NCBI GenBank assembly: GCA_000703065.1
Contig: JNLK01000001.1
Span: 930,001 to 994,000 of the forward strand
Source: Lachnospiraceae bacterium AC2029
Lineage (GTDB): Bacteria; Bacillota; Clostridia; Lachnospirales; Lachnospiraceae
Length of the DNA: 64,000 nt
Direction: 5' to 3'
Shown here: positions 1-64,000 of the stretch, in pieces
Layout: every line of letters starts with the position of its first letter
Numbering within the stretch: the stretch's first letter is position 1
Position numbers and translations under genes: made by a program
Notes under the pieces: generated by a model
What the model was told of the DNA's origin: nothing
The model's database searches: none
Seen by the model: the letters and a program-made list of their open reading frames with translations, nothing else

Positions 1-1473
1 CACCTTCAGCCAGTCCTGGCTGGGGCCCTTGGAGTTACCCGAGGTAATGATCTCCACACGGTCACCGCTCTTCAGCTCTGTCTCGATGGGAACCATGGAG
101 CCGTTGACTCTCGCGCCCACCATGGTATTTCCCACTGCCGTGTGGATCAAATATGCAAAATCAATGGGCGTGGAGCCCTTGGGAAGACTCTTCACATCAC
201 CCGCCGGTGTAAAGACATATACCTGATCCTGGAACAGATCCAGGTCCGTCTTCACCGCATTCATAAATTCGTGGTTATCTGCCGTATCGTTCTGCCACTC
301 CAGGATCTCACGAAGCCAGATCAGCTTCTCCTCCTCACGGCTGACATTTTTCGAACCGCTCTCCTTGTATTTCCAGTGTGCGGCGATACCGTACTCAGCC
401 GTCCGGTGCATGTCATAGGTCCGGATCTGGATCTCAAAGGGGCGTCCCTCATTTCCGATCAGGGTCGTATGCAGCGACTGGTACATATTCGCCTTCGGCA
501 TGGCGATATAATCCTTGAAACGTCCGGGGATCGGTTTGTACTTCGCATGGATGATACCCAGCGCCGCATAGCAGTCCCGGACGGTATCCACCTTGATCCG
601 GAGCGCATAAATATCATAGATCTGATCCAGCGTCTTCCCCTGGGTCTTCATTTTCTTGTATATACTGAACATGTGCTTTACACGTCCGTCGATCTCTGCT
701 TCGATGCCGGCATCCGCGATCAGTTCACGCACCTCTTCCACCACTTCTGTGATGTAGTCCTCGCGCTCTGCCAGCCGCTCATCGATCTTCTGCTGCAGCT
801 CCGTATAAACCTGCGGATACAGGTACTGCATGCAAAGGTCATCCAGCTCGATCTTGATCTTGGAGATACCGAGCCTGTGAGCGATGGGTGCATAGATATC
901 CATGGTCTCACGCGCCTTCTCGATCTGCTTGGCCGGAGACTGATACTGCAGGGTCCTGAGGTTATGCAGACGGTCCGCCAGCTTGATGATGATCACCCGG
1001 ATATCCTTCGCCATGGCCAGGAACATCTTACGGAGGTTCTCCGCCTGGATCTCGATCTTATCCTGGGACAGGTTCAACTGGGTCAGCTTGGTAACGCCGT
1101 CCACCAGAATGGCAACCTCCTCGGAGAACTCTCTGGCAACATCCTCCTTCGTCATGGCGGTATCCTCTACCACATCATGAAGCAGACCCGCCACGATGGT
1201 CTCCTTGTCCATTTCCAGTTCCGCGAGAATGATAGCCACGCAGATCGGATGGATGATGTACGGCTCTCCGGACTTTCTCTTCTGCCCCTCATGGGCTTCG
1301 TCCGCCGTACGATATGCCTTCTCGATCATGGAAAAATCATCCGACGGATGGTACAGACGGATCTTCTCCAAAAGAACATCATAAAGAACCTCCGGAGAAG
1401 TAAAGTCCTCCGGGGTCGTCAGATCCTGCTCCTGCTTATGCGATTTGACCAAAGTGCGGATCGTGTCGTCCAT
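1..1473 (-). CDS. relA: Bifunctional (p)ppGpp synthetase/hydrolase, RelA/SpoT family (3' end outside window)
   Basis: Makes and degrades the alarmone (p)ppGpp in the cytoplasm. The first 491 residues are present. An N-terminal HD hydrolase domain shows H75, H99-D100 and D104 (HDVVED), so the hydrolase site looks intact. The synthetase domain follows (about residues 230-350, including GRVKHMFSIYKKM). A TGS domain starts near residue 415 (VYVFTPAGDVKSLPKGST). The rest of TGS and any ACT domain lie beyond position 1. The ATG is preceded by GGGAGAA that overlaps the end of apt, 6 nt away, so the two are cotranscribed. Order recJ-apt-rel is common in Firmicutes. Family identity is clear from sequence; assignment as bifunctional is by motif. 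Confidence 0.97.
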   Translation of the reverse strand, partial: MDDTIRTLVKSHKQEQDLTTPEDFTSPEVLYDVLLEKIRLYHPSDDFSMIEKAYRTADEAHEGQKRKSGEPYIIHPICVAIILAELEMDKETIVAGLLHDVVEDTAMTKEDVAREFSEEVAILVDGVTKLTQLNLSQDKIEIQAENLRKMFLAMAKDIRVIIIKLADRLHNLRTLQYQSPAKQIEKARETMDIYAPIAHRLGISKIKIELDDLCMQYLYPQVYTELQQKIDERLAEREDYITEVVEEVRELIADAGIEAEIDGRVKHMFSIYKKMKTQGKTLDQIYDIYALRIKVDTVRDCYAALGIIHAKYKPIPGRFKDYIAMPKANMYQSLHTTLIGNEGRPFEIQIRTYDMHRTAEYGIAAHWKYKESGSKNVSREEEKLIWLREILEWQNDTADNHEFMNAVKTDLDLFQDQVYVFTPAGDVKSLPKGSTPIDFAYLIHTAVGNTMVGARVNGSMVPIETELKSGDRVEIITSGNSKGPSQDWLKV

Positions 1474-1479
1474 TTGTTT

Positions 1480-2004
1480 CTATTCTCCCTCAAACTGTAC
1501 AACGCTTGCCACGTCATACTTCTTCAGCCGCTCTCTTCCCTTCAGATCCGGAAGTTCGATCAGGAAGATTGCCTTTACTACCTCGCCTCCGAGCTGCTCC
1601 ACCAGACCTGCTGTCGCTTCAATGGTTCCGCCGGTGGCGATCAGATCATCGATGATCACGACCTTCTGCCCGGGACGGATCGCATCCCTGTGGACCTCAA
1701 TGGTCGCAGTTCCGTACTCCAGATCATAAGTTGCCTCAACGGTTTCTCTCGGAAGCTTCCCCTTCTTGCGGACCAGGATCAGAGACTTATTCTCATTATA
1801 TGCGATCGGAGTCCCAAATAAGAATCCACGGGATTCCACGGCGGCTATAACATCATACTCCACGCCGTCCAAAAGCCCGGTCAGTTTATCCACGGCCAGC
1901 CGGAAGCCTTCCGGATCAGAGATGACACTGGTGACATCCCTGAACATCACTCCTGGTGTCGGAAAATCCGGGATCGTACTGATATAATCCTTTACATCTT
2001 TCAT
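1480..2004 (-). CDS. apt: Adenine phosphoribosyltransferase
   Basis: Salvages adenine to AMP using PRPP. The 174-residue length is normal for the family. The PRPP-binding loop VVIIDDLIATGGT sits at residues 115-127, and ESRGF near 57-61 is typical of Apt. The start has AAGGAG 5 nt upstream and overlaps the recJ stop codon (ATGA), pointing to translational coupling. It is followed 6 nt later by rel. Nothing unusual. Confidence 0.97.
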   Translation of the reverse strand: MKDVKDYISTIPDFPTPGVMFRDVTSVISDPEGFRLAVDKLTGLLDGVEYDVIAAVESRGFLFGTPIAYNENKSLILVRKKGKLPRETVEATYDLEYGTATIEVHRDAIRPGQKVVIIDDLIATGGTIEATAGLVEQLGGEVVKAIFLIELPDLKGRERLKKYDVASVVQFEGE

Positions 2005-3764
2005 GAGGACTCCTTTCCGTCATCAACTGTACTTCTTCGAAAATGCTCAACGATACACTCCGCTTTTCGGTCGCGGTAAGTATCGATCGATACTCTGTAC
2101 ATGATATCAAGCTTAACGCACTTTTCTATTTTATCACACTCAGCGTGTTCAGACCATACTTTTATGCTTTCAATCAGGGATTCCATGTCAAATGATTTCG
2201 CGAATACCCTTTCCCCTCTCTCATTCCGGAGTGTCAGAAATCCGACCTTACCGCCGGCGAAGGTCTTCACTCCCTCCACCGCAAGTCCCCGTTCCGCAAA
2301 AAGCGGTTTCGGATTGCCGGTTCCAAAGGGCTCCAGCTGTGCCAGCTGCTCCGCAAGGGTCAGATTTACATAAGATAACGGCATGGGAACATCGATAAAT
2401 ATCTTTTCCGTCAGCTGATCCCCGGTCAGTCCGGCTTCCTCATTCATCTGCCGCCGAAGCGGTTCCAGCTCCTCCTTCCGGATCGTGAGTCCCGCCGCCA
2501 TGGGATGTCCTCCGAAATGGTCGATATGGGACTCAGCGGACTTCATGCCCTCGAACATATTGTAGGCCTCGATCGAACGTCCGGATCCCTTCAGCATTTC
2601 CGGATCCTCCGCGCTCTCCGTGAAAATGACCGTCGGTCTGTAATACCGTTCCCGGACCTTCCCCGCAACGATCCCCGCCAGAGATTCATGCAGTCCGGGC
2701 ACCTGTATCAACAGGATCTGATCCCGGTCGCAGAGTCTTTCCTCCTCCACGATCTGTATCGCACAGGCAGTTCCGCTGAGGGTGGCGTTCTTCCGTTCAT
2801 CGTTCAGATGCTTTGTCTCTGCAGCCAGAGCGGCAGCCTCCCCCGGATCCTCACAGAGGAACAGCTTCAGCGCATCCTTTGCACTGTTAAGACGTCCTTC
2901 CGAATTGATGCAGGGACCGATCCGGAACCCCAGATGATACGCCGTAAGCGTATTGCCCAAAAGCTCCTCCGCTTCCAGAAGCGCCCGAAGTCCCACATTT
3001 TCCGTATGCTCCATGACCCGCAGACCTTCTCTTACGAGGATCCTGTTCTCTCCGTTGAGAGGCATCACATCGCATACGGTTCCCAAAGCCACGAATTCCA
3101 GATATTTCTCCGAGGAAAGCGGTTTGCCTTCCGCCTCCGCAAGCTTCTTCATCAGCTTGTAGGCGACCTCCGCACCGCAGATCGTCTTAAAGGGATAGGG
3201 GCAAAGGGGCTGCCAGGGATTCACGACGGCATCCGCCGCCGGAAGTCCCTCCTTCACCTGATGATGATCCGTCACGACCACCGTCATCCCCAGTTCCTTC
3301 GCGCGCGCGATGGATTCAAAGGCCGTGATCCCATTGTCGCAGGTCAGCAGTGTATCCACACCGTCCGCATGGGCTTCCTCCACCAGCCGAACGTTCATCC
3401 CGTAGCCGTCCCTGATCCGGTCCGGAATATCGTAGGACACATCCGCTCCCAGCGCCTTCAGACCGTCATACAGAATATAATTCGAGGTCACACCGTCCAC
3501 ATCATAGTCGGAAATGATCCGGATAGGCTTTCCCTCCCGCAGCTTCTCCTGCAGGATCTCCACTGCCTCCTTCATTCCCTTCAACAGCAGTTCATCCGGA
3601 ATGCAGGACAGCGTCCCGTAAAGATACTCCTCCTGCGCCTCCGGTGTATCCAGCCCCCGGTTCACCAGAACCCTCGCCATCACCGGAGAGATCCCCAGAC
3701 GTTCTGCGATCTCATTGAAATCCGCACGCTTCGTATGGAGTCTCCATTCAACTTCTCTGCTCAT
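2001..3764 (-). CDS. recJ: Single-stranded-DNA-specific 5'-3' exonuclease RecJ
   Basis: DHH-family exonuclease used in recombination and mismatch repair. From the chosen start the protein has 587 residues, near the usual RecJ length. DHH-family motifs are visible: DYDVDG at 86-91, TCDNG at 141-145, TDHH at 165-168 and GTVCDVMPL further on. A C-terminal OB-like region completes it. An in-frame ATG 15 codons upstream is less likely because GGAGAGGGT lies directly before the chosen ATG. First gene of recJ-apt-rel; a hairpin that can end secDF transcription lies about 85 nt upstream. Confidence 0.95.
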   Translation of the reverse strand: MSREVEWRLHTKRADFNEIAERLGISPVMARVLVNRGLDTPEAQEEYLYGTLSCIPDELLLKGMKEAVEILQEKLREGKPIRIISDYDVDGVTSNYILYDGLKALGADVSYDIPDRIRDGYGMNVRLVEEAHADGVDTLLTCDNGITAFESIARAKELGMTVVVTDHHQVKEGLPAADAVVNPWQPLCPYPFKTICGAEVAYKLMKKLAEAEGKPLSSEKYLEFVALGTVCDVMPLNGENRILVREGLRVMEHTENVGLRALLEAEELLGNTLTAYHLGFRIGPCINSEGRLNSAKDALKLFLCEDPGEAAALAAETKHLNDERKNATLSGTACAIQIVEEERLCDRDQILLIQVPGLHESLAGIVAGKVRERYYRPTVIFTESAEDPEMLKGSGRSIEAYNMFEGMKSAESHIDHFGGHPMAAGLTIRKEELEPLRRQMNEEAGLTGDQLTEKIFIDVPMPLSYVNLTLAEQLAQLEPFGTGNPKPLFAERGLAVEGVKTFAGGKVGFLTLRNERGERVFAKSFDMESLIESIKVWSEHAECDKIEKCVKLDIMYRVSIDTYRDRKAECIVEHFRRSTVDDGKESS

Positions 3765-3848
3765 ACCCTCTCCTCGTACCTGCTTCCATCGGTTTCTCCG
3801 CATCACCAAAGCAGCTCATCCTGATACATTTTCCGCATGGAAGCAAAG

Positions 3849-3874
3849 GAGCCACAGGGAACCCCCTGTGGCTC
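3849..3874 (-). terminator. Hairpin after secDF, probable terminator
   Basis: A perfect 11-bp inverted repeat (GAGCCACAGGG / CCCTGTGGCTC) with a short loop lies 14 nt after the secDF stop codon. On the minus strand it runs into CTTTGCTTCC, a weak T-rich tail. It separates secDF from recJ. Confidence 0.6.
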
Positions 3875-3887
3875 GAAACTTTACGTA

Positions 3888-6152
3888 TTACTGCTTTCCG
3901 GCTTTTGCCGTCTGTTTCATCGAATTCTGCTTCTCACTCTGATCCGGGGCCTTCTTCTTACCGATATGCTTCTTCAGGAACAGCCACAGCGGTCCTGTGA
4001 TGAAGATGGAAGAATACAGACCGCACAGAAGACCTGCGATCAGCGTCAGAGTGAACTCCTTCAGAGAAGGTACACCCAGGATGTACAGCATCAGCACCGT
4101 AACGAAGGTGGTCAATGTGGAATAGATATTTCGTGTCATGGTCTGAGAGATCGAGGTATCCACAATCGTATCGTAGCCCACCTGAGCCGGATTCATCTCA
4201 CGCAGATTCTCACGGATCCGGTCGAAGATGATGATGGTCGCATTGATGGAGTAACCGACAATGGTCAGCATACATGCGATGAAGGTTCCGCCGACAGACA
4301 GGTATGCCACGGAATAAACCATGAACACAACCAGGACGTCGTGCACAAGAGCGATCACGGCTGCCGCACCGAAGCGGACATCCGAGAACCGGAATGCAAT
4401 GTAGATCAGCATCAGGATAGAAGCTACAACCACTGCAATGATCGCATCTCTCTGCATCTCACTGGAGATGGTGCTGCTGATGTTCTGTGAATCGATCTTG
4501 TCGTCTGTCAGGCTGAACTTGTTCTCCAGCGCATTGCTGACAGCCGAACGGGTCTCCTCATTCAGCTCGGAGGTCTTGAATACGATCTGGTTGGTATTGT
4601 CTACGATCTGGATCTGAACCGAACCCGCATTGATGCCTGCCGCATCTGCGATCACCGGAACGATCTCCGTCTCAGCCTCTTCCAGAGTATATGCCTTGTC
4701 AAATGTAACGGTTGTGGATGTACCGCCGCTGAACTCCAGACTGTAGTTCAGGGAGTCACCACGGCCGTCCATATTCTTGTTTACAAAGAGTGCACCGATA
4801 CCGCATGCGATCACTACCAGAGAGATCAGTGCGGTGAACTTGAAGGCCTTGGAGAACTTAACGACCTTCTTATGTCTGGACTCACCGTAAAGCTTCTTGT
4901 TTGTAACGCCCAGGGTCGAGAAACAGTTCAGAAGAACACGTGTTACAACCAGAGCGGTGAACATGGAAAGCACGATACCCAGGATCAAGGTCTTGGCAAA
5001 GCCCTTAACTGCACCGGAGCCCATGGACAGAAGTACGACACCTGCGATAATGGTTGTGATATTTCCGTCGAAGATCGCGGAGAAAGCCTTGGAGAAACCG
5101 TTTTTGATCGCTGTCTTAACGGTCTTTCCTTCTCCGATCTCCTCTTTGATACGTGTGAAAATGATGACATTCGCATCCACGGCCATACCTATACCCAGTA
5201 TGATACCGGCAAGACCCGGCAGTGTCAGGGAAATGTTCAGCGTCTGAATGAAGAACAGATCCAGGATGACATAGCAGGAAAGCGCGATAGATGCAAGGAA
5301 TCCCGGGAACCGGAATACAATGATCATGATCAGGAACACGATGCCGAGGCCGATAGCGCCGGCAAACAGGGATGTGGAAACCGCATCACTACCCAGCTTA
5401 GCGCCGACAACCTGAGAACGCAGTTCCTTCAGTGTCAGCGGCAGTGCACCGATCTTGATGGTGCTGGCCAGAGACTCTGCTTCCTCATAGGTGCTGATGT
5501 TGTTGATCTCGGCATTTCCGCCTGTGATCGCCTCATTTACGGTAGGTGCACTTGCAACCTTTCCGTCATAAACGATGTAGATCGGAGAGCCTACATTTGC
5601 GGCAGTCACCTCAGCGAACTTCTGAGCACCCTCTTCCGTGAACTGCAGGGAAACCACATTCTCCTTGGTTCCCTTGGTCTGATCCTCACGGATCCCGCCC
5701 TGTGCGTCCTTAATATCCGCACCGGTCAGGGCAGCCTCGTAGGTCTGTCCGCTTTCGAACAACTGATAGTTCGTGGGATCGATAAATTCAAGGGTACCGG
5801 GACGTCCCAGCTCGTCAAGGATCTTGTTGGGATCATACTTGCTGGTATCCACCGGAATTTCTACAGTGATACGGTTGCCGCCTTCCATGTAGACTTCACC
5901 GTCCGTACTGTAGTTGTCAACTCTTCGCTGCAGCTTGTCCTTGGTTGCGGCGATCGACGAGTCGTCCGCATCCTCTTCCACGATCTCGTAGGTGACGCTG
6001 ACACCGCCACGAAGGTCAAGACCCAGGACGATATCCTCTGCACGACCGGCATTTGTCTCTCCCAGTCCGCAAATTACCGTATACACGGCACCTGCTACCA
6101 GCAGGGCGAACAGAAGAAGACCGAGCACCGCATTTCTCTTTGCTTTCTTCAT
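3888..6152 (-). CDS. secDF: Fused SecD-SecF protein-export membrane protein
   Basis: Accessory unit of the Sec translocon that pulls exported proteins across the membrane using the ion gradient. At 754 residues it is a single-chain SecDF. The SecD half has an N-terminal transmembrane segment, the LGLDLRGGV motif near residue 43, the periplasm-facing P1 domain and six predicted membrane segments. The SecF half begins near residue 440, has the FSGGTSTTVTF region near 470 and SecF-type segments ending in LWLFLKKHIG. AAGGAG precedes the ATG. It lies just downstream of the SCIFF maturase, and this neighbourhood with Sec genes is frequent for SCIFF loci in Clostridia (established knowledge). Confidence 0.96.
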   Translation of the reverse strand: MKKAKRNAVLGLLLFALLVAGAVYTVICGLGETNAGRAEDIVLGLDLRGGVSVTYEIVEEDADDSSIAATKDKLQRRVDNYSTDGEVYMEGGNRITVEIPVDTSKYDPNKILDELGRPGTLEFIDPTNYQLFESGQTYEAALTGADIKDAQGGIREDQTKGTKENVVSLQFTEEGAQKFAEVTAANVGSPIYIVYDGKVASAPTVNEAITGGNAEINNISTYEEAESLASTIKIGALPLTLKELRSQVVGAKLGSDAVSTSLFAGAIGLGIVFLIMIIVFRFPGFLASIALSCYVILDLFFIQTLNISLTLPGLAGIILGIGMAVDANVIIFTRIKEEIGEGKTVKTAIKNGFSKAFSAIFDGNITTIIAGVVLLSMGSGAVKGFAKTLILGIVLSMFTALVVTRVLLNCFSTLGVTNKKLYGESRHKKVVKFSKAFKFTALISLVVIACGIGALFVNKNMDGRGDSLNYSLEFSGGTSTTVTFDKAYTLEEAETEIVPVIADAAGINAGSVQIQIVDNTNQIVFKTSELNEETRSAVSNALENKFSLTDDKIDSQNISSTISSEMQRDAIIAVVVASILMLIYIAFRFSDVRFGAAAVIALVHDVLVVFMVYSVAYLSVGGTFIACMLTIVGYSINATIIIFDRIRENLREMNPAQVGYDTIVDTSISQTMTRNIYSTLTTFVTVLMLYILGVPSLKEFTLTLIAGLLCGLYSSIFITGPLWLFLKKHIGKKKAPDQSEKQNSMKQTAKAGKQ

Positions 6153-6215
6153 CGTTTTACTCCTTATTCTTCATCCGGTCTCCCGGAAAATAGGTACATG
6201 ATCATAATCCCCGGA

Positions 6216-7697
6216 TCAGCAGACGGGCATGCCTCCGGTCACCTCACAGGTGTCCTCGCAGGCTCCGTTCTCCTGTCCTGCGGTTTCCTCCGATCCACAG
6301 GCCTCCGGTTTCCGGACTGCGCTTCCTCCGCCGACTCCGGCCAGGGCCGCCTTCATCATCAGCGCACATTCCACGCGCTTCCGTTCCAGCTCGCAGCCGA
6401 TATCATACGCCTCCAGGATCTTCCCATGGAAGGCAAATGCGTTCGCGGCACATCCGCCGCTACAGAAGAACCGTGCGAAGCAGTCCCTGCATTTCTCCTT
6501 GGCGTACACGTTGTTACATTTAAATTCACCCACCAGTTCGGTATTCCCGATCCCCTTCCATACATCTCCCAGAAGGAATCTTTCGTCTCCCACGAACTGA
6601 TGACAGGGATACAGGTCTCCCCAGGGCGTCACGGCAAGATACTCCGTACCGGAGCCGCAGCCGGACAGCCGCTTGTAGACACAGGGTCCACCGGTGAGGT
6701 CGATCATAAAATGGAAGAATGTCACGGGCTTTCCGGCCCTCGCACGTTCCACCAGCGCCGCCGCCAGACGGTCATACTGTTCCAGCAGCTTCGGCACATC
6801 CTCTTCACGGATGGCGTATTCTTCCTCCGGCGGTGCTACCACCGGCTCCATGGATACCACGTCGAAGCCCTCATCCACCAGGGTGAGCACGTCCTCGCAG
6901 AAATCCAGATTGTTATGGGTAAAGGTTCCGCGGATGTAGTACTCTCCCTTCCGCTTCTCCTTAAAGTGCTTATATTTAGGAAGAATGATATCATAGCTTC
7001 CCTTTCCGTTTCGTGTAGGACGCATGGCGTCATTCACCGCACGTCTTCCGTCTATGGAAAGGACCACATTCTTCAGCTCTCTGTTGGCGAAGTCGATCAC
7101 CTCGTCATCCAGCAGGATGCCGTTGGTGGTAAGGGTGAACCGGAAGTTCTTTCCCGTCTCCTTCTCCCGCTGCCGGCCGTATGCCACCAGCTGCTTCACC
7201 ACATCGAAGTTCATAAGAGGTTCACCTCCGAAGAAGTCCACCTCCAGATTCCGTCGGTTTCCGGAATTCTCGATCAGGAAGTCCAGCGCCTGCTTTCCCA
7301 CCTCATAGGACATCAGCGCCCGGTCCCCATGATACTCACCCTGTCCGGCGAAACAATATCTGCACGCCAGGTTACAGTCATGGGACACGTTCAGGCAAAG
7401 GGCCTTCACCACGGTCTTCCTCTTCTTGAAGTCGATCACCGCATTTTCGTAGGTATCCTCCGCAAAGAGACGTCCGTCCGCCTCCAGCTTTCTGACCGCT
7501 TCGTAGGCCTCATCGATCCCCTCCGCCGTCTCCGAGGGATAACGCTCCGCCAGCTGACGCAGCACTTCCTCTTTGGATTCCTTATCATAAAGGGCGATCA
7601 GGTCGTAAACCAGATCATCTACTACATGGACGGAACCGCTGCATACATCCAGCACGATGTTATAACCGTTATTCTTAAATTGATGTACCTGCTTCAT
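6216..7697 (-). CDS. scfB: SCIFF peptide maturase, radical SAM/SPASM thioether-forming enzyme
   Basis: Installs Cys-to-Thr type thioether cross-links in the SCIFF peptide encoded just upstream. A RiPP-recognition-like N-terminal region (about 1-90) precedes the radical SAM core. The iron-sulfur cysteines are C108, C112 and C115 (CNLACRYC). A SPASM-type C-terminal region has many cysteines, including GCGSGTEYLAVTPWGDLYPC and CRDCFARFFCSGGC. An ATG four codons upstream exists, but only the chosen ATG has a nearby GGAGAG, so the shorter 493-residue form is preferred. Family assignment is strong because the partner peptide is adjacent. The natural role of the product is not known from sequence. 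Confidence 0.94.
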   Translation of the reverse strand: MKQVHQFKNNGYNIVLDVCSGSVHVVDDLVYDLIALYDKESKEEVLRQLAERYPSETAEGIDEAYEAVRKLEADGRLFAEDTYENAVIDFKKRKTVVKALCLNVSHDCNLACRYCFAGQGEYHGDRALMSYEVGKQALDFLIENSGNRRNLEVDFFGGEPLMNFDVVKQLVAYGRQREKETGKNFRFTLTTNGILLDDEVIDFANRELKNVVLSIDGRRAVNDAMRPTRNGKGSYDIILPKYKHFKEKRKGEYYIRGTFTHNNLDFCEDVLTLVDEGFDVVSMEPVVAPPEEEYAIREEDVPKLLEQYDRLAAALVERARAGKPVTFFHFMIDLTGGPCVYKRLSGCGSGTEYLAVTPWGDLYPCHQFVGDERFLLGDVWKGIGNTELVGEFKCNNVYAKEKCRDCFARFFCSGGCAANAFAFHGKILEAYDIGCELERKRVECALMMKAALAGVGGGSAVRKPEACGSEETAGQENGACEDTCEVTGGMPVC

Positions 7698-7720
7698 TTC
7701 GCTCTCCATGCAAGCAAAGA

Positions 7721-7742
7721 GGACTATCCCTCGGGATGGTCC
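7721..7742 (-). terminator. Hairpin between scfA and scfB, possible attenuator or processing site
   Basis: The minus strand carries GGAC-C-ATCCC, loop GA, GGGAT-A-GTCC: a 9-bp stem with one mismatch, followed by TCTTTGCTTGC. It ends about 23 nt before the maturase start. In peptide/enzyme pairs such an element could give more peptide than enzyme; that role is inference. Confidence 0.45.
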
Positions 7743-7788
7743 CCTTTCCTAAAGATTTCTATAACAGAGTCTTCTACAGGGCCTTTTT

Positions 7789-7929
7789 TTACTGATTTTC
7801 GCAGCTCTGATTTCCTACTGTGCAGGAAGTCTTGCATGCGGACTGGCAGGATGTCTGGCACTCGCCGCAACCGCCGTGCTCCTGTGTCTCCTGATATGTG
7901 GTCTCTGTCAAAGTCTGAATTCTCTCCAT
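7789..7929 (-). CDS. scfA: SCIFF (six-cysteines-in-forty-five) peptide precursor
   Basis: A 46-residue ribosomal peptide, read directly from the sequence. Its six cysteines are at 21, 24, 28, 32, 36 and 43, in the family-typical stretch CQTSCQSACKTSCTVGNQSC. Cysteines are spaced for thioether bonds made by the maturase downstream. GGAGGAGAG lies 4 nt before the ATG. The stop runs straight into an A7 run on the minus strand. A good sigma-A-type promoter lies about 55 nt upstream. The peptide is nearly universal in Clostridia; its function is unresolved. Confidence 0.95.
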   Translation of the reverse strand: MERIQTLTETTYQETQEHGGCGECQTSCQSACKTSCTVGNQSCENQ

Positions 7930-7984
7930 GATTCTCTCCTCCGTTTACTGTCCTTCTTTCTTCAAAAGGACATAATACTGTGAC

Positions 7985-8012
7985 ATTATAACACATTCCC
8001 ATATAAATGCAA
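7985..8012 (-). promoter_or_regulatory. Promoter of scfA-scfB
   Basis: Minus strand shows TTGCAT, a 16-nt spacer and a perfect TATAAT box. It is placed about 55 nt before the scfA start, and no other promoter is needed for scfA-scfB. Confidence 0.7.
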
Positions 8013-8086
8013 ACAAAAAATGTGTTCGCCTGCATCCTATGTATCCTTCACAGACGGCCCGCCGCAATCGTCAGAATTTTCCGCCA

Positions 8087-8746
8087 TCATGCCCGCAGGA
8101 CCGGAATCAGCTGATCCGCCCGGTCCAGGATCAGATCCGCATGCTCCCTGGCCGTATCATTCGGCCGGATCAGGTCCACCACCATAACGGTGAAGAGTCC
8201 CGCTCTTCCGGAGGAAACCACCCCGTTGATGGAATCCTCAACACCCACCGCCTGTTCCGGTGCGACGCCGAGGCGTTCACAGGCCGCCAGATAGATATCC
8301 GGGTTGGGCTTTCCCCTCGGAACAGAATCTCCGTACACGATCTCGTCAAAATAGTCATAGAGTCCATGACGTTTCAGGTGGTATTCCGCCCGTTCGTGCG
8401 CCGTGGATGTAGCCAGTCCGATCCGGATCCCCTCCTTCTTCAGGAACTCCAGAAGCTCCAGGATCCCCGGCTTCACATCATAGCCCGGATCTCTTCCATA
8501 GGCGTCCACCCCGGCATTTACTCCCTCCCGAAATTCCATATAATCGATATCCGTTCCAAACATATCCTCAAAATGCTTCCTGTTTGTGTCCTTGGTTCCT
8601 CCTGCGATCAGATCGCAGAAGGGTTCCACCAGCTCATCGGGAAGTCCGTACTTTGCCGCCTGGCGATGCTCCATCATCCGGTAAACCCTCTCGGAATCGA
8701 AGATCACTCCGTCCATATCGAATACAACTGCCTGATATTTTCCCAT
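8087..8746 (-). CDS. HAD-superfamily phosphatase, beta-phosphoglucomutase-like
   Basis: Cytoplasmic phosphatase or phosphomutase of the haloacid dehalogenase superfamily. Motif I is FDMDGVIFDS with nucleophile D10 and D12; motif II is LATSTAHERAE; the motif III/IV region has GKPNPDIYL and GVEDSINGV. The helical cap lies between motif I and motif II, as in PgmB-type members. The chosen ATG has AAGGAAAG 5 nt upstream, whereas two earlier in-frame ATGs lack a site; length is then 219. Substrate cannot be told from sequence. It sits behind the strong terminator of the giant surface gene, so it has its own transcription. Confidence 0.85.
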   Translation of the reverse strand: MGKYQAVVFDMDGVIFDSERVYRMMEHRQAAKYGLPDELVEPFCDLIAGGTKDTNRKHFEDMFGTDIDYMEFREGVNAGVDAYGRDPGYDVKPGILELLEFLKKEGIRIGLATSTAHERAEYHLKRHGLYDYFDEIVYGDSVPRGKPNPDIYLAACERLGVAPEQAVGVEDSINGVVSSGRAGLFTVMVVDLIRPNDTAREHADLILDRADQLIPVLRA

Positions 8747-8782
8747 AGACTTTCCTTTCATAACAGAATCTTCAGCCATTTT

Positions 8783-8816
8783 GTAAAAAACAGCGCGGGC
8801 GATGAACCCGCGCTGT
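8783..8816 (-). terminator. Rho-independent terminator of the 1771-aa surface protein gene
   Basis: A 10-bp perfect stem (ACAGCGCGGG / CCCGCGCTGT) with a 7-nt loop is followed on the minus strand by a run of six T. It lies 15 nt after the stop codon and closes the phosphosignalling operon. Confidence 0.92.
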
Positions 8817-8831
8817 AACGATTATGATGTC

Positions 8832-11800
8832 TTACTTCTTCTGGCTCCAGCTTCTCTTTCTGATGATCACAAGCAGAACTGCCAGAACGATGACCACGCC
8901 GCCTGCGGCGATCACCGGCCACCAGTTGAACTTGGTTCCGTAGGTGAAGTTCCATTCAAGGATCTTCTCATTGCCGGCCTCGTCCTTCGCCTTGACAACC
9001 AGATTGTAATCTCCCTCTTTATCAACCTTGAAGGAAGATGCATTTGCATCGATCGCCATCTTCTGGTCATTCAGCGTTACGGATTCCAGTGTATCCTCAG
9101 TGATCTGAAGTGCAACTCTTACATCCACAGGCTCCTCGATGGTCTGCCTATCCTCGATTCCGCTGATGATGATGGTCGGTTCGATCTGGTCAAGGGTAAA
9201 GGTCACTTCCTTGCTGGAGGTATTGCCCAGCTCGTCCGTAGCCGTCACACGAAGTACGTGAGCTCCGTCCGTCAGACTCGCCATACCGTCGTAAACCGTA
9301 CCATCCAGGTAAATGGTCACATCACATACCGTCAGGTCCTTAACAAGCTCTTCCTCATCGATATCCCAGACGAACTTACTCAGGCGCTTGCCGTCATACT
9401 TCGAAAGGTCTCCGATCACCGGAGGTGTCTTGTCGATGGTGAAATGTACTGCCGTCTTTGCCTCATTTCCTGCCTTATCCTTTGATGCGATATTAACATC
9501 ATAGATACCGTCATCCTTGAACAGCTGCTCAATGTTAACTTCACGGCCGGAATTTACGTTGTACGGCTGAACCTCGATCGGATTCTTCTTGCCCTCGATA
9601 TCAAGGCGTGTACCGTCGATGGTCAGCTTGTTGCTGGTGTAGAAGTTCTCTGTTACCAGAACCTCCATCTTTACATCTGTCTTTGTCTTATCGTAATTCT
9701 TAACGCCACTCAGGACAACTGTAGGTGCGGTAGCATCCAGAATGAAGCTGTAGTTGGTGCTGGTCTTATTTCCTGCTCTGTCCTCTGCCTCAAATACGAA
9801 ACGGTATACACCGTCGTCTTCGAATCTCTCGGTCATGCTGGAATCCTGACCTGTCGCCTTAAAGTCAACTGTACGAAGCAGCTTCTCTGCCGATCCGTCA
9901 ACCTTCTGATATACCTGAACCACTGCTCTCGGCATATCGCTGTAGAATGCCTCGCGGACGTTGTAAACGATATTCAGCGCTTCCCTCGAGGTTCCGTCCT
10001 CTACGGCTCCGCTGATCCGGAGCTCCGGAGGTGTCTTATCCACGCGGAAGGATGCACTGTGCGTCGAGCTTACATTTCCTGCCCGGTCAGTTGCAACATA
10101 GCTCACTTCATAATCCGCTTCCGTGCTGAGATCCTGAGATCCCTCGGCGATGGCATCCGTTGATGTGGAGGTTCCGCCGCCCGGAATGGTGGTCTTCAGT
10201 GTTCTCTTCAGATCCTCTGTATCCTTGTTTGCATCCGTTACGGTAACCGCAAGCGTCGCATTTGACGGGAGATATCTGGTCTCCCCGCCGCTGGTGAACG
10301 GACTTGCATTCAGCGTAGTGCTAAGTGTCGGCGCCGTTTTGTCGATCACAAAGGATACCGACTGAGTTGTGGATACCTTATCCGCCTTATCCCAGGAGGT
10401 CACGGTGATATTGTGCATTCCCTCGGATTCCGCTGTATAACCGGTGCTGAAGGAGGTCGTGCCGATTCCGCTCTTATCCACAACCGTATTACCGTTATCC
10501 GTGATCTGTACTCTGCTCAGGTTGAGGTCATCAGCAGTGATGGTCATCGGCACCTTATCCTTGAAGTACTGTGCATAATCATACTGCGTACCCTTCTCGC
10601 TGTTGGAGTAGGTTGCATGATAGCGGTCAAACTTCGCTGCATCCGTCGGAGACGTAAGTGCGATATCACTGATCGGCTTAATTGTATCTACCGTAAAGCT
10701 TACCTTATCACTGGCGGTTCTTCCGGACAGATCCGTCGCGGTATAGGTAACTACATATTTGGAATTATTTCCAAATGTAGTGGAACCCGCCTTCTGATCC
10801 GGATACACATTGGTCGTGGTCTTGGAGCCGTCACTGGGCATCTCCACCACGGTCATGGTAAGACCATGAACCTTGTCTTCATTATTATCCGTTACCGCTA
10901 CAGTAACCGTGCCTTCCTGTGAAATGAATCCGTTCGCATTGGTCTTCGGAGACAGTCTCAAATCCAGCTTCGGATCGGTAAGGTCGATAATGAATGGGCC
11001 GATACTTGTATCGGACGGTAATCCGTTCTTATCCTTTACCGACAGCGTGACTTCATGCTCACCCTCACCGGAAACCGTCACATATGCGATCTGTCCGCCG
11101 CCCGGGTGGGGGGTCCAGTCCGCCTTAAGCACAGTGGTGGATTTCTTACCCTTTATAACCTTTACATCCTTTACTACCGCCGTACTGATATCCAAATGCT
11201 CGTCCTTTGCCTGAAGAGCGATCTGAACGGTAGAAGATGATGTATACTTGCCGTTTTTGAACTGACTCGGCTTCGTAAAGGTTTCCGATACTGTCGGAGG
11301 CGTATTATCCAGATCAAACGTAATGGTTTTTGTAACTACCGGCTCCACCGGTGCTGCTATAGTTCCGATGGGATTGTCCGCCAGATTCATGACCAAAGTA
11401 TACTTACCATCCTCCGGAGTACCCGTGACGCCAAGCAGCTTACTCAGCTTCGTTCCTGGCAGGTCGTACCATTCATTGATGAAGGATGTGATATCCACGG
11501 ATGCTCCGCCGGGTGTAATGATCTCAGCCGATGCATCTGTAATCTGGAGGTTGTCCCCTGTGGTAAACATGACGATCGGATCACGCTTTGTAAGGATTGA
11601 ACTTCCGGACTGTCCGCCGACCTTTACTTCAGTAAACTGCGGCTCCTGTGCATCCACCTTGATCTTCCAGCTATAGGTTGCACTCTTATTCCCGAACTTG
11701 TCTATAAATGTGTAGGAAACATCTGTTCCACTCAGACTTGTTGACGGATTCACTTCAAGATATACTCTTCCGCTCTTATCCCCCGGATCAAACTCCTTGC

Positions 11801-14147
11801 CATCCGGCGGCACTGTAACACCGGTGAAGCTGTCGAAGATCTTCTTCTCATTAAATCCACCGTCATCGGTACCACCATCCTTGAAATTGACGATCAGAAC
11901 CAGTTTCCGGAACCACTTGCCATCCGCGATCATTTGCTTAACGGCCTCATCTATGTCAGCCGTCGGTCCTGCAAGGTCGATGGTGATAAAATCGATCGTA
12001 TCCGGGCTTTTCGCTTCTATACCATTGACATTCGTCGCGGTCATCTTGATATTCTCAAGCTTCGTGGATACCGTTTTGTCCGGAACAGTGTAGACATAGG
12101 TGTAGATCAGGTCGTTTCCCGATTCTGTCGGAGTTCCAAGTTCCGCTTTTGAAATATTAACTGTAGTCTGACCTTCTTCATCGGTATAAGTAAGTTTTGC
12201 AGTATCCAGTGCTGTATCCGCTGTAAAGGTATACTTGATCCTAAGGGATCCATAGCCTGTGGTGGAGTCCTTGGGGATCTGCTGATCTTCCGGCCCCAGG
12301 ATCTCACTGGCGATCGTGATCTTGTCATTCGAGAAGGGCAGTTGGAAGGTCTGTTCCGTGGTGTTTCCGGCCTTATCCCTTACTGTGACTTTAAATTCAG
12401 GAGCATTTCCGGCAAATCCGTCCTTCGGTGACATGGTCAGTTCATATACATCTGTATCGCCGACCTTTGTTGCCGACTGTTTATCACCCCATACCTCTAC
12501 AGTAACAGAGTCAATCTTGCTTTCTTCCGTATTTTTCTTATCTGTTGCATTAATGCTTAATTTGAAATCCTGTGATGCGGTCAGTCTCGTTGCTACCGTA
12601 CCGGATTCAACCTTCTGAGTCTTATCTGTTCCCGAAATAGTCTGGGTAACATCGATCTCTCCGATCTCCGGAAGAGAATCATCATAGAACACTTTATAAC
12701 TATCATCCGTGGTCGTTTCTCCGCCCATATCGGAGCTGGCAAAGATCACAAATTCCTTCTGTCCCGGAGCGGCAGGTGTATAATCCAGTTCCGCTTTCGC
12801 ATTTGTACTGCCATTCAGTGTGACCGAGGCCACCGGAGTAACGGAGCCCTTCTCACGAAGCTGGGCCTTATCCGTCTTTACATCCTGCGCGGTCTCAACA
12901 GTAGCTGTAAATTTAGCGCCTCCGTCCTTCGGGATGTAATAGATTCCGTCAACCGGTGTAATGGCCTGATTATTCTGATCATTCACAACGACATTCGAGA
13001 TCGTGGGATTCGGACTTACATACTTGATCTTTACGTTGTAAACCTTCGCATTCTTATCGGTTGCGGAAACCGTAACCTTGTATTTGAATTCCTGCCCGGA
13101 ATTTTTCTCCTCATTGCCGGGGAATACGATGGAATTCCCGGAGGTCACTTCGATCGGGGTCTCCGCAGGCTCCCCCTGCTTCTCAGCCACGATCTTCGTG
13201 ATGGGTTCATCAGTCCCCTGTGATGCAAATGTCAGTGTAACATCTGCCTTAGGAATGACCTTATCGATGGTAATATCTGTGTCTGCCGTGGGGCCCACCG
13301 ATCCTCCGTCCTTTTCCTGAAGCGTAGCCTTAAGATCCATGTAAGTATCACGCTCCACAAGGATTGAATGGAAGAAGACGATATTTGTTCCCTGTGATCC
13401 TTTCAATGTCAGTTTCTTGCTGATCACATAGGATTTGTCATTTTCTTCACCATCAGCATTCAGAGCGGAATCGATTGCATCGAAGCTGCCCCAGCCTGAA
13501 ACCTGGGATGCAGCCGTACGTGGCGCAGAAGCAGTCTCACAAGCATACTCAGTCTTTCCGTAATACATGGTCGTATCGCTGTCTTCCTCCGAATAGTCAT
13601 CATCACCGGTGATAACAACCTTCGTGGTTCCGTCAACTATCTGAACGGCCTGATCCAGCGCAACCGGAGCCTTTACTTCGTACTTAAATTTCCTGAGGGA
13701 ATCAATTTCTGCATCTACCTTCGGATCTTCCGTGTCATCCCCGTCTTTATAGCGATAAAGGGTCACCTCTTTCTGCGTTGCGGAAAGCACATCCTGCGCC
13801 AACGGAGTTACCGAAACTGTCTTATCGGCTTTTTCAGACGGACGCACCTCTGCCCAGACATAATTATAGCCCGGATCTAATCCGTCAGTCGAAGGCAGCT
13901 GGAAGGAGATTTTGTCAGACGGTACATAGACCGTTGTCGTCGCCCCCTCCTGTTCCAAATCCACAGTATTCAGATATGAAATATCCAAAATGTCCGTCTC
14001 TATGGTAACCGTTGGGGTCTCTCCCTCGGCTTCGGATACCTTCTTACGGTCATTTAGATAGATCACGCTGAAAACCATGGCCAGACTGAGCAAAAACGCA
14101 GTCGCACGGCGTGCGATTTGCCATTTTCTTCTCGCTCTCTTGTTCAT
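8832..14147 (-). CDS. Giant Ig-like surface protein with C-terminal membrane anchor (1771 aa)
   Basis: A very long exported protein. An N-terminal basic stretch and hydrophobic segment (about residues 15-31) form a signal or anchor. The body is a chain of bacterial Ig-like domains of about 90-100 residues, marked by repeating junctions such as VDKTPPEL, IDKTAPTL, IDKTPPVI, VDTIKPIS and by KDKAGN or DEAGN turns. The C-terminus has one membrane helix (WWPVIAAGGVVIVLAVLLVI) and a basic tail; there is no LPXTG motif. The start was chosen because AAAGGA lies 8 nt before this ATG. It has its own promoter although it follows the kinase operon with a gap of 109 nt. Likely a stalk-like adhesin or sensor; partner unknown. 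Confidence 0.85.
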   Translation of the reverse strand: MNKRARRKWQIARRATAFLLSLAMVFSVIYLNDRKKVSEAEGETPTVTIETDILDISYLNTVDLEQEGATTTVYVPSDKISFQLPSTDGLDPGYNYVWAEVRPSEKADKTVSVTPLAQDVLSATQKEVTLYRYKDGDDTEDPKVDAEIDSLRKFKYEVKAPVALDQAVQIVDGTTKVVITGDDDYSEEDSDTTMYYGKTEYACETASAPRTAASQVSGWGSFDAIDSALNADGEENDKSYVISKKLTLKGSQGTNIVFFHSILVERDTYMDLKATLQEKDGGSVGPTADTDITIDKVIPKADVTLTFASQGTDEPITKIVAEKQGEPAETPIEVTSGNSIVFPGNEEKNSGQEFKYKVTVSATDKNAKVYNVKIKYVSPNPTISNVVVNDQNNQAITPVDGIYYIPKDGGAKFTATVETAQDVKTDKAQLREKGSVTPVASVTLNGSTNAKAELDYTPAAPGQKEFVIFASSDMGGETTTDDSYKVFYDDSLPEIGEIDVTQTISGTDKTQKVESGTVATRLTASQDFKLSINATDKKNTEESKIDSVTVEVWGDKQSATKVGDTDVYELTMSPKDGFAGNAPEFKVTVRDKAGNTTEQTFQLPFSNDKITIASEILGPEDQQIPKDSTTGYGSLRIKYTFTADTALDTAKLTYTDEEGQTTVNISKAELGTPTESGNDLIYTYVYTVPDKTVSTKLENIKMTATNVNGIEAKSPDTIDFITIDLAGPTADIDEAVKQMIADGKWFRKLVLIVNFKDGGTDDGGFNEKKIFDSFTGVTVPPDGKEFDPGDKSGRVYLEVNPSTSLSGTDVSYTFIDKFGNKSATYSWKIKVDAQEPQFTEVKVGGQSGSSILTKRDPIVMFTTGDNLQITDASAEIITPGGASVDITSFINEWYDLPGTKLSKLLGVTGTPEDGKYTLVMNLADNPIGTIAAPVEPVVTKTITFDLDNTPPTVSETFTKPSQFKNGKYTSSSTVQIALQAKDEHLDISTAVVKDVKVIKGKKSTTVLKADWTPHPGGGQIAYVTVSGEGEHEVTLSVKDKNGLPSDTSIGPFIIDLTDPKLDLRLSPKTNANGFISQEGTVTVAVTDNNEDKVHGLTMTVVEMPSDGSKTTTNVYPDQKAGSTTFGNNSKYVVTYTATDLSGRTASDKVSFTVDTIKPISDIALTSPTDAAKFDRYHATYSNSEKGTQYDYAQYFKDKVPMTITADDLNLSRVQITDNGNTVVDKSGIGTTSFSTGYTAESEGMHNITVTSWDKADKVSTTQSVSFVIDKTAPTLSTTLNASPFTSGGETRYLPSNATLAVTVTDANKDTEDLKRTLKTTIPGGGTSTSTDAIAEGSQDLSTEADYEVSYVATDRAGNVSSTHSASFRVDKTPPELRISGAVEDGTSREALNIVYNVREAFYSDMPRAVVQVYQKVDGSAEKLLRTVDFKATGQDSSMTERFEDDGVYRFVFEAEDRAGNKTSTNYSFILDATAPTVVLSGVKNYDKTKTDVKMEVLVTENFYTSNKLTIDGTRLDIEGKKNPIEVQPYNVNSGREVNIEQLFKDDGIYDVNIASKDKAGNEAKTAVHFTIDKTPPVIGDLSKYDGKRLSKFVWDIDEEELVKDLTVCDVTIYLDGTVYDGMASLTDGAHVLRVTATDELGNTSSKEVTFTLDQIEPTIIISGIEDRQTIEEPVDVRVALQITEDTLESVTLNDQKMAIDANASSFKVDKEGDYNLVVKAKDEAGNEKILEWNFTYGTKFNWWPVIAAGGVVIVLAVLLVIIRKRSWSQKK

Positions 14148-14203
14148 TGTTCCCATCCTTTCTTGCTTGTCTCTCATCTTCACCTTATCAAAGAAACACT
14201 CTA

Positions 14204-14248
14204 CTGTAATAATCCGCTGTAAACAATGCTGTCAAAATACTACTGTAA
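14204..14248 (-). repeat. Four CTGTAA-type direct repeats over the promoter of the giant Ig-like gene
   Basis: On the plus strand CTGTAA occurs at 14204, 14217 and 14243, and CTGTCAA at 14229, a spacing of 12-14 nt. The boxes cover the -10 and -35 region and could bind a regulator repeatedly along one face of the helix. The regulator is not identified. Confidence 0.5.
14206..14235 (-). promoter_or_regulatory. Promoter of the giant Ig-like surface protein
   Basis: Minus strand carries a perfect TTGACA, an 18-nt spacer and TATTAC. This lies about 60 nt upstream of the chosen start in the longest gap within the island, so the surface gene can be expressed apart from the kinase genes. Confidence 0.6.
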
Positions 14249-14256
14249 ACTCTCTG

Positions 14257-15129
14257 CTACAAACTCTCGTCCGTATGAACGATGGTTTCACTGTAGAGAA
14301 TTCTGATCTCTTTCTTCTCGCTCTCGGCTTCGGTCTCGGTATGAATGCTTCGGAGTACTGCGGTTTCCTCTGCGCTGTAACGTCCGACGATCTTCTCGTC
14401 CTCGGGAACTCCCGTTCCTGAGAAGAGCACATCCGTCTCCATGTCGTTGTCCTCGGAAGGACGCGGTCCGGAGGACAGCACGTCGGTTTCTTCCTCAAGC
14501 TCCGGACTGTAATCCACCTTGCGCTGTGACGCACCTGCTACAGTCTGTCTGCCGGAATCGGAGGAAAGAACATCTGTTGCCTCCTCATCCGCCTGATCAT
14601 ATCCGCCGCCGCCAAGGATCTCAGTATCATCTCCCTGGGGCTCTGCGGTAAGCTCCGGCTCATCCAGGCTTCCGGTAAAGCCAAGGACCTCTGTCTGCTC
14701 ATTCGCCTTGCTCCGGTCTTTTTTGGTTCTTCCGATCGTTGTGCTTCCCGAGCCAACGGATACGGTCACCTGTGAGGTGGCCGCCTGTGCAGCCGCTGCC
14801 TTTGCCGCATCTCTTGCGGAATCCCTCGCCGCATCATTTACGGCATTCTGAACTGTATTTGCTCCGGCAGACGCGTTCTGACGTGCAAGGGATCCTGTAT
14901 CCATCTCAACTTCACGAACATGGATCCTCTTCTCGGAGCCTCTTCTTGCTTCTCTCTTTGATCTTGCTTCTATTCCGCCGGCCCGAATCTCTTCAATAGC
15001 CCTTCTTTCTGTCCGGCCGGTTACAACTCCCAATGCTTTCGGTATCTTCAGAACAAAGAAGAGAACAACTGCAGCTATCAGGAAGACCACTGCCAGGATG
15101 AGTCCGGCATAGAATAATGTACGATACAT
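14257..15129 (-). CDS. Single-pass membrane protein with six T-[EDA]-[VI]-L motifs, candidate FHA-docking scaffold
   Basis: A 290-residue protein not matched to a known family. Residues 1-30 form one membrane segment followed by a basic stretch, so the tail should face the cytoplasm. After an Ala-rich helix-like region the acidic, disordered tail repeats a short motif six times: QTEVLG, DTEILG, ATDVLS, ETDVLS, ETDVLF and ETAVLR. Each places Leu three residues after Thr, the position read by many FHA domains. It directly follows the Ser/Thr kinase (stop overlaps an alternative GTG start; the ATG with GGAGAG 8 nt upstream is preferred). Inference: a phosphothreonine array written by the kinase and read by the FHA proteins of this operon. 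Confidence 0.75.
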   Translation of the reverse strand: MYRTLFYAGLILAVVFLIAAVVLFFVLKIPKALGVVTGRTERRAIEEIRAGGIEARSKREARRGSEKRIHVREVEMDTGSLARQNASAGANTVQNAVNDAARDSARDAAKAAAAQAATSQVTVSVGSGSTTIGRTKKDRSKANEQTEVLGFTGSLDEPELTAEPQGDDTEILGGGGYDQADEEATDVLSSDSGRQTVAGASQRKVDYSPELEEETDVLSSGPRPSEDNDMETDVLFSGTGVPEDEKIVGRYSAEETAVLRSIHTETEAESEKKEIRILYSETIVHTDESL

Positions 15130-15134
15130 ACCTG

Positions 15135-17252
15135 TCACTCTCCCTTCTCTTCTGTTGTTGCTGTTGTTGTGCTGTTCTTAAGTGCCTCCAGGGCATCCAT
15201 GTCGGATACGCGCTTCACCCAGTTGTTGTTCTTCTCAATTCCCGGGATCTTGCGTCCAGCCTCATAGATCTCCAAGATCGTATTTCTGTTGGCAGCAGAC
15301 CACTTGGTTATATCGTTCTCTTTTTCAGAGTAGGTCTGATACACATAATTCAGATGCTTCGTATAGACTCTGGCCAGATTCTCATTTGCCGTCTCTCCGG
15401 CATCGGCCAGAACCGTCTCGGCTTCCTTAAAGGTCTCCATGGCGTGATCGAACTCGCCCTCTATACCATAGATCTCGGCGATCCGGCACATTTTCTCCTC
15501 ATAGGACTTCCGATATGTGGTCAGGCTTGCATTATCACCCTCCGCCTGCGAGATGCTCAGGTTTCCCTTTTGTACGTTCACTACCTCCTGACAGGACTGG
15601 ATCGCCAGTTTATACATGGAGGGATCCGTCTTTCCGAGCTGATAGTAGATCTCGGACAGGCTGTTGTTATAGTCAAAATCAAAGCGCCAGGAGTCGTTGC
15701 CGCCATAGCCATCCAGGTCTTCCAAAGCCTGGCTCATGACTGCCTCACCCTTTTCAGCCACGCCCTCTGTAGTAACATAGGTGGCATAGATCCTTCCAAG
15801 GGTCTGGTAATTGACAAACTTCTGCTGATCTGTGTTGCTGAACCGGCTCATATTGTAATCAGCAAAGCTGTTTACATTTCCGATCAGCTCTTCAACATTT
15901 ACGTTATTGCTGGCACAGATAAATGCGATACTCTCATAGTATCCGGCAAGCTCACCGTAATCAGGATCATCACTCGGAACCATACGGAAATACTTGTCTG
16001 CTGCGGCATAGTCTCCCATCTCGGTGAAATATGCCAGGCCCAGACGATACAGGACCTCCGGATTGGTGTTGATGTCGGAATCACCGTTATCCACACGGTT
16101 TGCTATCGTCGTAAGGCCATCGCTCAGCGACAGAGCATTAACCTCATTTACATTCGGGTCGTGGGATGCATCGATATATAGATCGATAAAATCAATGTAT
16201 GCATCCGCATCATCCGCTTTCAGGTCGATTGCCTTCTTATACTGCTCCGCTGCTTCCGGATATCTCTGCTGGATCTTCATATCATTTCCGGTTTCAATAT
16301 AGGAAGCGTAATTTTCACGTTCCTCGCGGCGCATGCCATTGTATCCCACGATAGCGGTGATCGCGGATGCAACGGAAAGTGCTGCGCAGACGCCGAAGAG
16401 AATGACCTTCTTCTTATTTGCTTTCTTATAGGAATCATCCAGCTCGGTATAATGCTCCAGTGCATACAGGAGCTCCGAACAGGACTGATAACGATCGTTC
16501 GGGTTAGGTTGTGTACATTTCAGGATGATCTGCTCAAGGCCGGTGGAAAGCGCTGAATTCCACTGACGGATCGGCTTGATCTCATACGGAGGCTCGCAGG
16601 GATTCATACCCGTAACCATATGGTACAGAGTCGCACCCAGGTTATAGATATCGGTACGGGCATCTGTCTTGTAGATACCGCGTCCCTGCGCATCGCCAAA
16701 CTGCTCCGGAGCCGCATATCCACGGGTTCCGAGAGCGGTCGTATCCGCGTTGTTCTCGATGGTATATTCCTTTGCAGTACCGAAGTCGATCAGCTTTACA
16801 CCGCCCTCCGGACGAAGCATTACATTCGCCGGCTTCATATCACGGTAAATGATCGGCGGATTCATGGAATGCAGATAATCCAACGCGGATGCGAGCTGGA
16901 TACCCCAGTCGATCACATCCTCCTGTGACTGTGCGCCTTCCTGCTTCAGTACATCACCGAGGTTGGTACCCTCGATAAAGTCCATTACTACATAGATCGT
17001 GCCGCGGCTGTTGATGATGTCAACAATTCGCGGAAGAACGGGATGGTCTACATTCTTCAGAATGTTTGCCTCTCGCTCCAGGCCCTTCAGAAGTGTCTCG
17101 GTGCTCTTGGATCCGTCGTTCTTCATCTCCTTGACCGCCCACTGCTTGTTCAGCCGGTTATCACGGGCAAGGTAAACGACCGACATACCACCGCGACCGA
17201 TTTCCTTCAGTATTTCATATTTTCCGTCAAGGACGGTACCCTCTTTAGTCAT
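15135..17252 (-). CDS. Membrane Ser/Thr protein kinase (Hanks type) with extracellular helical-repeat domain
   Basis: Phosphorylates Ser/Thr on target proteins. The cytoplasmic kinase domain spans about residues 12-270: glycine loop GRGGMSVVY, catalytic K41, YRDMKPAN (Y replaces H of HRD, D138 kept), IDFG with D156, and APE at 181-183. All key residues for activity are present. A membrane helix follows at 283-304. The outside part (310-705) is alpha-helical and TPR-like (AAEQYKKAIDLKADDADAYIDF), not the PASTA repeats of PknB/PrkC, so the sensed signal should differ from muropeptides. It lies between a PP2C gene and the docking-scaffold gene, an obvious kinase/phosphatase/substrate set. Confidence 0.95.
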   Translation of the reverse strand: MTKEGTVLDGKYEILKEIGRGGMSVVYLARDNRLNKQWAVKEMKNDGSKSTETLLKGLEREANILKNVDHPVLPRIVDIINSRGTIYVVMDFIEGTNLGDVLKQEGAQSQEDVIDWGIQLASALDYLHSMNPPIIYRDMKPANVMLRPEGGVKLIDFGTAKEYTIENNADTTALGTRGYAAPEQFGDAQGRGIYKTDARTDIYNLGATLYHMVTGMNPCEPPYEIKPIRQWNSALSTGLEQIILKCTQPNPNDRYQSCSELLYALEHYTELDDSYKKANKKKVILFGVCAALSVASAITAIVGYNGMRREERENYASYIETGNDMKIQQRYPEAAEQYKKAIDLKADDADAYIDFIDLYIDASHDPNVNEVNALSLSDGLTTIANRVDNGDSDINTNPEVLYRLGLAYFTEMGDYAAADKYFRMVPSDDPDYGELAGYYESIAFICASNNVNVEELIGNVNSFADYNMSRFSNTDQQKFVNYQTLGRIYATYVTTEGVAEKGEAVMSQALEDLDGYGGNDSWRFDFDYNNSLSEIYYQLGKTDPSMYKLAIQSCQEVVNVQKGNLSISQAEGDNASLTTYRKSYEEKMCRIAEIYGIEGEFDHAMETFKEAETVLADAGETANENLARVYTKHLNYVYQTYSEKENDITKWSAANRNTILEIYEAGRKIPGIEKNNNWVKRVSDMDALEALKNSTTTATTEEKGE

Positions 17253-17265
17253 CCTGTTATCCCCG

Positions 17266-18039
17266 TTACTTTGTTTTTATCACTGCTACTGTAATATTAT
17301 CGGTTTCTTTCCGATTCTTAACTACTTCTGTCAGATATACGCATCCGTATTTCATTTCCTCTTCCGAACCACAGGCCTCAGGCCCCAGCTTCTCCACCAT
17401 TTCCTCATCGGAGATCTGATGGCGGAAGCCATCGGAACAGAGCATGTAAACGGCATCCTTCTTCAGATGTCCCTTTACGAAATCAGGCTCAACCACATTG
17501 GAGGCTCCTACGCACTGAAGGAGCACACTCCGTCTCGGATCCACAGCTGCCTGCTCGGGCGTCATCCGTCCGTTTGCGATCTCTCTCGCTACGAAGGTCT
17601 GATCATTCGTCAGAAGACGCACGCCTGCAGAAGACATTTCATAGATCCGGCTGTCACCTACATGAACAATATAGAATTCGTCATTGAACATCAGGATCGC
17701 GGAAACGGTGGTACCGAGCATGAGATTGTTCTCCGCACCGTAACGGCCAAGTCTCTGGTTCTGATCCTGGATGATACGGTTCCAGTCATTTCTGAGTGAC
17801 GCTACCGTAAATGTCCCTTCCATGACCATGCGGGCGAAATCCCGGTCAAACCAGTCGCAGAAGGCAAATATTACTTCTTTAGAAGCAAGTTCTCCCTTGG
17901 CCAGGCCGCCCATTCCGTCACAGACGATACTGAAGGCGACCTTTCCGGCCGGAGAATCTATGATCCGGATCGCGAGAGAATCCTGATTCGTATTCTTTCG
18001 GATTCCGATATCGGTATTATAAGTTGCGGTAAAATCCAT
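17266..18039 (-). CDS. PP2C-family protein Ser/Thr phosphatase
   Basis: Metal-dependent phosphatase of 257 residues, expected to reverse the neighbouring kinase. PP2C motifs are complete: NTNQD at 16-20, CDGMGG with metal-binding D41, GTTVSA, HVGDSR and the late metal residues in CSDGF and TDNITV. No membrane segment, so it is cytoplasmic. AGGAGATTAAC precedes the ATG, which is 1 nt from the stop of the FHA gene upstream. Such kinase/phosphatase pairs normally act as one unit. Confidence 0.95.
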   Translation of the reverse strand: MDFTATYNTDIGIRKNTNQDSLAIRIIDSPAGKVAFSIVCDGMGGLAKGELASKEVIFAFCDWFDRDFARMVMEGTFTVASLRNDWNRIIQDQNQRLGRYGAENNLMLGTTVSAILMFNDEFYIVHVGDSRIYEMSSAGVRLLTNDQTFVAREIANGRMTPEQAAVDPRRSVLLQCVGASNVVEPDFVKGHLKKDAVYMLCSDGFRHQISDEEMVEKLGPEACGSEEEMKYGCVYLTEVVKNRKETDNITVAVIKTK

Positions 18040-18040
18040 G

Positions 18041-21178
<3,138 letters not shown>

Positions 21179-22828
21179 TTAATACTTGAACAAGAATTCC
21201 TCATCACCCAGACGGATCCGGCAGTTATTCGTCAGGAGAACTTCCTCTCCGTCTTCCAGTTCCTTGCCGTTCACGTAAGTATGATTCGTGGACTTATTGT
21301 CTTTGATGTAATATCCGTCATCCTTTCTGGTAATGATGGCGTGCTGTCTGGAGATGGCCCCGTTACCGCTGACATGATAATCAACGCCACGGTTTGCCTT
21401 GCCGATCTTGAAGACAGCCTTGGTGATCATGGTTCTTTCCTCCGTAGTCTCACGGATCAGATAAGGATTCACCTTGATCGTTGCTCCGTCATTAGTACTG
21501 AGCGTTCCGGTCTGACCTGTCGATGCTGCCACAGGTGCGGGTGCCGGCGCTTCCTTCTTTCCCTTGCCCTTGGACTTGGACTTTGCTGCCTTCTCCTCAG
21601 CTTCTGCCTCCTTGGAAGCATTTACGTTATTGATGTCCTCGGTCACGACGTTCTTCTTTTCTTTTGCATTCTTGGACTCACGGGTAACCTCAGCCGGCTC
21701 GTCGCCTCTCAGCAGATCGGTAGCTTCGCGGTCTCCCGTCTCCTGTACGATCTCAGCCTCCTGGGCTGCTGCATTCTGGATAATGGCCGCACGGCTGACC
21801 TTGATATTCTTGGAACTCGTACGTGCGCCGCGTGTAGCCAGCTTTGCCTCCTCTGCCAGACGCTTTGCCTTCTCGGCAAGCTCCTCTAATGTGGGCTCGG
21901 CCGGTTCCTCCGGCTCTTCCTCAGCTGCCTCGGGCTCTTCCTCAGTCTCCTCGGCCTCATCCTCAACCGCCTCGGGCTCAGCCTCCGTCAGCTCAACCTC
22001 ATCATCCTCAGCCTCTTCTTCAGCCTCCTCAGCTTCTTCTGTCTCTTCGGATGCTTCTTCTACTTCTTCAGTCTCTTCTGCTTCTTCCTCAGCCGGCTCC
22101 TCTTCTGCCTCTTCCTCATCGTCACCGATCTCCGGAAGTGCCTCGCCGCTGTCGGCTATATCATCCATGAAGCTGGAAATGCTCTTCTCCTCCGGTACCG
22201 GAGCCGCGCTGTCAACAACTTCTCCGTCCTCAGTGGAAATGCTTTCCTCAGCATCATAAGTGATTCCTTCATCCTCCATCAGCGCCTCTGTCAGTCCGAT
22301 CAGATTACGCAGATTAAATGTATCACCGTTGATAAATGCCAAAAGCGTACCAACGTATGTCACGTCACCGTCCAGGTCATATTTGAAGTTTGCGATCAGC
22401 TGGCGAACAAAGCCCTTGAACTCCGTGGAAACGGAAGCTTCTCCCTCAACCGGGAGGCAGATGAACTGCATTTTCAGAGAATCCTGATCGATGTAGATAA
22501 AATCCTTGTGAAGAAGGATATATGCCAGATGCAGAGCCTGCTCCTTGCAGTTGATCAGGCCCAATGATATATTTCTCAGAATCTTAAGCACCAGTTCCTT
22601 GCTTACAACACCGGAAGTGTACTTCTGCAAAGAAACCTTCCCGGAAATGTCGTAGGTAAGATAGTCATAGTCCTCGTCCTGCTCGAAGATGACTCTGACC
22701 AGCTCTTCCGAGCCTTCCTCCTCCATGAAATCCAAAGTATCCTCGTCAAGCTCCATGCCCTCCCCTAAAATATAGGTCAGGTAGCGCTCCTTTCCGATTG
22801 TCTTTGCGTGAAAGCTGAAACTTCTCAT
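21179..22828 (-). CDS. FHA-domain protein with DUF6382-like N-terminus and acidic linker
   Basis: A 549-residue paralogue of the next gene. Residues 1-190 are the shared N-terminal domain. Residues about 215-320 are Glu/Ala-rich (strongly acidic), followed by a mixed linker with EATDLL, the same kind of Thr-x-x-Leu motif found in the scaffold protein of this operon, and a Lys-rich stretch. The FHA domain covers about 455-549 (FKIGKANRGVDYHV, SRQHAII, IKDNKSTNHTYVNG). Soluble and cytoplasmic by composition. The possession of both an FHA domain and a candidate docking motif would allow chains of FHA proteins. First or second gene of the operon after mltG. Confidence 0.9.
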   Translation of the reverse strand: MRSFSFHAKTIGKERYLTYILGEGMELDEDTLDFMEEEGSEELVRVIFEQDEDYDYLTYDISGKVSLQKYTSGVVSKELVLKILRNISLGLINCKEQALHLAYILLHKDFIYIDQDSLKMQFICLPVEGEASVSTEFKGFVRQLIANFKYDLDGDVTYVGTLLAFINGDTFNLRNLIGLTEALMEDEGITYDAEESISTEDGEVVDSAAPVPEEKSISSFMDDIADSGEALPEIGDDEEEAEEEPAEEEAEETEEVEEASEETEEAEEAEEEAEDDEVELTEAEPEAVEDEAEETEEEPEAAEEEPEEPAEPTLEELAEKAKRLAEEAKLATRGARTSSKNIKVSRAAIIQNAAAQEAEIVQETGDREATDLLRGDEPAEVTRESKNAKEKKNVVTEDINNVNASKEAEAEEKAAKSKSKGKGKKEAPAPAPVAASTGQTGTLSTNDGATIKVNPYLIRETTEERTMITKAVFKIGKANRGVDYHVSGNGAISRQHAIITRKDDGYYIKDNKSTNHTYVNGKELEDGEEVLLTNNCRIRLGDEEFLFKY

Positions 22829-22879
22829 TTTCTTACTTCCTCCCCTTTATCGTCTCAAAATATTACGTCCTTGATAACC

Positions 22880-24034
22880 TTACTCCGAGTCCTGTCCGTC
22901 ATCCCCGGAATCGTCTCCGGAATCGTCTCCGGAATCATCTCCGAGATCCATCTGGTCAACGGTGACACCTTCACCGCTCTCAAACTCGTCGTAGTTCCTG
23001 TAGAAGGCATGTACTCCCTTCTTCTCATCCACGATCTTGTAGTAATAGTAATCGTGCTCCGCCGGATCCAGAACCGCCTCAATACATGCAAGTCCCGGGT
23101 TACAGATCGGTCCTGCCGGAAGCCCCGTGTACTTATAGGTATTATACTTTGATTCTATCTCCAGGTCCTCGTACAAAACCTTGTCCTTGTCATACATTCC
23201 CTTGGTCAGAGGGTAGAGAACCGTCGAATCGATCTGAAGCGGCATATCCTCCTTCAGACGGTTATTGATGACTCCTTCCACCACCCGGCGTTCCTCAGGA
23301 ATACGACACTCACGCTCGATCATGGACGCCCTGGTGATCACCTCATATGAATTCAGTCCCAACTCTTCAGCCTTGGCCTGGAGCTCAGAATTATAATAGA
23401 TCTGGAATGTATCCAGCATCCAGTCAACCAGAGATTCTGCCGTGGTATCCTTTGTAATGTCGTATGTAGCCGGGAAGAGATATCCCTCCAGGCGATACCG
23501 GACATCCACCCCGACAGGAACATCCTCCAGGAACGGGAACTTGGTCCTCGTTACAGACTTGCAGGCGTTGATGAACTCCTCTGCCGTACAGATCTCCTGT
23601 TCCTCACACCGTGCAGCGATCTGATCTATGGAGAAGCCCTCGGGCACTACCAGCTTCTGCAGCACTCCTCCGGTCTCGTCCTCCTTGGACATGACAGCCA
23701 TCATATCCAGTGTATTCATTCCGGTGTTCAATGTATAGGTTCCGTGCCTGAGCATTCCCCGATACTCGGAATCCTGCAGTCGTTCGACAAATGCGCCTTC
23801 GTACTTGATCAGCCCGTTTTTGTAAAGGATATGTGCGATCTGTTTTACCGAAGCATTCTCCGGGATCACGACCTTGACATCCTGACCGGCCGTTGTTGAT
23901 GTATTTGTCAGTTCTTCGTTATACGCGTTTCTGTATTCCTTGATCCTCGTCATGACGATCATTCCCAGTGCCAGCGCGGCACAGACGCCGATCATGAACT
24001 TAACGAATTTGATTGAAAATCTGCCCGGGGTCAT
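22880..24034 (-). CDS. mltG: Endolytic transglycosylase MltG
   Basis: Cuts nascent peptidoglycan glycan strands next to the membrane. A membrane helix lies at about 10-28. The LysM-like start of the domain (VVIPENASVKQIAHILYKNG) and the YceG core follow, with LEGYLFPATYDI, the catalytic glutamate in ASMIERE, LQIDSTVLYPL and YTGLPAGPICNPG. The C-terminus adds an unusual acidic repeat (DDSGDDSGDDSGDD). GGAGGG lies before the ATG. It heads the island: 51 nt separate it from the first FHA gene, so cell-wall cutting and threonine-phosphate signalling may be cotranscribed. Confidence 0.95.
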   Translation of the reverse strand: MTPGRFSIKFVKFMIGVCAALALGMIVMTRIKEYRNAYNEELTNTSTTAGQDVKVVIPENASVKQIAHILYKNGLIKYEGAFVERLQDSEYRGMLRHGTYTLNTGMNTLDMMAVMSKEDETGGVLQKLVVPEGFSIDQIAARCEEQEICTAEEFINACKSVTRTKFPFLEDVPVGVDVRYRLEGYLFPATYDITKDTTAESLVDWMLDTFQIYYNSELQAKAEELGLNSYEVITRASMIERECRIPEERRVVEGVINNRLKEDMPLQIDSTVLYPLTKGMYDKDKVLYEDLEIESKYNTYKYTGLPAGPICNPGLACIEAVLDPAEHDYYYYKIVDEKKGVHAFYRNYDEFESGEGVTVDQMDLGDDSGDDSGDDSGDDGQDSE

Positions 24035-24081
24035 ATCCCGAACCCTCCTGAAATCAACTTATTTTTTATAAAAGGGCATAC

Positions 24082-24120
24082 TTGCACTCAGTTTACAATA
24101 ATGCTATCATATAATAGCAT
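24082..24120 (+). promoter_or_regulatory. Promoter region of the cyclophilin gene with a palindrome
   Basis: TTGCAC and TATCAT are spaced 17 nt; a TATAAT hexamer lies 5 nt further. The -10 boxes fall inside a 7-bp inverted repeat (ATGCTAT / ATAGCAT, 24101-24120). Since this overlaps the ATG at 24101, that ATG should lie at or before the transcription start and is not the true start codon. Confidence 0.5.
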
Positions 24121-24157
24121 CTTTTATGAAAAATATCAAGGAAAGAAGGGCATTATT

Positions 24158-24682
24158 TTGGCAAATCCTATCGTAACAATCACAATGGAAGACGGGGGCA
24201 TTATGAAACTGGAACTGTATCCTGAGATTGCTCCCAACACGGTCAACAATTTCATCGCGCTGGCGGGCAAGGGCTACTATAACGGCCTGATCTTCCACCG
24301 GGTGATCAGCGGCTTCATGATCCAGGGCGGGGATCCGGACGGACGCGGAACCGGCGGTCCCGGCTACTCCATCAAGGGCGAATTCTCCGAAAATGGGTTC
24401 CCCAATGATCTGAAGCACACCCGCGGCGTCATCTCCATGGCACGCTCCATGCGTCCGGACTCCGCAGGTTCCCAGTTCTTCATCATGCATCAGGACTCTC
24501 CACATCTGGACGGTCAGTATGCAGCCTTCGGAAAGCTTCTCGAGGGCGAGGATGTGCTGGACAATATCGCACGCACCAAAACAGGCTGGGGCGACAAGCC
24601 GGTACAGCCGCAGGTAATGAAAACCGTTACGGTGGAGACCTTCGGAGTGGACTATCCCGCACCGGAGACCATCGCGGAATAA
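24158..24682 (+). CDS. Peptidyl-prolyl cis-trans isomerase, cyclophilin type
   Basis: Catalyses proline isomerisation during protein folding. The cyclophilin fold is complete: ELYPEIAPNTVNNFIALA, FHRVISGFMIQGGDP (catalytic R and the F/M/Q pocket), GSQFFIM, and FGKLLEGEDVLD. No signal peptide or membrane segment, so it is cytoplasmic. A TTG start is chosen: AGAAGGG lies 8 nt before it, and the upstream ATG overlaps the promoter. Length is then 174. One of only two plus-strand genes in the window. Confidence 0.93.
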   Translation: MANPIVTITMEDGGIMKLELYPEIAPNTVNNFIALAGKGYYNGLIFHRVISGFMIQGGDPDGRGTGGPGYSIKGEFSENGFPNDLKHTRGVISMARSMRPDSAGSQFFIMHQDSPHLDGQYAAFGKLLEGEDVLDNIARTKTGWGDKPVQPQVMKTVTVETFGVDYPAPETIAE

Positions 24683-24721
24683 TATGACAGAGGGACGGTT
24701 TCCGTGCCACAAAATGCGGCA

Positions 24722-24847
24722 GAGGGACGGGTTCAATGTCACGCATAAGGAATGAAAAAACAAGATCCGCACCATACGTCATGAAAATGGCGCACGGCGC
24801 GGATCTTGTTATTGCAGAATGTGACAGCGGTATTGAACCCGTCCCTC
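24722..24847. repeat. Long inverted repeat of REP/MITE type between two converging genes
   Basis: GAGGGACGGGTTCAAT near 24722 is matched exactly by its reverse complement at 24832-24847, with GTCAC/GTGAC also paired inside. A related half-copy (GAGGGACGGTTTCC) lies at about 24690. The inner stem is described separately. Such GAGGGACGG boxes resemble dispersed intergenic repeats of Firmicutes; copies elsewhere cannot be checked here. Confidence 0.7.
24759..24812. terminator. Bidirectional terminator-like stem between cyclophilin and lysA
   Basis: A perfect 12-bp stem (AACAAGATCCGC / GCGGATCTTGTT) with a 28-nt loop lies within the larger inverted repeat. Both flanking genes converge on it. A-rich sequence precedes it on the plus strand, giving a T-rich exit on the minus strand. 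Confidence 0.6.
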
Positions 24848-24849
24848 GG

Positions 24850-26103
24850 CTACATCACATCCCAGTACCCGTCAAGGGTAGCGAAGTAATCCTCCACCGT
24901 CTCGGGTCTGCGGATCTCAATAACAGAGCCGTCCTCCCGGAGCAGAAGTTCTGCGGAATGAAGTCGTCCGTTATAGTTATAGCCCATGGCGAAGCCGTGG
25001 GCTCCGGTATCATGGATCACAAGGTAATCTCCCATGTCGATCTTCGGAAGCTCGCGGTCGATAGCGAACTTGTCGTTATTCTCACAGAGAGATCCGGTCA
25101 CATCGTAGGTATGGTCGCAGGCTGCATCCTCCTTGCCCAGAACGGTAATGTGATGGTAAGCACCATACATGGCCGGACGCATCAGATTGGCCGCACAGGC
25201 ATCCACACCGATGTACTCCTTGTAGATATGCTTCTCATGGATCGCCTTTGTAACCAGGTGTCCGTAGGGAGCCATCATGAAACGGCCGGATTCCGTGTAG
25301 ATGCTGACATTTCCCATGCCCGCCGGAACCAGGATCTCCTCGTAGACCTTCTTCACGCCTGCTCCGATGACTTCGATATCATTTCCTTCCTGATCCGGCT
25401 TGTAGGGGATTCCGATACCGCCGGACAGGTTAATGAAGGACAGGGCCACACCCGTCTTCTCCTTGATCTCCACCGCCAGGCTGAAGAGAATGCCCGCCAG
25501 TGTGGGATAATAATCATTTGTTACGGTATTGCTTGCCAGAAAAGCATGCATTCCGAATTCCTTCGCCCCATGTGCTGCCAGATAGCTGTACGCTTCCATC
25601 AGCTGATCCTTCGTCATGCCGTACTTGGCATCCCCGGGATTGTCCATGATGGCATTTGAGATCTCAAAGAACCCGCCGGGATTGAAACGGCAGGAGATCC
25701 GCTCCGGGATCCCGCAGACTTCCTCCAGCATGGGAATATGTGTGATGTCATCCAGATTGATGGTCGCACCCAGCTTTGCCGCATAGGCGAACTCTTCCGG
25801 AGGTGTGTCGTTGGAGGAGAACATGATCTCTCTTCCTACGATCCCGCACTTCTCGGACATCATCAGCTCCGCCAGAGAAGAGCAGTCGGTTCCGCAGCCT
25901 TCCTCGTGAAGGATCTTCAGGATCGTCGGATTCGGTGTTGCCTTAACAGCAAAATATTCTTTAAATCCCGGATTCCAGGAGAAGGCCTTCTGCATCTTCT
26001 TCGCATTTTCACGGATGCCCTTCTCATCATAGATATGAAACGGGGTGGGATGAGTCTTTACGATCTCCTCCACCTGTTCTTTGGTTACAAATGCTTTCTT
26101 CAC
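24850..26103 (-). CDS. lysA: Diaminopimelate decarboxylase-type PLP enzyme
   Basis: Last step of lysine synthesis, meso-diaminopimelate to lysine. The fold-type III PLP enzyme has PLP lysine K54 in FAVKATPNP, the glycine loop SGGIGIPY, ESGRFM, GSLCENNDKFA with the active-site Cys, and the HDTGAHGFAMGYNYNG C-terminal region. Length 417 is normal. The start is GTG, overlapping the stop of the small upstream gene, with AGGAAG upstream. ESGR replaces the usual EPGR, so a related substrate is possible but lysA is the best name. Confidence 0.9.
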   Translation of the reverse strand: MKKAFVTKEQVEEIVKTHPTPFHIYDEKGIRENAKKMQKAFSWNPGFKEYFAVKATPNPTILKILHEEGCGTDCSSLAELMMSEKCGIVGREIMFSSNDTPPEEFAYAAKLGATINLDDITHIPMLEEVCGIPERISCRFNPGGFFEISNAIMDNPGDAKYGMTKDQLMEAYSYLAAHGAKEFGMHAFLASNTVTNDYYPTLAGILFSLAVEIKEKTGVALSFINLSGGIGIPYKPDQEGNDIEVIGAGVKKVYEEILVPAGMGNVSIYTESGRFMMAPYGHLVTKAIHEKHIYKEYIGVDACAANLMRPAMYGAYHHITVLGKEDAACDHTYDVTGSLCENNDKFAIDRELPKIDMGDYLVIHDTGAHGFAMGYNYNGRLHSAELLLREDGSVIEIRRPETVEDYFATLDGYWDVM

Positions 26104-26432
26104 TTGATCTTCCTGCCTTTCACAAACGGCACAAAATCACCGCCCTCGTCGATGAAGCCGCTCTTCTCCATATATTCCCGCTCCGCATCAGCCAAACGAC
26201 GCACGAAGGATTCTGCCATACCCGCATTTTCCACGATATACCGGATCATATCCGCATCATCCACAACCGCCGGCTCCGGCGATGTCAGCGATACCGCATC
26301 GGGATCCACGTTCACCCCGACCTTGTCGAAGTAGAGATCCTGCGTTCTGATAAATGAATCCGCCGCCTCAAGGCTGCAGCCGGTCGCCTGTTCCAATGCC
26401 TTGGTCAGTTCTACCAAATCAAGGTATTTCAT
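26100..26432 (-). CDS. Small conserved-looking protein of unknown function coupled to lysA
   Basis: A 110-residue soluble acidic protein that I do not recognise. It has no cysteines of note and no membrane segment, and ends in a basic FVKGRKIK tail. GGAGG lies 7 nt before the second ATG, which fixes the start two codons after the first ATG. Its stop overlaps the lysA GTG, so translation is coupled, and it may assist or regulate LysA. Confidence 0.75.
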   Translation of the reverse strand: MKYLDLVELTKALEQATGCSLEAADSFIRTQDLYFDKVGVNVDPDAVSLTSPEPAVVDDADMIRYIVENAGMAESFVRRLADAEREYMEKSGFIDEGGDFVPFVKGRKIK

Positions 26433-26465
26433 GCGCATTCCTCCTTTGTTAATGGGGTAAGGAAT

Positions 26466-26489
26466 ATTATATCACGTTTGGGGAATGAT
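26466..26489 (-). promoter_or_regulatory. Probable promoter of the small gene-lysA operon
   Basis: A perfect TATAAT box (minus strand, 26466-26471) lies about 35 nt before the start codon. A -35 box is not convincing. Confidence 0.45.
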
Positions 26490-26529
26490 TTCATCATGTT
26501 TCTGTGAGGGTAACAGGGACAGGACATAC

Positions 26530-26565
26530 ATAAAACAAAGAGCTCGCTGGGCAATCAGCGAGCTC
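26530..26565 (-). terminator. Rho-independent terminator of the 851-aa gene
   Basis: A perfect 10-bp stem (GAGCTCGCTG / CAGCGAGCTC) is followed on the minus strand by TTTGTTTTATG. It lies about 130 nt beyond the stop codon; the sequence between shows nothing else. Confidence 0.8.
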
Positions 26566-26694
26566 AAGGTATGAAAAAATGTGGGGGAAGGTATAGATTC
26601 CTTCATTTGGAACATCTTTAAGATAACATGAAATTATGAAGAAGTTAGGTGCAATTTGTGAAGAAACGGTGAAACGCTGAAACAGTTTATCATT

Positions 26695-29250
26695 TCAGTT
26701 GACATAAGTGAAAAACTCGTTTCCCGCACTGTCCACCTTGTTCCGGAAAGTGTTCCGGTCCACCCGGACTTCATTGTCAATGGTGGGGTCATAGTAACGG
26801 ATCGCATCCGAATTAAAGCTCACCACGAAGACATATCTGTTCTCCAGACGGGCCGCGAAGGGAACGCCGTCGCCCAGGAAAAGGACAGCCGTATCCAGAT
26901 CCGCCCCGGACAGATTCAGTCCGCTGACCGTGTCATCGCTGAGCTTTTCAAACGCCTGATCCCAGTTTCCGCCATGTTCGTCCAGCGCATGCTTTGCAGC
27001 ATCATAGGTGGTTTCCGCGCCTGCCATCTGCAGCGCCATAACAAGGCATGCGGTATATCCGTTCTCTCCGTCCCCGGCCTTCACATAATTCACACTGTCC
27101 GCCACTGTAAGATACGGAGCTCCGGTTCTCCGCCGATAGAGGGTACTTCCGTCTGCAAGCACCACATAGCCATGCTCCTGCACGGCTTCCCGGATCGTTA
27201 TTCCGATCCGCTCCGACATATCAGAGAGATGTCCTGCCAGGAAAAGGTACCCGCATTTCCGGTCGATGGCTCCCTTGATCCGCACCTGATATCCCTCCTC
27301 GGTCCCCGCCTTGGAGATCAGTTCCTCCGGAATCGACGTCATATAGATATTTCCGGGGAAGATGAGGGAATATCCGTCCACTCCCGGCTCCTTGTTCTGA
27401 ACGGTCTTTCCCTTCTCATCCTCCAGCTTATAGGTGATATAATCCGGATCCGCTTCCACCTTCACTCCGCTGTCCGGATCCAACGCCAGAAGACTGAGGT
27501 AGATCGTATTGTTCAGGAATCTGACTCCCGAGATCAGCAGTCCTCCCTGGCTGTAATCCTTCTCCAATGAACCGTCACGGTTCAGAAGCTTAAGGTTACT
27601 GTAAAGCATACTCGGGGATCCGTCCGCTGCCACCGAAACATTTTCAGGCTTGGCCGCCCCGTACACGAAGTCCTCCCCGATAAAGGTCAGTGCTTCCAGC
27701 TGCTTTCCGCTTTCCGTGATGGTATTCTTCTTCTCCGAAGCCAGGTCCCAGAGTGTAATGGACTCGGCCCCCGGGGTTTTCCCCGAATCCTCCGGAAATG
27801 CGATCACGCTTCCGTCTCTGGAAACCAGCACTGAAGGAACGGACAGTCCCTCAGCCAGCGTCTGCTCCTCCCCGGTCTTCAGGTTCAGAGAGTGGAGGCT
27901 CTGGTTCAGAAGATAGAACAGAACACCCTCCGTCTCATTCAGGTAGAGAAGGCGTCCCACCTCTCTCGTCATCCACTCGTAGGGCAGATTTGTGGAGATA
28001 AATGCGCATTCTCTGATCACACGCTTCTCTTCATCGAACTGCTGGATCAGGATCCCGTTTTCACCCTCATGGGCGCCGCTGCTGATCCGTCCGTAGACCG
28101 CAAAGTAGGCCTCCGTATTGTCCACGAAAAGGACTACGGGACTTTCCATCCCCGTAAATGCGGCGCGGTCCGCCTCAGCCCCGTAGATGCGGGTCAGGGT
28201 GGATGCATTGTAATCATAGTACCAGACACTTCCGTCGGTCGCGAAGACCGTATGCTGGTTATTCTCACTGGTCCGGAATACCACATCCCTGTCCGAGGTG
28301 CCGATCTGTATCCCGTTGATATCTCTCTCAAACTGCAGAGGCGTGAACTGGCGGTTCATTCTGCGGAAATAATCCTTGATCCGGGCAGCGCCCAGCTCGG
28401 GAACATATTCCAGAACAAAATGCTCCTCCACACGATAGGTGCGGATCTCCTGAGTCTCCTCCTCAACCGTGTTCATCAGATAATGATACACCACGGTCCC
28501 GCCGTCGTCATAAAGCTCCGTCAGCGCAGTCTCCTGAATCTCGGAGATCTCCGGGGAAAGTCCTACCCAGGCGAGAGTTTCATAGGTGGAGAACAGGGAT
28601 ACAAAGCCCAGATCCTCCCGGTCGTACTCCTCCGGTGCTTCTTCCAGATACGCCTTGATCTCCTTCTCGATCGCTTCCGTTTTCTCGGAAAGCAGCAGTT
28701 TGTGAAAGCTTCCGGCTGCTGCCAGACAGGCATTCACATATTCCCGCTCCAGCCGTACCACACGGGTATAGTACCGGAGGGTATCGTCTCCGCGGATGAT
28801 CTGGATCACGAAATTGTAAGGCTGATCCTTCTTCATGTCCATCCGGATCTCCGCATTACAGAAGGCCACCCCCTCCCGAAGCTGAGTGGTTTCCAGTTTT
28901 CCCTCTTCGATCAGGGTCTCTCCTGTGGAATCGCGCAGCTGATAGGAGACCTCCCCGAGGGAGCTCCCCTTTGTCGCTATGGAAAAGCTGACAGTCTTTG
29001 CATCTCCCACCGGCACGATGGAATCCCGGATAAGAGCCGGGTCCATATCCTGCTTATAGGCAGGAAGCGCCGTGAGTCGTTCTTCTCCATAGTACGTATA
29101 AACAACCGGAAGCGTTGCGCCGTCCAACTCCACGTAGGTACGGTCACTCCCCCGGTTGCTTATCGCGTTTATGATCAGGGCGGTTCCCGTGAAAACCGCA
29201 AGAAAGAGAACCACCCTGAACAAAATTTTAATGAATGTGCTCTTCCACAT
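26695..29250 (-). CDS. Orphan membrane-anchored extracellular protein (851 aa)
   Basis: Not recognised as a named family. A membrane helix at about 8-28 anchors it outside the cell. The middle (about 330-620) has repeated short beta-strand blocks typical of a beta-propeller (for example SVWYYDYNASTLTRIYGAE and SLHSLNLKTGEEQTLAEG). The last 130 residues (TACLVMALQMAG ... VVSFNSDAIRYYDPT) look like a papain-like C39 fold, but the usual His is not visible, so it may be inactive. It begins 7 nt after pfkA and is cotranscribed with it, an unusual partner. Confidence 0.7.
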   Translation of the reverse strand: MWKSTFIKILFRVVLFLAVFTGTALIINAISNRGSDRTYVELDGATLPVVYTYYGEERLTALPAYKQDMDPALIRDSIVPVGDAKTVSFSIATKGSSLGEVSYQLRDSTGETLIEEGKLETTQLREGVAFCNAEIRMDMKKDQPYNFVIQIIRGDDTLRYYTRVVRLEREYVNACLAAAGSFHKLLLSEKTEAIEKEIKAYLEEAPEEYDREDLGFVSLFSTYETLAWVGLSPEISEIQETALTELYDDGGTVVYHYLMNTVEEETQEIRTYRVEEHFVLEYVPELGAARIKDYFRRMNRQFTPLQFERDINGIQIGTSDRDVVFRTSENNQHTVFATDGSVWYYDYNASTLTRIYGAEADRAAFTGMESPVVLFVDNTEAYFAVYGRISSGAHEGENGILIQQFDEEKRVIRECAFISTNLPYEWMTREVGRLLYLNETEGVLFYLLNQSLHSLNLKTGEEQTLAEGLSVPSVLVSRDGSVIAFPEDSGKTPGAESITLWDLASEKKNTITESGKQLEALTFIGEDFVYGAAKPENVSVAADGSPSMLYSNLKLLNRDGSLEKDYSQGGLLISGVRFLNNTIYLSLLALDPDSGVKVEADPDYITYKLEDEKGKTVQNKEPGVDGYSLIFPGNIYMTSIPEELISKAGTEEGYQVRIKGAIDRKCGYLFLAGHLSDMSERIGITIREAVQEHGYVVLADGSTLYRRRTGAPYLTVADSVNYVKAGDGENGYTACLVMALQMAGAETTYDAAKHALDEHGGNWDQAFEKLSDDTVSGLNLSGADLDTAVLFLGDGVPFAARLENRYVFVVSFNSDAIRYYDPTIDNEVRVDRNTFRNKVDSAGNEFFTYVN

Positions 29251-29257
29251 TTATCCT

Positions 29258-30337
29258 TTAATCTCCGAAGCAGATACCAAGAGTCTTTGCCTCCTGGATC
29301 GCCTGATTATCAACATTTACATACTTCAGTTTTCCTGCCGTCTCCTCCAGCGGGATCGCCTTCACTTCGCCGTTCAGCATAACCACCAGCTTTCCGAAAT
29401 CCTTATCCCGGATCAGCTCCGCAGCCTTCGCACCGAAGCGGCTGGAAATGAATCGGTCATACGCATCCGGACTTCCGCCGCGCTGTGTATGTCCCGGGAT
29501 CGCTACGCGGACATCCGCACTGAACTTCGCACGGATCTGATCGGCGATCTCATACCCGATGGACGGGTGCTGGAGAGCGGCGATCGCCTCCTTACGCTCC
29601 TTCTTCGGAAGCTTCGCAACATCCTTCGGAATGGCACCCTCTGCCACGCAGATGATGGTGAAGCGCTTACCCTGCTTGGTACGCTTCTCGATTGCCTTGT
29701 ATACCTTCTTCATATCATACGGAACCTCGGGAAGAAGGATAACGTCGGCACCGCCTGCGATTCCTGCATACAGCGTGATCCATCCTACTCTGTGTCCCAT
29801 GATCTCAACGACAAATACACGGCTGTGAGATTCAGCTGTGGTGTAGATGCAGTCAATGGCATGCGTAGCCACGTCCACCGCACTCTGGAAACCAAAGGTA
29901 ACATCGGTTCCCCAGATATCATTATCGATGGTCTTGGGAAGTCCGACTACATTCAGTCCGTTCTGAGACAGGAGATTTGCCGTCTTCTGGGAACCGTTTC
30001 CGCCCAGAACCACCAGGCAGTCCAGATCCAGCTTCTTGTAGGTCTTTACCATAGCCGGAACCTTCTCGATCCCGTCATCCGTCGGCACATCCATCATCTT
30101 GAACGGCATACGGGATGTACCGAGAATGGTACCGCCCTTGTTCAGAAGACCCGTGAAATCCATCGGCTTCATTTTCTCATAATTGCCGTAAATCAGTCCC
30201 TTATAGCCATCCTTAAATCCGTAGATCTCTACCTCACCGATACCAAAGAGATTCTCCAGTCCCTTTGCCACCCCTCGCATCGTTGCATTCAGCGCCTGGC
30301 AGTCGCCGCCGCTGGTAAGCATACCGATCTTCTTCAT
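29258..30337 (-). CDS. pfkA: 6-phosphofructokinase
   Basis: Phosphorylates fructose 6-phosphate in glycolysis. PFK motifs: MLTSGGDCQALN near the start, LGGNGSQKTA at 111-120, PKTIDND at 134-140, MGHRVGW and AIPGHTQRGG. The Gly after GGN (GGNGS) is typical for ATP-dependent rather than pyrophosphate-dependent enzymes, although Asn replaces the usual Asp of GGDGS. At 359 residues it is longer than the classic 320-residue bacterial type and fits the mixed group III family. AGGAGGG precedes the ATG. A 110-nt gap separates it from recR. Confidence 0.94.
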   Translation of the reverse strand: MKKIGMLTSGGDCQALNATMRGVAKGLENLFGIGEVEIYGFKDGYKGLIYGNYEKMKPMDFTGLLNKGGTILGTSRMPFKMMDVPTDDGIEKVPAMVKTYKKLDLDCLVVLGGNGSQKTANLLSQNGLNVVGLPKTIDNDIWGTDVTFGFQSAVDVATHAIDCIYTTAESHSRVFVVEIMGHRVGWITLYAGIAGGADVILLPEVPYDMKKVYKAIEKRTKQGKRFTIICVAEGAIPKDVAKLPKKERKEAIAALQHPSIGYEIADQIRAKFSADVRVAIPGHTQRGGSPDAYDRFISSRFGAKAAELIRDKDFGKLVVMLNGEVKAIPLEETAGKLKYVNVDNQAIQEAKTLGICFGD

Positions 30338-30447
30338 GTTGCAACCCTCCTTTTTGTTATATTACCGCGTTGTTTATTCCTGCATTTCCGTTCTTTCCGG
30401 TCACTCCGTCCGTACCTGTCACGCTCTGCAGATGATGTACTGCCGCT

Positions 30448-31044
30448 TTACAGTTCGATCCGACCGTCCAGTGCCCGGAGCAGTGTCATTTCATCCGTAC
30501 ACTCCAGATCGCCTCCCACCGGAACTCCGGTCGCGATCCGGCTGCATTTGATCCCTGCCGGCTTCACCATCTTGGAGATGTAAACGGCCGTTGCCTCGCC
30601 CTCGATCGTAGAATTCGTGGCAATGATCAGTTCGTCACAGTCTCCCCGCAGACGTTCCAGAAGTTCCTTCAGACGGATATCCTGCGGACCGATGCCGGCT
30701 GACGGATTGATCACTCCGTGCAATACATGATAGACCCCTTCATACTTTCCGATCCGCTCGTAGGCCGCCAGTTCTCTCGGGCTCTCCACCACCATGATCA
30801 GCTTATGATCCCTGGACGGAGAGGAACAGATCGGGCAGAGCTCCTGGTCTGTAATGGTACAACATTCTTTACAGTACTTGATATTCTTTTTCGCCTGACG
30901 GATGGCTGTGGACAGAGCGTCCACCTGCTCTTCCGGCATTCCGATGATATGAAATGCCAGACGCTGCGCGCCCTTGGGGCCGATGCCCGGAAGCCGGGTC
31001 AGCTCCTCGATCAGACGATTGACTTCTCCTCCGTAGACATCCAT
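30448..31044 (-). CDS. recR: Recombination mediator RecR
   Basis: Works with RecO/RecF to load RecA at gaps. The 198-residue protein has the HhH motif (LPGIGPKGAQRLAFH), a four-Cys zinc finger (CKECC...CPICSS) and a Toprim domain (MVVESPRELAAYE, ATNSTIEGEATAVYI). It follows ybaB with no gap, and its Shine-Dalgarno lies inside the ybaB end. Standard dnaX-ybaB-recR order. Confidence 0.97.
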   Translation of the reverse strand: MDVYGGEVNRLIEELTRLPGIGPKGAQRLAFHIIGMPEEQVDALSTAIRQAKKNIKYCKECCTITDQELCPICSSPSRDHKLIMVVESPRELAAYERIGKYEGVYHVLHGVINPSAGIGPQDIRLKELLERLRGDCDELIIATNSTIEGEATAVYISKMVKPAGIKCSRIATGVPVGGDLECTDEMTLLRALDGRIEL

Positions 31045-31389
31045 TTAGAACGGAAGACCTCCTCCTCCGGTGATCTTGCCCATCTCAGCCTGCTCATCCT
31101 CGGACTGGAGACGAACTACCTCATTTACGGCTGCCAGAACCAGATCCTCCAGCATTTCGATATCCTCAGGGTCCACAACCTCTTCGGAAATCTTCACCTC
31201 GGTGATCTCCTTCTTACCGTTCATTTTTACCTTTACAACACCGCCACCGGCAGTACCCTCGTACTCCTTTGCCTCCAGTGCTTCCTTGGTCTCTTCCATC
31301 TGCTTCTGCATACGCTGTGCCTGCTTCATCAGATTGTTCATGTTGCCGGGCATCATGCCCATGCCGCCAAAGCCACCTCTTTTTGCCAT
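31045..31389 (-). CDS. ybaB: YbaB/EbfC family nucleoid-associated protein
   Basis: Small DNA-binding protein of 114 residues. A Gly/Met-rich N-terminus ([19 protein letters not shown]) leads into the coiled-coil ([19 protein letters not shown]) and the family signature [19 protein letters not shown]. Its place between dnaX and recR is typical. Confidence 0.96.
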
Positions 31390-31404
31390 TGTTATGTAAA
31401 CCTC

Positions 31405-33072
31405 CTATTTCTGTTCTACTTCAAAACAGATCTTTGTCATATCCAGGATATAATCCCGCCGGGTCACCCGGTCCTTCTCAATAACATATAATTCAAAGCT
31501 GCGCCCCGTCTCCGAGGCCAGGATCTCCTTCAGCTCGGACTGATGCTGGGGGTTTTTGAAATAATCGCTGATCTGGCTTCCCACCTCGGCTCCGGTGATC
31601 AGCAGATTGATCCCTACATCTCCGCCCTGATCCGGTTCTCTCGGCTGAACTGCGATCCTCCTGATGTACCGCTGCATGAGGGCGGTCATCCGGGGAACGA
31701 TCCTGGTATTCCAGTCCTCCATCAGCTTCTTTACATCCTCAACGGTTGCCTCGGGAAAGCTCTCCCGCAGTGTTGCTTCCCGTTCCTCAGGTGTAACCGG
31801 TGCCGCTGTTTCTTCCGTCTTCTCCGCCACCGTCTGCACCGGTACAGCTGCAGCCGATCCTGCCGGACGCCGTTCCAGCTCTCCGGTCCGTTCCTTCAGC
31901 CGGATCACCTCGGCCTCCGCCTTCTCCGCTCTCTGCTCAAGCCGGTCCATCCTTGCCAGAAGCGCTTCCAGATCCACATCCGATTCCGGACGCATGAGAC
32001 GGATCATTCCCATTTCCAGAGTCACCCGCTTGGTTGCGGAGCTCCGGATCTGCTGGGACAGATCCTGCATCACATGCAGCTGCCTCTGAAGGGTATCGTG
32101 GGAAAAGCTCTTACCCAGTTCCGTCAGCAGCGCCACCTGTTCCTCCGTCATGTCCAGTCTGCTCCCGAGTCCCGGCGAAAGGGCCAGGAAGAGCATATTC
32201 CGGAGAAACCATACATAATCATCCACAAACCGCGTCAGGTCCATTCCCCGCCAGATCACGTCATGGATCAACTCCATCACGCCCACGGGGTCGTCCTCCG
32301 CGATCTTTGCGGTCAGCTTCTCAAATACCTCCGTATCCGCCGCTCCGATGGTTTTCTGCACACGTCCCAGAGTCAGCTTCTCACCCAGGTTGTAGGACAC
32401 ACATTCATCCAGGATGGAAAGCGCGTCACGCATGGAGCCGTCGGCCGCCTTTGCGATATAATCCAGGGCTTCCCTCTCGGCCTCCACCTCTTCCCTCTGC
32501 AGAAGATCCTGCATCCTGTCGGCTATGGTGGTGTACTCGATCCTGCGGAAATCATAGCGCTGGCATCGGGAACGGATCGTCACCGGAACCTTGTGAGACT
32601 CCGTGGTCGCCAGAATAAAAATAACATAGGAGGGCGGTTCCTCCAGCGTCTTCAGCATGGCGTTGAACGCGCCCGAGGAAAGCATATGAACCTCGTCTAT
32701 GATATATACCATGTACTTCCCGTCTGTGGGAGCATACTGTACGCCGTCATTGATCTGACGGATATTATCCACACCGTTATTGGAGGCCGCATCGATCTCC
32801 AGCACGTTCATGGCCGCTCCGGACGCGATCCTCCTGCAGCTGTCACAGGTTCCGCAGGGACTTCCGTCCACCGGGTGTTCACAGTTTACGGCCTTTGCCA
32901 GAAGCTTTGCCACGGAGGTCTTACCGGTACCTCTGGTTCCGCAGAACAGATATGCATGTCCGATCCGGTCATGTTTTATTTGATTCTTCAAAGTTGTAAC
33001 GATGGGCTCCTGTCCCTTCACCTCTTCAAAGGTATCCGGCCGGAACTTCCGATACAACGCAACATAAGCCAT
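31405..33072 (-). CDS. dnaX: DNA polymerase III subunits gamma/tau
   Basis: Clamp-loader ATPase. Walker A GTRGTGKT at 45-52, zinc cysteines C64, C73, C76 and C79, VYIIDEVHML Walker B, and ATTESHKVPVTIRSRCQ (sensor 1 and Arg finger region). AAA+ domains reach about residue 365, followed by a coiled-coil linker and a C-terminal tau-like domain. Own promoter upstream. Confidence 0.97.
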   Translation of the reverse strand: MAYVALYRKFRPDTFEEVKGQEPIVTTLKNQIKHDRIGHAYLFCGTRGTGKTSVAKLLAKAVNCEHPVDGSPCGTCDSCRRIASGAAMNVLEIDAASNNGVDNIRQINDGVQYAPTDGKYMVYIIDEVHMLSSGAFNAMLKTLEEPPSYVIFILATTESHKVPVTIRSRCQRYDFRRIEYTTIADRMQDLLQREEVEAEREALDYIAKAADGSMRDALSILDECVSYNLGEKLTLGRVQKTIGAADTEVFEKLTAKIAEDDPVGVMELIHDVIWRGMDLTRFVDDYVWFLRNMLFLALSPGLGSRLDMTEEQVALLTELGKSFSHDTLQRQLHVMQDLSQQIRSSATKRVTLEMGMIRLMRPESDVDLEALLARMDRLEQRAEKAEAEVIRLKERTGELERRPAGSAAAVPVQTVAEKTEETAAPVTPEEREATLRESFPEATVEDVKKLMEDWNTRIVPRMTALMQRYIRRIAVQPREPDQGGDVGINLLITGAEVGSQISDYFKNPQHQSELKEILASETGRSFELYVIEKDRVTRRDYILDMTKICFEVEQK

Positions 33073-33107
33073 ATTCGGTTCCTTTCATTCCCTGACATCC
33101 ATACCAA

Positions 33108-33136
33108 ATTATAACCGAATCACGGGTGGAACGCAA
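33108..33136 (-). promoter_or_regulatory. Promoter of dnaX-ybaB-recR
   Basis: Minus strand: TTGCGT, 17-nt spacer, perfect TATAAT, about 35 nt before the dnaX start. It lies immediately after the terminator of the small RNA, so dnaX does not depend on read-through. Confidence 0.7.
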
Positions 33137-33138
33137 CG

Positions 33139-33172
33139 AAAAAAGAGAGCAGATCAATCCGCCCTCTTTTTT
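33139..33172 (-). terminator. Terminator of the small RNA upstream of dnaX
   Basis: A 9-bp GC-containing stem with two G-U pairs (GAGGGCGGA / TCTGCTCTC), flanked by A6 and T6 that extend it to 15 bp. The T-run follows on the minus strand; the A-run would let it act on the plus strand too. Confidence 0.88.
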
Positions 33173-33301
33173 GCGATCTTCGCCTTTTATTGACGAAAAT
33201 CCATTATTTCTCACAACTCTCTCATGTTGTTTTGTCTAGTACGTGCTATCCCTTCGGACCGCTTAGTGTTGCATTTCGGACTGCCTCACTCGCACCTTCT
33301 A
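33139..33301 (-). ncRNA. Structured small RNA of unknown family (about 160 nt)
   Basis: An isolated transcription unit with a strong promoter, no credible open frame, and an intrinsic terminator. The RNA begins near AGAAGGTGCGAG. A GTGC/GCAC pair would close a domain holding two similar elements, GCAGTCCGAAATGC and GCGGTCCGAAGGGATAGC. Two further stems are readable: ACAAC/GTTGT and GATTTTCG/CGAAGATC (one G-U). SRP RNA is often found upstream of dnaX in Firmicutes, but the near-invariant SRP loop (GGAAGGAAGCAGC) is absent, so this is left unnamed. Together with the promoters around it, it fills the 404-nt gap between dnaX and the ABC permease. Confidence 0.7.
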
Positions 33302-33307
33302 TAACTG

Positions 33308-33385
33308 ATTATATTCATTTATGAATAAAAGTCAACCCCTTTTCGCAAATTTTATTCAAAATTTGTTCAAAATTTGTTAATATTT
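33308..33385 (-). promoter_or_regulatory. Strong promoter with UP-like A/T tract for the small RNA
   Basis: Minus strand: TTGACT, 16-nt spacer, TATAAT (33308-33335). Upstream lie two copies of AACAAATTTTG and a third variant, an A/T-rich block like an UP element. The design resembles promoters of abundant stable RNAs. Confidence 0.8.
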
Positions 33386-33476
33386 AGAAAATGAACGAAT
33401 TTCTGTACCAAAATGTGTATCTTAAAGTAAAACATAATGTGAAACAGCGTACTGCCATATTCCTTTTCGTGCCGTT

Positions 33477-36317
33477 TTACTCAACATTTTTCAGCGCTTC
33501 GTCCATAGGAATGCGTTTTATTCGGAAATAATCCAGGAGCATGACCACCAGATACGCACCGAAGGTGATCCCGATCACCCAGAGGTAATCCGTAGCGCCG
33601 AAATGAACCGGCAGCCAGCCGTCCATTTTGTTCATATATGCAACCCAAATGCCGCCGAGAGCCCATACGCCTGCGAAAGCTGTGACAATGGCCGAGATCA
33701 GGACGAACCAGGTGGTACTGATCAGGTACAGAGACGCGATCTCCTTGTTCTCGTATCCCAGGATCTTCACCATGGAAATGGCGTTTTCGTTGCGCTCGAT
33801 GATGACCTTGGTCAGCATGTAGATCAGGATCATGGCCAGGAAGAAACATACCACCTGGAAGATGGACATGTAGTCACCCATGGAATGATTCAGCTGCCGT
33901 GAGATCTTCAGCACATCCTCTTCCGTTATGGAAGCTGCGATGTCCTTCTTCTCGATATCCGTGATCTCCTCATCACTCATGTATCCGCTGAAGGATCCGA
34001 CCTTGTACCCGAAGGTACTGTTGAAATGATCCTGCGGCAGGATCACGATGAGTCCGCCGGTATAATCCATGACACCTGCAACCTTAAACGTATACTTATC
34101 TTCCGCGAAGGGCTTCTTCAGCGTGATGCTGTCTCCCTCCTTCAGTTTGAACTTATCACGATATGCAGAAGAAACATACACCTCATCCTCTGCCAGATCC
34201 GAAGGGATCGAAAGATACTTACTGTCATTTACCACGCCGTATACCGTGATGGCCTCACCCACCCGCGGTCCTTCCGTGGTCTTCAGGTCCGTCATACTGA
34301 ACTTCTCAGCACCGGCCGTTTTCGTGGTCAGTTCATTCCCGTCCTCATCCTCCGTACTCTTAAGGATGTACTGATTCTTCACGAACATCTCATCCACCAC
34401 ATTGTCCGTATAGCTGTTCAGGGTAGAGGGAAGTCCGAAGGAGAAGGCCAGCAGGATCATGACAAATGCCAGTCCGAAGAACAGCACCAGATAATTGGGG
34501 ATGTTCTGAAGGATCACCCTGAGGCGGAACCTGTGGAAGAATGGGAAATGCGGCAGCTTCACTGCTTTCTTCCTCTTACTGCTTCTCAGATCATGGCGCA
34601 GGAATCGGAGGGGCGAGAACCGCATGGCTCTGCGGATCACCACCCAGGTCACCAGGATCATGATGGCCACCGGGATCAGCGTGGTTCGGATAAACGCTTC
34701 CGGATTCCAGAGGGTCACATAGGTGGGAAGGCTGTAGCTGTTATAGTACATGCCAACCACGATCCCCTTGAAAAGGGTGTAACCCAGCACATTTCCTATG
34801 ATGGAGGAAATGAGAGTCACCACCACCGGGAGCGTCACGTAATGCCGCACCAGCTCACTCTTGGAATAGCCGGACGCCCGGAGGGTTCCGATGGCGGATG
34901 CCTCTTTGTTGATGGTGCTCGTAATGGTAACACCGAAGATAAATGCGATCATGGCGATGAAGATATACAGCATGATTCCTACCATGACCTCATCTCCGGA
35001 GATATCATCCCTGGCAAATTTCACTGCCATATTTCCGTAGCGCGGAACGAAATCCTTCAGTTCATTGTCAGCAACCACGCTCTGGCTGACCACTGCCTGC
35101 ATATAGTTGTCGGACAGGGTCTTCTGCTGCTCCTTCTGTTGCTCGTCCTCGGCATTCAGGTCAATGGCCTTGTCCCCAAGTGCCGCGTCGTCATACATCC
35201 ACGCATAGTTGTAATGGATACTGATGTCATATGCATCGAAGGCATCCGGTGTTACCACTGCCACGTCAAATGTAATGGCATCGAACATGGAATCCGTATT
35301 CTTCTCATACAGGGTTGAGTAATTCACCATGGAGATGAGGCCGGTGACCTTCATATCCTTTCCCTGCACCCGGATGGTATCTCCCACCTTGATGCTGTTA
35401 TTGTCTGCATGCATCCGGTCGATGGCAATCTCAGAATCATTCTTCGGCGCCTCGCCCTCCAGATAACAGGAGTGATTGATCTCATCCGTGGTTTTATAGA
35501 CACGGACCTTTCCATCCTTCTTCTCGTCACAGTTATGATCCTCCTCCACATCCTTGTAGAAGTTCTCATACAGCTTCACCGGAACCGCGAAGAAGTTCTC
35601 TTCTGCCTTCTTCTGTTCCTCGGATTTCTTACTCTCCTGCTTCTCCTTCTCTTCTGCGATCTTCTTATCGATCTCTTCGTAGGCCTCTTTCCGCCCCTTC
35701 TCTACCGCATCCTTGAATTCGGCAGAGTCCTGTACTTTCGTCAGAACCTCATCATAGTTCTCGTCCTTCGCCTTCTTCAGGGCCGCTTCATAGTTCTCGT
35801 CCATGGCCTGCTTCAGGGCAGCCTCGTAATTCTCGTCCATGGCCTGCTTCAGGGCAGCCTCATATCCCGGCGTACCCGCGGGGATCATCTGCTGTACCTT
35901 GGCCTCGACAGCCGCCTGTACCTGGGTCTCGATGGTGTTCTTCACGCCCTCCTCCAGGAGCTTCTCTGCCTGCTTCTCAGCCTCTTCTTTGGATTTCTTC
36001 TCGATCTCGGCATCTGCTTCTTTCCGGGCCTCGTCTGTCGCATATGCCCAGACATCTGCCTTCTCACCGCTTTCCAACTTAGCCAGCAGCTCCGCATCCG
36101 CCTTCTGGTTCAGCTCGAAATGTCCGTATTCCATCTTATATTTGGTCACCGACTCATCGATAGCTGCCAGCATGCTGTTATTTGCAACATACATACCGGA
36201 TACAAATCCGATGGTGATGGCCAGGAGAAGAAAGATCACCAGATACTTTCTCCATTCTCCCATGAGTTCCTTGGGAACACGCTTCTGAAGCGGATTCTTC
36301 ATTTTCTTCTTTCTCAC
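33477..36317 (-). CDS. ABC transporter permease, FtsX/MacB family, with coiled-coil extracellular domain
   Basis: Membrane half of an ABC system with the ATPase gene upstream. One N-terminal helix, a large outside region, three helices near 455-580 (FtsX domain), a fourth region around 620, a second outside region and a second FtsX domain ending in MDEALKNVE. The first outside region (about 75-245) is charged coiled coil with a repeat, YEAALKQAMDEN. A GTG start is chosen because GGAGG lies 8 nt upstream; the frame opens at a TTG five codons earlier. Such permeases often export or sense rather than import. Substrate unknown. Confidence 0.88.
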   Translation of the reverse strand: MRKKKMKNPLQKRVPKELMGEWRKYLVIFLLLAITIGFVSGMYVANNSMLAAIDESVTKYKMEYGHFELNQKADAELLAKLESGEKADVWAYATDEARKEADAEIEKKSKEEAEKQAEKLLEEGVKNTIETQVQAAVEAKVQQMIPAGTPGYEAALKQAMDENYEAALKQAMDENYEAALKKAKDENYDEVLTKVQDSAEFKDAVEKGRKEAYEEIDKKIAEEKEKQESKKSEEQKKAEENFFAVPVKLYENFYKDVEEDHNCDEKKDGKVRVYKTTDEINHSCYLEGEAPKNDSEIAIDRMHADNNSIKVGDTIRVQGKDMKVTGLISMVNYSTLYEKNTDSMFDAITFDVAVVTPDAFDAYDISIHYNYAWMYDDAALGDKAIDLNAEDEQQKEQQKTLSDNYMQAVVSQSVVADNELKDFVPRYGNMAVKFARDDISGDEVMVGIMLYIFIAMIAFIFGVTITSTINKEASAIGTLRASGYSKSELVRHYVTLPVVVTLISSIIGNVLGYTLFKGIVVGMYYNSYSLPTYVTLWNPEAFIRTTLIPVAIMILVTWVVIRRAMRFSPLRFLRHDLRSSKRKKAVKLPHFPFFHRFRLRVILQNIPNYLVLFFGLAFVMILLAFSFGLPSTLNSYTDNVVDEMFVKNQYILKSTEDEDGNELTTKTAGAEKFSMTDLKTTEGPRVGEAITVYGVVNDSKYLSIPSDLAEDEVYVSSAYRDKFKLKEGDSITLKKPFAEDKYTFKVAGVMDYTGGLIVILPQDHFNSTFGYKVGSFSGYMSDEEITDIEKKDIAASITEEDVLKISRQLNHSMGDYMSIFQVVCFFLAMILIYMLTKVIIERNENAISMVKILGYENKEIASLYLISTTWFVLISAIVTAFAGVWALGGIWVAYMNKMDGWLPVHFGATDYLWVIGITFGAYLVVMLLDYFRIKRIPMDEALKNVE

Positions 36318-36350
36318 AATTCCGTCCTCCAATTGTAAGTGACAATCGAT

Positions 36351-37067
36351 CTACCAGTCTAAGTCAACCGCCGATACCTTCTGCTCGTTGATGATGTTAC
36401 GTCTTACCACACCGTCACGAAGCTTGATCACGTGATCCGCCATCTGCTTAATAGCTTCGTTATGTGTTACCATGATAATGGTATTTCCGTACTTCTGATT
36501 CACATCCTCGATGAGCTTCAGGATCTCCTTGCTGGTGTTGTAGTCCAGCGCACCGGTGGGCTCGTCGCAGAGCAGGATGTCCGGATTCTTTACAATTGCC
36601 CGGCCGATGGATACACGCTGCTGCTGACCGCCGGACAGCTGGTTCGGCAGCTTGTGACGGTGCTCATAAAGTCCCAGGGTCTTCAGCAGCTCGTCGATCT
36701 CCAGCGGCTTATCGGAAAGGTATGCACCGACTTCCACATTTTCCTTTACGTTCAGATTGGGGATCAGATTGTACATCTGAAATACGTAGCCCAGATGCTT
36801 CCGGCGGTACCGTGTCAGCCCCTTCTCTCCCATATCCTCCAGCTTATCTCCGTTGATGGAGATGTATCCGCTGTCCGGATTATCGATCCCGCCGATGATA
36901 TTCAGCAATGTGGACTTTCCGGAGCCGGAGGGCCCAAGCAGTACACAGAACTCTCCCTTTGCCACGGAGAAGTTCATCCCCCGGAGCACCTCCTGTCGTG
37001 CCTCACCGGATCCGAACCCCTTCTTCAGATCCACAATCTCCAAAAACAGTCTTTCTTCTTCTGACAT
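36351..37067 (-). CDS. ABC transporter ATP-binding protein, LolD/MacB type
   Basis: ATPase partner of the permease 34 nt downstream. Walker A GPSGSGKS at 45-52, Q-loop YVFQMYNLIPNLNV, signature LSGGQQQR, Walker B LLCDEPTGALD and switch His in VTHNEA. The start at the ATG with GGAGG 5 nt upstream is better than an ATG five codons earlier. The size (238) fits the MacB/LolD group that pairs with FtsX-type permeases. Confidence 0.93.
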   Translation of the reverse strand: MSEEERLFLEIVDLKKGFGSGEARQEVLRGMNFSVAKGEFCVLLGPSGSGKSTLLNIIGGIDNPDSGYISINGDKLEDMGEKGLTRYRRKHLGYVFQMYNLIPNLNVKENVEVGAYLSDKPLEIDELLKTLGLYEHRHKLPNQLSGGQQQRVSIGRAIVKNPDILLCDEPTGALDYNTSKEILKLIEDVNQKYGNTIIMVTHNEAIKQMADHVIKLRDGVVRRNIINEQKVSAVDLDW

Positions 37068-37129
37068 ACTGGCCTCCTTCATCTATAGTTCATATAATGA
37101 TTAAACAAGCAGTAGCTATCGTGTAGCCG

Positions 37130-37190
37130 ATGAACGAAAAACAATCTATCGTTCATGTACATATGTTCATCTGTTCATATGTTCTTGCAT
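37130..37190 (-). promoter_or_regulatory. Operator-like repeat cluster before the ABC transporter
   Basis: An 8-bp inverted repeat (ATGAACGA / TCGTTCAT, 11-nt spacer) at 37130-37156 is followed by further GTTCAT boxes at about 37164 and 37174 in CATATGTTCAT context. The cluster lies just downstream of the -10 box, a good site for repression. Confidence 0.55.
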
Positions 37191-37219
37191 ATAATAACGC
37201 TCACACTTTAGTTTGTCAA
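37191..37219 (-). promoter_or_regulatory. Promoter of the ABC transporter operon
   Basis: Perfect TTGACA, 17-nt spacer, TATTAT on the minus strand. It leaves a leader of about 120 nt that holds the repeat cluster. Confidence 0.8.
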
Positions 37220-37227
37220 CCCCGGAT

Positions 37228-37256
37228 TTGCTTTTTTTTCTCAGATTGAGTATAAT
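37228..37256 (+). promoter_or_regulatory. Promoter of the membrane methyltransferase-like gene
   Basis: TTGCTT, 17-nt spacer, TATAAT. It is divergent from, and overlaps the upstream region of, the ABC promoter. A short leader hairpin GCACCGG/CCGGTGC (37275-37290) lies before the Shine-Dalgarno. Confidence 0.65.
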
Positions 37257-37303
37257 TCTTCTTGGAATTTGACCGCACCGGAACCGGTGCAGAAAGGATC
37301 ATC

Positions 37304-37891
37304 ATGTCAGAGAACGAAAAGAATGAGGTAACGGAAGAAAAGAAAGCGGACGACTTCTCCGATCTGGAAGAGGGCCAGCTCGCTCCCATCGTTGCTACGG
37401 ATGTCAAGGTTCCCATGTCGACCTACGGCATCGGTCCGATCTTCGGTCTGGTCGCCATCGTACTGACCGTGGCGGGTATCCTTCTCCGGGATAAATGGAT
37501 CTTCAAATCCGGCATCCCCGACAGCGACATCTGGAAGTACTCCTATCTCGGTCTTGGGGTCCTTCTGATCCTGCTGGGACTGTTCATCTACTGGAAGGCC
37601 GTATTCGGGATCAAGATCGATAACTACATTAATTCCGGAAAGCTCTGTACCGAGGGGATCTATGCATGGACCAGGAACCCGATCTACGCTGCGATCATCT
37701 TTGTTTCCGCCGGATCGCTCTTCATCTCCGGAAATGTATATATGTACGTAATTCCCATCCTGCTCTGGGCATTCCTGACCTTCCTTCTGAAGAAGACGGA
37801 GGAACGGGATATGCTGAAACGGTTCAGTCAGGAATATCTGGACTACATGGATCAGGTGAACCGGATACTTCCGAAGCCGCCGGCAAAGTAA
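37304..37891 (+). CDS. Integral membrane methyltransferase-like protein (ICMT/PEMT family)
   Basis: A 195-residue membrane protein: charged cytoplasmic N-terminus (about 35 residues), then four or five helices. The family hallmark is GIYAWTRNPIYAA, matching the GxYxxxRHPxY type of isoprenylcysteine carboxyl methyltransferase and phospholipid methyltransferases, followed by an acidic EERDMLKRFSQEYLDY near the end, which fits the family C-terminal motif. AGAAAGGATC precedes the ATG. In bacteria the substrate is usually unknown. It ends at a strong terminator. Confidence 0.82.
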   Translation: MSENEKNEVTEEKKADDFSDLEEGQLAPIVATDVKVPMSTYGIGPIFGLVAIVLTVAGILLRDKWIFKSGIPDSDIWKYSYLGLGVLLILLGLFIYWKAVFGIKIDNYINSGKLCTEGIYAWTRNPIYAAIIFVSAGSLFISGNVYMYVIPILLWAFLTFLLKKTEERDMLKRFSQEYLDYMDQVNRILPKPPAK

Positions 37892-37960
37892 TGATCCGGC
37901 CGAATAGTCGCGAGATCATTCCGGAGCATACCCATCATACAGGGCGGTTAAGATCACATA

Positions 37961-38013
37961 GAACAGAAGGGCGTGAACACGTAATCATGTGTTCACGCCC
38001 TTCTGTTCTCTTT
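37961..38013 (+). terminator. Strong terminator between converging genes
   Basis: A perfect 20-bp stem (outer part GAACAGAAGGGCGTG and its complement) with an 8-nt loop, then TCTTTTG on the plus strand. The minus-strand NUDIX gene ends just beyond it and may use it as well. Confidence 0.85.
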
Positions 38014-38037
38014 TGAATCATCTGAAGTTTTTCAGGT

Positions 38038-38529
38038 TCACAGATCCTTCGGGATCTCCAGTGGCTTTCCGTCCAGGCAGGCCTCCTGCAGAACGCCCTC
38101 CGACGTATAGACCAGCTTCAGCGAAAAGAACGGCCGGTTTTCCTCAAGGAGACGGAAGAAGATCTTGTCTCCGGTCCAGAGCTCCAGGTCATAGACCGAC
38201 TTCTTCGGGACCCACTCCAGGTTTCCCTCGTCGCATTCCTTCATCCTGCCTTCATATCCCGAGGCCGTATAGAGTGCCATATATTCCAGACATTCCGTTC
38301 CACAGACAAAGGTCACGATCCCCCGGAAGCGGTACTCCGTCAGTGTAAGCCCGGTCTCTTCCTTTACCTCCCGGAGCAGACATTCCTCCGGACTCTCCGT
38401 CCCTTCGAAATGGCCGCCGATCCCGATCCATTTATCCTTATTGATATCATGCTCCTTCTTCACGCGATGAAGCATAAGATACTTATCATCCTTCTCGATA
38501 TAACACAGTGTGGTCAGCTCCGGCTGCAT
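38038..38529 (-). CDS. NUDIX hydrolase, MutT-like
   Basis: Hydrolyses nucleoside diphosphate-linked compounds; 8-oxo-dGTP-type substrates are likely. The Nudix box spans residues 39-61 with GGHFEG, E45, and REVKEETG carrying the metal-binding glutamates. At 163 residues it matches small MutT/NudA proteins. AGGAAG precedes the ATG. Single gene. Confidence 0.92.
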   Translation of the reverse strand: MQPELTTLCYIEKDDKYLMLHRVKKEHDINKDKWIGIGGHFEGTESPEECLLREVKEETGLTLTEYRFRGIVTFVCGTECLEYMALYTASGYEGRMKECDEGNLEWVPKKSVYDLELWTGDKIFFRLLEENRPFFSLKLVYTSEGVLQEACLDGKPLEIPKDL

Positions 38530-38625
38530 ATCCGTCTCTTCCTTTCTTCCTGCCTCCGATCATGGTTGGGGCAGGATCCCCTGTGCCCCGACATCATATG
38601 ATCCTGTGAAAACCGGCACGGCCCT

Positions 38626-38643
38626 TCACCCTGCTCAGGGTGA
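38626..38643 (-). terminator. Hairpin after the RND gene
   Basis: A 7-bp perfect stem (TCACCCT / AGGGTGA) with a 4-nt loop lies 16 nt past the stop codon. No T-run follows, so termination is uncertain; it may be a REP-like palindrome. Confidence 0.35.
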
Positions 38644-38658
38644 CATGCGTATATTTCG

Positions 38659-41600
38659 TTATTCATTCATATCATCGGTCCGGTCTGCATAGTCTTCCAT
38701 CTGCCCGGCATGATCCTGCACCTGACCTGCATACGCTTCCGTCTGGCCGGCCGGATCCTCGATCATCAGATCCGGATCCTCCTCGGCCTTCACGATCTCG
38801 ATATCCTCTTCCCGCATATCCTTCTCACGGTTCAGGGCATCGTAGATACAGGGCACAACCACCAGCGTCAGCAGAGTACCGTAGACCAGACCGCCCACGG
38901 ATACGATCGCCATCGGCTGAGCCATCTCGGAACCACGTCCCATACCCACCGCCATGGTGGACATGGAAATGATGGTGGTCAGCGCCGTCATCAGTACCGG
39001 CCGGAGTCTGGTCCGGGCAGACTCGACAATGGCGTCCTTCTTGGCCATACCCTGACGGCGAAGCTGGTTTACATAATCCACAAGCACGATACCGTTGTTT
39101 ACGATGATACCGGACAGCATAACGAATCCGATCAGAGAAATGACACTCAGCTCGTTTCCTGTCATCCAAAGTGCCAAGAAACCTCCCGTAAATGCCAGCG
39201 GAATCGTGAACATGATGATGAATGGGGACAGCAGACTCTGGAACTGTGCCACCATGATCAGATAGATCAGGACGACCGCCAGAAGAAGCATCAGAGCCAG
39301 CTGGCTCATAGCTTCGTTGATCGCCTCATTTTCACCGCCGATCTTGATGGAATATCCCTCCGGAACATCGATCTTTTTCAGTGCGTCTTCTACATCGTTG
39401 CCCACAAGACCTACGTTGTAGCCTTCTGCAACGCCGGCGCTGACCTGGATGTACCGGGTCTGAGACTCACGGTTGATGGAAGCGAGTTCTTCTCTCTCGT
39501 CGATCTCCACGATCCTGGTCAGAGGGATCTCCTCCTCGTCACCGGTCTTCTGATCCTTAAAGGTAAAGGTCATCTTCGACAGATCCTCCTTGGTCATGGA
39601 CGCCTGCTCTGCCGAATTGACATAGACATCATAATCCTTGACCGCCGTATTCAGCTGCATGGAGGACGAGGTCTCCGCTGTCTTCTTGTAGATCAGCTGG
39701 AACACCTGTGCAACCGTCATGCCGTACTTTGCCGCCTTCTCCTTATCTACGGAGACATAAACCTCTCTCTCCATGTTCCGGAGTCCGTTGTTGATATTCT
39801 CCACTCCCGGAACGGTCTCCAGCGTCTCGCCCACCTTCCGGGCCAGATCCTGCAGAACCGTGAGGTCACGTCCGAATACCTGAATAGATACGCCGGAGCC
39901 GTACAGCATGCTCATGTCCATCATGGACGTGTTGATCTTCACATCGCAGTTCAGATCCTTTGACGCATTGCTGATGATCTCTTCAATTTCATCATTCGAG
40001 ATCGTGGAATACTGATCCAGCAGCACATACATGGTGATCTTCACGCCTGTTCCGCTGGCACTTCCCCTGCCGGACAGGCTGCTCATATCTCCCATACCTC
40101 CCATACCGGAGAGCATGGTTCCGGAACCCACCATGGCACCGATGGTCTCGATCTCCTCCACATCCTTCAGGTTCTCCATCAGCTGATCCGAGTAACCTGT
40201 CATTTCCTCAAATTCCCGGCTTTCGCCCTCCGGCACGGAAAGCGTCACCGTCACCTGGGTGGAGGTCATTTCCGGCATGAAGGCAGTACCCTTGCTGAGA
40301 GACAGCCACACGCTGAGCACCAGGAATCCGATGGCCACCAGGAATACCAGGACCTTCAGCTTCATTGCCTTTCGGAGGAAGCGTCCGTAAACGTTCAGGA
40401 ACTTATCATAAACGCCATGCTTGATCTCCTTCGGCTTCCGAAGTACGCCCTGCGCGATGGCCGGAACCAGCGTCAGCGCAACGATCAGGCTGGCACCCAG
40501 CGTATAAAGGATCGTAAGACCCATATCCACGAAGAGCTGCCTTGTGATACCCTCCGTAAAGATGATGGGGGCAAATACGCAGACCGTTGTCAGTGTGGAG
40601 GATGTGATGGCGCCCGCCACCTGGCTTGCTCCGTTGACACAGGCCTTCTTCGCAGGCATCCCCTCTTTATTCAACCGGAAGATATTCTCGATAACAACGA
40701 TGGAGTTATCCACCAGCATACCGATACCCAGTGCAAGACCGGACATGGAAATGATATTCAGAGAAATGTTCGAGAAGTACATCAGTACCACCGCAAAGAC
40801 CACGGAAAGCGGGATCGCACAGGTAATGATCAGCGTCGGCCGGAAATCCCGGAGGAATATGATCAGAACGATAATTGCAAGCAGAGCTCCCAGTCCCATG
40901 TTCTTCAGGATCGAGCTGACGATGATGTCGATATACATACCCTGATCCATCATGGTGGAGAAATGGATCTGCTCCTCCTCCGATTTTTCAAGGCTTTCAA
41001 ACTTGGCAAGGATCCGGTCGGAAACATCCGCCGTTGCGTATCCCGTCTGCTTCTCAAAGGTCAGCAGCAGGCCCGGCTTTCCGTCCACACGGGCATAGGA
41101 GCTGTCGGAATTATCCACGACCTCAACATCTGCAATATCAGTCAGATATACCTTACCGATACTGTCCATTCCCATATCGATGAGCACCAGCTTCTGCAGG
41201 TCCTCCACCGTCTTGATGGACTCTCCTACCTTGATCAGGTAGCTTCCGTCTTCCTCGTTGATATAGCCCGCAGGCATATCAAAGTTCTGGGCAACCAGGA
41301 GCTGACGGATCACGTCTGCGGAAAGAACGGAGTTGATATCCGCCTTTGCCTCTGCGTCCGCCTTGGTATCGTCCATGGTCTTCTCCGCACTCTCAATAGC
41401 GGTAGCACCCGAGATCAGCTTGCTGGAGGCATCGCTGATCTGCAGGGATCCCAGGATCTCGCTCTTATTCAGGGCAGTCAGCGCCTGGTCGATGGTGGCC
41501 TTTCCGGCCTCCACCTGCTTCTGGGCTTCCTTGATGGTATTGATCCCGACTTCCAGCTTTGTCTTCGCCTGATTCAGCACTTCAATGGCTGACGGGATCT

Positions 41601-42759
41601 CATCCGCACTCTTCAGTTCGATCCCGTACAGGGACAGATTCATGGTCTGTGCAGCGGTGGCCAGCTCGTCGTTCATGGATTCCAGCTTGGTCTGCAGATC
41701 TGCTCTCTGGACCACAGCCGCTGCGATCTGCTCTGCAAGATCTGCCATCTGCTTATTATACTCTTCGCGGGTCATTCCCGTAGCCGCCTCAAGTTCCTCA
41801 TCCGAAAGGTCTGCCAGCGGGGCAAGGGACTCCTGCAGCGCCTTCATTTCCCTGGAACCGGCATCCAGCTGCGCGATTCCTTCCCGAAGCTGCTTTGCCG
41901 CTTCCTGCATCTTGCCCAGCCACTCAAGGGCGGTGTCCAGTCCCTTCTGGGCTGCCTGCAGCTCCACCAGCTGACGGTCCAGATCCGCTGCCGTGGTATA
42001 GAGCTGGATCTTCTGGGTGTTCAGCTGTGTCTCACCCTGGCTCACCTGATTGGCCAGCTTTTCCTTGCCGCTCTCCAGCTCTGCCTGTCCGTTCTCGATC
42101 TGCTCCTTATTCTTCTGGAGTTCCTCTTCCGCATCCTTGAACTGACTGCGGATCTCCTCCATAACTCTGTCATTCAGTTTATCGATCTTATCCTGATTGA
42201 GGGTGACCTGAATGGTCTCAACGATTCCGCCGCTGGCGGTTACCGAAGCCACACCCTCGATACTTTCCAGCTGCGGAGTGATATTGTTCTCCACATAGGT
42301 CGTGATCTCCGCAGGCTCCATTCCGTCAACACCGATGGCCGCTACCATGATGGGAAGCATATCCGGATTGATCTGCATAACGATGGGCGCGCCCACATTT
42401 TCCGGGAAGCCTGCCTTCACCTGATCCAGCTTCTGCTGCATTTCGATCATGGTGGAATCCATGTTGGTGGTCTGCTCATACTCCAGGATCACCAGTGACA
42501 CACTGTTTCTGGAAATGGACTGTATTGTTTTCAGATTCGAAGTCGTGGACAGAGACGCCTCCAACTTCGCCGTGATGTCCGACTCCACCTCCTCCGGACT
42601 GGCTCCCGGATCCGTGGTGATGATGATCACATAGGGGAAGCTCATGTTCGGCAGCAGGTCCGCAGTCATTTTCGTATAGGCCACGTATCCCAGCACCAGG
42701 ATCATTACCACCCCGACCAGGACCGTATAAGGTCGTTTTACACTGAATTTTGAAAGCAT
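38659..42759 (-). CDS. RND-family efflux transporter (AcrB/SwrC-like) with long coiled-coil insertion
   Basis: Proton-driven exporter of 1366 residues, about 300 longer than typical Gram-positive members. The N-terminal helix and TTDPGASPEEVE start are standard; the helix bundles GLALGIGMLVDNSIVVIENIF and GIIVNNGIVLVDYVNQLR carry the charged proton-relay residues. Residues about 205-480 are a Gln/Glu/Ala-rich coiled coil inserted in the first porter domain, which may span the wall and replace a separate adaptor protein. The tail repeats D/Q/A/G. AAAGGAG lies 5 nt before the ATG. No adaptor or outer-membrane gene is present, as expected for a Gram-positive cell. Substrate unknown. Confidence 0.93.
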   Translation of the reverse strand: MLSKFSVKRPYTVLVGVVMILVLGYVAYTKMTADLLPNMSFPYVIIITTDPGASPEEVESDITAKLEASLSTTSNLKTIQSISRNSVSLVILEYEQTTNMDSTMIEMQQKLDQVKAGFPENVGAPIVMQINPDMLPIMVAAIGVDGMEPAEITTYVENNITPQLESIEGVASVTASGGIVETIQVTLNQDKIDKLNDRVMEEIRSQFKDAEEELQKNKEQIENGQAELESGKEKLANQVSQGETQLNTQKIQLYTTAADLDRQLVELQAAQKGLDTALEWLGKMQEAAKQLREGIAQLDAGSREMKALQESLAPLADLSDEELEAATGMTREEYNKQMADLAEQIAAAVVQRADLQTKLESMNDELATAAQTMNLSLYGIELKSADEIPSAIEVLNQAKTKLEVGINTIKEAQKQVEAGKATIDQALTALNKSEILGSLQISDASSKLISGATAIESAEKTMDDTKADAEAKADINSVLSADVIRQLLVAQNFDMPAGYINEEDGSYLIKVGESIKTVEDLQKLVLIDMGMDSIGKVYLTDIADVEVVDNSDSSYARVDGKPGLLLTFEKQTGYATADVSDRILAKFESLEKSEEEQIHFSTMMDQGMYIDIIVSSILKNMGLGALLAIIVLIIFLRDFRPTLIITCAIPLSVVFAVVLMYFSNISLNIISMSGLALGIGMLVDNSIVVIENIFRLNKEGMPAKKACVNGASQVAGAITSSTLTTVCVFAPIIFTEGITRQLFVDMGLTILYTLGASLIVALTLVPAIAQGVLRKPKEIKHGVYDKFLNVYGRFLRKAMKLKVLVFLVAIGFLVLSVWLSLSKGTAFMPEMTSTQVTVTLSVPEGESREFEEMTGYSDQLMENLKDVEEIETIGAMVGSGTMLSGMGGMGDMSSLSGRGSASGTGVKITMYVLLDQYSTISNDEIEEIISNASKDLNCDVKINTSMMDMSMLYGSGVSIQVFGRDLTVLQDLARKVGETLETVPGVENINNGLRNMEREVYVSVDKEKAAKYGMTVAQVFQLIYKKTAETSSSMQLNTAVKDYDVYVNSAEQASMTKEDLSKMTFTFKDQKTGDEEEIPLTRIVEIDEREELASINRESQTRYIQVSAGVAEGYNVGLVGNDVEDALKKIDVPEGYSIKIGGENEAINEAMSQLALMLLLAVVLIYLIMVAQFQSLLSPFIIMFTIPLAFTGGFLALWMTGNELSVISLIGFVMLSGIIVNNGIVLVDYVNQLRRQGMAKKDAIVESARTRLRPVLMTALTTIISMSTMAVGMGRGSEMAQPMAIVSVGGLVYGTLLTLVVVPCIYDALNREKDMREEDIEIVKAEEDPDLMIEDPAGQTEAYAGQVQDHAGQMEDYADRTDDMNE

Positions 42760-42814
42760 ACTGTCTCCTTTATCGCTGCATAAACCTTCTAAACCCGATA
42801 AAAATTCATTTTCG

Positions 42815-42843
42815 ATAGTACCGAATTATTCCGTCGAAGTCAA
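42815..42843 (-). promoter_or_regulatory. Promoter of the RND exporter gene
   Basis: TTGACT, 17-nt spacer, TACTAT on the minus strand, about 55 nt before the start. It follows a terminator, so the exporter is a separate unit. Confidence 0.75.
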
Positions 42844-42875
42844 ATGAACAATCCTTTACAAAGCCTTCCCTTACA

Positions 42876-42900
42876 CAGAAAAAGGGACCTTAAGGTCCTC
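42876..42900 (-). terminator. Terminator of the transglutaminase/nuclease-like pair
   Basis: GGACC-TTAA-GGTCC stem followed on the minus strand by CTTTTTCTG, 20 nt after the stop codon. Confidence 0.7.
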
Positions 42901-42919
42901 TTCACATATTACCATCATA

Positions 42920-43480
42920 TTACTGCCTGTCATAATAGGCCTTTCCGCCGCTCGGATAGAAAAATGTGCGTATGTATCCGTCCGTGGAAACGATCACAAA
43001 GGAATTGTCGCTTTCCCGGTAATACACATCATCCCCGTCCTCTTTTTCAATCTTATGTAAACTCGAAGGATCGCTGATCACCTCGTTTGCCGCTGCCTCG
43101 TAGGCATCCGCATCCGGAAATCCCATTTCCTTCCCGTGCTTTTCATAATGCTGGTCCTTGTAGGACTTCTTCCGGAAGGTATAGCCTGCAGGTTTTGCGG
43201 CCCCGACCGCGCCCTCCTCAGACGCGGTTGAAGCTGCCTCCGTGGTCACCTGCTCCGATGTGACGGACGTCGTCTCTGTGGTCACCTGTTCCGACGTAAC
43301 AGACGATGACTCCGTGGTCACCTGCTCTCCCGTGGTCTGCTCCGTGGTTCCGGTCGAGGCTTCCTCACCCTTGTTCATGCTGTTCACCAGCAGAGCCAGC
43401 AATCCCAGCAGAAGGAGGGTCACTCCCACCACTCCCAGGACGATATACCAGATGCGATTCACCTTCGGCTTCTCATACAT
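42920..43480 (-). CDS. Membrane-anchored protein with BECR/PBECR-like nuclease-type domain
   Basis: A 186-residue protein with a membrane helix at 11-33 and an external Thr/Ser/Glu linker built from a repeat (TTESSSVTSEQV type, 36-92). The C-terminal domain (95-186) has HYEKHGKEMG, then ADAYEAAAN, SFVIVSTDGYIRTFF and GGKAYYDRQ. The HxxKHG...G-x-I-x-T order resembles barnase/EndoU/ColicinE5-type toxin domains (inference, no search done). GGAGG lies 7 nt before the ATG, and the start overlaps the end of the transglutaminase gene, so translation is coupled. No immunity gene is seen next to it. Confidence 0.65.
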   Translation of the reverse strand: MYEKPKVNRIWYIVLGVVGVTLLLLGLLALLVNSMNKGEEASTGTTEQTTGEQVTTESSSVTSEQVTTETTSVTSEQVTTEAASTASEEGAVGAAKPAGYTFRKKSYKDQHYEKHGKEMGFPDADAYEAAANEVISDPSSLHKIEKEDGDDVYYRESDNSFVIVSTDGYIRTFFYPSGGKAYYDRQ

Positions 43481-44522
43481 ATCCGTTTCCTCCGTTCTTC
43501 CAGCTTTCATAGTCCCGTTCATATGCCCCGTCAAAGGGATCGTCTTCAACGACCACGGAACCATAGTAAGCATTTCTTTTTTTCCTCTTTGAAAGAATGA
43601 TGATCACAAGGATCGTTCCGACAAAGACAGCGATCAGGATGATCAGTGGTTTTTTCAGCTCCATGTGGAAGGGAAGGGGATAGGAATCCTCCGCCACATC
43701 CAACCGGAAGCTCTCGTTACTGTATACACCCATTCTCCGGTGATCCGGGAAATCCGCATCACTCTTCAGAAAGTAATCGTAGTACTTTGAAGTTCCTCCG
43801 CCGTCATCCCAGGTCACGTCGAGATTATACCATTTCCCGTCAAGCTGCACCATATTCCACATATGGTTTGTCTCATCTCCGTTGTCAGGTCCTCCGTAGC
43901 CGGTGATCACCCGGGTCGGCACCCCTGCCACGTTCAGAAGATAATAGGCAGCCAGACTATATCCGGAGCAGACCATGACCCCGTCACGAAAGCCGTCGAT
44001 ATCCGTATGATTTACCATGGTGGTCTTCTGATCATATTCAAAATTATCGATCAGATAATCGTGCACATTTTTTATGGTATCAAAATCCGTCGCACCCTTC
44101 AGCTGCGTCGCCAGCGACTTCATTTTCTGAAAATGGCTGTCCATCTCTTCCTTGGAATAGGGATAACGGATCACCACCTTGAACTGGCTTCCGCGATAGG
44201 ACAGATATACGGTGCTAAGATAATATACCAGATAACAGCCGCTGTTCAACGGATCCTCCTGGTTCACATGCGTAGCGAACTGATCCAGATCCAGGTGGAT
44301 CAGCTGATCACGCAGGGCCTGATCCTTAACGGTGTAATAGCGTGTCACTTCCCTTGCGTTGATCTGATCCACAAGACAGGAATACATCTGGGCCATGGAA
44401 CGGATCTCCGGATAGCCAGCTTCCGAAGGCGTTCCGGAATACGTGATGACGCTTCCGAAAAGCATAAGGAGGGCAAGCAGTGCCGCAATTCTGATATGAA
44501 GTTTTGATCTGGTAAATACCAT
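43473..44522 (-). CDS. Membrane-anchored transglutaminase-like cysteine protease
   Basis: Extracellular protein of 349 residues with membrane helices near both ends (about 8-27 and 272-292). The transglutaminase core triad is readable: C185 (GVMVCSGYSLAAYYLL), H220 (ETNHMWNMV) and D235 (WYNLDVTWDD). It may cross-link or cleave surface proteins. GAGGAG precedes the ATG. It is coupled to the nuclease-like gene downstream, suggesting a joint job. Confidence 0.88.
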   Translation of the reverse strand: MVFTRSKLHIRIAALLALLMLFGSVITYSGTPSEAGYPEIRSMAQMYSCLVDQINAREVTRYYTVKDQALRDQLIHLDLDQFATHVNQEDPLNSGCYLVYYLSTVYLSYRGSQFKVVIRYPYSKEEMDSHFQKMKSLATQLKGATDFDTIKNVHDYLIDNFEYDQKTTMVNHTDIDGFRDGVMVCSGYSLAAYYLLNVAGVPTRVITGYGGPDNGDETNHMWNMVQLDGKWYNLDVTWDDGGGTSKYYDYFLKSDADFPDHRRMGVYSNESFRLDVAEDSYPLPFHMELKKPLIILIAVFVGTILVIIILSKRKKRNAYYGSVVVEDDPFDGAYERDYESWKNGGNGYV

Positions 44523-44642
44523 TCCCGATCACTCCTCTTCTGACCGTCACTGACTCCATGTCCCATGATCACAGCTTACGCCGGAGCGGCATCTCCGGTC
44601 ATTCCGCATCCATGCTGTACAAGCCTCATTTACATACATGAC

Positions 44643-44677
44643 ATAGCAGCCCGTCCTGTAAACAGGGGGGCTGCTAT
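44643..44677 (-). terminator. Long hairpin after the CPCC-GNAT gene
   Basis: A 10-bp outer stem (ATAGCAGCCC / GGGCTGCTAT) encloses an inner 5-bp stem (CCTGT / ACAGG). No clear T-run follows. It separates this gene from the transglutaminase gene. Confidence 0.5.
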
Positions 44678-44729
44678 ATCCGTTATGATATGCCACAAAC
44701 ATACCGGTATCCGGCCGGAACCGGCTGAT

Positions 44730-45410
44730 CTACAACCGTTTCTCCATCTGCACACAGTCAAAGGGTTCTCTGTGGATCAGATGCTTTGAGTGAAGGGAAT
44801 AACCTCTGGCCTCATAGAAATCCGCCAGGATCGCCCTTGCTTCGATCACGATCTTATCATATCCAAGCTCTCTTGCCCAGTTCTCTCCTTCAGTGATCAC
44901 ACGGGTTCCCACACCTCTTCGTTCATACTCCGGAAGAACCACCACCCGGCCCATCATCATATATCCCTGGTCAGTGGGATATAATCTGCAGGTTGCTGCC
45001 GGAAGATTCTCATCCAACAGCAGGATATATTTTGTATCATCCGTATCATGCTCGTCAAATTCCGTCTGCAGTTCGATCCCGTACCGTTTTGCATTGGCGC
45101 GGATCCTTACATAGTACACTCCTGCTCTCTGCCACAGCTCGGTGGCACGGATCAGGGTGAGCCCGCCGGCAGGATCGATCTCCGCAGGTGTAGCCGCTCT
45201 CACGGACTTGACGGATTCCGGTTCACAGGCTCCCAGCTCACGGAAATTCTTCTTCGCTACATTCAGACTTATATTGTTTGCGCCGAATGCGATATTCGGT
45301 GTTTCGACCGCCTTCGGATCATCCTCCCAGAAGCAGACCGGACAGATGGCGTATCTTCCGTTCGGTTCCTCCAGAGTGTAATATCCGCAGCAGGGACATT
45401 TGTACCTCAT
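44730..45410 (-). CDS. CPCC cysteine-rich domain fused to a GNAT acetyltransferase
   Basis: A 226-residue two-domain protein. Residues 1-70 are a zinc-binding-like CPCC domain (MRYKCPCCGYYTL ... YAICPVCFWEDD). Residues about 95-226 form a GNAT fold with the acetyl-CoA loop VVVLPEYERRGVGTRVI and IEARAILADFYEARGY. The start at the ATG with GGAAGG upstream omits 15 unlikely residues. Individually both domains are common; the acceptor substrate is unknown. Confidence 0.88.
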   Translation of the reverse strand: MRYKCPCCGYYTLEEPNGRYAICPVCFWEDDPKAVETPNIAFGANNISLNVAKKNFRELGACEPESVKSVRAATPAEIDPAGGLTLIRATELWQRAGVYYVRIRANAKRYGIELQTEFDEHDTDDTKYILLLDENLPAATCRLYPTDQGYMMMGRVVVLPEYERRGVGTRVITEGENWARELGYDKIVIEARAILADFYEARGYSLHSKHLIHREPFDCVQMEKRL

Positions 45411-45451
45411 AGGACCTTCCTTCCTTCCTGCAACCGGTAACCGGTTGCGGA

Positions 45452-46480
45452 TCACTTCAGAATTTCCTCTCGAATGGGTTCATAATACTCATCAACCAGA
45501 CCGAAGTCCTTGCCCCGGTAGTTCCAGATCGCGCGACCGATACCGAACTTATCAAAGACCTCGTGGATCTCATGGAACCAGCGAAGCGTGCTGTCCATCG
45601 GTGCCAGCTCGATAACACCGTACTCTCCGCAGTAAAGCGGAACGCCAAAATCCTCTGCAGCCTTCACTGCCGGTTCGAGCAGCGTTTCAAAATACTCCGG
45701 TCCGATCTTGGTAACGCCTTCCTCGAACAGCGCTCCCACCAGATCCCTTGCATATTTCATGCTCTGCTCCCGATAGGTCTCCAGGCTCTCCGGGTAGGCG
45801 ATCCGGAAGTCCGCCGGCATGCCCTTTACCCAGTATGCGCCCTGATGTGTAAAGATAATGGGCTCATAGCAGTGGAAATTGTACACGATCCGGTCATCCT
45901 TCGGCGGATCAAGAAGCTTGATCGTGGTAATGGAATTGTAGCACACGCCACCGACCACGATCCAGGAACGCGGTGCCTCCTTACGGATCACGTCGATCAC
46001 CTTTTCAACCACTTTATTCCAGGCATCCGCAACACCGATCAGGACCACCTCGTTCAGCAGCTCCAGCGCCACGGTATCCGGGTCATCTCCGAAGGCCTTC
46101 GCAATCTTGGACCACAGTGCGTAGAACCGCGCCTGCAAAGCCTCGTCATAGAAGAACTTCTCCCGGTCCATATCCTTCAGCGGATCAAAGGAATAACCAT
46201 ATACCTCGTGCACATCCACGATCATCCTCAGATCATGGGTGTGACACCATTTCTGTGCATTCCTCAGCATTTCATAGCCAATGGGATTTTCCTCACCATC
46301 TTCATTCTCCAGCACGTTATAGTCCACCGGGATCCGCACATGATCAAAGCCCAGCCGTTTGATCTCCTTAAAGTCCTCTTCCGTGATAAAGCTCCGGAAA
46401 TGTGCTTCATCATATTCTGCAAACTGGGAGATCCAGCCTCCCAGATTAACGCCTTTCGTAAATCCTTCCCATTTCTTCAT
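45452..46480 (-). CDS. Glycoside hydrolase family 5 enzyme, intracellular
   Basis: Hydrolyses beta-1,4-linked glucans or related oligosaccharides. GH5 features: GVNLGGW near the start, HVRIPVDYN, acid/base E144 in ELLNEV, NFHCYEP and nucleophile E286 in CGEYGV. No signal peptide, so it should act on imported oligosaccharides. AGGAGAAG precedes the ATG. Length 342 is the catalytic domain alone, with no carbohydrate-binding module. Confidence 0.92.
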   Translation of the reverse strand: MKKWEGFTKGVNLGGWISQFAEYDEAHFRSFITEEDFKEIKRLGFDHVRIPVDYNVLENEDGEENPIGYEMLRNAQKWCHTHDLRMIVDVHEVYGYSFDPLKDMDREKFFYDEALQARFYALWSKIAKAFGDDPDTVALELLNEVVLIGVADAWNKVVEKVIDVIRKEAPRSWIVVGGVCYNSITTIKLLDPPKDDRIVYNFHCYEPIIFTHQGAYWVKGMPADFRIAYPESLETYREQSMKYARDLVGALFEEGVTKIGPEYFETLLEPAVKAAEDFGVPLYCGEYGVIELAPMDSTLRWFHEIHEVFDKFGIGRAIWNYRGKDFGLVDEYYEPIREEILK

Positions 46481-46555
46481 ATTTCTTCTCCTGTCCGTAA
46501 CGTCGCGCTCTGCGAAACCACCCTGTATCATCTGTTACTTCTGATCATTTCCGGC

Positions 46556-47740
46556 TTACAGATCTGAATCCGTCGGATGGAAATAACCCTGATACGGATC
46601 AGAATCCGACTGACCGTGATCGGTCTGCTGCGCTCCCGAATACTGTCCTGCATAGCTACCCTGCTGTGTTCCGCCATACTGTCCTGCATAGCCGTCCTGC
46701 TGTGTTCCGCCATACTGTCCTGCATAGCCACCCTGCTGTGTTCCGCCATACTGTCCTGCATAGCCACCCTGCTGTGTTCCGCCATACTGTCCTGCATAGC
46801 CGCCCTGCTGTGCTCCGGAATAGCCCTGCTGCGCTCCGCCATACTGTCCGGCATAGCTGTCCTGCTGCTGTGCTCCTGTGTAGTTTCCCTGCTGCATGCC
46901 CGCATAGACACCCATAAAGGACTGATTCAGCGGCTGTGACTGGCCCTGATAGGGTTGAATCGGAGGTGTATATCCACCCTGGGGAGCGGAGTTCTGATAG
47001 GGGATCTGTCCCTGAACCGGGTTGGTAAAGGGCGCGTACGGCGTCGAATTATATGCCGGAACGCCATGTACCGGCGGTTCCTCCCTCCGTCCGGAGTTTT
47101 GGTTCATGGCATCTCTCTCCTTCAGATGGAGTCCCACCATAAGAAGGGCCAGGATATCCAGGAAGAGGACCACATAGGTCTTCCATGGCTCCGAATTCGA
47201 AGACAGCAGCTCCGTAAGCGTTGCGCCGGAACCCAGCGTTGCGAGCCAGATACATACAAGTCCTGAAACATAGGCTATAGTAGCCGTAAGCCATTTATTC
47301 CAGACTCTTTCACCGTCATCCAGCTTCTTGGCGGTCCTTCCGGAATGGATAAAGCTGAAGCAGAACAGCGCTATCGCACCGTAGCAGAGCATCATCCTCC
47401 AGTTAAAGATGAGCTGACCTGCATATCTGCCTGCAGCGGTCAGCGTCTGGAGCAGCAGCCCACCATACTCGATGGCAAGAGCAATTCCCGTGGCCATCGC
47501 CATATTTCCATAGCCCCGGACATTTCCGGTAAAAAGGAAATAGGTCGCACCCAGCATACATACGGCAACGCCGATATCCATGATCAAGGCTATCCAGAAT
47601 GCCCAGCCCGGATCATAGTAGCTTCCGATATACTTGATCACCTTAAATACATCAATCAATGCCAGAATACGGAATAAAGTTAACAGAGCAAAGCAGACCC
47701 CCGCTGTCGCTCCAAATCCCGTCTGTTTCGAATTCGTCAT
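46556..47740 (-). CDS. Membrane protein with Gly/Gln/Tyr-rich repeat tail
   Basis: A 394-residue protein with about six membrane helices in the first 215 residues. The tail contains at least five copies of GGYAGQYGGTQQ after a Pro/Gln/Asn-rich segment. I do not recognise the membrane domain. The tail is of low complexity with regular Tyr and could self-associate. GGAGGGG lies 5 nt before the ATG. It stands between the glycosidase and a TraX-like gene. Confidence 0.75.
   Translation of the reverse strand: MTNSKQTGFGATAGVCFALLTLFRILALIDVFKVIKYIGSYYDPGWAFWIALIMDIGVAVCMLGATYFLFTGNVRGYGNMAMATGIALAIEYGGLLLQTLTAAGRYAGQLIFNWRMMLCYGAIALFCFSFIHSGRTAKKLDDGERVWNKWLTATIAYVSGLVCIWLATLGSGATLTELLSSNSEPWKTYVVLFLDILALLMVGLHLKERDAMNQNSGRREEPPVHGVPAYNSTPYAPFTNPVQGQIPYQNSAPQGGYTPPIQPYQGQSQPLNQSFMGVYAGMQQGNYTGAQQQDSYAGQYGGAQQGYSGAQQGGYAGQYGGTQQGGYAGQYGGTQQGGYAGQYGGTQQDGYAGQYGGTQQGSYAGQYSGAQQTDHGQSDSDPYQGYFHPTDSDL
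46640..46860 (-). repeat. 36-bp coding tandem repeat, GGYAGQYGGTQQ unit
   Basis: Five to six 36-bp units (12 residues each), nearly identical at DNA level, in the tail of the membrane protein. Confidence 0.9.
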
Positions 47741-47966
47741 AACAACCCCTCCATAACTCCCATCGGAACCCCTCGGCGGGCGCATTCCGATGCATACCGA
47801 CTCTACTACGCCCACAATCTACATTGTACCATGAAACCCCGATATACACCACATTTTTCTACCGGAACAGCCCTCGGTGAATCCACATGATACATCCTTT
47901 TTCGGTCAGAAGGCCGACTCTCGGATTCACGGGATGCACCGTTTTTTTCGTAAGAACGGCCTCCCG

Positions 47967-48725
47967 TCAGCAGAAGAACGCGATCAACCAAATCACCAGC
48001 ATATGCAGGGGATAGAAAATGTAGAAGAACCACTTGTGAAATGCGGATTTACTGCCTCTTTCCCCGTTGTACAGATACATCACGGGAACAAACAGGAACA
48101 GCCCTGCCTGCCACAGCTCCCCGTACCAGTTACGGCCTGCGGAAATGCAGAACAGGATGTTCATACAGAGGTATGCCACCGTCACAAAACAGAACCATTT
48201 CACCTTCTGCTTCTGATCATCTCTGAAGCTCAGAAATATCAGGGCGTAGACTCCTCCCACAAGGCCCCAGTCACAGAACATGGCCGCACCGAGAAGCAAT
48301 CCGATCAGGATACAACGGCGGGAAAAGCCCGGTACCATATCATATACGTACAACATAAGGAAGATAAAGAAGAACCCCAGGATCACGTTGAAATCCGGAT
48401 GCAGAAAGGCTTTTCCGATCGTGGACAGCCTCGTCTCCCCCTCCCGGACCTCGCAGCCGTAGTTCATCAGCGCATACGGCACCTGGGAAATGAGTCCGAA
48501 GCAGAGAAGCCTGATTCCATACTTCTTTCGGTTTGAGGTATGTACGTACCCTTCCACCAGAAAGAAACACATAATGGGCGCCGTAAGGCGCCCTATGATC
48601 CGGAAGATCATCCCCGGAAACGGTGCTCCCGCCGAGATGGGAAAGAATACCATCCCGATATGATCGATGACCATGGCGATCACAGCGATATATTTCAGTT
48701 TATTAGCAGATAAGCCTTTTCCCAT
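47967..48725 (-). CDS. TraX family membrane protein
   Basis: A 252-residue protein with about eight membrane helices and the TraX signature near the start (KYIAVIAMVIDHIGMVFF, RIIGRLTAPIMCFFLVEGY). TraX acetylates pilin on F-type plasmids, but chromosomal Firmicutes homologues are common and have no proven role. It ends the right-hand operon, 78 nt after the phosphatase gene. Confidence 0.88.
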   Translation of the reverse strand: MGKGLSANKLKYIAVIAMVIDHIGMVFFPISAGAPFPGMIFRIIGRLTAPIMCFFLVEGYVHTSNRKKYGIRLLCFGLISQVPYALMNYGCEVREGETRLSTIGKAFLHPDFNVILGFFFIFLMLYVYDMVPGFSRRCILIGLLLGAAMFCDWGLVGGVYALIFLSFRDDQKQKVKWFCFVTVAYLCMNILFCISAGRNWYGELWQAGLFLFVPVMYLYNGERGSKSAFHKWFFYIFYPLHMLVIWLIAFFC

Positions 48726-48803
48726 GTCTCGTTATACAGATTCTCCTCATATTATTGCCGCGAACGGTATGCCGGACGGACCTGCCTTCGACGGGATATC
48801 CGA

Positions 48804-50531
48804 CTACACGTCCGCAGCCTTCGGTCCGTGGAAGGTAAAGCTGAGCATCGTCATATCATCATACTGCTCCGCGTCTCCGGCGAAGGCGTCTACATCCGCC
48901 TTGACCATGCGGATGATTTCCTCATCCGTCGCATTCCTGTTCCGGTTCAGAACCTCCAGAAGACGCGCCTCACCGTATCGTTCACCCTCTTTATTCCTGG
49001 CATCCTTGATCCCGTCCGTGTACAGAAATATTCTGTCCCCCGGGCCGATCTTCATCTGATAGGATGACTGCTTGATCCCCGGAAGGAAACAGAGTGGAGG
49101 ACTGTGGATCGTCTTCTCGATCACATAACCCTGTCCGGCGTGAAGGGTCGCGGGATACTCATGTCCCGCGTTCCCCGCATCGATCTCTCCGGTTTCAAGA
49201 TCAATGATCCCCATCCAGACCGTAACGAACATTCCGGTCTCATTCTTCTCGGAAAGCTTATTCATGACATAGGACAGGATTTCAGCGGTACTTCCGCCCA
49301 GATCGGCCCGTGTCTTAATATAGGTCCTGGACATCGCCATGAAGAAAGCGGCGCCCATCCCCTTATCCGAAACATCCGCGATCAGAAATGCCAGATGCGT
49401 CTGATCAACGAGGAAGTAATCATAAAAATCGCCTCCGACCTCCCTGGCCATATCCATGGTCGCATGGACACTGAATTCCGGTCGATTTGCAAGATTCGGA
49501 TCCTCACCCGGCAGGACACTCCTCTGGATCTGTGCCGCCAGAGCGAGCTCCGTCTCGATCCTCTCGCTTTCTCTGGACATCCGTGTGATCTCATGCATAT
49601 TCCGCTCGGTGTCTTCCTCCATCTTGTCCAGAGCCTCCGCCAGCTGAATGATCTCAGCTGAATTTCCGACCCTGTTCACCAGTTCGGTCTCACCCTTCTT
49701 ATTCTCCTCAGCGAAACGTTCTGCCTCCTCCGACATCACCTTGACCGGCCGTACCACACGGACCTTCAGGAAGAGGATCAGAAGGACAGCGATCACCACC
49801 ATGATGCTCAGTGCAGACGCAGTGATACCGATCACATACTTTGTACCGGTGCTGATCACATCTTTAAGGGAGCGGAACAGCGCCAGAAATCCGAAGCACT
49901 GATCCCCTTCCCAGACAGATCTGACCACGCCCACGCAATACTCACCGTCCACCGTCAGATAGATGACCTTGTCCTCGGTATCATCCACTGACTGACCGTA
50001 TACCTGCTGAATGGAATCACTGAGCTGCTGCGGAACCTCATCCACATGATCCCCCAGCTTCTTCTGATCGGCAAAGAGCCCATTCTCACTCCTAAGCTTC
50101 TTTTCATAGGAATAGACGACCCTATACCCCCGGTAGTCCCGGTCCGGAACCCCCAGGATCAGCGCAACCGTATTCTCCTCGTCCGCCGAAACGACTCCGT
50201 CAAGGGCATACATCATAACAAAAAAGTCCGAGATAAGACCCTGCTCCCGCTCCATTCCCTCCTTCAGTTCTTCGCCGTCATACAGCCATTCCATATTCCA
50301 CATTCTGTCGAGGCCGATATCCACATACGCCTGAAAATCCCATGGATGACTGTTGGATCCGGCATAATCTGCGGTTATCCTGGCCGAATTCACATTTTCG
50401 GCATATATAGATTTCATAAATACGCTGTAACCGATCAGAATGATCAGGATGGTAAGAACGGTGATAAAGAATAAGATCCCAATGACGATCTGTACGGACA
50501 GTTTATGAAAAATACTTTTCTTTCGTTTCAT
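48804..50531 (-). CDS. Membrane SpoIIE/RsbU-type PP2C phosphatase with HAMP domain
   Basis: Dephosphorylates a STAS anti-sigma antagonist. Two membrane helices (12-36 and about 235-258) flank an extracellular sensor domain. A HAMP domain and coiled coil follow, then a PPM-type phosphatase (about 350-565) with REVGGDFYDYF, LIADVSDKGMGAAFFMA, GNAGHEYP and the late DDMT. All metal-binding residues seem present. GAGGAG lies before the ATG. With the STAS and RsbW-like genes of this operon it completes a partner switch whose input would come from outside the cell. Confidence 0.95.
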   Translation of the reverse strand: MKRKKSIFHKLSVQIVIGILFFITVLTILIILIGYSVFMKSIYAENVNSARITADYAGSNSHPWDFQAYVDIGLDRMWNMEWLYDGEELKEGMEREQGLISDFFVMMYALDGVVSADEENTVALILGVPDRDYRGYRVVYSYEKKLRSENGLFADQKKLGDHVDEVPQQLSDSIQQVYGQSVDDTEDKVIYLTVDGEYCVGVVRSVWEGDQCFGFLALFRSLKDVISTGTKYVIGITASALSIMVVIAVLLILFLKVRVVRPVKVMSEEAERFAEENKKGETELVNRVGNSAEIIQLAEALDKMEEDTERNMHEITRMSRESERIETELALAAQIQRSVLPGEDPNLANRPEFSVHATMDMAREVGGDFYDYFLVDQTHLAFLIADVSDKGMGAAFFMAMSRTYIKTRADLGGSTAEILSYVMNKLSEKNETGMFVTVWMGIIDLETGEIDAGNAGHEYPATLHAGQGYVIEKTIHSPPLCFLPGIKQSSYQMKIGPGDRIFLYTDGIKDARNKEGERYGEARLLEVLNRNRNATDEEIIRMVKADVDAFAGDAEQYDDMTMLSFTFHGPKAADV

Positions 50532-50562
50532 ATCCCGCTCCTCGTTTTCAAAAACTCCGTAC

Positions 50563-50579
50563 AGATCCCACCGGGATCT
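50563..50579 (-). terminator. Small hairpin between coiled-coil gene and phosphatase gene
   Basis: AGATCCC / GGGATCT 7-bp stem with a 3-nt loop in the 78-nt gap; a T5 run follows 8 nt later on the minus strand. A weak terminator or attenuator at most. Confidence 0.35.
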
Positions 50580-50609
50580 TTTCCATGATTACTGCATAAC
50601 CTCTGTAGC

Positions 50610-52154
50610 TTATTTCTTCGCCACTTCCTTCTTCGGTTTCAAATTCTTCTGCATATCCATACTCGGCTGGCGCAGATTCTTCAGGTTCTCACGACGATTC
50701 CTCTGTTCCATCAGCCGCTTTGCATTCTTTCGGATATACTGTTGCTGGAGCTTCCGGATATCATCCGCCCCAAAACTCTTCCCATTCTTGATTGCCTTCA
50801 TTCCCTCTTCCACGATGGACTGGGTCAGTTCCGACTTCCTGATATTATCCAGATCCTGCTTCGAGGGATTCAGATCCTTGTCCAGCCGGTCAGAGTTCCT
50901 CTTAAAGGAAGCTCCCGGCTTCGGCTTGAAATTCTTCTCCAGGGAATCCATGCGGTTCAGATAAAACAGAGTCTTTACCACAGACTCCTCCAGTACGGCC
51001 TTCAGATTCTGGTTCTTAGCCCCGGCACGGACCATCCGGTCAAAGGTCTCTTCCAGGCTCTGAATCTGTTCATCCTGCTTCTTCCGCATGTCATTCATCT
51101 TTCGCTTGTACTCATCCGCGTACATATTCTGTCGCAGCAACCGTATCTGCTCATGGATCTCCTTTATGGCCAGCGTGCGCTTGATCTCATATGCGGATGC
51201 AGGTTTCTTTCCGGCCTGGACACGCTTTTCGCGGTCAGCCGCCTTCTTCTTCATGTAGGTACTGGTCTCCTTAAGAACTCCCAGCGTCAAGCGTTCATAT
51301 TCCTCCATCTCCGCTTTGGACATGGTGGTACTTCCGCTGACCTTCTTCATGAACTGGTCCAGCTCATACAGAGACTTCTTGACATTGCGAAACTCCCTGG
51401 AAGAAAATGCTCCATGGCGTCCGCCGGTGGTCACCTCTCTGGTAAGGTAACGAAGAGAACGAATGGTATTGGCCTGGCCGCGGAGGAAATCCTCATCCAT
51501 TCCTTCCCGCGCATTTACGGTTCCGGCATACGGATTCGCCTTCGGCTTTTCCTTCTCCGCCGGTTTCTTATTCACCGCCTTCTTCGACCTTTTCCGTTCC
51601 TGCGCTACGGCCTCCTTCTCGGCATCCGCCTGTTTCTTTTCGTTACGTTTATCCGCCGTCCTCCTATCCCCGTCTGCCTGAATGTTCAGATTCTCCTGCT
51701 GACGTCGTTTCTCCTCGGCCCGTTCCAGCTTTTCCAAGATCTCCCGGTCAGCCTCGTCCTCTGGCTCATCTATCTCCTCTTCCTTTTCTTCTTCCTTTTC
51801 TTCTTCCTTTTCTTCTTCCTTCTTCCGTTTCTTTTCCGGCTTCTTCTCCGGTTCCTTCTCCGGCTCCTTCTCCGGCTTCTTCTCAGGCTCCTTCTCCGGC
51901 TTCTTCTCCAGCTCCGGCTTCTTCTCAGGCTCCTTCTCCGGCTCCGGCTTCTTCTCAGGTTCCTTCTCCGGCTTCTTCTCCGGCTCCGGCTTCTTCTCAG
52001 GCTCCTTCTCCGGTTCCTTCTCCGGTTCCGGCCCGTCGGCATTCTTCAGCGGGGGGTGGACCTCAGCATCCTTCTCTTTTGGGTTCTCAACGGCACCAAG
52101 TTCCTCATCCAGATTATCATCAACATTCGGTATATCAAATTTCTTTCTGGGCAT
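50610..52154 (-). CDS. Charged coiled-coil protein with Pro-Glu-Lys repeats (514 aa)
   Basis: No family recognised. Residues about 40-115 are PEKEPEKKPE-type repeats, followed by a Lys/Glu coiled-coil (KEEEKEEEKEEE) and a Lys-rich segment. Residues about 215-470 are predicted helical and look folded (ANTIRSLRYLTREVT, SAYEIKRTLAIKEIHEQIRLLRQ). The tail is basic (KPKKEVAKK). No membrane segment or signal peptide. It lies inside the VirB4/partner-switch operon with GGGAGG before its ATG; it could be a structural or secreted component. Confidence 0.75.
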   Translation of the reverse strand: MPRKKFDIPNVDDNLDEELGAVENPKEKDAEVHPPLKNADGPEPEKEPEKEPEKKPEPEKKPEKEPEKKPEPEKEPEKKPELEKKPEKEPEKKPEKEPEKEPEKKPEKKRKKEEEKEEEKEEEKEEEIDEPEDEADREILEKLERAEEKRRQQENLNIQADGDRRTADKRNEKKQADAEKEAVAQERKRSKKAVNKKPAEKEKPKANPYAGTVNAREGMDEDFLRGQANTIRSLRYLTREVTTGGRHGAFSSREFRNVKKSLYELDQFMKKVSGSTTMSKAEMEEYERLTLGVLKETSTYMKKKAADREKRVQAGKKPASAYEIKRTLAIKEIHEQIRLLRQNMYADEYKRKMNDMRKKQDEQIQSLEETFDRMVRAGAKNQNLKAVLEESVVKTLFYLNRMDSLEKNFKPKPGASFKRNSDRLDKDLNPSKQDLDNIRKSELTQSIVEEGMKAIKNGKSFGADDIRKLQQQYIRKNAKRLMEQRNRRENLKNLRQPSMDMQKNLKPKKEVAKK

Positions 52155-52167
52155 ACACGTTACCTCC

Positions 52168-52638
52168 CTACTTTCGGATTCCTTCTCTCATGCAAAGAAC
52201 ATTCTGTCCGTTCTGATATTTATAACTCACTTCATCCATGACCTTCTTGACCAGATGGATCCCGAAGCCGCCAACCTTCTCCAGGAACATCTTTCCCGAA
52301 GTATCCACCTCCGGCCGAGCCAGCGGATCAAAAGGAACCCCGGAATCGGTAAACTGCAGGAAGACCGATCCCTGCTCGATCCAGCAGCGGATCTCTGCCC
52401 GCCCGATATTCGGTGTATATGCATAGGAACATATATTGATGAAAATCTCCTCCACCACCAGACGAACATCATTCATGATCTTCATGGTGCAGTGGCTGGC
52501 CCGAAGGATCTTTATGACATAATCCGTCACATCATCCAGAGCATCCTTTACCGCATCCACGATAATGGCACCATCCTCTTCTTTATGAAAATAGTTCACC
52601 GTGTCAGGCCTTCCACCCAGGTGAAAAATCTCTTCCAT
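52168..52638 (-). CDS. RsbW-like ATP-binding anti-sigma/anti-antagonist kinase
   Basis: A 156-residue GHKL-fold protein. N-box VVEEIFINICSYAY, G1 FTDSGVPFDP and G2 GGFGIHLVKKVMDE with ATP-binding residues. In partner switches this kinase phosphorylates a STAS protein and holds a target such as a sigma factor. AAGGAG lies 8 nt before the ATG. No sigma-factor gene is visible nearby, so its target may be one of the large proteins of this operon (inference). Confidence 0.93.
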   Translation of the reverse strand: MEEIFHLGGRPDTVNYFHKEEDGAIIVDAVKDALDDVTDYVIKILRASHCTMKIMNDVRLVVEEIFINICSYAYTPNIGRAEIRCWIEQGSVFLQFTDSGVPFDPLARPEVDTSGKMFLEKVGGFGIHLVKKVMDEVSYKYQNGQNVLCMREGIRK

Positions 52639-52643
52639 GTCGA

Positions 52644-53381
52644 TTACTCCTTCGGTTGACTACTCTTACTCCTGTTCACTATTTCTTTGGCATCCCTGTT
52701 TGCCTGCTGTTTCTCGGCATGCTTTCTTGCCTCTTCCTCTTCCCGTCGTCTTTGCTGTTCCTCTTCCTGTCGTCTTTGAAGCTCCTCTTCCAGTCTTGCT
52801 TCAAGGATCTCCGGGGGGATTTTTCTTTCCCTGCGGCTCCTCTTTCTCTGCTTTCTCCGTTCCTTCCGGGAAAGCTTATCCTTTTTGTCCTTCTTATCCT
52901 TCCTATCATCCTTCGGCTTATCGATCTTAACCAGGAAGGATGCCGTATACTTCTCAAACTTACGTCTTGTCAGAAACAGTACCAGTCCTGCCGTCAGGCA
53001 CCGCGCCGTATATCCGGACATCTGAAGCTGTCCTTCATCATTCTCATAGAAAACCATTACCACGGGATAGAAAACATAGGTCTTGATCAGGCACCCCTTG
53101 ACGTTGTCCCTGGAAAGGATCCGGATCTCTCTTCCCATATTTCCGAACACCTTCCCCACATCATACACGGATTGGGTATTATTGCGTCCTGAGTAGTAGA
53201 TCCTGTTCCTTCTGGATACACCGAGAAAACGGAGCTTATTGGCTCCGTCCGCCGGCCCCCAGGCTCCGCTGACATGGTCAACTGCAACCAGCTTTCCCTC
53301 GGGATCACGGATCACATGTCCGAGCAGCACATGATAGGCCTCCATCAATATGGGATTATTCTTGCTTCTTGCTGTCAGCAC
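52644..53381 (-). CDS. Unknown protein with folded N-terminal half and Lys/Arg/Glu coiled-coil tail
   Basis: A 245-residue protein that I do not recognise. Residues about 10-150 are beta-rich with mixed strands (AVDHVSGAWG, NRIYYSGRNNTQSVYDVGKV, IKTYVFYPVVMVFY) and no clear membrane helix. From about 150 the tail is extremely charged (KKDKKDKLSRKERRKQRKRS, then RRQEEEQQRRREEEE). A GTG start is used, with AAGGAG 6 nt upstream. Only 5 nt separate it from the RsbW-like gene. Likely a scaffold or membrane-associated part of the apparatus. Confidence 0.75.
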   Translation of the reverse strand: MLTARSKNNPILMEAYHVLLGHVIRDPEGKLVAVDHVSGAWGPADGANKLRFLGVSRRNRIYYSGRNNTQSVYDVGKVFGNMGREIRILSRDNVKGCLIKTYVFYPVVMVFYENDEGQLQMSGYTARCLTAGLVLFLTRRKFEKYTASFLVKIDKPKDDRKDKKDKKDKLSRKERRKQRKRSRRERKIPPEILEARLEEELQRRQEEEQQRRREEEEARKHAEKQQANRDAKEIVNRSKSSQPKE

Positions 53382-53398
53382 GTCCGGCTCCTTACTAC

Positions 53399-54430
53399 CT
53401 ACTCGCCCCTGATATCGGGTTCTTTTCCTTCGGTGATCCTTATCCTTCCGTCACTGTATACCGTGACATCAACGAATTCCGTCACTCCCAGGCTCCGGCT
53501 GTTTGCCACAAGCACGGTCCTGATGCTTCCGTCCTCCGACTTGGAGGAGCATCCCCTGTACTTATCCAGAAGTGCCTGCAGTTCAGTGGATTCTCCGATC
53601 TCCTTTACCGTCTCCGTAGTTTTGGCTTCCGTGCTTTCCGTACTGTCCTTACTTTCCGTTGCCTCCGTACCTGTCGAGGTATCTACCTCGGAAAAGTATT
53701 CATACATAACACCGTTGATCTCGGTAGTTGCCCTAACTACTTCCCGTTCTCTTGCTTCCTCATTGACCTCAAGCTCTCCACCGCCGGGGCTTACCGCTTC
53801 CGGGATCATTTCAATGGCGAGCTGTTCTTTTCCCTCTTCATTTGCCATGTCGTTTACCGACACCCGATTATCAGGATCCAGGAAGATCCAGTCATTCTGT
53901 CCTTTCAGAAATGTGATCTCGGCCTTTCCTTCGCCGGTATTTGTGAGCAGATAGGGATAATCTGTCTTTTCCCCTCCGATCTCACTTCCGTAGACCAGCT
54001 CCGCCGCCTGATCACAGGTCACTGCCAGGTCTTCGGCATCCGCCTTGGTATCTACAATAACATTGATATAAATCAGCGCCACCTCACAGGAAACTCCTGC
54101 CACCTCACCGGAACGCTTCAGAGTCACACGGGTGACACCCTGACTCTTCGGAGAAAGCACAAATTTAGCCGTTCCCTGCTTTTCCTTCCCTTTCTTGGAA
54201 ATTTCCACAACGGATCCGTTCTCCGCCACGGCACTCCACTCAAGGCCCAAGGACTCTCTTCCATCCGGCGTAAGGATCAGGTCCTCCCCGTCATAACGCC
54301 CCCCTACCGGATAAGAAGTCCCCTCCAGCAAAGTGAAGTCAGGCTTCTTATCCCGGGTAAGGATCAGGATCAGGACGACGATTGCCATGATAACAAGTAT
54401 AGGAATGATGGTCAGTAGTTTACGTTTCAT
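53399..54430 (-). CDS. Membrane-anchored extracellular protein (343 aa)
   Basis: One N-terminal membrane helix (about 5-25, basic start), the rest outside. The beta-rich body (KKGKEKQGTAKFVLSPKSQG, VTRVTLKRSGEVAGVSCEVA) suggests an Ig-like fold; then comes a Thr/Glu-rich linker (STESTEAKTTETV) and a terminal domain. No family recognised. It lies 20 nt after the giant exported protein gene, probably anchoring or assembling it. Confidence 0.75.
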   Translation of the reverse strand: MKRKLLTIIPILVIMAIVVLILILTRDKKPDFTLLEGTSYPVGGRYDGEDLILTPDGRESLGLEWSAVAENGSVVEISKKGKEKQGTAKFVLSPKSQGVTRVTLKRSGEVAGVSCEVALIYINVIVDTKADAEDLAVTCDQAAELVYGSEIGGEKTDYPYLLTNTGEGKAEITFLKGQNDWIFLDPDNRVSVNDMANEEGKEQLAIEMIPEAVSPGGGELEVNEEAREREVVRATTEINGVMYEYFSEVDTSTGTEATESKDSTESTEAKTTETVKEIGESTELQALLDKYRGCSSKSEDGSIRTVLVANSRSLGVTEFVDVTVYSDGRIRITEGKEPDIRGE

Positions 54431-54450
54431 TCTCTTCCTCTTCCCTTTGG

Positions 54451-57400
54451 TTACGGGGTCGTTTCATCAGTGTTCTCCGATGCGGGGGTTCCCTCGTCAG
54501 GAGTGGTCCCCCCACCGGCATCCTCACCTCCCGATCCGGAATCACCGGAATCACCCGGAGCATCCTGTTCGCTTGTGTCTTCTGTCGGATCACTCTCGAC
54601 AGACACATAAATGGTATGCTTTGTGTCCGGATCTCCGACCGGTGTGATCTCGATACGATACTGAACCACATTTCCGGTGGTATTCTCGGGAATGGTATAA
54701 CTGAACATACTCTTGGAATCAGATACGGAAGTCATAGCTTCATCTGATCCGCCTTCGTTGTTCACACGGTATACGAAAATGTCCGCTCCTGTGGAGTTGG
54801 TCACCTTCGTGGTTACTTTGATCTCGTCATTGCTCTTCGCCGAAACGATCGCCGTATTATTTGTTACCGGGATTGCCGCTGCTCCGTTCAGAGCATACTG
54901 TGTCTCCAGCGTGATCGCTTCGCTTTCCACGGTGATCATGATCTGATCCACAAGCGTCGGTTCATCCACAGGAGATATCTCGATCTTGTAAACGACCAGA
55001 CTGTCTGTCAGATTCTGAGGTACCGTGAAGCTGAAGCTTCTGTTTGCATCCGTCACCGTAAGATTTCCGGCCGTGATATCCTCTCCGGCTTCGCCTACCA
55101 TACGGTACAGACGTGCCTTGAAGGTTGACGATCCGGCACCGACTCCACGTACGGTCACAGTTCCACCGATTATGTCTCCTCCCTTCGCGGACAGCTGCTT
55201 AAGATGGTCCACCACCTGTCCCTGCATGAGAGAGTTCTTCGTTACATAGGTATTCAGGATGGGCGTTGCAAGCCGCAGGATCGCTCCGTTGGAAAGGCCC
55301 TGGAAGGTCTGATCCACTGCCTTCGGAACGGTATTCGTACCGAATCCGGCATCATAGTCCACGTGGGATATGGTCCACGCCGCACCTCTTAGCTTCGTCA
55401 GATTCTCCACAAACTGAGGCGTGAAGATCCAGCTGTCTCCGGTTCCGTCCTGCATCTGCTGAACCAGTGTATCCACCGATACGGAAGCACCGTTCACCGG
55501 TTCCCCTGTCGACGGCGAGTTGATGGTCATGGATGCATTGTAAGGAACAAGCTCTATGGACTGAACACTGAGATCCGCTCCCATTTCCGGAAGGAAGAAC
55601 CTTACGGTCTGAGGCGTCGGGGGATCACCCGGAGTAAATGCCTTCGCTCCTCCCACAATGTACTTCGTTATATCGTCATACCACATAATGCGCTGCATTC
55701 CCGTGAAATCAGTATAGGTCACACGCATACGTACCGCGGCATCCTCCGAATTATCAATGGCCTTTGCCGCTTCGGTAGTGGTAAATGTAAGGTCGACCGG
55801 CGTCACACTGTTTTCGCCGTACATACTCTTCGATGTGGACTTATGCGGGATCACACGGTCACTGAGAGTGTAGCCGTCGGCAATGGAAGTATACAGTCGG
55901 AGTGAACGCGCGGTAGCAACATTGCCTCCCGTGACCACATCCTCTCTTTCGTCCACATGATAAACCGCACCTGCGGAAGCGGATATATTACCGGACAGAT
56001 TTCCGTACGCAGCGATCTTATAGCCTGTGATCCTTCGAACATACGGGATATCGAACTTCAATTCAGCCGTAAGGCCCTCATAGATCGTGCTGTATCCCAG
56101 ATCGGTCAGATATACATAGGGTGAGGAATACTCCTTGGCACCTCCATCTATAGATGACGTATAGGTAAATGCCACCGCAATATCGTTGTTCACCTCCTGA
56201 AGCGTCTGAGGCTTCGTGCTGGTTCCGAATAGCAGGTAGATTGACTCCTCCGTATCATCTAAGTAAATATTTCCGCCCGAGCCCTCTACCTTCAAGCCGT
56301 TCTTCGCGGACATGCCGTCGAAAATGAATTGCGTATTGGAAATGACCACACCGCCCCTGACATGTTGGACGATCGCATGATCAAAGCCGGTGGAGGAAGC
56401 CGCTCGGATCGTCAGCTTCTCCGGACTGACCATATTCGGCGTTTCCAGACCCGTCGCATAGTAGAACATATTTCCTGCTCCGTCCGTAGCCGCCTTCAGC
56501 GTACATGCCGCCGCCATAGTCTGGGAGAACGGGATCGAATACTTCAGATTGATACTTGCGGTCATAAATTCCGAGCTCAGATTGTCATACAGCTTCTTGG
56601 GAGTCTCGTCCGACGTATAATATCCCCCGCGGTTTCCCTTCGGATACAGATAAACATTTACCGTATCATCCGAGGACTCCGGAATTCGCGATACCGGTGT
56701 TGCCCACTGCTCCGAGCTCCAGACAATCTTGTTCTCCGTGAACCGGATAGTCTCCATATCCCGGATCTGTCCCATGGGGAAGAAGGTTGTGAACACCTTA
56801 TCATCCTCGTTGACACAGAGCTTCTTGGTCTTCAGATTCCGGTAATACTCTTCATTTGCCGTCAGTTGGAGCGGGCCGTCCTCTATGATCTGGGATACGG
56901 TCACCTTACCGATCCGGAGATATGCTCCTTCATTATTCTTCGTCTGACCCGTCAGGGTAATGGACTTCAGACAGTACAGATCCGAAATGGCAGGCAGGAT
57001 AAAGCGGTCTGTCTTACCGGCTCGGAACATCCACTCAGGATCGGAGATCATTCCCTGTCCCTTGGTGGGGACCTTCTGCTCGCGGACATTGGTTGCCGCC
57101 TCCATGGAGGCAGCCGACTTGTCCATATATGCCGCCAGCAGCTGTACCACGTCAAAATCAATGGTCTTAACCGCATTGTCGCTTGCCTGGATATACTGAA
57201 CCTCTGCTGTAACCGAGCCCTCAAACTGGTGATAATTACCTTCCCAGGCAAGAGTGGAAAGCTCACACAGAAGCTTCACGGATCTCTCATGGTAGGTTAC
57301 CTCATAGGATCTTGCGATCTCCTTGGCGCTTCTTGCCTGAAGGCCGCGGCTGGAGCCCTTCTCAGCTTCATCCCTGTAATCCACATCGATCCAGCCCACA

Positions 57401-60303
57401 TTTTCGATCACATGTGAGATATAGGTTCCGCCGGTGGTCCTTTCAGTAACTGTGATCCTGTCGATATTCAGCTTATCAAACGGAGTGGCGTCTGTAGCAA
57501 GATCCTCGGGAAGGATCCGTACTTCCTGTAATTCTCCGTAATCCCGGTTTGTGGAGATTGCAAAAGTCTCCGCCCGTCCTGAACGGAACGCATCACCGGC
57601 CAGCTGCTGATTTGCCTGCACGTAAGCACTGTGTCCGTTGGCAAATATCAGCTGGAAATAGAAGTAGTTTACGGAGCCCGCATCACCGTTACCTGTTTCA
57701 ATCTCGGAATCCTGAGCCACCTGAACTACCACATCATAAGTCTTCTTTTTCTTGAAGAATCCCCAGTCCACCTGTGTATCTTCGTATGACATCTTGTAAC
57801 GGACCTTGGAATAATCCTTGTCCTGTACATTCGTTGCCGTACCATTGCCGAAATTGATCTGCAGTGTGGTATCCGGCGTAAAGAGCTGTCCCCCGTTCAG
57901 ACGGTATCCGTCAGTGTTCCTCTGATCCTCATCCACGTAGACCGGGTTTCCGTCACTGTCATAGATCAGATTTCCGTTTTCATCCACCAGCTGCTTTCGC
58001 TGTTCCTTGGTGGTTCCGTCACCGTTCACCTTTTCTCCGTCACCGTTCACGATTGTCGGATCCACCTTCATCAGGTTGAAGATTTCGACCAGTACCATAT
58101 CCCGGGTAACATAGTAATTGGAGTCCGTAATGCTCGGAGGCGCAAGGTAACTCTGTCGTCTGGAACAGGAATCGATGTAGGCGATGGTGATGTTCTTCAT
58201 CTCCCACTCATCATTTCCAACAAGACCGACCTCCGCTCCCGTGAACTCCTGTACATCTCTGGCTTCAACCAGGAAGGAGACGGAATTGCCGGTCTGCAAT
58301 CCGTATTTTGTGACATAAGAGGATCCGTCCGAAGCCGGCCAGGGCCCCAGGAAGGTCTCTGCCTCGGTCTTCACACTGTAGGTCTGTGTATGTCCTGTTT
58401 CCCCATCCTGGTCCACATAGTCAAGCCGGAAGGTGACATCACCTGTGGTTCCTGCCCTTGGCTTGTCGGTGGTGGAGACGGTGATCAGATACTGATCCAT
58501 TCCGCTGTAGACAGGCTTTGCACTGATCGGACTTCCCGAGGTATAGGTCCGCAGGAAGAAGGAATATGTGCCGTTTGCGGTGATGGGCTGTCCTCCGCTG
58601 GTTGTAGTGGTAAAATACAGCAGGGGCACTTCATTTTCAAATACATAGTCTACCGTGGCGCCCTGGAGACGGACTCCCATATTATCCACTCCGCCGTTGA
58701 TATATGCCATACATCCGCCCTTATGAAGGGAAATGCTGGCAAATCTCAGCCCGTCCTTTGCGGTAGCTGCAAGATTTGCATTCATTTTCTTTGTAGCCTT
58801 CGAAACGGAGATCCCATTTTCCTCAAGGGTGGTTCTTGCCGCTTCTCCGACCGAGAGCTTCACCTGTCCGAGGATGGTTTCAAATTCGGGAAGGTAACCC
58901 TGGAATCCGATGACGTCTCCCTTCTGGGCAAATCCCATCGCGGTTCCGTCCGGATTCGACTTTGAAGCCATGATATAACTGCTGAGCACCATCGGAAGTG
59001 AAGCGTTCCTGGTCCAGCCATGGGTATCCCGATACTGGAACTCCAGAAGGATATCCTCTACGATACCGTTGTCATCCGACAGGGTGACAGCGGAGGAGTT
59101 CAGGAATGCCGAAACGCCGGCATCCTTCAGATCCGTAATTTCAAAGCGGAAGGAATAGAGGGAATTCGCACTGGCAAAATCCCTGCTCTTTACGGTGCCC
59201 TCATAGTTCTGAATCGTGAAATAGGAAGAATCCGGTCCACCGATACAGAAGACCGAATCGATCTTCCTGGTGGAAAGAGTCAGGGTTCCGGGATTCATCT
59301 TGATCATCTCCGCGATCATATTTCCCTGGAAATCAAGGAAATGTTTTCCGGAAACCAGACCATATTCCTCATATCCCTTGTAGGCTTCCATCTTATATAC
59401 GGCGATACCCTGTACGGTCCACTGTCCGTAGGCCAGATATACATCGATGCTGTCTACGGTCTTGATCTCCTTCTCCGTACGGAACACGAACTCCTGAGTG
59501 CTCCAGGAGTCCAGATGGCCCTCCTTCTGGGCATCCTCCTGGTAGTTCAGGGAAGCAAGCGCCTCCATTCCGAAGGGCTTGTCAATATTCTTGCCGTTCG
59601 CATAATACTTCAGCAGCGCAGCACTCCTGCTGTTTGCATCGATTCCCGGGAAGACGAACTGAGTCCGTGCATTTCCCTTTGTATCCGTATAGCGGATCGC
59701 AAAATACTGAACCGTATCACCGGCGGAAACTCCGGTAGCAACTGAAAGGACATAGGTATTTGTCGGCGCCTTGATGGCAGCCCGGTCCTTCCATGCATCC
59801 ATCCCCTTAAACGGGGCAAACTGGGGCTTGGCATCTGCGGTCACGTTATAGACAGGTGCCTCCGCCTCCGCGTCCGTCTCCTCTGCAGTCAGCGTTGTCT
59901 TTGTATTACCGATCACCGTTCCGTCCGAATTACCGGTGGCGGTCCCATTTGTATTACCGGTGGTCGTCCCATTTGTATTACCGGTGGTCGTCCCGTTCGA
60001 ATTACCGGTGGTCGTCCCGTCCGGATTTCCGATCAGGGTGCCGTTCGGATTTCCCTCCGGATTATTGGTCAGAGTGCCATCCGGATTTCCGATCAGGGTT
60101 CCATCCGGGTTGACGATCAGAGTGCCGTCCGGATCAATCCCCTGTTCCCCTGACGTGCCGGTAGAAGATCCGTCCTGAGAATCGAAGGGGTCGTCACTCG
60201 GAGCGGCATAAGCCTTTCCGCTCATCATAAAGAGATAAGAGAAGGAAAATGCCACTACAAGCAATATCGCGATTATTCTTTTGTATTTTTCAAATCTCGT
60301 CAT
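54451..60303 (-). CDS. Giant secreted surface protein (1950 aa)
   Basis: Signal peptide at 1-34 with likely cut at AYA-AP. Residues about 50-125 are an 8-residue repeat (TTGNSNG and NPDGTLIG types). The long middle is beta-strand rich, without catalytic motifs that I recognise. The last 250 residues hold two similar Ig-like domains (SFSFTVPQNLTDSLVVYKIEI and MFSYTIPENTTGNVVQYRIEI). The end is an acidic Pro/Gly/Thr tail without LPXTG or membrane helix, so it is not wall-anchored by sortase. An extended -10 promoter precedes it. Confidence 0.85.
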   Translation of the reverse strand: MTRFEKYKRIIAILLVVAFSFSYLFMMSGKAYAAPSDDPFDSQDGSSTGTSGEQGIDPDGTLIVNPDGTLIGNPDGTLTNNPEGNPNGTLIGNPDGTTTGNSNGTTTGNTNGTTTGNTNGTATGNSDGTVIGNTKTTLTAEETDAEAEAPVYNVTADAKPQFAPFKGMDAWKDRAAIKAPTNTYVLSVATGVSAGDTVQYFAIRYTDTKGNARTQFVFPGIDANSRSAALLKYYANGKNIDKPFGMEALASLNYQEDAQKEGHLDSWSTQEFVFRTEKEIKTVDSIDVYLAYGQWTVQGIAVYKMEAYKGYEEYGLVSGKHFLDFQGNMIAEMIKMNPGTLTLSTRKIDSVFCIGGPDSSYFTIQNYEGTVKSRDFASANSLYSFRFEITDLKDAGVSAFLNSSAVTLSDDNGIVEDILLEFQYRDTHGWTRNASLPMVLSSYIMASKSNPDGTAMGFAQKGDVIGFQGYLPEFETILGQVKLSVGEAARTTLEENGISVSKATKKMNANLAATAKDGLRFASISLHKGGCMAYINGGVDNMGVRLQGATVDYVFENEVPLLYFTTTTSGGQPITANGTYSFFLRTYTSGSPISAKPVYSGMDQYLITVSTTDKPRAGTTGDVTFRLDYVDQDGETGHTQTYSVKTEAETFLGPWPASDGSSYVTKYGLQTGNSVSFLVEARDVQEFTGAEVGLVGNDEWEMKNITIAYIDSCSRRQSYLAPPSITDSNYYVTRDMVLVEIFNLMKVDPTIVNGDGEKVNGDGTTKEQRKQLVDENGNLIYDSDGNPVYVDEDQRNTDGYRLNGGQLFTPDTTLQINFGNGTATNVQDKDYSKVRYKMSYEDTQVDWGFFKKKKTYDVVVQVAQDSEIETGNGDAGSVNYFYFQLIFANGHSAYVQANQQLAGDAFRSGRAETFAISTNRDYGELQEVRILPEDLATDATPFDKLNIDRITVTERTTGGTYISHVIENVGWIDVDYRDEAEKGSSRGLQARSAKEIARSYEVTYHERSVKLLCELSTLAWEGNYHQFEGSVTAEVQYIQASDNAVKTIDFDVVQLLAAYMDKSAASMEAATNVREQKVPTKGQGMISDPEWMFRAGKTDRFILPAISDLYCLKSITLTGQTKNNEGAYLRIGKVTVSQIIEDGPLQLTANEEYYRNLKTKKLCVNEDDKVFTTFFPMGQIRDMETIRFTENKIVWSSEQWATPVSRIPESSDDTVNVYLYPKGNRGGYYTSDETPKKLYDNLSSEFMTASINLKYSIPFSQTMAAACTLKAATDGAGNMFYYATGLETPNMVSPEKLTIRAASSTGFDHAIVQHVRGGVVISNTQFIFDGMSAKNGLKVEGSGGNIYLDDTEESIYLLFGTSTKPQTLQEVNNDIAVAFTYTSSIDGGAKEYSSPYVYLTDLGYSTIYEGLTAELKFDIPYVRRITGYKIAAYGNLSGNISASAGAVYHVDEREDVVTGGNVATARSLRLYTSIADGYTLSDRVIPHKSTSKSMYGENSVTPVDLTFTTTEAAKAIDNSEDAAVRMRVTYTDFTGMQRIMWYDDITKYIVGGAKAFTPGDPPTPQTVRFFLPEMGADLSVQSIELVPYNASMTINSPSTGEPVNGASVSVDTLVQQMQDGTGDSWIFTPQFVENLTKLRGAAWTISHVDYDAGFGTNTVPKAVDQTFQGLSNGAILRLATPILNTYVTKNSLMQGQVVDHLKQLSAKGGDIIGGTVTVRGVGAGSSTFKARLYRMVGEAGEDITAGNLTVTDANRSFSFTVPQNLTDSLVVYKIEISPVDEPTLVDQIMITVESEAITLETQYALNGAAAIPVTNNTAIVSAKSNDEIKVTTKVTNSTGADIFVYRVNNEGGSDEAMTSVSDSKSMFSYTIPENTTGNVVQYRIEITPVGDPDTKHTIYVSVESDPTEDTSEQDAPGDSGDSGSGGEDAGGGTTPDEGTPASENTDETTP
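59915..60120 (-). repeat. 24/30-bp coding repeats, TTGNxNG / NPDGTLIG units
   Basis: About ten short units after the signal peptide of the giant secreted protein. Asn/Gly/Thr-rich and likely flexible; near identity suggests copy-number change. Confidence 0.85.
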
Positions 60304-60337
60304 ACAGTATCCCTCATTATCGGCATTATCTGCTGAA

Positions 60338-60346
60338 AGTATAGCA
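60338..60346 (-). promoter_or_regulatory. Extended -10 promoter of the giant secreted protein gene
   Basis: Minus strand TGC-TATACT (TGn extension present), about 35 nt before the start. No clear -35, as often with extended -10 promoters. It sits in the 91-nt gap after the STAS gene. Confidence 0.6.
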
Positions 60347-60394
60347 TTTTACAGACAACAAAAGCGCAACATTCCCCTTCTGACGCATCAGGTT

Positions 60395-60694
60395 TCATCG
60401 TATGTTCAACAGTCCCGCCAGGCCGGTCATTTCAAAGACCTCCATGACATTATCATTCACATTTGTGACCATCAGTTTTCCTCCTTTTTTGTAAAGAAGG
60501 ATATAGAGATTGCGTATCGTGCGAAGTCCGGCGCTGGAGATATACTCCAGCTCCTGCATATTCAGGGTAATATTCGTAAACCTGGCTGCCAGCTGAGCAA
60601 AAAGTGCATCCGCATCCCTTGCAGTTCTGGTATCCAGATCTCCCGAGAGAAGGAGTTCTCCTTCTTTCCCCCGATTGATCAACTTCACATCCAT
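60395..60694 (-). CDS. STAS-domain anti-sigma factor antagonist (RsbV-like)
   Basis: A 99-residue single STAS domain. The phosphorylation-site region EYISSAGLRTIRNLY has the conserved Ser of RsbV/SpoIIAA. In this family the RsbW kinase phosphorylates that Ser and the RsbU phosphatase removes the phosphate; both are encoded in the same gene group. It begins 6 nt after the VirB4-like gene and its Shine-Dalgarno overlaps the end of that gene. Confidence 0.95.
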   Translation of the reverse strand: MDVKLINRGKEGELLLSGDLDTRTARDADALFAQLAARFTNITLNMQELEYISSAGLRTIRNLYILLYKKGGKLMVTNVNDNVMEVFEMTGLAGLLNIR

Positions 60695-60700
60695 TGCTTC

Positions 60701-63700
60701 TTACTCTCCCTTTTTCTTCTTCCGATCACGAATAAAGCCGGACAGTTCATCCAGAGAGATCTCCATTACATCTTCTCCGGATTCCTCCATACGCTCTTCC
60801 AGACTCATATCTGCATACTCCTCTGCCGCTTCAGCCAGAAGCTCAGCGAACAGGAACGGCGTATGCTCATAATCGTCATCCTCTTCATCCTCATCAGAAT
60901 CATAACCAAGGCCCAGCTCTTCAAGATCAGCATCCAGATCAATGTCATCCAGATCTGCATCGTCCAGCTCATAGTCATCATCTGTCAGGTCAAGATCAGC
61001 GTCGTAATCCATATCCTCATCCTCGTCATCCAAATCCGCATCATAATCGAAATCATCATCCGAATACTCTTCGTCATCAGCTGAATCCAGGTCATAATCC
61101 TCGTCCAGATCCTCATCAGTCAGGCCAAGATCTGCATCCAGGTCAACATCATAGCCCTCATCCAGATCTGCATCATAATCAAAATCGTCATCCGAGAACT
61201 CTTTACCTGCATCCGGATCCGCATCGTAATCCTCATCCAGATCCAGATCATCGTCCAATCCAAGATCCTCATCCGTCAGATCCGGTGTCTCACCCAGGTC
61301 GGCATCATAGTCCTCATCCAGATCTGCATCATAGTCCTCATCCAGATCCGCATCATAGTCCTCATCCAGATCTGCATCATAATCGAAATCGTCATCAGCG
61401 AACTCTTCACCGGCATCCTGCTCTTCAGCGTAGTCCTCATCCAGGCCCAGATCCTCCTCGCCAAGGTCTGCATCGTAGTCCTCGTCAATATCCAGGTCTT
61501 CGTCCAGGATATCATCGTAGTCCTCATCCAGGTCCAGATCCTTGCCCGGATCATAGTCCTCATCCGAACCCGGAGTCTTCTTTGCAGCCGGCTGATTCAT
61601 CAGGCCGCTGAGATCCGTACCGGAGCCAAGGCCCATTCCGATGGAGATCCATTTCAGCTTCTCCATCAGTTCCTGCTCCATCTCCGCCCGAATTGACCGC
61701 CGGAGTTCTTCCAGTTTTGTATCAATATCAACATCCGCATCCGAAGCAGCACTTCTTGCTGCAGCAGTGCGGCTCTTTGCTCTCTTCTTCTCGCGTCTTG
61801 CTTCTGCCCTTTCTTCTTCCTCCTCGGCAGCCTGTCTCTCTGCCTCTTCTGCCCTTCTGCGTTCTTCCGCAGCCTCGGCATCGGCAGTGGCACCGTCCAC
61901 CTCTTCCAGCGTGATCCCGCCGAAGGACATCGATCCGCCTCCGATTTTTGTCACAGGCTCCGGTTCCGGGATCTTTGCTTCGGGTTCTCCGGCCATTTCC
62001 TCGGTAAGCTGTATGCCGCCGAAGCGAAGCGTTGCCATTTCATAATCTCTCTGATTCACAACTGCTTCCGCCTCGATCAATCTGTCCATGGCGTTTTTGC
62101 GTTCTTTGCTGCCGTCTCTTTCGGAAACTTCTTTCTCTTCGCTTCCCGCCTCACCGGCTTCGGCTTCAGACGTCAGATCGATTTCTTCCCCGAAGGAGAT
62201 CTCCGAGAATTTCAGCGTTCCCTTCTGTTCCTGAAGTCCGGGATGCTCAGCCTCATACTCGATACGCTCATCGTAGTTTGCATCATGGGAATCACGGCTG
62301 TCGGATATGTAATCCTCCCATGCTTCCTCTCCTTCTTCTCCGGAGAAGTAGTAATTCTCATGCTCTCCGTTCTCGAACATGTCAACGAAAAGTTCCGGAA
62401 CATCAATATGGAAGGAGGTACGTGAGGAGGGACTCATGATGGCAAATGCCTGTCCGCGCTTCGCATTCAGGATGTCCTCCTGCTCCTGCTCATTGATTCC
62501 TCCGGCCTTCTCATACAGACGGCAGAGATCATCCATATCATTCGGTGCAAGACCGAATACAAAGCTGTACTGGCACGCATTGATGATCGCCGTGGATTTC
62601 CGCGCGATCTCCTCACTGCCCACGAAGTCCTTGATATTCTGGGTGATAACGATCTGCATACCATTATACTTACGGATACGCTTTGCCAGCTGGAACATGA
62701 AGTCCAGTGCAACCGGGAACTTGGTATCGATGAATACATGCGCCTCATCGATAACTACAACAACCTTTCGGTTCAGGTTATATTTCAGGTTATAATCACG
62801 GTTCTTGATGATCTCATTATCCACATACTTCAGAACCAGAAGCATCTGCGCATTCGCTATGGTCGAGTTCCGGTTGGCCAGAAGGGACTGGAAATTGAAT
62901 ACGGAGAAGTTCTCATCCGTTGTGATGGTGGAAGGGCCGTTCCAGATGTTCGCATTTCGTCCGCCGGTGGAGAACTTGGAAATATAATTCACCAGAGAAC
63001 GGAGCAGCTGACGCAGATAGTCGTTGTTCGTTCTCTCGAACTCTGCCAGGACTACGTCATATAGGTCATCAAAGATCGGATAATCCTCGGCATGCAGTCT
63101 GGAGAGATCTGTCTCAGCCGTGATACCGAAGTTCAGATACACACGTTCTACCAGTGAGTTCAGGTACTCGAGAGCGTCCCTGTCGATATCCGGAAGGATC
63201 TGACGGAAGAACTCCTCCAGGAACTGCAGGTGTGTGGCAAAGCTTCCCGCAGGTCCGCCGGTTTCTCCTGCCTCGTCATCGTCCAGTGCGGTGATGATGT
63301 GGAAGGGATTCAGACGTCCGTAGGTCGCATTTCCTACATTGATGATCTTACCGTGCAGGTTATGTGCCAGCTCCGAATACTCGTTCTCCGGGTCCAGGAT
63401 AAAGATTTTGGAATCCTCGGAAGCCAGATTCAGAAGCAGGGACTTGGTGGTATAGGATTTACCGGAACCGGATTTTCCTACGATAACCATGTTGGAGTTG
63501 ACACGCTCGGAATCTCTGCGGAAGAAATTGATAAATACCGGTACTCCGTCAGAGGAGCCCAGCTTCACGCCGCCTTCATCCGAAACATGCGCAAAGATCC
63601 ACGGGTACATTCCCGCGATCGTATTTGTAGGAATACCTCTGGCTTCCTTCAGCATCGGGTCATACGGAGATACCTGGGATCCGATAAAGCTCTGAATCTG

Positions 63701-64000
63701 CAGAAAGTCCATGCCGTTCAGCTTCATGCCCGCCTCGGCCCAGGTGTGGCGGAGCGTCTTCTTCAGGTCCGGCACCATGGGCATCAGAGTCTTGAACCCG
63801 TCATTCAACATCGGATCTTCTTTCGTGGCCATCGCATCATATGCCGTGACGTAGATATTCACGGACATCAGCGCCTCATTTTCCTGCTGCAGCGTAACCA
63901 GAAGGGAAGACAGGGTCTCGATATGCTCCTGCAGCTCCAGTCTTCTGGAGTCCACACCTGTGGCATTATAGCGTGCACGCAGTTCTGCCAGAGAACGATC
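60701..64000 (-). CDS. VirB4-type secretion ATPase with Asp-rich tail (5' end outside window)
   Basis: ATPase of the VirB4/TraC group that powers type IV secretion or conjugation. The frame is open to the edge, with 15 codons before a GTG that is an internal valine. An N-terminal region with coiled-coil and NIYVTAYD is VirB4-like. The ATPase has Walker A GKSGSGKS (about residue 175 from the edge), ILDPENEYS, Walker B VVVVIDEAHVF, and QNIKDFVGS. Three short similar motifs follow the ATPase (FSEISFGEE, FGGIQLTEE, FGGITLEEV), then an acidic tail of about 230 residues of D-Y-D-A-D-L-type repeats and a basic end. No other secretion gene is visible here; they may lie beyond the edge. Confidence 0.9.
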   Translation of the reverse strand, partial: DRSLAELRARYNATGVDSRRLELQEHIETLSSLLVTLQQENEALMSVNIYVTAYDAMATKEDPMLNDGFKTLMPMVPDLKKTLRHTWAEAGMKLNGMDFLQIQSFIGSQVSPYDPMLKEARGIPTNTIAGMYPWIFAHVSDEGGVKLGSSDGVPVFINFFRRDSERVNSNMVIVGKSGSGKSYTTKSLLLNLASEDSKIFILDPENEYSELAHNLHGKIINVGNATYGRLNPFHIITALDDDEAGETGGPAGSFATHLQFLEEFFRQILPDIDRDALEYLNSLVERVYLNFGITAETDLSRLHAEDYPIFDDLYDVVLAEFERTNNDYLRQLLRSLVNYISKFSTGGRNANIWNGPSTITTDENFSVFNFQSLLANRNSTIANAQMLLVLKYVDNEIIKNRDYNLKYNLNRKVVVVIDEAHVFIDTKFPVALDFMFQLAKRIRKYNGMQIVITQNIKDFVGSEEIARKSTAIINACQYSFVFGLAPNDMDDLCRLYEKAGGINEQEQEDILNAKRGQAFAIMSPSSRTSFHIDVPELFVDMFENGEHENYYFSGEEGEEAWEDYISDSRDSHDANYDERIEYEAEHPGLQEQKGTLKFSEISFGEEIDLTSEAEAGEAGSEEKEVSERDGSKERKNAMDRLIEAEAVVNQRDYEMATLRFGGIQLTEEMAGEPEAKIPEPEPVTKIGGGSMSFGGITLEEVDGATADAEAAEERRRAEEAERQAAEEEEERAEARREKKRAKSRTAAARSAASDADVDIDTKLEELRRSIRAEMEQELMEKLKWISIGMGLGSGTDLSGLMNQPAAKKTPGSDEDYDPGKDLDLDEDYDDILDEDLDIDEDYDADLGEEDLGLDEDYAEEQDAGEEFADDDFDYDADLDEDYDADLDEDYDADLDEDYDADLGETPDLTDEDLGLDDDLDLDEDYDADPDAGKEFSDDDFDYDADLDEGYDVDLDADLGLTDEDLDEDYDLDSADDEEYSDDDFDYDADLDDEDEDMDYDADLDLTDDDYELDDADLDDIDLDADLEELGLGYDSDEDEEDDDYEHTPFLFAELLAEAAEEYADMSLEERMEESGEDVMEISLDELSGFIRDRKKKKGE
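60868..61566 (-). repeat. Asp-rich coding repeat tract, DYDADLDE units
   Basis: About 700 bp of DYDADLDE/DEDLGLDE repeats in the 3' part of the VirB4-like gene. The units are near-identical in DNA. Such a tail could bind calcium or basic partners. Confidence 0.9.

What the first reader, a model, noticed from the sequence alone, without database searches (positions are those of the whole stretch)
47967..64000. VirB4-type ATPase operon with a full RsbU-RsbV-RsbW partner switch and a giant exported protein
On one strand with mostly 5-90 nt gaps: VirB4-like ATPase, STAS protein, 1950-aa secreted protein, membrane-anchored exported protein, coiled-coil proteins, RsbW-like kinase and a SpoIIE phosphatase with a HAMP-linked outside sensor. 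Partner switches usually control sigma factors, but none is seen. Inference: the switch may gate the ATPase or assembly of the giant protein directly, forming a contact- or signal-controlled secretion or surface system rather than a conjugative one.
Basis: partly seen in the sequence, partly recalled or inferred. Interest (0 to 1): 0.85.

Follow-up and report, generated by a model that had tools for sequence, protein, structure and literature searches.

The report
Secretion machine with built-in phosphorylation switch
A gut-type (Lachnospiraceae) bacterium carries in its chromosome a type IV secretion machine that appears to lack the usual DNA-transfer parts and instead sits with a protein phosphorylation switch and giant candidate cargo proteins, which bears on the open question of whether Gram-positive bacteria use such machines to deliver proteins.

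Summary
The window holds the downstream part of a roughly 37-kb one-strand array that continues 21 kb past the edge with three very large charged proteins, a two-component system, T4SS pilin, VirD4, a VirB6-like protein and the start of VirB4. In this genome the nearest relaxase, tyrosine integrase and sigma gene found are 357, 197 and 352 kb away; its two ordinary conjugative VirB4 loci have relaxases 7.7 and 8.6 kb off. VirD4 relatives occur in 17 of 334 genera searched in the family, and the locus in one other family. STAS is in 25 of 31 related loci mapped against 0 of 22 other VirB4/VirD4 loci, in 17 of the 25 within 39 nt of an ATPase frame; the six misses are short or broken contigs. 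Switch motifs are intact. One charged-protein family tracks VirD4 in 61 genus genomes (26 both, 31 neither, 4 discordant).

Best reading: a resident, relaxase-less T4SS that exports proteins, with STAS as output of a SpoIIE/RsbW switch acting on the machine. Export, and what STAS binds, are inferred. Open-access library searches gave no paper linking a T4SS to a partner switch. Filed as a new variant of a known kind.

The parts
60701..64000 (-). VirB4-type ATPase, C-terminal 1099 aa of a 1536-aa gene that starts outside (65311 in window numbering); ends in acidic DYDADLDED-like repeats and a conserved ~60-aa tail
   Evidence: P-loop_TraG; VirB4_plasma 543.6 bits, cut-off 590 not reached; tails
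60395..60694 (-). STAS protein (RsbV/SpoIIAA type), 99 aa, YISSAGLR with the serine that is the acceptor in RsbV/SpoIIAA (recalled); 6 nt from VirB4
   Evidence: (ant_ant_sig 63.9 bits, cut-off 53.45)
54451..60303 (-). giant exported protein, 1950 aa, signal peptide by eye, PLAT domain; 39-50% identical in the genus loci
53399..54430 (-). exported protein with N-terminal membrane anchor (by eye), 343 aa
52644..53381 (-). soluble conserved protein with basic coiled tail, 245 aa; family recurs in related loci
52168..52638 (-). RsbW-type serine kinase, 156 aa, N-box EEIFINI
50610..52154 (-). highly charged protein, 514 aa, basic C-terminus; candidate substrate
48804..50531 (-). membrane-bound SpoIIE/RsbU-type phosphatase with extracytoplasmic part (by eye), 575 aa, metal-site motifs present
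47967..48725 (-). TraX-family membrane protein, 252 aa; no relative of it shows in the gene maps of the related loci, so membership is doubtful

Best explanation
This is a chromosomal, relaxase-less type IV secretion system of Lachnospiraceae that exports proteins. Shown: VirB4, VirB6-like protein, VirD4, pilin, exported proteins and a full STAS/RsbW/SpoIIE module lie in one array that recurs in related genomes. Inferred: VirD4 takes large charged cytosolic proteins with polar, often basic C-terminal tails and hands them to the VirB4/VirB6 channel; the exported proteins and the giant PLAT protein form the wall-spanning or surface part. The membrane phosphatase SpoIIE senses an outside signal and dephosphorylates STAS; RsbW rephosphorylates it. 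STAS, the switch part found most often, is the output and acts on the machine itself, most likely at an ATPase, instead of freeing a sigma factor. The histidine kinase and response regulator in the array set expression.
For: Apparatus. Recurrence and order. Not conjugative: in the 28 of 31 loci whose genomes were searched, no PF03432 relaxase on the T4SS contig, or ~340-357 kb away in the single-contig genomes G106 and G000; the own conjugative VirB4 loci have one 7.7 and 8.6 kb away. PF01076 in 6 of 20 genomes, none near; PF02486 in 0 of 20. Nearest own tyrosine integrase ~197 kb. Switch linkage: STAS 25 of 31 loci, RsbW 17, SpoIIE 14, same-strand trio 13; controls 0 of 22. STAS within 39 nt of the VirB4 or VirD4 frame in 17 of 25. 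Catalytic motifs kept. Own sigma genes 352 kb or more away. Candidate cargo: family A1 and VirD4 in 61 genus genomes, 26 both, 31 neither, 4 discordant (Fisher in 113), as expected also from sharing a locus; C-termini of four charged families more basic and less hydrophobic than background. Precedent: BtrU/V/W act on Bordetella type III secretion (PMC7498569, passages).
Against: No secretion has been measured. VirB8 and, in the own array, a wall hydrolase were not found by sequence. The wider set of unassigned large proteins near the core showed no basic tail (mean +0.7 against -0.1, P=0.23), only fewer hydrophobic residues. RsbW and SpoIIE are absent from G180, G174 and G220 over 40-60 kb, so the trio is not obligatory; no VirB6-like gene was detected in G046. 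G220 has two sigma genes 4.3 and 6.8 kb from VirD4 and G387 an ECF-like gene just upstream of its locus (by eye). Nearest named kin of VirB6-like protein and pilin are mycoplasma ICE proteins, so the ancestor probably moved DNA. VirB4 of G389 and VirD4 of G010 are split into two frames. The model of the 245-aa protein was unusable (pLDDT 52.9).
Confidence: 0.6

Rival explanations
1. It is still a conjugation machine: relaxase and oriT lie elsewhere or belong to a family not searched, and the large charged proteins are DNA-processing or escort proteins like the polyvalent proteins of conjugative elements.
For: VirD4 scores above the cut-off of the conjugal CD1115 family; VirB6-like protein and pilin above cut-offs of mycoplasma ICE families. 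The own genome has 3 PF03432 relaxases elsewhere. Polyvalent proteins are described as delivered along with element DNA (PMC5512222, passages).
Against: No relaxase near: PF03432 in the genomes of 28 of 31 loci, PF01076 and PF02486 in 20. No tyrosine integrase near in the own genome. No plasmid record at 60% or more to VirD4; the 12 listed are 23-34%. No Pfam domain above cut-off in the large charged proteins scanned (of the 1569-aa protein only a 1094-aa part was scanned). Flanks look like housekeeping genes by eye, e.g. hisS, ftsZ, trp and atp genes.
Confidence: 0.2
2. The partner switch acts on transcription: RsbW holds an unlinked sigma factor that drives the T4SS operon, and STAS lies beside VirB4 only for co-expression.
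For: Textbook role of RsbV/RsbW (recalled); the own genome has 10 Sigma70_r2 matches. In G220 two sigma genes lie 4.3 and 6.8 kb from VirD4; G387 has an ECF-like gene just upstream of its locus (by eye).
Against: Own sigma genes are 352 kb or more away and 8 of 10 matches lie in frames of 168-221 aa, ECF-like by length. The G220 genes look like sporulation SigE/SigG behind ftsZ (by eye), and that locus has STAS but no RsbW found. Of the sigma matches listed for 29 genomes (list cut short) only those of G220 lie within 60 kb of the T4SS. The array has its own two-component regulator.
Confidence: 0.25
3. The array is a decaying integrative element kept by chance, with regulators and charged proteins as unrelated neighbours.
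For: Patchy distribution: VirD4 in 28 of 61 genus genomes and 19 of 397 family genomes; flanks differ between species; VirB4 of G389 and VirD4 of G010 are split into two frames, which may be assembly errors.
Against: PPM and N-box motifs kept across genera; VirD4 79-84% and STAS 73-84% identical to the own ones in the genus loci compared; STAS linkage in 25 of 31 loci, and in a second family.
Confidence: 0.05

Closest known systems
Conjugative T4SS of Gram-positive elements; nearest named kin the mycoplasma ICE families (Mbov_0395/0396/0397, MMCAP2_0565/0566) and VirD4 CD1115
   Same: VirB4, VirB6-like, pilin and VirD4 of recognisable family
   Different: no relaxase or integrase found nearby; partner switch and giant exported and charged proteins present
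Streptococcus suis 89K T4SS, called in a 2025 review the apparent first effector translocator of the superfamily in a Gram-positive species (PMC12857230, section 22 read)
   Same: a Gram-positive T4SS held to export protein
   Different: 89K has VirB1 and VirB8 and lies in a pathogenicity island; the section read mentions no partner switch
Bordetella BtrU/BtrV/BtrW control of type III secretion (PMC7498569 and PMC8256260, passages)
   Same: SpoIIE-type phosphatase, STAS protein and serine kinase linked to a secretion machine, with BtrU/BtrW assumed to govern the secretion process
   Different: type III machine, Gram-negative host, ECF sigma factor BtrS in the same gene cluster
Non-canonical STAS outputs SypA (Vibrio fischeri) and RbaV (Rhodobacter capsulatus) (PMC8256260, passages)
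   Same: unphosphorylated STAS acts as output on an unknown target
   Different: no secretion ATPase mentioned beside them in the passages seen

Membership tests
Type IV secretion system (VirB/VirD4) | VirB4 ATPase, VirD4 coupling ATPase, VirB6-like membrane protein, pilin | tested here: met
   P-loop_TraG 57.2 bits (cut-off 25.8); T4SS-DNA_transf 184.9 (20.1); MMCAP2_0566 126.6 (90); T4SS_pilin 41.4 (26.6)
Type IV secretion system (VirB/VirD4) | VirB3/PrgI-like subunit | tested here: inconclusive
   PrgI match at residues 8-84 of VirB4, 14.3 bits against cut-off 27
Gram-positive T4SS core (VirB1, B3, B4, B6, B8, D4 as listed in PMC12857230) | VirB1-type wall hydrolase | tested here: not met
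   none by Pfam in the proteins of the own array scanned; the G046 locus has an M15 peptidase
Gram-positive T4SS core (VirB1, B3, B4, B6, B8, D4 as listed in PMC12857230) | VirB8-type subunit | tested here: inconclusive
   no Pfam match; no fold model was made of the anchored exported proteins, so a divergent VirB8 is not excluded
Conjugative element (ICE) | relaxase near the T4SS | tested here: not met
   PF03432 in 24 of 38 genomes (28 of them mapped T4SS loci), none near; PF01076 6 of 20, none near (104); PF02486 0 of 20 (105). Other relaxase families and the genomes of G390, G391, G401 not searched
Conjugative element (ICE) | integrase and attachment sites | tested here: not met
   own genome only: 13 PF00589 matches, nearest at 1212451, ~197 kb from the array; serine recombinases and att sites not searched
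Partner-switching module | STAS with acceptor serine | tested here: met
   second serine of [SC]SA-type motif kept in 22 of 22 aligned STAS proteins; which serine is the acceptor is recalled from SpoIIAA/RsbV
Partner-switching module | GHKL serine kinase with intact N-box and PPM phosphatase with metal-site motifs | tested here: met
   N-box pattern in 13 of 14 RsbW (the other, G106, reads DELFGNI); GGDF[FY]D, DVS[DG]KG and DDxT in 15 of 15 SpoIIE, YTDG in 13 of 15
Partner-switching module | sigma factor gene beside the module (canonical target) | tested here: not met
   own genome: nearest Sigma70_r2 match 352 kb away; exception G220, two within 4.3-6.8 kb of VirD4; an unlinked target is not excluded
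Protein-translocating T4SS | demonstrated protein substrate | not testable with these tools
   only co-occurrence (83, 84) and tail composition (79, 113, 116)

The most novel reading that the evidence does not exclude
A dedicated protein-delivery T4SS of monoderm gut bacteria in which the STAS protein binds VirB4 or VirD4 (perhaps the conserved C-terminal VirB4 tail) and is switched by phosphorylation, so that an outside signal opens or closes delivery of giant charged effector proteins into neighbouring cells: a phospho-gated T4SS, not described in the papers found.
Probability: 0.3. Interest if true: 0.9.

Novelty: new variant of a known kind. Interest (0 to 1): 0.75.

Why it matters
[quoted passage not shown] This family gives a testable set: no relaxase found nearby, a VirD4, a list of candidate cargo, and a sensor switch. 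It could also give partner switching a target that is a secretion machine and not a sigma factor.

Tried and rejected
Conjugative element: not favoured, for lack of a nearby relaxase and integrase. Phage or plasmid origin: VirD4 relatives there are all below 60%; the rows listed are 23-34% in plasmids (12 of 3212 records) and 23-27% in phages (8 of 39). Anti-phage system: only ATPase-type matches (mad8 up to 57.5 bits, HerA, DndH) and one 17.7-bit match. Solved structures for the giant, the A1 family, the 245-aa family and the 329-aa exported family: only weak matches. Structure of the 245-aa protein: model unusable. Promoter and terminator scan: not above shuffles. Scan of genome contigs: 2 loci only. 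A shared basic signal in all large proteins of the loci: not confirmed in the wider set. Small 'MAYFDSPKNR' proteins of the distant loci as relatives of the VirB4 tail: seen by eye only, not tested. Literature: STAS or SpoIIE with T4SS terms, 0 papers; Lachnospiraceae with T4SS terms, 1 and 2 papers, seen as listings except passages of PMC5512222; broader T4SS and rumen searches, listings only apart from PMC12857230 and PMC6079354, the latter giving nothing used; partner-switch searches.
Full report
What is there. The window is bases 930001-994000 of a 3.86-Mb chromosome in one contig. Two genus mates match records titled uncultured Lachnospiraceae bacterium, RUG isolates, so I treat the genome as Lachnospiraceae. 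Extending past the edge shows a one-strand array from C1:1015282 to 978804 or, with TraX, 977967. In order of transcription: three large charged proteins (560, 731 and 1569 aa; the last read across two fetched stretches), a response regulator, a 238-aa membrane protein, a histidine kinase, T4SS pilin, 777-aa exported protein, VirD4, 329-aa exported protein, VirB6-like protein, VirB4, STAS, 1950-aa exported protein, 343-aa anchored protein, 245-aa protein, RsbW, 514-aa charged protein, SpoIIE, TraX. Gaps are 0-155 nt. Upstream come a carbohydrate-binding protein, a group II intron protein and, by eye, hisS.

Apparatus. VirD4 scores 184.9 bits for T4SS-DNA_transf and passes the CD1115 cut-off. 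The VirB6-like protein and the pilin pass cut-offs of mycoplasma ICE families. VirB4 comes near the cut-off of the mycoplasma ICE ATPase (543.6 against 590). A PrgI-like start of VirB4 is weak (14.3 bits, cut-off 27). VirB8 and a wall hydrolase are not found by sequence in the own array; one distant locus (G046) has an M15 peptidase.

Distribution. Close VirB4 relatives (54-83% in the 14 best foreign matches) lie in the genus and, at 54%, in G046, one of 24 genomes from other families of the order. VirD4 at E<=1e-150 is in 19 of 397 genomes of the family, 17 of 334 genera, own included, and at E<=1e-100 in 28 of 61 genus genomes. Gene order is kept in the genus loci compared. A more distant group (G106, G420, G174, G220, G171, G046) has a VirB4 without the acidic tail; five of these have two VirB6-like genes, G046 none detected. 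Identity to the own proteins in the genus loci: VirD4 79-84%, STAS 73-84%, VirB4 60-71% over its main matches (56% in one partial match), VirB6-like 45-68%, pilin 47-62%, giant 39-50%, RsbW 47-52%, charged families about 25-46%.

Switch linkage. I mapped 31 related loci: the own one, 12 other genus genomes, all 17 further family genomes, and G046. Fifteen of the 28 genus genomes with VirD4 were not mapped. Controls were 22 other VirB4/VirD4 loci, two of them from the own genome. All were searched in six frames with profiles built from the family. STAS is in 25 of 31, RsbW in 17, SpoIIE in 14 (in G023 on the other strand), all three on the machine's strand in 13; controls 0 of 22 for each. The six loci without STAS are on short contigs or break off at a contig end (G390, G387, G391, G401, G022, G010). 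Fisher P = 1.6e-9 treats loci as independent, which they are not. Two biases favour the related loci: the profiles were trained on them, and the control stretches are shorter (4.8-20 kb against 3-138 kb); but the nearest STAS was never further than 8.4 kb from the machine. An independent Pfam search for HATPase_c_2 also listed no match on the control contigs of the genomes it covered; six control genomes were not in it and its list of weak matches was cut. In 17 of the 25 loci STAS lies within 39 nt of the VirB4 or VirD4 frame. The serine is kept in 22 of 22 STAS proteins aligned; PPM and N-box motifs are kept. STAS is the most constant part, present even where RsbW and SpoIIE were not found over 40-60 kb (G180, G174, G220).

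Not conjugative. PF03432 relaxases occur in 24 of 38 genomes searched, among them the genomes of 28 of the 31 loci; none is on the contig of the partner-switch T4SS except in the single-contig genomes G000 (nearest ~357 kb) and G106 (~340 kb). The own conjugative VirB4 loci at 503185 and 2282794 have relaxases at 511906 and 2273786; the second also has an integrase at 2296867. PF01076 is in 6 of 20 genomes, none near; PF02486 in 0 of 20. The nearest own tyrosine integrase is at 1212451. Other relaxase families, serine recombinases and att sites were not searched.

Sigma factors. Own Sigma70_r2 matches: 10, nearest 625518 and 1582968. In the other genomes the list was cut; of the matches listed, only G220 has any within 60 kb of the T4SS, two at 4.3 and 6.8 kb from VirD4, by eye SigE- and SigG-like behind ftsZ. 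G387 has an ECF-like gene just upstream of its locus by eye.

Candidate cargo. The 560-aa family (A1) is in 28 of 61 genus genomes. Comparing the two tables by hand, 26 genomes have both it and VirD4, 2 only VirD4 (G464, G007), 2 only A1 (G011, 70% complete; G030, which has a VirB4 fragment) and 31 neither (Fisher P = 1e-12, genomes not independent, and the gene often sits in the same locus). Thirty members of four charged families have a last-30-residue net charge of +4.3 against -0.2 in 84 background proteins, and hydrophobic fraction 0.17 against 0.33 (two of the 30 are doubtful members and were kept; homologues are not independent). In a wider set of 27 unassigned large soluble proteins near the core, some of them plain housekeeping genes, the charge did not differ (+0.7 against -0.1, P=0.23); the hydrophobic fraction did (0.23 against 0.32, P=2e-4). 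No Pfam family above cut-off was found in the charged proteins scanned (only 1094 aa of the 1569-aa protein).

How it most likely works: see Best explanation. Shown: parts, linkage, intact switch motifs, no DNA-transfer parts found. Inferred: protein export, cargo identity, outside signal, STAS as output on an ATPase. The conserved VirB4 tail behind an acidic repeat is a candidate docking site, untested.

Known or new. Partner switches on secretion are known for Bordetella type III. A 2025 review names one Gram-positive T4SS as the apparent first effector translocator. Searches for STAS or SpoIIE with T4SS terms returned 0 papers, and no paper listed describes this by its title; the library is open-access only and subscription journals are mostly missing.

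Noticed in passing
window 8832-24034, minus strand: A separate cluster with a 1783-aa protein with Ig-like domains, a Ser/Thr kinase with TPR repeats, a PP2C phosphatase, two FHA proteins (DUF6382 above cut-off in one) and a YceG-like protein.
   Followed up: partly
C1:1016954-1018408 (L005:6954-8408), outside the window: Group II intron reverse transcriptase/maturase between the 5' end of the array and hisS.
   Followed up: no
L042:11677-14177 (G014): A second SpoIIE and STAS, with a 209-aa protein between them, just upstream of the T4SS array; G213 has two SpoIIE, G106 and G135 two STAS.
   Followed up: no
window 60701-61900, C-terminus of VirB4: Acidic DYDADLDED-like repeats followed by a ~60-aa tail conserved in the genus; divergent in other genera, absent in the distant group.
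   Followed up: partly
L090:16813-17064 and counterparts in G420, G174, G220, G046: Small 83-126 aa proteins, most beginning like MAYFDSPKNRAIWE, beside VirB4 in the distant group.
   Followed up: no
L049:2598-3644 (G046): A 348-aa protein with a T4SS pilin domain at residues 252-300.
   Followed up: no
G420 C3:35685-36068: RsbW-type domain in the same 535-aa frame as SpoIIE, apparently a fused phosphatase and kinase.
   Followed up: no
G014, G020, G023, G027 loci: A 440-455 aa protein with a PAS-like start and/or a small acetyltransferase-like protein (both by eye) beside the charged-protein genes.
   Followed up: no
window 46556-47815: 419-aa membrane protein with a long Q/G/Y-rich repeat tail.
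   Followed up: no
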